DNA of 48,353 nucleotides from Saccoglossus kowalevskii (taxonomy: Eukaryota; Hemichordata; Enteropneusta; Harrimaniidae), in the NCBI RefSeq assembly GCF_000003605.2, contig NW_003113963.1:228293-276645 (forward strand), read 5' to 3'. This document shows positions 1 through 48,353 of the stretch, one piece after another; position 1 is the stretch's first letter, and each line of letters starts with the position of its first letter. A program made the position numbers and the translations under genes. The notes under the pieces were generated by a model that had not been told where the DNA came from, did no database searches, and saw nothing but the letters and a program-made list of their open reading frames with translations.

Positions 1-2238
1 TCTCAAATGGAAGAAACACAAAACTGAAAATATCATTCGCTCGGTGGCTCTGTTGTTGTCCGCTGCTCAACGTCCGCATATAGATTATTTACATGTAAAT
101 TCAAGCTGGACATGTACATGAAGTTTAAACTATCACTTTCTGGATCAGATGAACTATATACATGTACATGTCTATAAATTACTGTTTTGAGAAATCGATG
201 CACATTTAAAATTGGAATTGAACACAACAAATGGACGACTCGAGACGCCGCAGCAGTCTGAGCAGGCACACTGAACAAGTCATAGTGGGATAGCTAGCTA
301 GTAAATATCAATATTAGTATTGAATCGCCATATACTTACCTAGCAGCTTCGCCGAACAGTTTCGATGCACTAATACCATTTCAATCGGCGACGGATATGC
401 TATACAATTGATTTTTAAAAGTACGACAGTTGAGTTGAGCTCCGTGATATGGCTGTCAGGACAGCTGATTGTAATACCCCCTAAGTTAGCGTCACTGTGT
501 CTGCGTCAAAAAGATGACAATTCGGTCGGAAAAGATGCGCAAGCAAAGAAAACTTAAACTAAACATAACAAATTACTCCAAATTATACACAAACTGTCCA
601 GAATTATTCAGAATTATGAGATTTATTGATTTGTGAAGAAAAATAATAACAAAAAGCAAGAGAACGTTGGTTTTAATTTTCCCGGGTACCAAAATAGTGA
701 CAAATACCAAAATAGTGGCTTAACAAACGTGAGTATATGGAAGTTAATTGCCAAGCGTACTGCGGTCAAGCACAAGGCAAGAAATTACATGACGAGACCA
801 TCCCGATTTGCCGTCGATTTCCAAGTTCGGGTGCGTTTCATACAAGAAGATCGATACGCACTACACCGCCGAGTGTAGTAGACATAATCCCGATGGCAAT
901 AGGAAGTTCGAGGGAAGCTAATACAGTTGATTTATAACAGTGAAGTAAATGGAAATCACTTTTCAGTCCTCGTTGAGGCACAAACGTATTTAAATGAGTT
1001 AGTAAACAAGACACGGTGGCAACTCCACGTTGTTGCAAATTTACACACTACTACAGTTTGACTAAAGTTTACAAACACCACGGTCAGTCCCCGAAATTCA
1101 AAAGGGATTTTTAAATGTGCTGGGGAACACCAGACGAACAATTGTGCATACTTAGATGACGACTCCACGTTATAACGCAGCGTGAAAATGGCAATATAAA
1201 CTTGCAGTTGCAGATTTTCCCGGGGCAGATTTACATAATACAACAGTTCGATAACATGGCCAGTCACACAAAATCCATCAAAAGGGAACTGCAAGTTGTA
1301 TAATGCCAAAACAGTACCATGATTTCACAACTGTCGAAATACGTTTGCTTTTATCGATGTCCACTGTACACCAGTAAATGTCTTCTCTTTCGAAAGAACA
1401 CAAAGCCTAAACTATCAGAATTCAATCCATCGAAAAAGTATAAAAAAACATTTTCATAAACAATTTTTATTTTATAAATACACTTTGAAATAAAACAAGA
1501 TTCATAAACATAAATCTATTTGAATATATTCTCACTACAAATTACACAATACTTACAATACAACAATATCTTTCTAATGGAGTTTATTCACAGCACAAAC
1601 TATTGGAATCCATGCACACGTGTGAGTACTTCGGTATTACATTTTATAGCTATGCCCAAAATAGTCCATCATTTATTGCGCAACTGTGACCAAAGGACAT
1701 CATTCTGTTAACATCCACACATTTTCATAAAATCTCCATGCACTTTTTGACCTTTCATAAGTAAAATACACTACAATTTACTCTTGGCACATTCCTACAC
1801 TCTTGCATACTAATGAGGGGTTCAGACACATTCCAAGCTGAACAATTTTCTTGGACTAATAACAAAGCTGGTCAATCTTTTCCCAGCAATAATGGTGGGT
1901 TTGAAATCGAGTCTAGAAATAGATGTATTTATGTACATGCAGATTACGAACTTTTAAACAGGCTATATGCTATGTTTTGAACTCATGACCATGGTAAATA
2001 GCGTCATCACTGTAGTAAGGTTGCCTACTCATCACGCCACAGCAAAGATCCAAAATATGGCTACTCCAAATGCGAACTCACATTGTCTGGATGTGCAAAC
2101 CGAATTTCTGACTTCAGAAACAACTCCTATTGGATTACTAGTTTAATTTAGTTTATATGTTGTTCCAACAACATCAAAACAATGTGCTTTTGTAAACACA
2201 GGCCATATGTATACCAACTATTAGCGTTATTTTTGCAG
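1..2238. other. non-coding flank or intron upstream of the ROCO ankyrin exon
   Basis: No exon could be supported here. The short open frames have no recognisable domain and no paired splice sites with a neighbouring coding block. The ROCO gene to the right must have further 5' exons (more ankyrin repeats, a start codon), so this is probably intron, but its nature is not shown by the sequence. Two diverged copies of one segment, sharing the block ACTCCACGTT and the block CAAAAGGGA, lie at about 1019-1115 and 1159-1290. Confidence 0.4.
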
Positions 2239-2337
2239 GATGGGTACACCGCTGTTAATGCGGCATGTCATCAGAAATACAGTGAATCGGTGAGGTGCTT
2301 GCTTAGGGCAGGTGCAGACATATCACTGAAGGATAAG
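2239..2337 (+). CDS. ROCO gene exon: single ankyrin repeat
   Basis: This 99-nt exon codes for exactly one 33-residue ankyrin repeat (DGYTAVNAACHQ at the start, CLLRAGADISLKDK at the end). It is bounded by the acceptor TTTTTGCAG and the donor GTTAGT, both phase 0. One repeat per phase-0 exon suits tandem duplication of ankyrin exons, so more such exons are expected upstream. Confidence 0.8.
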
Positions 2338-5300
2338 GTTAGTATATTAAGTACTATCGAATTAGTTACAAATTGGGTGACCTATGGGGTCGCACAACCA
2401 TATATATGTATTACGTCATAGATGAACATGAAATACCTGATTGGACACTACAAGATAAATTAACGACACTAAAGGTGATTTGTGAAACATGCATTGTATT
2501 ACACAATGACAGATTGCATGAAACAATTTACTGCTGCTGTTGAAATAAGTAGATTGTGTATTTAATCTTTGAAACACGTTACAGCATGTGTATGGTATAT
2601 CAGCTTTTGTAATCAACATATATAAAGTTTGTTCATGTATTTTGTTTTAATTGTGGGTGTCTGTAACACAGTAATATTTTGAAATAGGGAGACTTCCCAG
2701 GGTCACGCTTGAGTAGAAAAAGCGCACAATAATGACAGCAGTGTGATGTTAGGTGTGTTTATGCAAGTTTTTACGATTGGTCATTACAAGGTGATTGACT
2801 CATTGATAACAAAGGTATCAAGAGTATAAAGCTTGGCGGAGTTGTAGTATTGCTTTGGAAGACGATGGAACTGAGGATGTGTCTTGCATATTTATTGAAA
2901 TAAGCGTGACATTATTCGTGAAAATACATACCCCGATATTTGATCCCCGGTGCCACATAACAACAACATCTTACCATAATGGTATTACTTTATCATAATA
3001 CGTATTACAATTCTTCTTTTATTTTGACTTTAACGCTCATATACTCAGCTATTACAGTAAACCGTATTTTCAACTGGATGGTTAAACATTGTGTGATTCA
3101 TAGTTCATTCATAGCATTATTCACTGTTATTTCTAATCTAATGAAATTAAATTAAAAATACTGACTCATATAATGTGACTCTCACTAGGAGGGCAAACCA
3201 ATAATAATGGAGATGATCGAATATTTTGGCTTGTATGAGACGCTAATGTTGCTATCGGAATCTACATACATGGTGAGTTAATATTTGTTAGAACTTTTGG
3301 AATTAAATATTATATAATTAGTAACCTGTCTTTACCATTCGGTAATAGATGGTTTTATTGATTCGACAAAATTAAATGCTTTTGATATTGACCCTAAGTG
3401 GCCAACTCTCATACTACGTTTCCATTGAACATTTTCTAGAATGATCCTCAAAGAACATCAAATCTGAATCTATGTATCTGTGAAAAACCAGATGGAACGA
3501 CAGAAACACTGAATCTCTTAGAAGACGATGTTAATAGGCGTTTTCCATTACCCATTGAGGATGGTTGTCACGTATCTGTAGTTATACATGGAATAGAGCA
3601 TGTTCCAAAACAGGTCAACACATTTCTGGAAAATCACACTATTCACACGTTGATCATTAGTAAAAGTGACATCACTGACATGGACACAGTACGAGTGTCA
3701 CATGCCTTGGGCATTTCCCGTGCTTTATCATTCGACCCAACAGCAATTATGTCATGGCTGTTGCCGACAGTAAAAACTATTTCTTGCATCGGTGTAGATA
3801 TACCAGTACCATGGTATCTAAATTTCCCTGGATCACTACATAGTTTAAATATCCGAAATTGTTCTCTTAGGGCAAAAGCGCATGATTCAAAATTATCTTC
3901 TGGGAGCAAGAATACGTCAGATTCACTGACACCTGAAAAGTATATTCATGTCTGTTGTGAGGGTCTTGTAATGCTGTGTTTGCGTAACAATGGTCTTGTA
4001 AAACTACAGGAGGATCTCGGACTAATTTCAGGCTTGTCTGAAATTGATGTCCGTGATAACTGTATCCAAAGAATTCCCCCGTCCATTAGTTGCGCAACCA
4101 ATTGCACTGATATCAAGATTCAGGGCAATCCGGTAGCAAATATTCCATGTGATATAATAGGGGAAGGTAGAGTTTCCATAATGTCATATTTAAAGGAATT
4201 TCTGTCCAAGTCTAGAGTGATAAATGATTCAGTGAAGATGGTTATTGCTGGTCATGAAGGTGCTGGTAAAACCTCACTCCTTAGTGCACTGAACGACCAC
4301 TCATCTCCTGTGGATAAAACCGATGGCATTGATATTTCAGAAATTCACCTGCGAGACAGCGGGAACAAACTTATTGTGTTTGACTTTGCAGGTGATGTTG
4401 ATTTCTTGGAATCGCATTCATTGTTTCTCACAGATGATACAATATATGTTGTTGTCTTTGATCTCAGTAAATTTGCTTTAGGCGAAGTGTCACGTTCTAA
4501 CATATGTATGCACCAGTTGGGAAGGGTGGTGTTGTGGTTGCGAACAATCAACACTTCTGCACCTAATTCACGTGTTATACTTGTAGGAACACATGCCGAC
4601 GCCCCTATGCTGGCAACAACAGTGTTGAATCATATTTGGCAACAGTTTGCTGATATTTTCAACAAGGCGCATGTATCTCACCGCCAAAGCCATCGCATGA
4701 ATATCTTAACAGATTGCATCATGTGCAGTTATACTCATAATCCCCAGCGGCAGAGCTCTTTCAATGGATTGGCAGGATATGTGGAATGTGAAGCCCGTGG
4801 TGAAACTGTCCCTCAACAAGAAAAAGATGATGCATCTTCAAATGGGGATAATCTTTTCTGCTTTCCACATATAGTGGGATATTATGAAGTCAGTAGCACT
4901 ATGGCTTTCCCTGCCAAGGTATTAACCCGTAAAAACAGAAGTATCATTCAGTTGAAAGCTGCAATTGAGAGAGTGGCTTCTGAAATGCTAAGTGTGCAGT
5001 CCGAAATCCCCCAGACATGGCACACATTGCAAAATACACTTAAAGCACGACAAATGATTAACCCATCACGACCAATACTAACATATTCAGAATATCAAAC
5101 AATTGCATTTGGTATTGGCATCAGAACAGCAGAGTCTTTGCACCATGTTACTAGCTTCCTAGGTAGCAGAGGTTGTATTGTTTACATCAAACCATCACAT
5201 CAGAAAGAAGCTAAAAGTATTGTTATTCTGGATCCACAATGGCTAGCGAATATACTCAGGATGCTGATTTCTTTCAGTTCCACGTTTATAGACGACTTTG

Positions 5301-6634
5301 GTGTTCTTAATGTTGAGGACCTTCATAATGCATGGGGTCACATCGACAAACAACACCACCATCCATTACTGTCTCTACTGACAGCAAGCAGGATCTGCTT
5401 TCCGTTTGACAGCATAACCCGTGAGTGTGGGATGAATTTTACAAAGTTAATCTTTCCTTGTAAATTGCCAATAGGTGAGCCATGCTTGGATGATTGGCAT
5501 GCATATCCCTATCCTGGTGATTGCCAACTCAGTTATTTATACCAATTTGACTTCTTACCGCCCGTCTTTTTCTGTGACACCATAGTCGGGGTAAATAAGG
5601 CAATTAGCTTCATAGATGATCCAATCTTGTACCGAAACAATATGGTGTTTCGAACGGAGGGAGTCAGGTTGAGTTGCAACAGGTGTTTTGGCCAACGGTC
5701 AGGAAATTCGTTGCATGGTATCCGTCTTCAGCTTTTGTACCAGAGCAGCAGCATACTTCTCACAGTGAGAGGTAAAAATGCATGCTGCGTCATACTTAGT
5801 ATTGATGCAATAATAAGGGAAATATCTTCCCGGCCATCTTACAGCGGTGTCATCATGAAGTCATCACCGGCATGTCCACTGTGTGTGGTGAAACGTCACG
5901 ATCCACCAGGACGCATTCAATCTACAGAGTCAAATGTAGCATACGTTTGTTCTCTTTACAAGGGTCATATGTTTGATAGTTGGGATGAGTTGATTCACTG
6001 CCATGGCATTCAGCGTCACGATATTAGCACGCTCTTAACCCTCAAAGACGACTTTGAATACCCACGATTGTTTCTTATTCTTCCTATAAACACGGGTGGT
6101 ATGTCAACCACGGAAATCATTAAGAATAGCGCGTTCTCTCATTTCCAGGATGGTTATGCTGTTCATTTGCTCTGTGAATTTGCAGGCAGTCCACATTTTA
6201 TTAATTCACTTGGGTACAGAATCTATAACGTAAAAGAATTTGTCAAAGTTTATGGCCCTCACATATGCAAAGTGTTGATCCTACTACAGAAAGTAGTTGG
6301 GCTCAGCACATCCGTTGCTCCGATTGATTGCGTCCCTGTTGGTAAGACTGTTTTGACGTCATCCACAATGACACTCGGTAGAGCCAAAAATCTTCTTACA
6401 AACTACCTACATGATTTTGAAGCAGAATGTCCCGAAATATCCAAGACGGTGAAACGACCTTTCGAGGAGAATATAAACGAAGTGCTGAGGTGCAAGCATA
6501 CAACCAAACGTAAAGAATTTGTTCGATTCCTGGGTAAAGTTGACGAGAACCGCCGGTTTGGAGATCTGTTCCCAATTTTGCAAGGAGAAAGTGTTCATTG
6601 GCTATGTGAGGAACATGCAAATATATCAAAATGA
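2239..6634 (+). CDS. ankyrin-LRR-Roc-COR (ROCO family) protein, 3' part of gene
   Basis: Three phase-0 exons are visible: 2239-2337, 3189-3272 and 3440-6634, ending in TGA. They encode 1124 residues of the C-terminal part. The order is one 33-residue ankyrin repeat, a short linker, leucine-rich repeats, a Roc GTPase domain (P-loop GHEGAGKT, DFAGD, GTHAD), a COR domain (LDPQWLANIL) and a C-terminal region with PRLFLILP and FVKVYGPHICK blocks. ROCO proteins are large multidomain GTPases in which Roc and COR always occur together. LRRK1 has the same ANK-LRR-Roc-COR order followed by a kinase, but no kinase is present here and the frame stops after a helical tail. The 5' exons are missing from the window. 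The cellular role cannot be read from the sequence. Confidence 0.88.
3189..3272 (+). CDS. ROCO gene exon: short linker after the ankyrin repeat
   Basis: This 84-nt phase-0 exon lies between the acceptor CTCACTAG and the donor GTGAGT. It encodes 28 residues beginning EGKPIIMEMIEYFG, probably the capping helices of the ankyrin array. It is in phase with the exons on both sides. Confidence 0.65.
3440..6634 (+). CDS. ROCO gene terminal exon: LRR, Roc, COR and C-terminal region
   Basis: A single 3195-nt exon follows the acceptor CATTTTCTAG and carries 1064 residues. Counting from its first residue: LRRs at about 170-247 (LRNNGL, IRIPP-like turns), P-loop GHEGAGKT at 271-278, switch-II-like DFAGD at 315, base-recognition GTHAD at 383, COR start LDPQWL at about 597, and the conserved block after COR (PRLFLILP) at about 875. 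The last 90 residues look helical. They could be a death-fold domain (CARD or Death), but I cannot confirm that. There is no kinase domain. The first ATG in frame lies well inside the exon, so the reading frame is entered by splicing. Confidence 0.88.
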   Translation, partial: NDPQRTSNLNLCICEKPDGTTETLNLLEDDVNRRFPLPIEDGCHVSVVIHGIEHVPKQVNTFLENHTIHTLIISKSDITDMDTVRVSHALGISRALSFDPTAIMSWLLPTVKTISCIGVDIPVPWYLNFPGSLHSLNIRNCSLRAKAHDSKLSSGSKNTSDSLTPEKYIHVCCEGLVMLCLRNNGLVKLQEDLGLISGLSEIDVRDNCIQRIPPSISCATNCTDIKIQGNPVANIPCDIIGEGRVSIMSYLKEFLSKSRVINDSVKMVIAGHEGAGKTSLLSALNDHSSPVDKTDGIDISEIHLRDSGNKLIVFDFAGDVDFLESHSLFLTDDTIYVVVFDLSKFALGEVSRSNICMHQLGRVVLWLRTINTSAPNSRVILVGTHADAPMLATTVLNHIWQQFADIFNKAHVSHRQSHRMNILTDCIMCSYTHNPQRQSSFNGLAGYVECEARGETVPQQEKDDASSNGDNLFCFPHIVGYYEVSSTMAFPAKVLTRKNRSIIQLKAAIERVASEMLSVQSEIPQTWHTLQNTLKARQMINPSRPILTYSEYQTIAFGIGIRTAESLHHVTSFLGSRGCIVYIKPSHQKEAKSIVILDPQWLANILRMLISFSSTFIDDFGVLNVEDLHNAWGHIDKQHHHPLLSLLTASRICFPFDSITRECGMNFTKLIFPCKLPIGEPCLDDWHAYPYPGDCQLSYLYQFDFLPPVFFCDTIVGVNKAISFIDDPILYRNNMVFRTEGVRLSCNRCFGQRSGNSLHGIRLQLLYQSSSILLTVRGKNACCVILSIDAIIREISSRPSYSGVIMKSSPACPLCVVKRHDPPGRIQSTESNVAYVCSLYKGHMFDSWDELIHCHGIQRHDISTLLTLKDDFEYPRLFLILPINTGGMSTTEIIKNSAFSHFQDGYAVHLLCEFAGSPHFINSLGYRIYNVKEFVKVYGPHICKVLILLQKVVGLSTSVAPIDCVPVGKTVLTSSTMTLGRAKNLLTNYLHDFEAECPEISKTVKRPFEENINEVLRCKHTTKRKEFVRFLGKVDENRRFGDLFPILQGESVHWLCEEHANISK

Positions 6635-8372
6635 TTTGCATATACTCATGGAATGTTGGACGCTAACTCATATGCACCTGTACATTGCAGCCGGGATTCT
6701 ATGCTACCCGGGAGTTGAGATGCTAAATGTGGATTAGCTTGGGCACATGGTGCAAATCTCGGGCACTTAATTACTTTGAAATCCTAACATTTCAATGTAT
6801 CGCTTCGTAATTTAAATTTCTAACTTAAGTTACTGTATTTATTTTTATATATTTATGCCTTGGAAGTAGTATCTTAAATTCATTGTCTTTCACGCTTAAA
6901 TCGTGATAGTGCAGTGATAGTTGTCAGTGGTTGAACAGTCTGGCACAACATATTCACGACAAGAATTCACAAATATCTGTTAAAAATGTTATTGAAACTA
7001 TCACAATTGTTGAAACGTGTAGATGTCTCTGTTGCTTATCATCATTGTTTATTTCATGGTAACGAAAGTTTCGCAGTTACTATTGGGCGTAATACTGGCA
7101 CATTTCTGCCATGCATCGTGATACAAAACTATCTCACCATTCGTCAGAACTTGTGAGATGCATGTTCTCGTGGAGGGGTTATGGTGTCATGTTTTGTTTT
7201 GTTTTTTTATTATAAAATGACATATTATTTGATATAGCACTGTACTGAGGGTTTTAACCACAATGATTAAAAATACGGGTAAACATAACATAAACTAATT
7301 TCCTATTCCACGAATATCTATTTCTTCATGCGACCAAAAGTATTTTATCATAACCCAAAACAAAATAGGCAATGGGCAATTCAGACACAGTACATATTGC
7401 GCAACATCTGATGAGTAAGATCTGGATAATAGAGAAGCGCGCTCACATCCCAGAGGTATTGCTTTCTATCTAATACCACCGTGACGGTCCATGAATTATT
7501 TCTATTGTCAATTTAGAACTAATTTTAACCATAACTTCACATCTTTTATATCAAAAAACAAAATTTTTTTGTTTTGTTTTTCAATTGCAGTAATCAATTT
7601 CTAAATGTCCCAAATCTGAAATTCGGTATTACAAATATAATAATGTATCTTAAATACAACTGTGTTTTACTTGAAAACATTTTCACTTCGTGTTTTTGCT
7701 TTACGCCACAATCACAAACAATGGCAAACATAACGTCGCTTTATCATTATCTTCCCTCCATTTTCTTTTTTGGACCCAAAAGTTCAAAAGTCAGATGATT
7801 GCAATTGAATCGAACACACATTGAAAATTCAGATCCAGTTTGCACACTGACATACAGACATTTCTTCCTAACTACACGATATAATGTAACTCTAACCGAC
7901 ATTTTCTCAGTTACATCAATTCACTGTATACTAGTATCCTGAAAGTTGCAGATCACGATAGACAGGTAGATACGAGCACCAATATCACCAATTCGAATGA
8001 CTGAGAAAACATCACTATGTAGCATAAACTAATATGCAATAATATTAAACTATCAAATTATATCTAATATATTTTATTTTGTTTTCAATTTTCACATATT
8101 CAAGTAGCACCGTTCAATGTGTAATCATAAAAAAAAACATTTACTGATAATAATAAAATTTCTGAAATTCGAATTACGTGTAGCAATATTTGAGTGCAGT
8201 AACAATAGAAACAATTACCCCAAATAACGATTAACTTCCAAGCAAATGAAAAAAAATGTAAATTAAAAATCAGGAAAAAGTCTTTAAAAAAGTGTATTTC
8301 AGTATTATGATGGAAATGGCTTTTTGAAGAAAAAAAATCCCGTATGATGAAACTGGAGTAAAATATAACTTA
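6635..8372. other. convergent spacer between ROCO gene and protease gene
   Basis: This AT-rich stretch holds the 3' UTRs of two tail-to-tail genes. No coding exon is supported. No clear AATAAA was seen near the ROCO stop; an ATTAAA at about 7266 is one candidate. Confidence 0.5.
8073..8078 (-). promoter_or_regulatory. candidate poly(A) signal of the tolloid-like gene
   Basis: On the minus strand this reads AATAAA, about 295 nt after the stop codon. It is the first such hexamer I found downstream of exon 16. Position is the only support. Confidence 0.35.
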
Positions 8373-8499
8373 TTAGTAGTCGATTTCAACTGTTGCTCGG
8401 AATCCTCTGCCTTGGATGGATGCGTCTGATTGGAAGGTGATCCATAGTTCACCGGACGATGATTGTAATACTGGTGGAGGCTGCTTATCACCACAGAAT
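8373..8499 (-). CDS. protease exon 16: CUB4 end and stop
   Basis: The acceptor is TTTAATAG. The exon encodes [21 protein letters not shown] and [10 protein letters not shown], then TAA at 8375-8373. The protein ends with the last strand of CUB4 and has no C-terminal tail or membrane segment, so it should be secreted. Confidence 0.9.
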
Positions 8500-11400
8500 C
8501 TATTAAACAAAAAAGTAACATTGTGAAAACCACGGAAGTGACGTTGCGATGACAAGTGACGTTGTACACAGATTTAAACAGCGCATGTGTTGCGTTGAAG
8601 TTTTAATAATTTCCAGGTGAACTTTTAATATATTTAAAAGAGTATTGTGACTGATTGTATACTTAATTAACCAGTAGCTTACCTTCCCATAGATTCGTCA
8701 CCACCATCACTGATATCAAGAAAATCAAACCGACAATTCTCCTGATTTTCGAGATCAAACACTTCGAATTTCAAACGAATGGTTGTACCAGTGATCTTCC
8801 ATACACAGTCCATTTTGTTGGGATAGGAATTTGGGTAACCCGGGGACTCGAGAGTACCAGTTGTACCTATTAAGATAAAACAAAAACAATACGTTGAATA
8901 ATTTAAAACGGAATATTTATTCAAAAAACAACACTGGATTTTACAGTATGTTCTATGCATGTTGTGTGATGGTTAAAGCCTGTCTGTTCCCTCTAGTAAA
9001 TTTGCACTCAAATTTGCACTCGGTTCGCACGTCTTTTATTATCGGTAAAAACCAAAGGTAGATAAGAAATAAGTGTAGGCAACTGTGGTAACAAGCGATG
9101 AAGGTCCATAGTTAGCCACACATTGTCCGATTCTTTAAAAACACGTTGACAAAAACATTTTTTGTTTGCGAGGCCTAACAGTTACTAAGATCAATAAACA
9201 TGGTATACAGTGGGTGGTATTAGTAATGGTAACTAGTCAAAAAAGCTAGACGTTTCGAACAATGTTCCTTTATGGAAAATATAAGTATGTCTTGATGATC
9301 AGTACGTTCGGGATGTTCATAAACGGGTCTGACAATATATCATTTGCGGGTTACTGTGTCACGTGGTATTTTTAGTCCATACGTCATAATTATCCACCAT
9401 TGTGTCATCCTCGTTTGTAGTAGTGATACTAAAATAAATGCGATTAATTTACCAGTATTCACAATATGGGGGTGGGGCATCTTGAATCTAAGCCAAATCG
9501 AAACAAACATTATCTGTTTAAATTCGAACCAGATTCAAGATATAGTAAATATTGATAACTAATCTTATTAATATTATTATCATTTGTACGTCTGTTGACT
9601 GTGCATGTTATGCACAAATTTCGAACGAGCTTGTATCACGGATGTAATCGAACAACACGTCACATGCAAATAATGAAGTAATTGTATTGTCTGCGGTGTC
9701 ATGGGATGACTGTATCGTTCATTAAGTTGGTATTAGAAAGATTCCGGGAAAAGATTAGACTAAACATGACTCCGAGGCGGGTTTATTGTCCGGTTCGTCG
9801 GACCTATAGATAATGCGTTATGCTTGGTCACGTGATATGCGAATTGCAGCTCATGAATATTACTAACATCTCACACTTTACGTGAGACACGAGTCGTTTG
9901 TTTGTTCGTGATCACTCTCCATTTACACAAACACTGCCCTGCTTCGTATTTTAGCCATTTTATAACTTTTTATTTTATTTTCACTAAACAATGTAAATAA
10001 GTATACCTAGACGTCTAACTTTTGTAATACCCGTACTTACCGTTGAAAATACCACCACAATGTTCACTTGCACTCTCTTTTTCCTTCATGAAGTAATCCA
10101 TGACAAATAGGCCCTCGTGTGGCCACTCCGAATGAAAGTGAAACCAAACCACCTGTGAGTGTGTGTCGTGACCACCTGGCCAATCAGTGGGGTTACATAT
10201 CCGTATATAACCACCTTCCGGTCCATAGCCTTGGCGGACAGAGATGTAATCACGACAGTCGTCGTTGGATTCCGGCCATATTAGAAAAATCAATCTAATA
10301 AAATGAAAAGTATTAATTGTATTATGTTAATTGGTTAATATATGCACACTAGCACCACTTCGCAAAGTTTGTACGCCAAGTTTATAATAATTAAGTGATC
10401 GCATCGTAGTCGAAAAATGGGGGTCATTTTTATTTCCAATAAAATCAAGTACGTTTACAACCAGTTGACTAATCCACTGAAATGTCTCTTATTGAAGTCC
10501 GTGGGACCGAATAAATTATGCTCATCGGACTCGTATGATCTAATCGAGTTAGAAACCCTTCGGATGATGGTGGTACGGTGATGCGTATCTTAAAAATCGG
10601 CATGTCTATATTTCCAATACCCGGATAATGTAAAATATAAAACGCAGACATATTGGTATTAAAAGGGAAAGGTGTGGAAAGTCACAGGTGAAGCGTGTGG
10701 TGTCACCACTGAGAGTGGCTCAGCGTACAGCAAATGAATGAATACGCAATGAGGTACGCCGCGCCCTCTATTGATGAAGCACTTCTGTGACGTCAATATG
10801 ACGTAGATGCGTATGACAATGTCGTTCAGACAATCCAGTTTGATTGTGTAGTCGTTCGCTATTTAGAATTTAGCAAATTTTTAAAAACAGTATTCATGGA
10901 CGACCACAGTTAAAAACAACATCAAAGCTGTGAACAGTGTTCTTGACCCTAAATTACGTCATAAAAAAGAACAATGTAGTGTTGCATACCCCACGGAAAT
11001 ACTGAGATGTTCGGGTGCAGCGATGCTCCACACACAGTCCAGTGTGTTGTTGTTATCGCGGGGCAGACTGGGAGAGTTGAACGCAGCGTCGTGTTCCGTG
11101 TGGTGTCCACCGCACGCATAGATCACTAAAAAAACAAAATAAGATACGGAAAATAGAAAAAAAANNNNNNNNNNNNNNNNNNNNNNNNNNNNNNNNNNNN
11201 NNNNNNNNNNNNNNNNNNNNNNNNNNNNNNNNNNNNNNNNNNNNNNNNNNNNNNNNNNNNNNNNNNNNNNNNNNNNNNNNNNNNNNNNNNNNNNNNNNNN
11301 NNNNNNNNNNNNNNNNNNNNNNNNNNNNNNNNNNNNNNNNNNNNNNNNNNNNNNNNNNNNNNNNNNNNNNNNNNNNNNNNNNNNNNNNNNNNNNNNNNNN

Positions 11401-14400
11401 NNNNNNCCTCCCGCTTTAACAGAGAATAGTAGAAGCTGCACGGCATCCAAACATAGCTCATATCCCTAGAACTCTGCTAACCACGGTAGTGCGATCAATA
11501 AGATGAAACACTTACTTTCACAACCTTTCTGGTCTTGTTCTAAAATGTAACCAGGGTAACACGAACACTGATAGCCACCCACTGTATTGGCACATCGCTG
11601 ACTACACCCACTATGTTTCTCGTCATCACATTCATTTTCGTCTGTTGAAATACAATGTAAGAATTAGGGAAGTTCGTGTACGATTGTCAAAAAAATCTTA
11701 GAATTTGACCGCTGGTGGCACTGTTCATACACCGGCATTATTTAAGCTCACTTTAAAAAAAGATTTGATTTTATGATAGCCGTTTGAGGGTGATATTTAC
11801 AACCATTTTTGACTTGTATCTATGCGAGAGGAAAAAATCCGCTCGCGATGGATTCGGGTGGCGCGACGCATTTGGTTCGAAACAAAATTGTTGAGGGTTT
11901 GTAACTGTAAAATGTATACAGTATTTGAACACACGAAAGTTGAAACTTTAGTAACGATATTGTAGTTATTACAATGAATCAAACAAATAAATAAATATCT
12001 TCATCATGTCAGTTCATCTGACCACAATTTTTCGCGATTTTCCACGATTCTTGAGAAAAAAAAAAGGCTTTTAGTACGAAAACGGGATATTTCTTTATTT
12101 AAAATGTATATAATCGTACTTGATTTTGTTTGGGTGGTCAAAACGACCCGGACTCTATTTGGCATATTCCACGAGTTCGTTTTTTGTTTTGTTCAAGGCT
12201 CTTGCCCCTTTATTTGTCTGTATGCGTCACTACTATGTCGTCCGCCATTGCGGCGCCAGCATCCATGGCGCCCTCACACGACAATCTGTCTAAACGTGAT
12301 CACTTTAAAAGCAAATGCGTTTTGCCAAGCGACACTGTTATCAGGACTAAACATGTAAGCTTCCTGTGAGAATCACAGCAATCAAAACAGCAAACAAATT
12401 TTTCAAAATTCCCGATGTATATTCACTGGCAAGTTATAAACAGTTGGGGAAAATTTACGTTGAACGTGAGCCATGACCAGTAATATACTAGTAATGTGCT
12501 TGAATAAACACTGTTGTGCATACCGTGGAGGTGAAACAAACAAGTGAACAATAAAACTACAAAACGAACGTGCAAAAATATGATACAGTCAGTATCATAT
12601 TTAAATATGAATTTTGCTTAGCATTTTCCGCAAAATAGAAATAATTGGCAAATCCCACTCCATAGACACGAATCAGTGAGTGTGGACGTTGTTATCAGCA
12701 TATTCACTGAACTGTAAACACATGAGCAATTCACATTTTACTAGGACCCTTGTATGGGAAGCTGTAAACTCGCAAACAAACAATTGTAACAATTACATGT
12801 AATCTCTTTCTATAAATAAAGACCATGTTCTGAAGAGTGTAATTGACATTCCAATTTGACGCTACTTGGACTGATTCAAGCACTCGCGGAATGTTGGAAC
12901 GCGCACGCCCCTTTCCAGTCTGTTCTATTTAGCCGATACTGGCGCTACTATTCAAAGTACGAGTTGTAGGTCAGTCTGACAAACTTCAATAAACAAATAA
13001 CGAAATATATTTTTCAAAGGCTTCAATAATACATTCCAACCATGTACCACCATTTTTATTTAGCCTATCACGTGACTACCTTGCAGGTACATATTTCATA
13101 TGAAGTATCGCAAAAACGTTGTTGTCTGTTGGTGTTTTTTTATATACACGAGTCAGTTAAGTATACGGATAATAAACCAACTTCACACGAACCCGTGCGT
13201 TGATGGCGTAACACTAATTGTAAAGATTTGAGGCTGTGGCGTAAGTTTGGTCATTTGCATATTGATATTGACACATTTTATGAAAAATCTCGTGAAGATT
13301 TGGGCTCAGTATCAGACCTAGCAGTTGAACAAGAAACGTGTGTTACACTTGAATTTGGTGAGCAATACTCACTTTGCTCACACTCCAGTGATACTCTAAC
13401 TGCGAGAAATGAGCTCTCATATTACACCGATATTCTCCGTTTAATACTAGAAGTACACGTGATATTGCTCCATTCGTGTATGTCATCTGTATCGTATGAC
13501 GTCATACTGATAATATTTGAACCTAGTGTGTGTCGATTAACCAGTCGCCGTAGGATAAATATCCAGAGGCATTTTAGAGGTTACACATGCAGTACAGTGT
13601 AATTACTAGACTATGTATGGTATGGGCGAATTCTGGGGGACATGCCAACAAGCTTACCCGGAGCTGTAGCTATATACATTTTGAATCTGGCACGATCACA
13701 ACAAAATTAATTGTCATTATTGTCGAAGATTTAACGATTGGATTGACATCACTTGGAACCACGAAGCTATTGGCCAGCGAGTACTACGGCGAACGCGTTT
13801 GCTATGACAGCACTTCGCGGATATTCGAATTTTCGAATCCCAGAAGCAAACACCTAACGGCATATTCCAACTAGTCTGCAAAACCCTGTGCAACATTAGT
13901 GGTGTTTATCGGAACGTCATAAAACCGACCGCTTTCAAGGGGGGAAAGTATGACCCATGTGAGAGATGCTGGTGAAAGCCTAAAACGAGTGGAAGAAACG
14001 AATGAGCGCATGCGCCAATTAACTGACAACTTCCAGCGAATGCAAGAGGACATACAATCCAACAAGGACTTTCTAATTCGAAAAACGAAGAGACTGAATA
14101 GGATTGCTGTTAACTTGCATCGCATGACAGGCCAGGTAAAGGAAATTAAAGAACAGCTCAAAGTGTTGAAAAAAGACTTGGCGGAGGAAGAGGAAGAAGA
14201 AGAAAGGATAAGAAAATTAAGACCGTGGCTCAAGAACTGAGTGTTTCGTAGTTTTGGGATATCATTATCGGCAACGGGTTGTGTGAGAATTGAACACATC
14301 ACACGGTACTCGAGACACTTTGTAAGACTCGGTTTAATAAGGGTGCAATTAAACGAGTAATTCACGATGGAGGGTGATGCGGCTATTTCATTGCCAGAAG

Positions 14401-17400
14401 CTGAAGCCAAGTACGCCAGCCTCCAGCTACGACTCGATAATTTGCGTGTAATTGTTGAAGACTTTAGCAGAAGAGTGCGGGCGAGAAAGGGGATAGTAAA
14501 GAAGCTCACTAAAAAATATCTGTCAGTGAGAAAAGACGTCAGTGCTATGAAAGAAACGTACGCGCAGGTCACTGGTCGGTTGACGGAGTTGGAGCGACGC
14601 GGCCGTAAAAGTAGACGCCGCTACCGAGAAATGAACGTACAGTACGACGTGTTTGAACTGATTTCAATCCCGGAAGTTAAGATTGAACGAATGATGTATT
14701 TTATTAGTGAATTCTTCAGGATTTTAAATCATATGGTAAATAGGGACCAAGTCTCGGCGATTGAAAACGCGCAGTTGGATCTCTCGGCGAAAAAAAAGTC
14801 GGTGGAAAATTTACATCGCGACATTGCCGTGCGGCTTGGGATGGACGACGAGAGGATGGAACAGCTCAAAATTGTATACAAAGCGTACGAATATGTATTC
14901 GATTCCGAATCTTTTAAAGATCTTAGTGTTTTGCGTGTTTCGGAAGTCTCGCGCATGCTTGACGCCCTCAACATGCCGACTGACACGGATGTGGGGGAGA
15001 CCTTTCGCCTCGTAATCACTTTGGCATGTATCTACGAACACCCAGAATTGCTGAATTGTCTGAAAGAGCACCAGAAAGTTTTGCTTGTAGCCACCTTGTT
15101 CGGATGTGGTGGAAAACCCGAAACATTGGTTTCCATGGAGCAGTCCAAACAGGACCAGGATAAAAAAGACACACAATGCAACGATAAAGAAGCCACCTTG
15201 TTCGGATGTGGCGGAAAACCCGAAACATTGGTTTCCATGGAACAGTCCAAACAGAACCAGGATAAAAAAGACACACAATGCAACGATAAAGAAGCCACCT
15301 TGTTCGGATGTGGCGGAAAACCCGAAACATTGGTTTCCATGGAGCAGTCCAAACAGGACCAGGATAAAAAAGACACACAATGCAACGATAAAGAAGCCAC
15401 CTTGTTCGGATGTGGCGGAAAACCCGAAACATTGGTTTCCATGGAGCAGTCCAAACAGGACCAGGATAAAAAAGACACACAATGCAACGATAAAGAAGCC
15501 ACCTTGTTCGGATGTGGCGGAAAACCCGAAACATTGGTTTCCATGGAGCAGTCCAAACAGGACCAGAATAAAAAAGACACACAATGCAACGATAAAGAAG
15601 CCACCTTGTTCGGATGTGGTGGAAAACCCGAAACATTGGTTTCCATGGAGCAGTCCAAACAGGACCAGAATAAAAAAGACACACAATGCAACGATAAAGA
15701 AGCCACCTTGTTCGGATGTGGCGGAAAACCCGAAACATTGGTTTCCATAGAGCAGTCCAAAAATGACAAGGATAAAAAAGGCACACAATGCAACAATAAA
15801 GAAGTAGAAATGACATAAGTACATTGTAAATAAAAAACAAACATTTCCAGTAGCAGTTTTTAGTAGAATAAATTGAAACACGACAATCACATAAACGACT
15901 TACCAATGCACATTTTTTGATCGTGTGCGAGATAAAACCCTTCTGGGCATTCACAGAGATAGGCGCCCTCAAGGTTCTTACAGGTATGTGAACAGCCGCC
16001 ATTGTTTTCAAGGCATTCATTGACGTCTGTTGGCAAAACACAATAATAACTTAAACTTTAAACAGTTTTCTTAAATGTGCATCTCTGTCATATCAGGTGA
16101 CCATTAACGCTCTTGCTCATTACATTACAATCTTAAAGAAAGGGTAACATATTTAGGTGATTAGAAAACATAGTACAATCATGTCGCATTCTGATTCTGT
16201 CGATGTTTATGTTTTCCGTTTTTACATACCTGTGCAGTTTCTGTTATTCGCGGCGATAGTGTAACCCCCTCGACAGCCACATGCATATGTACCGATCAAG
16301 TTCAAACACGCAACCTCACAGCCTCCATTGTTAATCTCGCACTCGTCTACGTCTGTATCAGTGGATATAAAAATGATTTGTCAAAATTGATCAATAAATA
16401 ACATTTCAATATGCTAATGAAGAAGGGCCATTGCCTGACACGTATAGATATACTGAATAGACACTTAGGAAAACTACTAATCGGTGAACACAATCGTTGC
16501 GCCGTGCCATGTCCCACGCGACGTACAACGCGTGTCGAGTACAGTGTTTGCCGGTTTGTAACTCAAACCTGTTGACTGTGACGCTTCTGGATAACAATGT
16601 ATGCTATATTATGAATTTCAGCTATTAACACGACACACGAACTTGAACACGAAATTGTGATCGTATTTCCGGTATTCGGCGTTGGATTGTGGATCGTTAT
16701 GCAAAATCATGTAAAATCAATAACTGGAGATGTCTTTTTTACTAGTATAGCCCCTCAGTCGTCACACCGCACCGTGTTTGATGTGGGTCCCATTTGTTTA
16801 CATTAAAAGCAGAATGACAACAAGTGTTGCGATTCAAGATTCCCGCGATTTTGCCAAAACTACGACTTCCAGGGGGCACGACTTGGCAATTTAGGGCTTG
16901 GTTAATTGATTTTAATGAATTGTTTTTTCCCAATTTACCTCGAGCCACGTACGTGGCAGCGAACCTCATCGTCTGGTCCGCCTCTTTCAGATCTACCGAG
17001 TGTAGTCGCAACCGCAAGTGAGGGCCGCTGGATGCCACGCCGACATTTCTCTGTGACTGGCACAACTGAGTAATCACACCAGATTCAATGTCATCTCCAT
17101 CAATGATTGTGAGGTAGTTTCCATGACAACCAACCCCATTGTCGACTGAAAATAACAACCAAGGAATTAAAATCATTATAATTAGAATTGCATTTAACAC
17201 ACCAATATATTTTAAATTCGATCTCGTCATCAACTTACTGGGTATGAGTAAGTCCTCTATTGCCATAGTAACGATGAAGCCTTCCGGAACAGATATCTGC
17301 CAAAGACAATTTGTTTCAGCTGGGAATGATAACGGGTAGTTCAGACTTTGAATAGAACCAGCCAAGTCAGTCAATACCTGTCGGCATGCTGGAAAAAGTT

Positions 17401-20400
17401 AAAAAAAATGCATTGAAATTAACATATCTCGCGACAACCATCGACATGTTTAATAAAGATTTTTAGAAGTACGTATGTTTTTGAGATATGTAGTGGATTG
17501 GCACACAATTCAGTTGTACATTCACAGCCCACACCAAAGTCACCAAACCAACTTACACCCAGATTTGAAGCGAAGAGAGAATCCAGCTTTGTCGCCACGT
17601 TTGATATTTCCTGCGTGAAGCTTCAACCAAAAACTATCCGCGTCGGCAACGAAATGGTCTGGTTTATTTTTCCCACAGTATCGACCAATCAATGGCGCCA
17701 ATACGCCTTTGCCGTGACGTATTTCTAGATAATCATCGCCACAAGTTCCGTCGGCAGAGGCTGTAGATGAAATAAATACTCCCATGTTATAGATTAAATG
17801 CTCGTTCAGATCGGATTTATGGGTATGGGACAACAGGTGCATTGTATGCGCGTATTTTTTAATTTTTTTGAGAGAGAAACAAATTTAAGTTTAAGGCCGT
17901 TCAAACTGGTTCCGGAGAAGTCATAGTAAAAGACTTTTCTTGGTGGAATTTAAGTTTCTTACATCCGACAGTTGCGTACGGCATCAGCCACCAACTTTGT
18001 AATAGTTTTAATAGTTGCTTAGAACAACGATTACCAAATATTATCTACTACTAGTATATACCAACCACAATGGGTGTTTTTTCCGTCAAGTGCGAGATCT
18101 CCCATATTGTGTGAAAGGCGGACAGAACATCTACCACATAAATCGAATGATTTGAATTGGAATTTTTTCATAGCTCAATGTCGAAATGGTGATCTTTCAG
18201 ATGGTAACATGACGCTGAAATACTCTTACTTCATCAAATTTGACCATCGTCAAATTTGTATAAAACAGTGTTAAGCGTTGAAATACACCCAAAATACTTT
18301 TGCGTTTGTCGAATCACACGTTTTTTCTTCCCAGTTTTAGTGTATCACGTACGCCATTTCACTACAATAACATTACCTCGCAAAACATAGTTCGCGATAA
18401 AATGGTTCGTATTTACGTTTTTACTGAAGTCTGACACTAATAAATAGTTCGGATGTCGCATACGTTTTTTTTTTCCATTTTTTGTAGTACGTTTTCAGAT
18501 GTAACAGCTACAGGAAAATGGCCGTGCGTAGTGAGGTGATTGACCACAAAATTGAAGGCTGCCTGTGGCAGAGGCACTATTGCGTAAAGCGCAATGGCCT
18601 CTGGGAAGGAGATTGCTTTGTGCAGTGATAATAACGCTTATCGAACTGTGCGGAGTTCGACTTTTTGCTTTGCCATGAGTGCGTTCGAGTCGTAGATATA
18701 TTGGTCCGTTGCTATGCGAGCGAAACTCGTATAAAATGTATAAAATTTATTTTGAAATCACGCCCACTAGCATTTTATGTTTGAGAAAATTACCTAAACA
18801 CCTTTTTACCTATCGAGTTCGTAGTTCGCTATCTTTTTCCCAACATCGCCCAGTTGTGACGTCATATATCAGTCGAATGAAAACTGGGCAGGCGCGAAGC
18901 GTCCGCGTCACCCCGATGCAAAGACGCGAACATTCTCCTTCCCAGAGTTCCTTGCGGTTAGATCGCCGAAATAACTCTGCCTGGGAGATTGCGAACGCGT
19001 CGACGATTTACATCTACGTCTCCTACCGCAGGATCTACTTTTTCATTATTTTAACATTTTGAAAAGATTTTAGCATTGAATGTAAAAATATTTGATATAT
19101 TATTTTAAATAACACACATTTTTTTCAAGAGAAACTTAGGATATATAAAACAAATGAATTTAAAAAAAACGCGGAATACCAACAATTTTGGTGTAAAATG
19201 TCGCCTGTGGCAGAGTCTAGTTGCGGCTCTCTGTAGCTCCCTTGGTCAAGAAGACTCTTCAAGAGAGAGTGTGTTTTTACGTTCGATTTCACGCATAACG
19301 CGTGATCTCGCAGTGAACGGAAAATGGTCTATTATACCAGTATCGTATTATTAACATACCTGGTACGTTGAAATACTTGAATTCCATTGTCACAGTGAAA
19401 CTTTTCTGTACGGAGATCGTCCACGTGCAAGTCTGGTTGCTCGGATACGCATGTGGGTAATTTGGTGACATCAAGTTTCCCTCCGTGCCAAAAATTGTTC
19501 CGCCACAATCTGTAAAATGAGAAATGTTAGTATCTTCATTTAATAATATACGGTGGCGCTTTTCCGTCAAATGGCGCTAGCGACAAACAGCGCCGCCACG
19601 TGACGTTCCTTTGGAAATGTATCGGAAACACGTCCAAAACAACGATAACAAGGCAAACAAACTACGACAAACCGGAGACACGGTGACAGTTGTACATAAT
19701 ATTGGTCTGTAATATATCCTGGTCGCTGAGTCCTTGCCTCTGTCCAATACTGGCACTAACATTTTTAGGAATCAGGGTTTCCTCGCCAGTCATCGTAAAA
19801 TACCTTTTGCCATAGTGCATTACAGAGTCGTAGTCGTATGGCTGATCTAGTGAATCCACCTAAAATGAACAAATAAACAAAATAATAAAGAATCTGAAAA
19901 AAACGGGTATAGATAGCTGCACCATGTGCGTAATATGCTATTTTGTATTATATGCCGCAACGTGGTCAAATTAAATCTCTCTTCCAGATAAATTTCTGTT
20001 CACAGAAATCGATTTGATTTTAAACTTGCATTTCTGTTTTATTCAGTGTCCAAATGCCGATTTGTTTGAGGGAATATGACGTTGGGATACCCTTATTCAC
20101 AGTCCCTCTTTCATCTAACGTAAAGCGTATGCCAAATGCAACATTTGCTTTATTTACAAGATATCTGAGTTAGAAATTGTTAGCAAGCAGTCGAACATGC
20201 TGAGCATAGAGTCATAAAGCGCAAAGACCTATGGGAAGGAAATTGGGGCTAATTGTGTTGGCGTGTTCCAAATAGGGTTCGAAACAGCGCTGCAAGTCGG
20301 AATTTTGGGTATTCCAGATAAAAAAAAATCAGTCGAGTTCCGACACACGCCTTAACTGTTGATTCCAGTTCATGACTCACTTCACTATACATTTGTATAT

Positions 20401-23400
20401 GTTAAAGACACATAACGCGAGATCTCGCAGTCGGAACGCAAAATGAGCTATTGTTGTCTCCGACTTCAGAGTGTGTTGTGATTACTCGCGTACTATTACA
20501 TACACCGAGTCAGAGAGATGTGAATAATAACAGCGTGGTCATGGAATGCCCAGTCTGGTGTAGAGGTCGCTGTCCGACCATCGAACTTTGCTAGACGTTT
20601 AAGGTTGAGAGAGAATAAATCACGAACAACGCATAATAGAAATGTAGTGTTGTTGAGTTTAGTTGATTTACAGTGTTTATGTCATTGCATAATAACTGTC
20701 AACGCGACACGACTTCCACGTCTACAGATAATAAAAAAAAAATGACACCAACCTCAGATCGTCCTAATTTATCAAAATTATATCTTCCATGAGGCCATAT
20801 GTGTTCTGTCATGACGTCGACGTAGTCGTCTCTGTCAGGCCTGTTCTGCTCGTGCCAGAACCCAACGGCATGGCCTAGCTCGTGTACAAGAACTCCGAAC
20901 GTCTCGCAGCCAGGACCCAGCGAGAGGTATTGTTCACCTGTTCCGATACGGCCAACATAAGAACAGCAACTGCAAGTAGGAAACAGTGTTAAGTATTGCA
21001 CTGGTAAATTACATTACCCCTCCAATATTAGTTTCCGCTCATTTCCTACATTATAAATATTCTTGCTGTAACCGCGACGCACCAAAATAGGCCGTGGCTT
21101 ACAATAATAAATTTTGCAAAGACTGTAGAATAGTCTGAGCATGCGGCCATGCGAAATTTGCTGGAAATACAAGACTATAGTAGTGTATGACGAAGATATT
21201 TAGCAATGGGCCGTTATGATACAACGACCACCGGGCTTAGTTTCGGAGTTAGATTTTTACTTATTCGGAAGGTAACGTATCCGATTAAAAACCGCCTGTG
21301 TGCTTTCAGCTTATCGCCTGTATATGTGTATGCTCTTGCATTTGTTAAAGCGCCACAGCCGCAACACCGTGGTCGATATATGTCCCATGCGATTAGTACA
21401 ACGCGTGTATAAAACTTTGTTTACACGAATTCGAATGCGCGCTATGCGACCGCTGTGGTTATGCAAGTGGCGTCTACTGGGCAATATACATATATCACTA
21501 AGTAATTTCGAAATCATGTAGTGCATGATGAGGGATTCAAGTTGTTCGGGGCGCAATATATGTCCGCATATTAACATAATTTACTGTAAAAAAAATTAAA
21601 CCCACGCTCAACTCCGCGGGGTTTCAAATAGCCTTCCTTTTGATCTGAACCATTATGATATTACGTTATTTCGATTTATAGAGTGGTCATTTTGTCAAGG
21701 ACAGTGTATAAACTCGCGGTGTGTTTGTTTATTCGTTGATTCACCCCATATGTGTAACACAGTATCATACACGTACTTTCACATCGTTTTTTTTTTATAC
21801 ATTGAAGGCATTCTGCCAGCACGATAGGAGTCTGACATACTTCGTACCTGATGCAGAGCAACTGGGTCAGTAAGGGTCAAACACATGAAATCTAAGTGAG
21901 AAACGAACGTGCAACAGGGGTACAATGAGCAAACACACAATCATGTCAACAAGTGCCTTCACCTTTGGGTTGGCAGTCACGTTCGCAGAGTGTACAATTA
22001 TTCACCCGTGGCAATTCACGAAAACAGTTGTAAAACAAAGACCCACATTCCTCTGCTGTTCGATATTGCCAGCAAAATACAAACTATCAACTGACGATTT
22101 AGCTTGTCTGTGTTAATCATGAATAGAGTTACCAAGCAACATATACATTTTGCTGGAGCCAGACATGGGAGGATCCTCGATTTGAGTAAAAAAAAAAAAA
22201 AAAAACACGAGTATACATAATATCAATATAGATTGTTCACAATTCAGCAAACTTGAAAGGTCGTTAATAATCCTGTAATTGTGAATGGTACAACTGTCAC
22301 ACTCCTAGATAAAGGCTTTTATGATTATGTCAAATATTGTCAAGATCATAGGTTGTCACATTTGCGAGACCATTGCGCATTATCATTATTAATTGACCTG
22401 AGTACATTTTGGAAAAGAATGAAAACAACACGATTCTTACAATTCACCCTCTTATTCCCAAAAATACTGGGACATTCAAACTGAACACAACTTGTATGCA
22501 CCTTTAGAAATGTTTAAAAACAATGCCATTAATAACTTTAAGTCAAAACAGTACGGTAATGATAGGTTGTTTTGAAAAACTTATCTCGAGTTCACTATAG
22601 CTGACAAACATTTTAAGAAAATCAAGACTAAATTTTAAAAAGCTAAAGCGCAAAAATTAAAACAAGCAGCCTGTCGGCTGAAATAGCTCCGCTGTTAGCA
22701 ATACACATTTCAATTAAAGAACTGAAGATATCATTAGAAAATGAACAATATGTACAGTATCAAAGCAATCAGACATGCTGTTTTCAACAAGAAGTCGAAA
22801 ATATCACTTTTCATCAAAAATTACAAAAATATTCACAAAAATTAGGGAATTGAAGATATCATCATGAAATGAACAAATCTAAGAGAGGTCTACCCAAGGT
22901 ACATATACACTAAGTATCAAAGCATTCAGGCTTGTAGTTTTCAAGAAAATTTAAAGTAAAAAGTTTTCACGGACGACGGCGGACGACGGACGCCGACAGA
23001 CAATCACTCATATGATAAGCTCCGCTCGACAAAGTCGACAGCGGAGCTAAAAAAATGGTTTGAACATGATTGTTGGTCTCTTCGTAATGAAATTCGTAGT
23101 CATGCTATAATTTGTTACATAAGTATTCTTATGACCCATATTTACGTGCCAACGTACAATTGAGGTGATCTATCCAAATTTTGAAAAAATTCTAAGGAAA
23201 ATTACTAACCAGTTGAAAATATAAGTAAAATAAAACCGAAATATTAGCTATTTTTTTTTTAACCCTTACTCAACAAAAATAATAGTGCGACTCTGAGGTT
23301 GCTAGTGAAATACAGAAAAAGGAAAACAAAGCTAACTGCAGTTCAATGTTGAGTGGTCAAACCTATAAAAGTGAAATTAGGAAATGAATCTTCAAGTGAA

Positions 23401-26400
23401 GATAAACTTTGTAATAAAATGCTATAGATATGATCACCATAGATGCTTGCATAAACTTGTATTGTTTGTATTTCTAGTGGCTATCCTCGATCCAGAGTGC
23501 TAGTCTGTTAGTATCCAGTCATAAAACTGGATCTAAATCCTAATCCATCTAATTACAGCTATTTGTAGTTGCTTAGAACAATTATTCTTTAACAATTATG
23601 ACTATTATCTCAAAATTGAATCTCGCCGAAATAAGCGTATACCGCTCTTTAGCAAGATTTGCGATATGTGTAACAAGGGCTCACTCTCCCTTGCAGAATC
23701 TTCGTGACCTAGAGAGCCACAGAGAGTCGCAACTAGACTAGTGGGACGCTTCCTGGCGACTACCTAGCTTAGCGAAAAAAGACCCATAATGTCTGAGACG
23801 GAGAATGACAAGGGCTGTATTACAGGTGAATTTTATTTTCTTATGGAGTATGGAAGCTACACTGACAAGGAGGCAATCCCACTAAAACTTGCCAAAAACA
23901 GGGCCGCTCTTTTTGACAGATGCACAGGGAAAACGGTTCAGTGTCATGTTTAGTAATGTAAATTTAATTTCAGTCAGTGAAGGGAAGGGGAAAAAACCTC
24001 TCGTACTTTTTTTTCAGTTTTGTTTTTGTTTCATATCATTTCCTACTTTATTTTCTGATTTTCTTTTTATTAATAACCATTTCTCTTGCTGTCGGGGTTG
24101 AGTTAAGTGCTAATAAAGATTGATTGTAGACACGTACACTGTCGCTTTATATTTTACAAAGCATCGATAAAATGGATTGACTTTAGATGCAAATAACTGT
24201 CGAGATCTCGTTAAGAGCGAGAATGTCACGAGACTTGTTTCTTGTTTTCAAATAATGTTCTATTTTCTCCCATCATCGCGTTTCGAATACCATGGTTACA
24301 TAGGGGACAGGGGTGTAACACTATTGTGTGAGTGTGTGTGTGGGGGGGGGGGTCAATTCTCGTTGCTCCCTCGCTCCCAACGAGATCTCGGCGGTCATTT
24401 TCATCAAAGATCACCTGTTACCGCGATGGAAATGAATGTAGTCCTTCTCTTCCGTCCTTGTGACGAACCTCAGGCACGTGTCTCGTTCCCAGTGGTCTAT
24501 GGCAGTCTGAATAGTATCCCTGGTTTTATCTAAAAGCAAGAAGATACACGGCAATGTTTATTTTTCAAGCGATTGCCACAGTTATTAAGAGCATCACATA
24601 TAGTATGTGTTTGTCTCGTAGTGAAGCAAAAACATACACAAGTATACGTGATTTTTGACGTTTTCTTTGTAACCATTAGAGCCTTTTTCGAATGTAATTG
24701 TTAAATTAATCAGTAGTTTATATTTATAAAGCCGAATAAAAAACGTCACTAGATAGCATTTGATGAGGCGATAAAATTTCAACTCTCTGGATCCCCGGTA
24801 GTAGTAATTCACGGTCGAGGGGTTACACACGCTTAATTTCACTTTCATTCATAATTTTCTCAAGGAATGAAATATATGGGGCATATTTTGCATTTGTCAC
24901 ATATTTTCAATCCATGAAAGTGAAACGGTGATATAAGTATCTCGTGTATCAATGTATAATAACTAGAAAATGTAGTTTCGGTTAACCAAAAATGTTACAT
25001 TTATTTAGTTGCTGTTTGCATATGTGTAGCCGAAACATCATAATATTTGACCCCGCGTGCGTTCATCAGCGCCTTCAATAGAAATCAATGTACGACGTGT
25101 GAATAAGAAGTGAATTTTTGTTCACCGATGAAGTCTCGGATATAATACCCTGGTGTCGAATTTTGAGTGTCGCACGATTTTCAAAGACTATTGCTGTATA
25201 GTATGGGGCAATTCAAGTCAATCAAATTTACGTCGGGTGTATAAGCTTCAGAAAAAGGCAGTTCGAATGATTTCCTCTGACAATTTTAGCCAATCGTCGT
25301 TCTTGAACTGTTCAAAAAACATAGTATCTTGCCTATCGATCACAGAATTTCATATTTTCTAGGTATCGTAATGTACATGGCAACCAACGGCTTGGCGCCT
25401 TTATATATATGCGATATGACCAGTCCTATTTCCCAAACCCACAAGTATAGTACACGTTGCTCTCTTTAAAATAATTTACGCATTACTAAATGGAAAACAT
25501 CCATGGGTCAGAGGACGTTTCAGTATAGAGGGGTAACCTTATATGGAATAACTTATAAAAAATTCAGCCTCATTAGGCATTTTTAAGAAAATTTACAAAA
25601 TATATCTTTATGAAAAATGTTGTTGTAAACGCCCGGGCTCAAGCCTATAGTGTGTATATTGTGTATTTTGTTTCTGTAGAAGGCCCAATGAAAATTACTT
25701 TACTGTATATCGGCCTACCCTCTTTAAATAAAAAAGGTGTTAAATAAAAAAATATCTCATTTCGGGTATCCAAGATAAAGGACGTATGTCTCGTTCAAGA
25801 AAATGCTTTATACAAAGGGTGCTAACAGTTATGGTACCAGGATACTTAGCGCGTGACCCCACAAACTCCGTTATTCAATTTGTTCTACCGCCGCTGTGTG
25901 CTGCCGCCGTTACTGCCAATTGGCAAATATCTCGAGTACATTTCCCACGCGCACCTCGTAACCCGTGGTACAATGTGGGGTACACATGTGAATCGTCAAG
26001 CACCATGAACAAACACTCCCCTGCTCCTATACTAATACAGATGATTCGACAGACAGTGTACCTTGTCAGTGTACACACTTACAACCGTTGACTGCGGGAC
26101 AGAAGTCAAAGCAAGACTCGTCGTTCTGTGTATTTTGTCGCATTCTTAGCGTTAACAGTTTACAAGGAGATTTGTACAATCTATTAAAGTCCCGTAGTAG
26201 AACACATGTTAATACAATGCCCACAAGGAAAACAAACATGAGAGAAACTATTATGGACTTTATCTGTCAAACTGTTTCACCTTGACCGTGCTGTACTCGT
26301 ATACTTAACACGGGAATATTGGAAAAATTTTCAATTATATACAGTTGATATGCGCTTCCATCAACAGCCACAGTGCCTTCAATACAATCAACAAAATGTA

Positions 26401-29400
26401 AATGATATTTTTAAAATGTGAAATGAAAAAAATCACTGGAAAGGACATAAAGACAACTACTAAAGTTTAAGTGACTGTGAACAGGGCCATCCATACCTGT
26501 CAGAGTATCGAAATACCCATAATTGCTTGTCAGTGTTTTGCCTAATGTCACGAGACTTTTTGCGAGATGTATAAAACCCTACCATACATATACCACATTG
26601 GAGTATAAGAAGAGGGCCTGCTTTCGTCACGATCGGTATCACCACCCGGGCAATATAATTACTCTATCCTCTCGGAAACACACTCACTTCAAACTAACTT
26701 ACTTGAAAATGTATCTGATATTGTATAAGGTATGATCCCGTCTGGCCAGAGTCTATTCTCCAGTGAGGTAGCAGCTCGTCTATGTCTTCTCTTCCTCCTG
26801 TCGGGGTGTTGAATTTTATAAGTATATGCGTTTCTCTTGAAACGGTCAGTGTAAGGAGCATCACTCACAGACTCAGCCCTGGCCCAATCGTCCATTAAAA
26901 TATCTCCCTGAAAAATATCTGCACACAAATTTAAACAAAATGGTTATTAATTTCCGATATCGATTGGGTAGTTTTCTTTTATCTAGAGGATATCAATTTC
27001 TGAATTAATACAGGTAGATGCAGAGGAATTTTAATTAGTGCACTGTTATAGTTTTTTAAGTTTTTTCCACAAATTCCTCATGTCAGGACGCCCACCCCAC
27101 ACTAGTGTCAAAATGCGGATCGCCTAATTCGTACATACTCATAACTTAAGCACTGTCGGTGTTCAGTGGGAAATGTGAGCTTTCTAGTGTTTACTGAGCC
27201 GTGCAATACCACCGGATCTCGTCAAATAATGAATCACATTATATCTGGACCGAATACAACAAGTGGTCGTACTTTGCGCGTGCTTCACCGACTTTGAGAA
27301 GCAATACATCATAAGCGATTCAAACCACCTGCAGGAGGTTGTCAGAATTCGTCACCAGTTACTTGCGAGAATGTGATGATAAAATAGCCTGCAATTCCTC
27401 GAAATGTTCATATCACATATATATGGTCACGTGTATGTATGTAATTGTGACTACACTCAAACACTTATCATGTTCATTTTATGAGGACGACAAGGTTGAC
27501 GGGAAAGACAGTGACGCCAACAATCCTGTCAAAAGGCGACGGATATGTCACTAATTTCTACATACGACCTTTACCTAAAATAATGGCCATTAAAGACAAT
27601 CCATCTCAATTATCCTCGCTCACTCTCAGAGCTTGGAGCACTATTGTACCCAGTTGTAAGATGTGTCTGGCTGTATGGTTCCAACGCTATTTGCCGCCAG
27701 TCACGCAGTGTCTGAGTGAAACAGGCTGCACACACAAGGACATCGATGTCTCATATGTTGGTTTTGCTACAGCACTATGATCAGTTTCGCTGCACGATTA
27801 GATGCAACATTTGCTATACTACTCCGAAATAAGATCGAGAACAACAAAACACTTTGTCCATATAAATATAGAAACCGCAACATACATCTGGCGTCAACTT
27901 CAACGATTTGTCCTTCATTTCATATGTTTACAAACACTTCAGACCAGTGTCCCAAATAGCAATGATGATACTAATATAATTCTGAAAGTATCAGGTCAAG
28001 TCGCGATTTTAATGGCACAATTCGCCAATATTTGTAAATTAAGAGGTTCTCTGTCAAAATATCTGGGTTTTCAAATGATTCTGTAGCACATATATTTCAG
28101 GAGCGATTTTGACCACCCAGACGAACGTGATCGTATATATTACACCCATGGGCGCCAGTATACAAATTGGGCATATATGCTAATTGTTTTAATAAAGAGG
28201 AAATTATATCGTATAAGAGTCATAATTTTGGAACATGAACATCAACTTATTCACTGTTAACTGTTGTTGTTTTTTATTTCTTGGAATTTGTCAATAACAT
28301 ACACGCTCCAATCATGGAGCTTTTACAACTCCATGCGCGAGCTTTTTTTAACTCCACGGTTCAACATAACCGGATTAAGTATATGACAAAAACGAATGTG
28401 GATTATTTTAAGCTATTAGCTAAACGCCCCCGGGGGGGGGGTATTTACGCAACTTGGTAGACTGAGGTATGACAGAGAGAAGGTGGAACATAGCTACTAG
28501 CTATGCGTCTGTGATGGTATGAATGACGCATGCTTGTTAGTAAAGGTATTCGGTCCTGGTATTAAGTCGAATGGCATGGAAGCCAAGATAAGTGACTGAT
28601 TGGTCCCTGTACACACTCAAAATGCAATACAAACGTAAACTAAGACCCGTGTATGTAGACAGTCAATGCGAGTTCTTATACCGCCTTTCACAAAACTATA
28701 CCAATTAGAGTCATTTGAGGTTAAAAAGGCCAACCTATCAATTGGTGTTCGTTTTTTTTTTCCATTTCGGAAGTCTCCACGCCAAGTCCTCGATAAAGAA
28801 TCTGAAGCCTTTAGGGTCAGGCACTGAATATTATTCCCATTTTAGTTGCGTCTGCCGTGGTTCGGAATCAATTAATATCAGTGCAACGATTGTATAGGGC
28901 GGAACTCCAGAACACTTCTTTCGGTAAAGTTAGTGGACAGTGACTGTGATAAAATAGCCATTAAGCCAGCGTGTTCAACCAGAACTGGCCTGATACGCGT
29001 ATATGCAATCTAATAAAACAGGTCTCCGATCAGGTGGACGAACACGAATAATTGGGGGATCCATTATTGCATTCGTGAGACTGGTTTAATTAAAGGCGGG
29101 TGGTTTGGCGATAAACTTGAGTAACTTAACGAAATAATAACTCCGACGTACAAAGTTTGTTTTGTTAAATCTACAACTTAGCAGTCCGTGAAGTCCCAGC
29201 CGAGCAGAACTAACTATTTACAGTTTGGGCTCTCTGTAAAAAGGAATTGCAGTTTGATCCCGCCTTGACACTTCACAGGCATCTACATGAGCTGTAATTC
29301 ACAATACGCGATTTAGATATGTGACAATGTAAACACATGTTAGGTTATAAATCAGGGTAAGATTACTTACGTGAACGAAGCTCGCGTTACATCATAGTAA

Positions 29401-32400
29401 TACGACATCTGAGCACGATCACAGAACAGAATTCGTGTATATGTGAACGAAGGTTTCAACTCTTTTAAGGTTTATTTGTACGTGGCAATATCAATAAATG
29501 TAATGGACGTGAAATTAGTTATTTATCCAACACAAGACAGACTAATAATATTTATCTCCGGTCACCCGAAAGTAGACATGTTTCAATTCATCAAAGACAG
29601 GTACTATTTCACTGCTATTTTTTTTTTATCGTTATCGCAACTCGTGGAAACAAAAGATTTTTTCCCCTATGGTGTCATTCAATACATCTGAGCACAGACC
29701 TATGGTCTCATTTACACTACAATAGTTAGATGCGCACTCAAGACTCAATAGATGCGACACTTATGTTGCGTAAACTCGGCAAGTGTGGCCGTCTGGCACG
29801 GATGCCTATACTATAACACAGACACGAAGTAATTTGACCTCAGCGATCCCAAGTTCATTTGGGTTTTTTTTCCGACAAGAATGCCAACACTTTTTAAAGG
29901 CACCATAAGTCGTTATTCTCATTGAGTATAGACGTATCTAACTTTTATTTGTCATTGTTCTGGTACATATATCTTTACGTTAATACTATAAATGATGTGG
30001 GTCTATTTGGTGCTTTACTCTCTTCGATTAGTACAGTAAATACACACTATCTTTCTTTTTTTACTCGACTCCGTTTAGGACATGGGTCAGGGGACAAACG
30101 AGGAGATGGGTACAACGATTCAGAATAGATTTCTTGTATACGTGTTTATTTCGGAAATCAGTCGCTCACTAAGGCCAATTTGATATTTTCGACCCTTTAC
30201 ACCATGACGAAGGACCCCGCCAAGTGTCATTTTGAGCTTTCAACTCAAAATATGTCGAGTATAGCTCCTCACGGCTAGACAGTTTTGTGTGAATTCAAGA
30301 CGAGTTTTCAATGACCCAAGCCCTATTACAATACCCAGCACGAACGCGGAGGTATTCGTAAGACTTACACCAGTAGACTGGAAGACAAAACATTATTTCC
30401 TCGACAGAATTAAACTTGTTCATGTCAGGAGAGAGGGACAGAAAATGAATTAAATAGATTTCCGCTTAGCATAGCACACTCAGGGGCCTCAATCGACAAT
30501 TCACTTGTATACAACGTGCATCATACAAACTCGCAGACAATGGTAGGGAAATGCCACCGGTACACACTGAAACAATGTCTTTCAGACGGCCAAAATGCGA
30601 AATTCTATCGCCCATCAAATTGGAAATTTTAGCGGAAAATTCATACCCCTTCACAAACTTTTTTGTTGGTGTGGATTATGGATTATTTGTGATACGTACT
30701 GTTTTTTTTCGCTAAAAATAGCTTTGCGATAAAAGTACTCCGTATGTCTAATTTATATTTATATATCCCACGAATATATGTGTGTGAATATTAACAAAAG
30801 AAAAGTTTTCTTTTGACATCAATCTAATTCAAATCTTCGCGCATCAATCAGATCAAATAATAACAAGTTTTGATTGGTCGGACTTTTCCCCCTGGCCATG
30901 ACATACTGTATTAATCCGCCAAATCAATGACATCACTGCGAGATTTTTTTTTAATTTATAAATAATTTAAAACGTGCGTATCTTCGCATTGATCTTATCA
31001 GTTCCATCATCGTTAAAACGATGATGAAAACATATCACGTACCCCGATCATGAGTTGAATTGTCTGTGTGGTGTGTGATATTGTTTACGTGACAGTCGAA
31101 AAAAAAGTTCATCAAACCCAATGTCTACACTCACCAACAAGGACAGCCAGACTGATGTGTTAAAAATAATCGTTGAAATTAATTGAGCGTTCAACGGACT
31201 GTGTTTGGTATCGTTAAAAGCCATAACTAAAAGCTGATGTGGCGATATGACAACATTGGCGAATGTTAAAAATGTTATCCTCGTAGAAAAAAGTAGATCA
31301 GCCATATAGCAGCTGGGAACTTAGTGTTGTTATGGAAACGGAGTCAATATGCGGAATACTGGCACACGATAATCAGCAGGCCCTATGCAGAACTTGGACG
31401 CAATTAAAATAACATGAATCAGCTCACGCATTAAACTGTTTGGAGATGTTTTACCAGGTGTACCACCAGCACAATGCGCTGACCGCTAGTTCCAACTGAC
31501 TTCAATCACTCGTCACAATAACTGCTGCTAAACACAGCGCTGACAACAACTTTCATAGTATTACACATTTGTAAAAATGGGCCACCGTACATGACGTAAT
31601 ACGAATGCAGACCTATCTCAGACGGAGTGTGATACTATCACTACGAACATAAATATTATTGGAGCTTGTTATGACATATTGTATAACGTTCGTATGATCA
31701 TTGTCATCAAACTCCGCTGACACGGGGAGATTGTATTATATTTATAAACAAGCTATCGACAATGGCAGAGTCATGTTACTTGTTCTCAAATTTGATAACG
31801 GCAGTCAGTGTGCCGTCTTTGACCCTGCACGAAGTCAGAACAATGCACAAAATGGGTCATTTTAATCACTGTTAGTCTAATAATTGCACATTCTCCCTAA
31901 TGTGGATGATGTGTACCTGGTCAGACTGTCCCAATTAAAGCGCCTTAGTTGGCACACCGCGTCGCGTTCGATATTGGTTCCATGCCGGGGTTCCATGCGA
32001 CCTATACAGCGCATATAAAAACATTGTTGACACGAAATTCATGCGCGCTGCGCGACGAGTGTAGCGCGTTGCGTGACGAGTGTAGCGCGTTGTGTGACGA
32101 GTGTCGCGCGCTGCATCACGAGTTTAGCGCGTTGCGTGACGGGTGTAGCGCGTTGTGAGTGGGGCGCGTTGCGTGACGAGTGTAGCGCGTTGCGTGACGA
32201 GTGTAGCGCGTTGTGTGACGAGTGTAGCGCGTTGCGTGACAATTTTAGCGCGTTGCGTGACGAGTGTATCACGTTGCGTGACAAGTGTGGCGCGCTGCAT
32301 GACGAGTATAACGCGTTGCGCGACGAGAGTAGCGCGTTGCGTGACAAGTGTTAGTATGTTACTTTATATTAGTATCATCAAATACTGAATTGAGTAAATC

Positions 32401-34505
32401 CAAGTTTTGTTTCTTTGCTATCTCAGCTATTAAACAACTAGTTTATTCTCATAAATGAATTCATTATATTCATGGACATGTTCAAGTCAATCGCAATCAG
32501 CGAAGCCTAGCTTACTATGACATTTTTTTATTGTATTTTAATGGTTAAAAGATCAAGTAATATTCAAATCGACATTTTTCAAATCTAAGTGAGAAATCTA
32601 ATAAAAGTAACAATTGCAAAACAACTGTATAAATCAAATATATGTAACACTGCATATGTCGGCAATATGTCAGGATATTAAGTTGCGCTGATTGATGATA
32701 ACCATTATGGACAATGGCTCGGATATGTTTGATGGCCATATACTTCAAATAAAACAAGAACTTGATAACGACAACGAAATGCATTTCAAGCCCATATGTT
32801 CCTTGAAAATCACATTTTTTTCGGGAAAAAAATGGGTAAAGTCGCGGACACCACGACTTTCGTGTTCACCTCATGTTTTCGTAATTTGGGTGTATTAACA
32901 ACTCCGAAAACTTCTTATTAAAAAAAAGAAACAAAGACTGTATACAAGTCTACTATTTACCTTGCTAAACTTCCATTACGGGAATGCAAACTTAGAGTGG
33001 ACTTCGTTCGAACAGGGAATAAAAAGAGCGAATTTTGCTTTGATGGCGAAGCTAACAGAACTTCCGTGATCGTGACAAAATACCGTGAATCCGTGCCAAC
33101 TTTTTTTCAATGACGCACATGATATACAGTGAGTCGGCACACTTTAGGGAACTCTACTGTTCGGGAGCATCCAGTCATAACACGTAATGATTTTACGTGT
33201 CAGTCCACAATTTCCTTCCAAGCAATAAGTTATGCTGCGAATCGGAGTGCGGAATGAGTTTTGATTATTTGACTGTATATCATATGGTGGGAGATAGTAA
33301 CACATGCGATGTTGTGTAAAAACGAAATAAAACATTTCTCCTCTCCTCTGCAATGTTGTTGTCGGTCGCTTATCAATGATGACTGCTGTATTTTAGAAAC
33401 TGTGCATTTAAGGACAGCTAGTAGCAAAGGGGCATTTCCCCTAAACAGCGGAAACACGGCGGTGAGTTTGCTCCAAAGTTAGCAAACAGCCTTTGTCTTG
33501 TTAGCAAAACCCGACACAACAACTCCATCGTACTTTTCTATTTCGACACTGGCGATTTTCAATTTCTGTCTGCATTCTGTTTTCAATTGTTACTTGGAAT
33601 ACAAATATGTACCCCCTCTCACACTAATCTAAAACCACATCCTCAATTGACGCCATCGCCATAGCAACAACGGAAAGGTGCCACAGAAGTACAGAGATTC
33701 AAAAGATACTAGGCGGCCACAACCCCTGGCTAAAACTGAAATGAACAATACCGGCGTTATTTTGATGACGTTCAGACGTCTGCAATGCCATAGTCCTGCT
33801 AACCTTCGCTGACCCGTAATCGCGCACAACTCAACCTTCGTGTATCGAATTACCTCCCGGTATATCTAGCTGAGAGGCTAAGTGTATGTATGTTATACGT
33901 GATAATGTGTCGGTGAAAACGGCATACTTAAAACTCGCAACTTGAACCTCGGAGACCAGCCTGGGTGAAAATATTGCGATATTACAAAACGTTTTTTTCT
34001 TTATTTGTTCTCAAAAACAAGGAAACTGTTATTATAGTTATATATAAAAGCGGATGTATACATAGTTGTATATTTTGGTATGGCGTTGTGTGTTTGTTTT
34101 TGAATTGACGTTTATACGCATTCATTATGATTACAAAACATACACACTAAATTCAACTTCATGCGACACTGCTACTACTACTACGGGAACGGCGGGTCAA
34201 ATCGGTAATTGAGACATTTTGCATGGATATTTACCTTCAGTTGGACAGGGGTCACGTCCCGCAGACAACACGACGTTGCCTGGCGTCACGTTTTCTGTCA
34301 ACACTGTGTCACGTAGGTGATGATTGCCCCGATGATGATTTATATGGTGGCGCTGATGATGTCGCATTACCGGTCGACGATTGTTTCTGAACGCGTGTCC
34401 CATGACTCCGTTCGACTGCTCTTCATCTTGCCCCAAAGACGGAGACGCCAGGAGTATCAGCAGATAGACGCAGACAAATGATAAAGTCTTATTTTGACAT
34501 GGCAT
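8373..34505 (-). CDS. secreted tolloid/BMP1-like astacin metalloprotease, 16 exons, 929 aa
   Basis: Joined exons on the minus strand: 34505-34235, 26918-26703, 24529-24415, 20969-20753, 19859-19673, 19509-19360, 17760-17557, 17388-17239, 17145-16939, 16352-16230, 16026-15904, 11641-11516, 11125-10990, 10294-10041, 8866-8683, 8499-8373. All junctions keep frame and the sum is 2790 nt. Residues: signal peptide 1-25; propeptide to 138 with FQGD aspartate switch at 93-96 and basic RKRRHRR at 132-138; astacin domain 139 to about 336 with [15 protein letters not shown] at 230-244 and Met-turn SVMHY at 285-289; CUB1 338-453; CUB2 454-572; three calcium-binding-type EGFs 573-696; CUB3 about 700-820; CUB4 about 821-929. 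BMP1/tolloid enzymes cleave procollagen and chordin-like substrates outside the cell. The CUB2-EGF3-CUB2 order differs from the BMP1 order (CUB2-EGF-CUB-EGF-CUB2), so orthology is not claimed and the substrate is unknown. Confidence 0.9.
8683..8866 (-). CDS. protease exon 15: CUB4, middle
   Basis: The acceptor is ATCTTAATAG and the donor GTAAGC. The exon encodes [32 protein letters not shown] and ESMGR, a well-conserved CUB core. Confidence 0.9.
8867..10040 (-). other. protease intron 14
   Basis: This 1.2-kb AT-rich intron lies between the two exons carrying CUB4. I found no further exon or recognisable element in it. Confidence 0.6.
10041..10294 (-). CDS. protease exon 14: CUB3, second half, and start of CUB4
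   Basis: The acceptor is CATTTTATTAG and the donor GTAAGT. The exon encodes [20 protein letters not shown], a diverged second half with IRICNPTDW, and then EHCGGIFNG opening CUB4. CUB3 is the least typical of the four CUBs, with an unusual His- and Trp-rich middle. Confidence 0.87.
10990..11125 (-). CDS. protease exon 13: CUB3, first half
   Basis: The acceptor is a T-rich tract ending TTTTAG. The exon encodes [20 protein letters not shown] and [11 protein letters not shown]. The donor GG|GTATGC gives phase 2, which matches exon 14. The open frame continues past the donor but loses CUB similarity there. Confidence 0.85.
11165..11406. other. assembly gap (242 N)
   Basis: The run of N lies wholly inside intron 12 of the protease. 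The coding joins on both sides are phase 1, so a symmetric phase 1-1 exon (for instance another EGF) could be hidden here without breaking the frame. Confidence 0.99.
11516..11641 (-). CDS. protease exon 12: EGF3
   Basis: A third phase-1 EGF exon, 126 nt: [19 protein letters not shown] and then YQCSCYPGY. The donor is GTAAGT. The assembly gap begins 109 bases further along the transcript direction. Confidence 0.9.
11642..13949 (-). other. first part of protease intron 11, upstream of the nested ORFs
   Basis: Intron 11 (11642-15903, minus-strand gene) hosts the plus-strand nested ORFs in its other half. In this part I see no supported gene. Open stretches at about 13228-13874 (plus) lack recognisable domains, and the first has no ATG start. 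Any promoter of the nested ORFs should lie here. Confidence 0.5.
13950..14240 (+). CDS. small coiled-coil ORF (96 aa) nested in protease intron 11
   Basis: The ORF runs from ATG at 13950 to TGA at 14238-14240. The product is highly charged with heptad spacing ([38 protein letters not shown]) and an acidic EEEEEEE stretch before the end, so an almost continuous coiled coil is expected. It lies 126 nt upstream of, and in the same frame as, the 483-codon ORF. Possible readings are an upstream ORF of a two-ORF transcript, a first exon (a CAG|GTAAAG donor-like site lies at about 14136), or an N-terminal part cut off by a stop. No family is recognised. Confidence 0.5.
   Translation: MTHVRDAGESLKRVEETNERMRQLTDNFQRMQEDIQSNKDFLIRKTKRLNRIAVNLHRMTGQVKEIKEQLKVLKKDLAEEEEEEERIRKLRPWLKN
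14367..15818 (+). CDS. intronless ORF (483 aa): coiled coil, helical domain, seven 34-aa repeats
   Basis: The ORF runs from ATG at 14367 to TAA at 15816-15818. Residues 1-90 are charged and coiled-coil-like ([38 protein letters not shown]). Residues 90-240 look globular and helical ([39 protein letters not shown]). From residue 242 seven tandem 34-residue units follow, each starting [20 protein letters not shown] and ending KDTQCNDKE, then VEMT. Each unit has two cysteines. An AATAAA lies 11 nt after the stop. The ORF lies antisense inside intron 11 of the protease and looks more GC-rich than its surroundings. I do not recognise the family and assign no function. A single open frame this long in AT-rich DNA supports a real gene, but expression is unproven. 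Confidence 0.72.
   Translation: MEGDAAISLPEAEAKYASLQLRLDNLRVIVEDFSRRVRARKGIVKKLTKKYLSVRKDVSAMKETYAQVTGRLTELERRGRKSRRRYREMNVQYDVFELISIPEVKIERMMYFISEFFRILNHMVNRDQVSAIENAQLDLSAKKKSVENLHRDIAVRLGMDDERMEQLKIVYKAYEYVFDSESFKDLSVLRVSEVSRMLDALNMPTDTDVGETFRLVITLACIYEHPELLNCLKEHQKVLLVATLFGCGGKPETLVSMEQSKQDQDKKDTQCNDKEATLFGCGGKPETLVSMEQSKQNQDKKDTQCNDKEATLFGCGGKPETLVSMEQSKQDQDKKDTQCNDKEATLFGCGGKPETLVSMEQSKQDQDKKDTQCNDKEATLFGCGGKPETLVSMEQSKQDQNKKDTQCNDKEATLFGCGGKPETLVSMEQSKQDQNKKDTQCNDKEATLFGCGGKPETLVSIEQSKNDKDKKGTQCNNKEVEMT
15090..15803 (+). repeat. seven in-frame 102-bp tandem repeats
   Basis: The units start at 15090, 15192, 15294, 15396, 15498, 15600 and 15702. Units 1-6 differ by only a few bases (GGT/GGC, GAG/GAA, GAC/AAC, GAT/AAT changes). 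Unit 7 is more diverged ([20 protein letters not shown]). The near-identity points to recent expansion or gene conversion. Confidence 0.97.
15829..15834 (+). promoter_or_regulatory. candidate poly(A) signal of the nested ORF
   Basis: AATAAA lies 11 nt after the TAA of the 483-codon ORF. If used, the 3' UTR would be only a few dozen bases and the transcript would end before the antisense EGF2 exon at 15904. Confidence 0.5.
15904..16026 (-). CDS. protease exon 11: EGF2
   Basis: A second 123-nt phase-1 EGF exon: [18 protein letters not shown] and then [11 protein letters not shown]. It ends at the donor GTAAGT, only 85 nt from the stop codon of the antisense nested ORF. Confidence 0.9.
16230..16352 (-). 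CDS. protease exon 10: EGF1
   Basis: A 123-nt phase-1 exon codes for one EGF module: [18 protein letters not shown] and then [14 protein letters not shown] plus the CxNxxxxYxC pattern fits a calcium-binding EGF with a hydroxylation site. Confidence 0.9.
16490..16800 (+). repeat. fragments of dispersed repeat family B in intron 9
   Basis: TCCCACGCGACGTACAACGC at about 16510 and a CACACCGCACCGTGTTTGAT block at about 16755 match blocks at 21.4 and 31.95 kb. These are short diverged pieces without clear ends. Confidence 0.35.
16939..17145 (-). CDS. protease exon 9: CUB2, second half
   Basis: The acceptor is TTATTTTCAG and the donor GTAAAT. The exon encodes [21 protein letters not shown] and [10 protein letters not shown]. 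Both cysteines are kept. The typical DYLE becomes NYLT, so the standard calcium-binding Glu is missing from this domain. Confidence 0.87.
17239..17388 (-). CDS. protease exon 8: CUB2, first half
   Basis: The acceptor is CTTTTTCCAG and the donor GTAAGT. The exon encodes [20 protein letters not shown] and [11 protein letters not shown]. The usual CGG start is replaced by CRQ, so this CUB is diverged. It splits at the same place as CUB1. Confidence 0.87.
17557..17760 (-). CDS. protease exon 7: CUB1, second half
   Basis: The acceptor is TTCATCTACAG and the donor GTAAGT. The exon encodes [24 protein letters not shown] and [10 protein letters not shown]. These hold the second pair of CUB cysteines and the DYLEIR block that carries calcium-binding acidic residues in many CUB domains. 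Confidence 0.9.
18535..19345. repeat. fragments of dispersed repeat family A in intron 6
   Basis: Blocks at about 18546-18625 (GCCTGTGGCAGAG, GCGCAATGGCCTCTGGGAAG) and 19195-19345 (CGCCTGTGGCAGAG, TAGTTGCGGCTCTCTGTAGC, GATCTCGCAGT) share pieces with each other, with 20200-20460 and, in inverted orientation, with 23690-23760. They are nested, diverged remnants. Confidence 0.5.
19360..19509 (-). CDS. protease exon 6: CUB1, first half
   Basis: The acceptor is ATTTTACAG and the donor GTATGT, phase 1 on both sides. The exon carries [20 protein letters not shown] and CTWTISV, the first two CUB cysteines and the SPNYP signature. Confidence 0.9.
19673..19859 (-). CDS. protease exon 5: Met-turn and end of catalytic domain
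   Basis: The acceptor is TTCATTTTAG. The exon encodes [14 protein letters not shown] with the Met-turn Met and zinc-ligand-type Tyr, then [12 protein letters not shown] and the domain-closing MYNC. Two donors keep frame: CCG|GTTTGT (end at 19673, preferred for G at +5) and ACC|GTGTCT (end at 19682). They differ by three codons just before CUB1. Confidence 0.88.
20195..20465. repeat. fragments of dispersed repeat family A in intron 4
   Basis: AAAGCGCAAAGACCTATGGG with AAGGAAATT at about 20215 resembles the 18.6-kb copy. CATAACGCGAGATCTCGCAG at about 20410 matches CATAACGCGTGATCTCGCAG at about 19292. Confidence 0.45.
20753..20969 (-). CDS. protease exon 4: Cys-rich loop and zinc-binding site
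   Basis: The acceptor is CCTACTTGCAG and the donor GTTGGT. The exon encodes [12 protein letters not shown], then [19 protein letters not shown], the full astacin signature HExxHxxGFxHExxRxDR with three zinc His and the catalytic Glu. The vicinal CC is a tolloid-type feature. Confidence 0.93.
21340..21485 (+). repeat. copy of dispersed repeat family B in intron 3
   Basis: The blocks TCCCATGCGATTAGTACAAC, GTGTATAAAACTTTGTTTAC and ATGCGCGCTATGCGACC align in order with the segment just before the minisatellite at 31.95-32.05 kb. Confidence 0.45.
22670..23052 (+). mobile_element. non-autonomous element ending in a hairpin
   Basis: The ends share an inverted AGCTCCGCTGT (left, about 22685; right, complement at about 23036-23048). 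The right end folds into a hairpin at 23018-23048 (AGCTCCGCTCGAC against GTCGACAGCGGAGCT). Before it lies a GGACGACGG-type run at about 22974-22998. Inside, a segment of roughly 110 bp is present twice (TGAAGATATCAT, AGTATCAAAGCA blocks). No coding capacity. The outer limits are approximate. Confidence 0.6.
23685..23765 (-). repeat. inverted copy of dispersed repeat family A
   Basis: CACAGAGAGTCGCAACTAGA and its left flank match the reverse complement of 19197-19275 with a small number of differences over about 60 bp. It lies in intron 3 of the protease. Confidence 0.6.
24415..24529 (-). CDS. protease exon 3: astacin helix A region
   Basis: A short 115-nt exon sits between the acceptor CTTGCTTTTAG and the donor GTGATC. 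It reads [20 protein letters not shown], then [16 protein letters not shown], matching the tolloid block with HW..xTCxxF and DYI.F. It enters in phase 1 and leaves in phase 2, exactly what exons 2 and 4 need. It is too short to stand out as an open frame. Confidence 0.88.
25140..25750 (+). pseudogene. 3' remnant of a LINE-type retrotransposon (reverse transcriptase C-terminus)
   Basis: The frame at about 25153-25362 reads [20 protein letters not shown] then [10 protein letters not shown], the usual C-terminal part of jockey/CR1-type reverse transcriptases. After a stop or shift it goes on with [42 protein letters not shown]. Stops interrupt it, and an A-rich tail with AATAAA-like motifs ends it near 25745. 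It is a dead 5'-truncated copy in intron 2 of the protease. Confidence 0.75.
26703..26918 (-). CDS. protease exon 2: aspartate switch, furin-type site, astacin N-terminus
   Basis: The exon lies between the acceptor TTTGTGTGCAG and the donor GTAAGT. It encodes [11 protein letters not shown], the FxGD motif whose Asp blocks the zinc in astacin zymogens. RKRRHRR then AATS forms a proprotein-convertase-type site matching the tolloid pattern RSRRAATS. After it comes the start of the catalytic domain ([12 protein letters not shown]). Confidence 0.88.
31945..32042 (+). repeat. copy of dispersed repeat family B next to the minisatellite
   Basis: TTCCATGCGACCTATACAGC, GCATATAAAAACATTGTTGA and ATGCGCGCTGCGCGACG align in order with 21375-21460. 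Confidence 0.45.
32043..32350 (+). repeat. 21-bp minisatellite, about 15 units
   Basis: The unit is close to GTAGCGCGTTGCGTGACGAG plus T. One unit near 32150 carries an internal deletion that shifts the frame. The period is a multiple of three and the units lack stops, so long frames open on both strands (heptads such as SALRDEC). I treat these as by-products of the repeat. Confidence 0.9.
34235..34505 (-). CDS. protease exon 1: signal peptide and His-rich propeptide
   Basis: The start is the ATG at 34505-34503 ([10 protein letters not shown]). An in-frame TAG lies just upstream, and the codon TTG four triplets earlier is not a plausible start. Residues 7-24 are a hydrophobic signal core ([16 protein letters not shown]). 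Residues 47-63 are His-rich, with HH pairs spaced along [17 protein letters not shown]. The exon ends ..PCPTE plus one base at the donor GTAAAT. That base joins AT of exon 2 to give the Asp before IFQGD, which ties this exon to the protease across a 7.3-kb intron. Confidence 0.8.
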
Positions 34506-36530
34506 ACTGCAGTCCAAACACTATATTTTTAAAGTGACGTTGGTATCTTGACTTGCTTCACAGTGATTCCAATCACTTGCCCCAAACTTCACGATCTCGT
34601 TGTATTCCCGTCCGCTCTGCATGCAGCTGTGAGTGTGCAACTGTGGACACTGGAGGTTATTCTACTGTGGCAGGCTGGGAAGCCGGGGCTAGAGTATACA
34701 TGGCTCGATGACGTCGCACACGCCATGTGGGGTCCAATTTACACCTTTTGGGTTTCCCGCGAAACGAACGACCCCTACACGTGAGGTCAGCTACCAGTGT
34801 CCTTCAGAGTAAGATCCACTTTTAAGTTGAACCACTCTTCGCGTGACCGTGAATTGCCGCTGAATATGTATTAGCACACACCGTAGGATGTGTACTACTA
34901 GTAAAACTGATAATGTACTCCACTCGGCATCGTCGCCATGGTTACAAATAACCGATACGAACACTATAGGCACACAAAAGCGTCACCCAATATGAGTCCT
35001 GGTACTCAACACTGCACATTACAAACAGTTGGTTTTATTATCGAATCAAACAGTGCACCGTGTTTCAGTCATGCGTATCGAGCCTCAGAGCCCGAACGAA
35101 GTTCGTTTATTTGGGTTTTCCCCCAAACTCAAACCGTTGACTGCTTTCTCATGGGTATTTGTTTTGTACACATTGTACACAAGAACTGGGAATAAAAAAA
35201 AATGTGTTGACAACACACTACATGATACAGACACCTTGAAGTGGTAACCCTGTAAAGAACACGGTATAATTAGTACGGAAATTCGACTCGTACGTACAGA
35301 GCAACAAAGCAAAACAACCATGAATTCCAGCAATGAACTAACTCGTAAGATCCCAGACGCCTGTGGGGAATCATCCAACCATTTCATGCTAGTTGAAACA
35401 TCTCCTACATTGCCGATGTAAATTCTGTGAGACTGCGCTGAAATTCACTTCGCCGTTCGGTCATTGAGCTCGGACGACGATAATGCCCGGAATTACCCTA
35501 TAAACCAGCATGGTGGGACAAAAAACACTGAACCACCACTGAGACTTGTCATAATTGAAGACACTGTGCCGTTTCCTCTCATAAATTGGACTTCGATATA
35601 CAATTAACTATTAACAATATGTCCGTAGTTTATTTTAATACCGTCTGACGTTATCACTCACCGAGATGTATGCAAAATTCTAGAACGCTGGGTGATTGAC
35701 CTCGATTTCACGGTGATTCGAATAGGTTTAAAAAAGGGTTGTTTCTAGCCCTGAAATATTCATAAAAAAGTGCCGTAAAACGCATTTTTGTTCGTACTTA
35801 TTTTGTTTGCTGTTTTTTCTTCTTTCATTTGTACAATATTCTGGGGTCCCCGAATTGAAAGGTATAGCGCGCACTTTTCGAACTGACTCGAGTCTGAACT
35901 GAAGCATGTGAATGTCCGTGCGGAACGTCGTGTTTACTATGTGGCTCGCTTATAAAAAAAATGACCAAACAGAGTGTTCAAATCTCAACAATTGAATCAC
36001 CAAAAACGTGAAGAAATATCACCAAGACGAAAGCTGCAGGTACCACTGAATATTACGTACTGATGTAAACACTTGGTTTTAATTCCGCAATAATTCGAAG
36101 AATTCCGTTAATGAAAATCAAATTCATGTGAACATGGAAAATTACAATTAATGTTTCAAATTAATGAGCCCATTGAATATGCTCAAAACGACAAAATAGT
36201 TAATTTAATTACTAGTGAAAATAAATGATTTCCCAATATCATTGCACTATTGTTCCATGATAACGCATTAAACAGTATTCCGTCCGTGCAATCTTATACC
36301 GACAAAATTAAAATAACCGCCTTTCATTAAAATATCATGAACCGTCAGTTTTTTTGGAAAAACAGACCGCAGACCCAAATAATTTTTAGTCATAATTCAT
36401 ATATTTGTTGGAAGGACAATTTATTGCATTCTGGGTATTTTTATTTATTTATGACAATAATTAATCTGCAATCATATCCCCTATTATATAGATATGTTCC
36501 ATGATGTTGAGAAATACACAGTACATTCAG

Positions 36531-36690
36531 TGGCAACATTGCTGGCGAGGACTCGAAACCTCCCTAAGTTGTGACCAATTTCACAATAAAATCAGTGGCA
36601 GCATGGAGCTAAAAAAAGATTTTTTTTTGCTCCATGGTGGCAACATTGCTGGCGAGGACTTGGAGGCTTCCTAAGTTGTGACCAACTTCC
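36531..36690 (+). repeat. direct duplication flanking an A/T hairpin
   Basis: A segment of about 52 bp (TGGCAACATTGCTGGCGAGG, CCTAAGTTGTGACCAA) occurs at 36531-36582 and again at 36638-36690. Between them CATGGAGC, an A tract, a T tract and GCTCCATG form an inverted repeat at 36602-36636. Confidence 0.85.
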
Positions 36691-39052
36691 TCGTCTTTGA
36701 CTACTCTACTTGAACCATATATCTTTTCTAAGGTCTATGTTTGAACCGTGTTATATTGATATACATGTATGATGGCAATTTCCGATATTAGATGTACTAG
36801 ATTTCGTTCAAATAAAACTCACGGTGTTAGAATTGTCTTTTCAAGTAAAGTATATTAACACAAATGGGTTTGAAGAGAAAATCAACAGGAAATGTTATTG
36901 TAAACCAATGAAAAACGCCTAACTCCGTTAAAAAACGGGGACTGACTGGACCTGATATCGTGTGACCTCGGGATGCGACCACTCGATTATTACCCAACCC
37001 CGTTTTCAACGCCGCTTACGACACAGTAATTATGTCACACCGGTACTAGAACAAAGGTGTCAAGGGACTGAACGTGTTATCAACAAAACAAACACGGTCA
37101 TTCACTGTGACGTAATTTCCGCCCCAATGATGTCATGATCCTGTATCCTGTTGGTCAACTGTACTGCTCTTTAAATTTACTAACTATAAAAACAAATAAC
37201 ATGGTAAACTTTATAAATATCCCACGGGAAATTGTCAATTCTACTGTAGACATTGCACTGAAAGCGAATACGAACATTCAAGTTTATTTATGAGTGACAT
37301 CTTTTACAGAACTGCCTAGTATGGTACGGAAATAAAAACGTAACATTAAAATATTATGCATTTGGCAATTAATGGAAGATATCTGTTATCTGGTTGACCG
37401 TGCCACCGTACAGTTTAGAAATCGAAAAATAATCCCCGTAAAACTTATGTCAATAAAGTAGGACTATAGAGGGCGTCTAATTTTAGTCAGGTTGTTTGCC
37501 CATTCCATGGATGGTCTGACTTGTTTGTGGTCGGTTTACTGTGCACATTTAATTTATTTTTCTCACTTTAAAACAGGGACTCTAAAATGCTCGATTCACG
37601 TCAAAGTCGGAGAAGAAAAATCATTCAGTCCCAATCCATCATATGTTCAAATATAATCACTTATAAGATGAATAGGAATTTATACGTAATCACTGCCCGC
37701 CGTCCGGACATTGATATATCCCGCGGCAATATTAATACTATTGACGGGTTTCCTTTGTGTGGGAAGTACTAGTCCCAACGGCAAACAAAGCACTTAAAAT
37801 GTACTCTATAAAAAAATAACTGTGCATTTTTTTCAGAAGCAGGTAACCATGTGAAATATATCACAGTGAGGCATTCGCTCTCCAAATGTGGATGCCATCA
37901 TTGATTTTTTTTAGTAGGCCAGCATTTGGGTTTGCGCAGGAATTGAGTCCCATGCGACGATAACAGCACACGCTAACAACGCAAAGGCTTATGGTAGACG
38001 CCTGTTTGTAAACAATGACACGCTATTGCCATCTGACGCATGCGCAGGTGACGACCCCCGCTTTAAATGAAGCGAAAATGGTCAAAAGTTGAAGCTAGTA
38101 CATTGTGTATTATAGTATTATGATAAGATGGGAGCAAATCATTTTTTTTAAAAACATTAACAGGGAAAATATTTATAAAATTGACAGTATTCTCCCCTCA
38201 TCGGGTTTCTCGTCCTATGGGTTTTTGAGGACCAGCACAGTAAGTTAAAACATGATACCTAAAAAGTTACATAAAGAAAAAGACAAGTTCATGAACTAAA
38301 ACGAATATACTAGTACTTAGACAAACATGATAGATTCAGTGAAAAAAAAATATAAATGGTTCCAAAGGTATACAACCAACTGGTGATTTCAGGTGTTTCG
38401 AAAAGAGTGATCACATCCTACTCCAACAGTACCCGCTGTATAAAATTCTGAGTCATAATCTAATTGTATCTGTATGAAACCTAATGTCTATATCAGATGA
38501 ATGACTTTGATGCCATCTGAGCTCATCTTTTCAACAGTGTATTGTATTTAACAACAAGTTCATTGTATCTGCCAAAAATACTGTTCATGGTACGGCTACA
38601 TAAATCTTGGTTTGATAGTTCGGAAGAAAGAAGAAAATGTCTTTCACCAACTCTATATAATAAGTACGACATGCACGGTGAATGAGTTGGGAGATACATA
38701 TCCCATAGGTGTGATGGTGTGCACAATTGGTGGTGATTAAAACCTTATTTTTTCAAAGCGCAGATATGTGTATAAAGCAGAAGAAGTATATTCTGCAGTT
38801 TTCTTTCGTTGTTAGCTGGATATATAATTGGAATTTAATCACTAAATTCAGGATTTCTGATCAAAACACGTCACCGTATGTGATTTAGCTACTTTGTAAC
38901 TTTGTTTTGTCACTTATTTATTGAAAAAATCAGCTTCATACGAATAATGAAATATACAATTTGTTCCAATTGGAATTCCAATATCTCCCCTTTACGGGGT
39001 CAAATGAGGTCACTGACATTGTTGCGAACTGTTTTTATCATTCAATTGCTCA

Positions 39053-39076
39053 AGCAAACAAACAAACAAACAAACA
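39053..39076 (+). repeat. (CAAA)n microsatellite
   Basis: About six tandem CAAA units in the intergenic spacer. Confidence 0.9.
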
Positions 39077-40634
39077 CGAACTTCACGTTAGCATTGGTTT
39101 CGTATTCAGTTTCAAATCCACTCTCGAGCTCGGGTTCGAGTAACTCAGCACATGCACAGTAAGCGGCGTTAGCTACAACCCCAAGTTAACACGGATAGGG
39201 GCTATACTACCGAATACGTTTTCTAAGATGTTATTGTCATTCTGTAACCACCCACAAGCCTGGTTTCAGGAGCATCATAGTATCCATATATTACTCGTGA
39301 AAAAGATTAATATTGACCTTCAAAACTCTTGAATTCACCGGGTATGTGCGTGTCGGTCACATATACAGTAGTCTCTTCATGTACTTATGATACTAAGTTT
39401 GTGTACATACATAGAATGCGTGGCAACAGCCAAATTGGGACTACGAAATGCCTTCAAGTTAGTTGGGATTTAGACAGCATTTACGTGTCCGAATACGGAC
39501 AATTTGACGTCTGGGATTACTCTTGGATTGTTATTGACATTTTGTCGTGTCCCTTGGATGGATAATTTTGATATGTCAAGTTCCCTCCTCCCGGTGAAAA
39601 AACATCAGTAGGTGCAATACCTAGGTCCTTAGGGCATGGGTAAATCCACCTAACTACACAGAGACGTTCTATCCAAATGTTTTATTGAATCTTAACACAA
39701 GGAACCGATTTTTTAAATCGCGATTAACGATTTTGCGGACACTACTAAATTAAAAAACAAACTCTTATTTCATGTTTTAATACCAACTATATAGAGGGGA
39801 GGCAAGGGGGGTAGCTGGTACGGTTTTAACAGTGTTAACAAATGGAATATTGAATGGTCCGAAGAGCTCTCCGACTCAAATTCTCCACCATTGCTGCGCC
39901 GTGTGAAGAGACGCATGCGCATATTACCCTCGTAATGCTCTTCATTCGGTTAGAGGGCCTTTTACGTCTTGACATTCAATTTTGTAGTGAATTGTGTCAT
40001 CTAGTCGTTTTACAGTTTCTAAAATGTAATTTCCCTGGATTATTCTTTACGATTTTTTTTTATTTGGATGTGAATTTTTGTACGTACGAGAAAAATTACA
40101 CATTTTTACAGTGTACAAAAAAAATATTTGATTGATTACGTTGTACGTCTAGCCTGTGATTACAGAATTACGGAATTAATTTGTTCTATTTACGTTGTAC
40201 GAACAAAAAAATATTGCAATTACGTTGAACGAAAATAACCCTTGCCCCCCCCCTCTATATAAGATCCAGACTAGATGCAAGCACGTGAAGTCATATGATA
40301 AGGGGGGGCATGTTCCCGGGCATGCTCAGATTATGTCCCGCTCGTACATCAGATGCCGTAACTGGTTGTTATACTGCCCTCAACGGTATCTAGTATTAAC
40401 ATTTCACAAGCGCGCGCATGCCGTTTCGGGGTGTAACTCAAACTTGCACGCGGGATATTGTGCTTCTGGCAGTACCAATCGACGTCACAAACATAAAACA
40501 AACACATACACACACAATCGGTTATTTGAATCTAAACATTAAAAAACAACCCTGCATGTTCAATCATCATACCAAACTGAATCTGTAGAAAATCTGTAAA
40601 TAACCGCCGTTTCTGGATACTCAAATAGCCACTA

Positions 40635-40676
40635 GGGAATCACCAGTTAATTTGACCGAGGGGGTACCGGTGAATT
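40635..40676 (+). repeat. left terminal inverted repeat
   Basis: About 42 bp that pair with 42610-42650. The outer 17 bases (GGGAATCACCAGTTAAT) are identical between the two ends. Confidence 0.8.
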
Positions 40677-40873
40677 TCACATGTTATTGTTAAATAATCA
40701 CAAGTCCCCCTCTAGGTGTATATTAAAAATTGGGTTGTCCCCCCTTAGAAAAAGACAAAATATGGTAGCCCCCCCCCCCCCATGATTTTTTTTTTAAACA
40801 ATAAAGATTTACATCAATGAATCGTTGCATGCTTCCAGGTTCCAGCTCTTCTCCCTGACCTCGTCACTACAGT

Positions 40874-41519
40874 TTAAGGAACTATTAAGTCATCAGTCTC
40901 TATTTCCTCTGCACTGTCAACGAGATCATCACCATCAGAGTCCTCTGAGTCAGTTTCGTCAGTGTTGTACATTCTGGTGTTTACAGTTTGTAAATGTTCA
41001 GTGATTTTATGTGTTTTAGCTTGATCTTTATATGATTTTCTGATTACATCACTGGTAATTGTTTTCATTTTGTCTTGTTTGTTCCCTTTTTTGGTAGCTT
41101 ATTATGGTCCAGGTACTTTTCCAACTCAGCTACTGTCAATGTTTTTAGTGTCCCATTCAACACCAAAGAAATGCAGACATAATCACTATGACTTTTTTCC
41201 TGCTTCTTTTTTTGTTGTTTCTTTCTACTGTTTCTACCCTTTTCCCTAATGGTTTTCATTTGCTTTAGTGTGGTAAGGTGTTGTAAATAGTCTATGACAT
41301 ATTGCTCTTCCACTGCATACTTAGAGGAAAATTCTTTGATGCTCTCAGTATTCTCCAAAGATAAAAGCCCATTTTTGAAATTCTGCGTGATGTTGAAACG
41401 CGGCTGCCAATCATCTGGCTGTCTTCTTTCAGTATTACTATTCACACATTGGGTCTCATGCACGCTTAAGAAGTGGTACGGCCTCTCACTGTTTGGCACT
41501 GGTTGTGGAAAGTTACTCT
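40874..41519 (-). pseudogene. element-encoded SAP-like ORF, frameshifted
   Basis: Two overlapping minus-strand frames make one protein-like sequence of about 200 residues. It has HETQ and DDWQPRFNITQNFKNG near the start, a Lys-rich middle, a SAP-like helix pair (LTVAELEKYLDHNKLPKKG) and an acidic Asp/Ser/Glu tail (ETDSEDSDGDDLVDSAEE). The frame changes by one base at AAAAAAG (41092-41086). The frame opens after an in-frame stop near 41520 with no ATG, and a CAG lies at that edge, so it may be a terminal exon or a truncated gene. SAP modules bind DNA. From memory, similar proteins recur in invertebrate genomes with transposons, but this is unchecked. Confidence 0.55.
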
Positions 41520-41640
41520 GACTTATTTACCAGTTATGGAAGACACCTAAAACAGTGGGCTACTGAACACAGTGGGCTACAGTGGGCTACGGCTTACAAT
41601 GACAGCATGGTGAGTGAACTGCAGTCAATCTACTGAGTTC

Positions 41641-42066
41641 ATGGCAGATCTTGATAAAACACTGACTTGGTTAAGAAATGTATTTCATGGACTGTCAGAT
41701 GTAAGTGAAAGAAGAATAAGTAGAGAAAAGAAAACAGGAGAAAAGTGAAGAAGCGAAAACGAGATCGTTTTGCAAGAGGAGTTACAGCTTTGTTAAAAAG
41801 GATAACATCCACTGAGGTAGTACAAAGATGTTTTCCTGATGGTATACATGGTTTAGTACATTTTGAAATTTCCCAATTTGAAGTTGTCAAAGATGGATGC
41901 AGTATATTTGCAATACCTCATTCATCGCAATGTCTTCTGTGCTGCAGCTAAGCAGCAGATGATGAAGCTGTATGAAGAACTGAAGTTAAAATATGAGTGC
42001 CTGTCTGATAGTTCCAGTGGAGAGAGTTATGAGGATGGTGAAAGTGGTTCCAATGATCCCTGGTGA
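41641..42066 (+). pseudogene. divergent ORF fragments inside the transposon-like element
   Basis: An ATG at 41641 opens ADLDKTLTWLRNVFHGLSD, which meets a GTAAGTG donor-like site. Further on, another frame from ATG 41893 reads MDAVYLQYLIHRNVFCAAAK and ends in an acidic Ser/Glu/Asp tail at 42066. These may be exons of one small gene or a decayed ORF. The product is not recognised. Confidence 0.3.
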
Positions 42067-42609
42067 TAGTGCCGATACTGACATTCTTTGCGATGAGGAT
42101 AGAGATTGATAGGAATGGAGAGGATCAAAAATAGATGCCTAGGTTCAATATCTACAGTTCCTCAGAAAGTTGTGTTTTATTAAAAAATATGAAAACTTTT
42201 TTTATATATATTTTATTTATTTACATACAAAATATTACACTATATAAATATATTTTATCTTTATATTTTGTGTTATATTAGTGTGTTTGCTTTTCACAAA
42301 CTTGTTTAAAAGGTTTGTTTTTCTTCATACAGTGGAAAGTGCAGTAAGTTTTTTTATGCTATTTACAAGGTTTATTCTGTTGTTTACAAATGAAGTTTCA
42401 TGTTTTATACTAATTTGATTAAGTTATTGTTCTGCAATAAAACAAACAAACAATAACTCTTTCTCATTGCAGTATGTTCATCACAGCAGCTGTCGTCTAT
42501 ACAATATATGTGAATAAACCCAGAAAATTAAACAGCGCCCCCTCCCTCACTCTTGCAAAAATTGTTAGCCCCCCCCTTTTCATATACAGAAAATGGAAAG
42601 CCCCCCTAG

Positions 42610-42650
42610 AATTGCCCGGCACCCCCAGGCCAGATTAACTGGTGATTCCC
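42610..42650 (-). repeat. right terminal inverted repeat
   Basis: Inverted partner of 40635-40676, ending ATTAACTGGTGATTCCC. Confidence 0.8.
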
Positions 42651-43855
42651 TTAGCTCAGCGCTGTTCGAATTTCATGTAAATAAAATACGTATTTTACAC
42701 GCGTTGTATACGTCGCTATGAGTCCCATATCGAAGTAGACGCGGCACGACGACTTTCGCCCTTTAAGTACAAAGACCCATTTCAGCCACGGCCATAACTA
42801 AGACCCCTACGCATTTAGTCGGTCACTTTTATAACAACAGTGACATTGCGATATACAAATCTCATAAACTTAGCACGGTAATATATTGAATTGATATCCG
42901 AAAACTCCAGTAACTCCATTAAATACCAGTAATAGCATTTTTCGAATTTGCTTAGTGTAATATTAATAGCCGCGAAGAAACTGAAAACATCATTTGAATA
43001 GTCATCCTCGAATGACTGCGGCTGTAGTTTTCATTGCATGGTCTTCGGAAACTATAACAATTAATACTTATATGCACGGACTAAAATGGATTAAAAACGT
43101 CAGCGTAGACATTTCGGGCGAATACAGATGTTGGCTCAGTCCCAATTATCAAATATTACGCCTGGTCTGTGTTTTGTTTACTTTGTATTTATTTGAACAA
43201 CGGAACTAATTAAAACTGTACAAGTACATCGCTCGTGTGAAGTAATCTTATTTCTAAACATCTGCAAGTACGCAGGGTATCTTTTCTCCGGAACTGGTGG
43301 AGTTTCACAAGTAATCACAGTAATACTTCCTCCAGATGACTGACCCAAGTGTGATCCTAATCAAGTTGAAACCATTTTGTTAACAGGGCTGACAGGGCGA
43401 ATGCGTGTTGTTCATGCATATCGTGCACGTTGTATTATTTGTATAAACGAATGGAAATCCGTACAAAGTCTGAAAACCTTGTTAGTGAATTGCCACAACA
43501 CGTGTTCTGGGTTTTGGAATGTTTTATTTGTTGTGTCTGTGTAAACAGTTTCCCCAAATAACGTTTTAAAAGCTTGACAGTGTTGTCGCGTAAGGTGAAA
43601 GGTCGTGGACGTGCGGCAATTATTTCAACCAATCAACAACTGGCTTTATAGAATTTGTCATAGCCTTACGAGAAACCTGTTTTGATTGGTGCTTTATTGT
43701 AATTAGTGTGTGGCTGGGCCGAGTACAGCTGCGTGACTGATCGTTGTTGACAGTGTCCATTAAATTGTTTTTATTTTGGAGAGATTTTACTGAGTTCTCA
43801 TTGCACAGACTGTTTCAGAGCGAGCATGGAGTAGAAGATATATACATCTGCAACA
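42651..43855 (+). other. 5' region of the MYLIP-like gene
   Basis: No coding exon is supported. The last part should contain the promoter and 5' UTR of the MYLIP-like gene. I see no clear TATA box. A diverged piece of repeat family B lies at about 42695-42760 in inverted orientation (its complement shares CGATAT and TACAACGCGTGTA). Confidence 0.4.
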
Positions 43856-43942
43856 ATGTGGTGTTTTGTGAGTGAACCAGGCGGCATTATACACGAGTTT
43901 AAGGTTCCAAATTCATCAACGGGTCTGCAGCTTTTGGACAAG
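43856..43942 (+). CDS. MYLIP: MYLIP/IDOL-like FERM-RING E3 ligase, coding exon 1
   Basis: From ATG at 43856 an 87-nt frame encodes 29 residues starting MWCFVSEPGGIIHEFKV and ending LQLLDK, then a donor GTAAAA in phase 0. This matches the start of vertebrate MYLIP in pattern (MxC[YF]V[TS]xP, then a short strand). As I recall it, the vertebrate first coding exon also spans 29 codons, ending just before VCRRLGI. MYLIP is a FERM plus RING E3 ubiquitin ligase that acts on lipoprotein receptors in vertebrates. No exon 2 (expected to contain a DYFGL block) was found to the right, so intron 1 is longer than 4.4 kb. Another FERM protein is possible. Confidence 0.7.
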
Positions 43943-45452
43943 GTAAAAACAACATGATTAGTGATCGCTGTTGTTTTGTTTTACTCTGTGTGTGTCTGCG
44001 CGTGTGAAATAAAACATGTTCATTCCAATATCTCTGGCGTGGCAAGAGACGTCCTAGTTTAACTCTGAGCTCAAATGCACTGGATCGTATTTCCATAAAG
44101 AAATGCTCTGTTGTACTCTTCGATGTATTCGACGTACAACTTCTATTTCTGTTGTCAACAAAACCCCGTGTATGTATACCGGAAGTCATTCGTCTGTTTC
44201 TACAAAAATTGAACACTTCTTATCTTTCAGGAAATAGTCTGTCATTATGGTATGCATTTCGTTGTGAGTCATTTTAAAAGACAGATCCCTTTGAAATTTG
44301 TGTTATTTTATGTTGGGAACTCAACTGGGTCACGTAGTTGTACAATCTGCCCTTGGACACGTAACGATGTGCCCATTATTTTCACCAGCACGCAAATGTC
44401 ATTAAATTTCTGACATTTCACGTCAACTGTTTCCTCGTTTATCTGGTCGTTGCCCCACTGGCAAGTGGTATGTTGTTTTGATCGAGTGATTGCATTGCAT
44501 AGCAATATTTCATGTAACATGATTAAAATAGTTTTCTTCTTCATCATTTATTACTATTAACTGATAGAAATCATAAAAATTAATATTGTTATCATTACTT
44601 CACCCCGTACATAAAGTCTCTGTATTAAATCCTACAGTTTCGAGCACTAGTAGTAGTCCTCAAAACATACTGTACATTGGAAGTATAAATATACTACCAG
44701 ACGTACCAGTGTTATTTACAGTTGTGTATTTGTCTCAATTACATTTTAATATTGCTCATCATTCTAATTTGAAAAAAAATAACACACATTATGATTGAGA
44801 GGGGAAATAACATGTACCAGTGGAAAATAATATAAATGTTGGATTGATTGATCATGAGCTAATTTTGGAGGACTCTGTAATAACGGATTAAAAATTTAAA
44901 TTGATAGACATGGGCAAAACCAAAATGACTGCAAATCTGTGAATTTGGTAAAAAAATAAAACTGGGATGAATACCACAGACATTTTTGATACGTACAAAC
45001 ATAGTCCTTAGAAGTACATGACAAATGAAAGGTATGTCCTTGTATTTATTTATTTGTTTCATATTTTTTTGATGTAACAAATATTACAAGGTTATTCAGA
45101 GATTATCACAAGTAGTAGTCGTATTGGCTGACACATGGTCGAGGTTGAATCACGTTGACAATGTTGCTGTGTCTGATGAAAGCAAATAAATATGTAATTA
45201 GTTTTATTTCCTGTTAATAAGAGGAAATATCAATATATAATGATAACATCAGACTCAATGTGGTCGGTTAAAAGGAAAATTTGGTGCTCCAACTAATAAC
45301 GGACTATGTCCTCCGGAGTTTCAATAGGCTACCATGCTTTCGAAAACAATACTGTAGTTGGTACTGATAGATTATTTGTTTTTTAAAATATGCATGAATA
45401 TGCAAATGTGTGTTGTATTATGCAAATTAGCCAAAACGCCTTAACAATTACC

Positions 45453-45472
45453 GGGGGGGGGGGGGGGGGGGG
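45453..45472 (+). repeat. G20 homopolymer
   Basis: Twenty consecutive G. Its length is likely polymorphic or uncertain in the assembly. Confidence 0.95.
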
Positions 45473-45535
45473 TTCACTGCATTACACTACAGTCCCCCTA
45501 TCCTGAGGCCTGAGGGACTGTGATTACACTAACTA

Positions 45536-45650
45536 GCATTATGCCATCTTTTCAGAATTATGCTATCCTCTCAGATTACCCTATCCCTTTAGATTATGCT
45601 GTCCCCTCTGATTACTTATTTCTCAGATTACATTATTGTCTCATATCTTG
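45536..45650 (+). repeat. degenerate 18-20-bp tandem repeat
   Basis: Variants of AGATTAYNCTATCCYCTC recur about five times, with growing divergence to the right. Confidence 0.6.
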
Positions 45651-45685
45651 CCACTCATTGGTTATTCTAGAATCTATGCAGTGTT

Positions 45686-45702
45686 TCTCTCTCTCTCTCT
45701 CT
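45686..45702 (+). repeat. (CT)n microsatellite
   Basis: About eight CT dinucleotides in a row. Confidence 0.9.
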
Positions 45703-45954
45703 TTATCACACTTCACTTTTAAAGCGTACATGTAGATAACTAAATAAGATGGTTTGAATTTCACATTACCCTTGGAAAACACTCGTGTGTATTAAGAAAT
45801 AAAATACTCTATGATCATTGACCAGTGAGGAATTTCTCTATAATCACTTTATCTTGAATTCAAAAGTTCAAATTCATGATCGATAGCTCACGGGACACCA
45901 TGATGTATAATTGGAACCTTTGCAGAAGGCATTAGTGGGGTTTGGTATATAGAA

Positions 45955-46100
45955 AGTAGAACATATGAGTTGAACATGTAGCGCGTGGAAACTACATGTT
46001 TAATATACAGTGAGTTGAACGTGTTGCAAATAGAACGAGTGGAACATGTAGGAAGTGGAGCGTATAGCAAGTGTGACGTACAATGAATGTGTCATATAGC
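45955..46100 (+). repeat. degenerate tandem repeat around GTGGAACATGTAG
   Basis: Variants such as GTTGAACATGTAG, GTTGAACGTGTTG, GTGGAACATGTAG, GTGGAGCGTATAG and GTGTGACGTACA follow one another at irregular spacing. Confidence 0.5.
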
Positions 46101-48106
46101 TAGTGGTACGACACATGACAGAATTCTATGCTACATGTGTGTCAGTGTTCATGTATGACAATATGGATTTAAAGGTCATGTATATAGTACATATTGCACG
46201 GGTTGTTATAAGTATACCCATACTGACTGTAAAGGTCCTGGTTATTAGCTGTGTTTCATTTTCACCTATTCCACTAATAGCAAAATAAGCTGAGTAAAAA
46301 AACCCAGTAAATATACAAACTTAACAAACCAGTGAATGTAAAACCCAGTGAATAACCCTGAAACATTAAATAAGCTAAAATTTTAAACTGACTATTTCCC
46401 CTCTGCTCATTTACTAAAATTTTATATTTCCTAATTCCTGTAGTTATATTTTAATAACAAAATTAAATTCACAACAAAGTAATCTGCAGTGCTTTGGTGG
46501 TGATAAACATATTTGTGTTTGATCAACATAAACTTTTTTTCTTATCATATTATTGTGATTTTTATACCAACATGTGATTTATCAAGGACTTTCTATAAAC
46601 AACTGCTGCTGAAGTGTTTATGGCACCTTGTAAATTTGATGTCTGAGGTCAAGATGGTGATAAACTTGTCAAAGGATATGAAAAGTTAATAACTGACCCG
46701 TTTATTAATCAATAGTTGTTATTATGACTATAGTTTTTCCTTTTTCAACTGTTTTCCTGTTATACTGATATCCTATAATATTCCCTGGGGAAAATTGTGA
46801 ATGTTAGAGATAATAATTTAGAATTGTTAGCATTGAAGTAAAAAAACAGCCTTTTCTCAATTAAAATAAATTAATTAAAACATATTTAAAAAAAACAACA
46901 TGTGAATGGTAAAGATATTTTCCTGATTTATTCCCACATACATGTATGAAAGTTTAAAAGTCCGAAAAAATACTGAAAATAAAAATTTTAACCTCTGTAG
47001 AGAATATGAAAAGCCTTACATATATAAGTTGAAAGAACATTCCTAAAATCATCACGTATAAGAAATTGCACATAAAACAAGTCTCTTTATGGAGTAAACG
47101 TGTGAGAGATGCAAGAGAAAAATAAAAGGAAAAAAAAAATGTGTAAGATTTGATTCATGAATACAGGTTCTATCAAGATATAAATTTTAAATAATCAATG
47201 TCATTATCAATCAGTGAACATAAGTAAGTTTGACATCTTGGATAATGTTGTTTATACATAGTACTAATAATTCTGATGTGATAACATTTTCTGTATTATC
47301 AGAGACCACTGAAAACAACTTTATTTTTGAGGAAGACAAATTTTCTAAAATTTGTGAGTCAGGGAAATCTTAAAATTTTGTGAACATGTTTTTCAAAACA
47401 GTGAGTCACAGTGACTGCCACAACATTGTGTCCCAAAGAATGCACTCAAATAATTATGCATCATGAAAACTAAATACAGTACTTTTCATCTGTGAATACC
47501 AACACTCAAGTGACATATACCCAAAGTTGTAACTTTAGCAGACAATGTTAGATGCTAGTTTCTACCATGTAGAAACAAAACATTATCACATTGCATCAAA
47601 TATGGAATGAAAGTTTCTATGGCAACTGTATGTGTCAATATAGTACCTACATACATTTTGTAAGATATCAACTTTTGCCTGGCAAAATAATATTTACAAA
47701 ATACGTCAATATATGTTCAAAAATACCATCACACAGTAACCTATAGGTATCATAGATATCTTAAGAAATAAAATACTCCACATATGGAATTATTACACAA
47801 TCTCAGATGATCACTACTGTAAAATAAAATTTTTCATTATTTGATGATTGCATGGCATTTGAAGACAAAAATATAAGAATAAAAATAGGAACAAATAAGA
47901 TATGGCATATAAAAATATTCATACATCAGCATACATCATATTTAGTCATTTTAGAATTTTCCACCATGAGATATCTTGTCCACCCACATTTGCTTAGCTT
48001 CGACCAGATTATATTACGTATACTGGTACATGTATTATAAAAGACTAATATATGTATATCTTATTCTATTTTTACTTAGCAGGCTACACTAAAATTACTC
48101 TGTTAT

Positions 48107-48353
48107 GGTAGTTAACTCTGGCATAGTAAAACACTTGGCTAGTCAAGCATGGTAGTTAACTCTGGCATAGTAAAACACTTGGCTAGTCAAGCATGGTAGT
48201 TAACTCTGGCATAGTAAAACACTTGGCTAGTCAAGCATGGTAGTTAACTCTGGCATAGTGAATCACTTGGCTAGTCAAGTATGATAGTTAACTCTGGCAT
48301 AGTGAAACACTTGGCTAGTCAAGCATGGTAGTTAACTCTGGCATAGTGAATCA
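48107..48353 (+). repeat. 44-bp tandem repeat running off the window
   Basis: The units begin at 48107, 48151, 48195, 48239, 48283 and 48327 with GGTAGTTAACTCTGGCATAG or close variants. The last unit is cut by the window end, so the array is longer. Confidence 0.95.

Follow-up and report, generated by a model that had tools for sequence, protein, structure and literature searches.

An intron of a protease gene in Saccoglossus kowalevskii contains, on the opposite strand, a long intronless open reading frame (ORF2) that ends in near-identical repeats. Is this frame a real gene, and what might account for its position? We analyzed a window of 48,353 nt (assembly GCF_000003605.2, contig NW_003113963.1, positions 228,293-276,645 of the forward strand), to which all coordinates below are relative. 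The features relevant to the argument are as follows.

11642..15903, minus strand: host intron, 4,262 nt, phase 1, with a GTAAGT donor at 15903, a CAG end at 11642 and an EGF exon on each side (Pfam)
13950..14240, plus strand: ORF1, 96 codons, K/E/R/Q-rich coiled coil, in frame with ORF2 and 126 bp ahead of it
14241..14366, plus strand: gap between ORF1 and ORF2, with neither coding periodicity nor, among the listed sites of consensus type, an in-frame splice join; no AATAAA, ATTAAA at 14348
14367..15818, plus strand: ORF2, 483 codons, intronless, free of stops and frameshifts (open-frame listing)
14367..14651, plus strand: ORF2 residues 1-95, Arg/Lys-rich coiled coil (heptad power, 0/2000 shuffles; rank 3 of 208 stop-free segments)
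14652..15089, plus strand: ORF2 residues 96-241, unique sequence without a family match, hydropathy compatible with folding (3-base periodicity, hydropathy, Pfam/PDB)
15090..15803, plus strand: seven units of 102 bp (34 residues), each with two Cys; scored as disordered by charge-hydropathy
15804..15818, plus strand: final four residues and TAA stop
15829..15834, plus strand: AATAAA, candidate polyadenylation signal (consensus only), 10 nt past the ORF2 stop
15867..15872, plus strand: second AATAAA (consensus only), 30 nt before the host intron edge

A nested open frame

The host is an astacin/CUB/EGF protease gene on the minus strand, identified by Pfam matches to astacin, CUB and EGF_CA. The entire coding sequence of both ORF1 and ORF2 lies within one of its introns (15903-11642). 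A preliminary description of this DNA had reported a 483-codon frame nested antisense in a protease intron; the frame was recovered exactly at 14367-15818 of the plus strand, and the nesting was borne out by the minus-strand Pfam matches, the consensus splice sites and the flanking phase-1 EGF exons. Two home-made CUB profiles placed no minus-strand match within the intron among the best 14 matches listed for each, and Rfam and tRNA scans produced no matches.

Coding signal in the unique codons

The case for coding rests on the unique 240 codons and little on the repeat array. An open run of 240 codons is expected 0.004 times per window. The 3-base periodicity of residues 96-241 (chi 34.9) exceeded that of all 4000 noncoding samples (maximum 30.6), and a position-specific base model scored the ORF2 frame (+0) at 8.6; in 2000 noncoding samples the best of the six frames never exceeded 7.0. 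The antisense codon-aligned frame scored nearly as high in this model (8.3), but has 6 stops within it. Residues 1-95 showed no significant periodicity (944 of 4000 noncoding samples did as well), and codon usage trained on the genes of the window did not favor the ORF2 frame (0.003 bits per codon for +0 vs 0.055 for +2). Taken together, these sequence measures suggest that ORF2 is quite probably a real coding gene.

The coiled coil ascribed earlier to this protein was localized to residues 1-95, where, as in ORF1, the heptad periodicity was matched by none of 2000 shuffles. Such periodicity was absent from residues 96-240 (882 of 2000 shuffles reached it). A helical domain had been claimed for this second segment; it is hydrophobic enough for folding, and that the fold is helical is no more than plausible. 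Within the ORF2 protein no segment of 19 residues is strongly hydrophobic (maximum 1.18), and no signal peptide is apparent by eye; for these reasons the protein is predicted to be cytosolic.

The repeat array

A tandem array spans 15089-15804 with a period of 102, 7.0 copies and 97% matches. In codon register the units begin at 15090, share a 34-residue consensus and contain no indels; their identities to the consensus are, in order, 99, 98, 100, 100, 99, 98 and 94%, with the most diverged unit at the array edge. Each unit carries Cys-Gly-Gly-Lys-Pro (CGGKP) and Thr-Gln-Cys, which gives two cysteines per unit and 14 in the array. These values agree with the earlier account of seven near-identical 34-residue units with two Cys each, and support its view of a recent expansion, in the sense of an array recently expanded or homogenized. 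The tail has a hydropathy of H 0.356 against a disorder boundary of 0.425, on a charge-hydropathy measure that is unspecific, as the coiled-coil parts also score as disordered.

With its seven in-frame units of 102 bp, the array has the form of a coding minisatellite. The likeness to coding minisatellites and VNTRs lies in near-identical in-frame units, the most diverged at the edge, as read for ORF2 from one assembly. Purifying selection was not visible in the differences between the 7 units (mean pN/pS 0.74, very few changes). The 102-bp unit is free of stops in 5/6 frames, a property equalled by 1 of 5000 base shuffles; we do not regard it as remarkable, since 643 of 5000 shuffles of codon order equalled or bettered it. 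The array is therefore weak evidence of coding.

ORF1 and the gap

The preliminary description did not mention ORF1. Its heptad power ranks 2 of 208 stop-free segments, and its 3-base periodicity was reached by 58 of 4000 noncoding samples; its open length is not significant by itself, about 20 runs of 96 codons being expected. One TGA and one TAA cut it off from ORF2. Coding periodicity is absent from the gap, whose value was reached by 2501 of 4000 noncoding samples, and comparison of ORF1 with ORF2 detected no homology (E 0.11). Splicing between the two was considered and rejected: the best donor, CAG/GTAAAG at 14136, is in phase 0, and none of the 3 acceptor-like sites listed matches that phase.

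ORF1 is possibly an upstream cistron, a separate small gene or a long upstream ORF. ORF1 and ORF2 might also form a nested two-cistron unit, in which one plus-strand transcript would encode partner coiled-coil proteins, and the ORF2 tail, differing in length among individuals, would be a novel cysteine-valency array that tunes the disulfide cross-linking of a tissue-specific filament; we consider this improbable. The gap contains ATTAAA, a variant polyadenylation signal, at 14348, so ORF1 may have a 3' end of its own, which makes the two-cistron arrangement slightly less likely.

Family searches

Neither ORF1 nor ORF2 matched anything above the curated cut-off in Pfam, NCBIfam or PDB sequences, which agrees with the earlier failure to match the repeat to any known repeat family. 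Matches below cut-off were to coiled coils or to the low-complexity tail. Two candidates were set aside: a polyomavirus coat match (E 0.00016) that scored 21.4 bits against a cut-off of 27 and falls in the low-complexity array, and the best NCBIfam match to ORF2 (E 4.2e-5), whose 23.2 bits fall short of the cut-off of 100. The sole Pfam/PDB match of residues 96-241 was a sub-threshold one to Cdc6_C (E 0.11). Tetratricopeptide-type TPR units form a 34-residue solenoid repeat. The likeness of the ORF2 units to TPR is one of length; they differ in being near-identical and hydrophilic, and Pfam placed them in no 34-residue repeat family, TPR included.

Viral contigs held no relative of residues 1-240, of the repeat or of a 29-base pattern from the unit. 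Among prokaryote genomes, residues 1-243 gave 38 pattern matches, none of which was confirmed, and the 29-base pattern gave none; plasmids and phages held no relative of residues 1-240. Literature searches with the letters of the repeat motif found no match, and '34-amino acid repeat' combined with coiled-coil, cysteine and tandem returned nothing related.

One lead was that residues 96-241 might be a highly diverged version of BACK, a helical domain that occurs in BTB-kelch proteins. Their only other match in the S. kowalevskii genome is a BTB-BACK-kelch gene (L007), at 30% identity over 82 residues, with a score reached by none of 1000 shuffles. That match, however, is the top one from the entire genome (E 2.3), a selection that the shuffles leave uncorrected, and four human BACK regions scored within the range of shuffles (254, 51, 110 and 150 of 1000 reached their scores). 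Profile comparison with BACK gave a probability of 0.5%, or 2.9% with L007 included; Pfam found no BACK match in residues 96-241, and no BTB or kelch match in ORF2. As neither the four human regions nor the profile reproduced the lead, we rejected the assignment, and a BACK origin appears very unlikely.

Alternative origins

The strongest competing explanation, though a minority one in our judgment, is that ORF2 is decaying or only recently intact and free of selection. It would then be an orphan frame, one that arose de novo, or what remains of a longer gene in which ORF1 encoded the N-terminal part. The shared frame of ORF1 and ORF2, with heptads in both and a TGA and TAA between them, would fit this reading, as would the lack of relatives in viral contigs, prokaryote genomes and its own genome, and between-unit differences that reveal no clear constraint. 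Against it, the gap lacks coding periodicity, homology between the two frames is not detectable, and ORF2 is intact across its 483 codons. Less probable still is a chance open frame extended by a minisatellite of 3 x 34 bases. Openness in 5/6 frames is usual for the codons of the unit, and a minus-strand run of 249 codons is open at 13874-14620; yet periodicity in this run is not significant over 13874-14366 (319 of 2000 reached it), whereas the unique part of ORF2 combines periodicity, heptads and a length rarely expected in the window.

An intronless frame lying antisense within an intron might also be a retro-inserted copy, as had been suggested. Our search of the 572-Mb S. kowalevskii genome, conducted exon by exon, does not support this: among scored candidates the unique part of ORF2 and the repeat unit matched only themselves, no intron-bearing parent was found elsewhere, and the further weak matches, one each for ORF1 (E 0.28) and residues 96-241, are at chance level. 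Because the search runs exon by exon, it could miss a parent that has been lost, has diverged far or is finely divided. The flanks (13200-13960 and 15819-15935) have three 8-mers in common but no 9-mer that could represent a target-site duplication, and no 3' poly(A) tract is present, the longest A run from the ORF2 stop to the intron edge being six. We accordingly hold retro-insertion to be unlikely. Two tandem frames with heptads in an intron would also suit a transposable element encoding a coiled-coil ORF1-type protein. That reading seems more doubtful again, given the single copy of the frames and repeat unit among scored genomic candidates, flanks without inverted or duplicated sequences of at least 9 bases, and the lack, in ORF1 or ORF2, of any above-cut-off match to a polymerase, nuclease or transposase.

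A proposed nested gene and comparable systems

On balance we lean towards ORF2 as a genuine, single-copy, lineage-restricted coding gene lying antisense in a protease intron and working as follows. ORF2 would be transcribed from its own promoter inside the host intron. The N-terminal coil would form a dimer or multimer, residues 96-241 would fold as a helical domain, and the tail would act as a flexible hydrophilic tether presenting its 14 evenly spaced cysteines in the assembled multimer, where they might serve disulfide cross-linking or metal binding. Each unit comprises exactly 34 codons, so the tail can be lengthened or shortened by unequal exchange while the reading frame is kept. Other nested genes suggest by analogy that expression is probably confined to a single tissue, for example testis, where the likeliest use would be structural; a structural role specifically through disulfide cross-linking is a tentative suggestion of low probability. 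On this reading the product would be a cytosolic protein, perhaps tissue-restricted and structural, that joins a coiled coil to a flexible tail expanded by repeats and dotted with cysteines.

Mammalian ODF1 is, along with the Mst(3)CGP sperm-tail proteins, among the nearest known analogues of ORF2. The Drosophila Mst(3)CGP proteins are described as having repeated cysteine-glycine motifs (PMC10645079), a likeness to ORF2 from which we draw the analogy of a male-specific structural role. Their motif as described there is Cys-Gly-Pro, whereas ORF2 has Cys-Gly-Gly-Lys-Pro and Thr-Gln-Cys in 34-residue units that follow a coiled coil, and no CGP occurs in its unit.

As a nested gene, ORF2 is probably of a commonplace, lineage-specific kind. 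In simple mammalian nested pairs the two genes are reported to occupy opposite strands in 74-78% of cases, and internal genes to be more tissue-specific, often with expression in testis (PMC8467205). Intron 11 of Drosophila tim2 likewise houses a coding gene, 2mit, that lies wholly within it on the strand opposite to the host and, as far as tested, has no functional relation to that host; it differs from ORF2 in being a characterized, conserved gene (PMC3786989). If ORF2 is expressed and conserved, the antisense nested genes already known would gain a protein without detected relatives and a coding minisatellite, and its in-frame 34-codon unit would make tail length a possibly fast-changing trait. 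If it is not expressed, it exemplifies a real-looking frame sitting in an intron.

Expression signals

A TATA pattern was lacking from 13001-13950, as was an initiator pattern from both 13301-14000 and 14241-14366. The interior of the array holds three AATAAA sequences, which could terminate a transcript early. The start codon of ORF2 has A at -3 and G at +4.

A plus-strand frame nested antisense within a protease intron

The 483-codon frame reported in the preliminary description was recovered at exactly 14367-15818 (ORF2, plus strand), starting at the first ATG following an in-frame TAA. It ends in an array (15089-15804, plus strand) of seven 102-bp units, each of which encodes, in codon register and with small changes, the same 34 residues. 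Identity to the consensus is 98-100% for units 1-6 and 94% for unit 7 at the edge, with no indels between units. Recent expansion of the repeat, as originally proposed, fits this near-identity; homogenisation that still goes on and spares the edge unit would fit it too. Mean pS and pN were 0.040 and 0.030 for all seven units and 0.046 and 0.010 for units 1-6, too few changes to decide on constraint of the unit. One Asp-to-Asn change each (GAT to AAT) generated AATAAA in units 5, 6 and 7 (15567, 15669 and 15795, plus strand), where early polyadenylation could shorten the tail.

The proposed antisense nesting was also borne out: ORF2 is flanked by EGF exons two and three of a minus-strand protease gene. 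Pfam was run on ten minus-strand segments of the window, of which eight matched; 10018-10326 and 34200-34520 had no Pfam match.

Features of the host gene and its intron
20702-21013, minus strand, astacin (Pfam)
19665-19859, minus strand, astacin (Pfam)
17543-17884, minus strand, CUB (Pfam)
16742-17374, minus strand, CUB (Pfam, separate scan)
16225-16380, minus strand, EGF_CA (Pfam)
15890-16057, minus strand, EGF_CA (Pfam)
11469-11663, minus strand, EGF_CA (Pfam)
10962-11120, minus strand, CUB (Pfam)
8682-8972, minus strand, CUB (Pfam)
19292-19576, 10018-10326 and 8376-8573, minus strand, putative CUB halves (our reading, without Pfam confirmation)
15903 (GTAAGT donor start) to 11642 (CAG acceptor end), minus strand, host intron of 4262 nt, phase 1 on both sides
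13950-14240, plus strand, second coiled-coil frame (ORF1), 96 codons, 126 bp upstream of ORF2 and in the same frame

The intron looks intact, because donor and acceptor are present and a codon is split in phase 1 on either side. Read partly by eye, the domain order over 8376-21013 (minus strand) is astacin-CUB-CUB-EGF-EGF-EGF-CUB-CUB. In tolloids, a CUB sits between EGFs, whereas in the host the corresponding region is the intron with the nested gene, and no minus-strand CUB was found there among the best 14 matches listed for each of two profiles derived from CUB halves of the window itself. An assembly gap of 242 Ns (11165-11406) adjoins a host CUB exon.

Evidence on whether ORF2 is coding

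The array itself tells little about coding, because its unit lacks stops in five of the six frames, an outcome not unusual for its codons (at least five open frames in 643 of 5000 random orders). For the 240 codons of unique sequence preceding it, 0.004 open runs of that length were expected in the window at the local stop frequency of 0.057, and the codon-position base composition of these 720 bases gave a chi of 38.0, whereas the highest of 4000 noncoding samples was 25.5. Residues 96-241 hold this signal (34.9; 0 of 4000 samples, maximum 30.6); that of residues 1-95 was not significant (8.3; 944 of 4000). The samples came mostly from 22300-48000, which possibly contains unannotated exons, and the controls are therefore conservative. 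Over 38 windows of a ROCO-type frame, a likely positive control, values ranged from 6.3 to 33.4; the test may thus overlook coding sequence. That frame (3650-6634, plus strand) is long and intronless, with Roc and COR-A domains by Pfam.

A position-specific base model placed the +0 frame best at 8.6 (noncoding best-of-six maximum 7.0, 2000 samples); the codon-aligned antisense frame scored 8.3 and has six stops within the unique part. Two results count against coding. Codon-usage scores, with the host exons and the ROCO-type frame as training set, did not single out +0 (0.003 versus 0.055 bits per codon for +2). A TATA pattern was lacking from 13001-13950, and neither 13301-14000 nor 14241-14366 showed an initiator pattern.

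The coiled coil suggested earlier was upheld for residues 1-95, whose strong heptads were reached by 0 of 2000 shuffles; heptad periodicity is absent from residues 96-240 (882 of 2000). For heptads, ORF2 ranked third among 208 stop-free segments of the window, after ORF1 and a 21-bp minisatellite, whose own period is seven codons. This minisatellite (32043-32351, 15 copies) has plus-strand stop-free frames of seven-residue period; a 44-bp tandem repeat (48105-48347, 5.5 copies, 96%) lies near the window end.

The upstream frame

ORF1 is unremarkable in open length (~20 such runs expected), but no segment has stronger heptads, the 21-bp repeat aside, and its periodicity was matched in only 58 of 4000 noncoding samples. 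It has no detectable homology to ORF2, no in-frame splice join between the two is evident, and the intervening gap lacks coding periodicity (2501 of 4000). The 126-bp gap contains no AATAAA and a single ATTAAA at 14348 (0.14 expected per 126 bp). ORF1 may therefore belong to a separate transcript ending there, or to one transcript common to both frames. A Ser/Leu-rich minus-strand stop-free run of 249 codons (13874-14620) spans ORF1 and the start of ORF2; its periodicity over 13874-14366 was not significant, and it is probably a by-product of plus-strand coding.

Origin and relatives of ORF2

We searched the S. kowalevskii genome (572,110,611 bases, 4830 contigs), scoring only the best candidates, exon by exon. 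At E <= 0.001, the unique part of ORF2 matched only itself (5 candidates scored), and the repeat was found in the array only (10 candidates scored). ORF1 matched itself and, at chance level (21% identity, E 0.28), one sequence containing a stop. No relatives of ORF2 turned up in collections other than of animal genomes, namely viral contigs, prokaryote genomes, plasmids and phages. The suggestion of a retro-inserted gene was not sustained: the single copy, flanks without a common 9-mer or inverted stretches of at least 9, and the lack of any stretch of more than six As beyond the stop codon speak against both a transposon and a recent retrocopy. A search of this design might overlook a parent that is divided into small exons or has diverged strongly.

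Residues 96-241 also matched a BTB-BACK-kelch gene elsewhere in the genome at E 2.3 (30% identity over 82 residues), with a score above those of 1000 shuffles. BACK kinship was rejected, as the likeness did not recur with four human BACK regions, whose scores were attained in 254, 51, 110 and 150 of 1000 shuffles, and profile comparison gave a 0.5% probability. We treat the kelch match as the best chance match of a genome-wide search.

We conclude that the locus is of an ordinary kind, an antisense nested gene that carries a coding minisatellite and is presumably restricted to its lineage; its protein has no assigned family. The lineage restriction is an inference, the animal genome searched being the window's own. 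ORF2 is real as sequence and plausible as a gene; as an expressed or conserved gene it is unproven.

Protein character and comparison with other nested genes

The predicted protein begins with a stretch of coiled-coil type, is more hydrophobic in its middle and ends in a hydrophilic tail, which has 14 Cys but lacks Arg; no segment is strongly hydrophobic. By charge and hydropathy the tail falls on the disordered side of the boundary, a measure that is only suggestive because the coiled-coil parts do likewise. The product would be a cytosolic oligomer whose flexible tails bear the cysteines. An analogy with cysteine-rich sperm-tail proteins, ODF1 among them, can be drawn; the likeness to ORF2 is one of use, not descent. 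Such sperm-tail proteins are treated in PMC10645079.

According to PMC8467205, simple nested pairs are on opposite strands in 74.3% of human cases (220 of 296) and 77.8% of mouse cases (193 of 248), so that the orientation of ORF2 is the norm for nested genes; expression of internal nested genes is tissue-restricted, often to testis. Nested genes make up ~6% of genes in Drosophila, 2.1% in C. elegans and 0.5% in human, and 2mit lies antisense within intron 11 of tim2 (PMC3786989).
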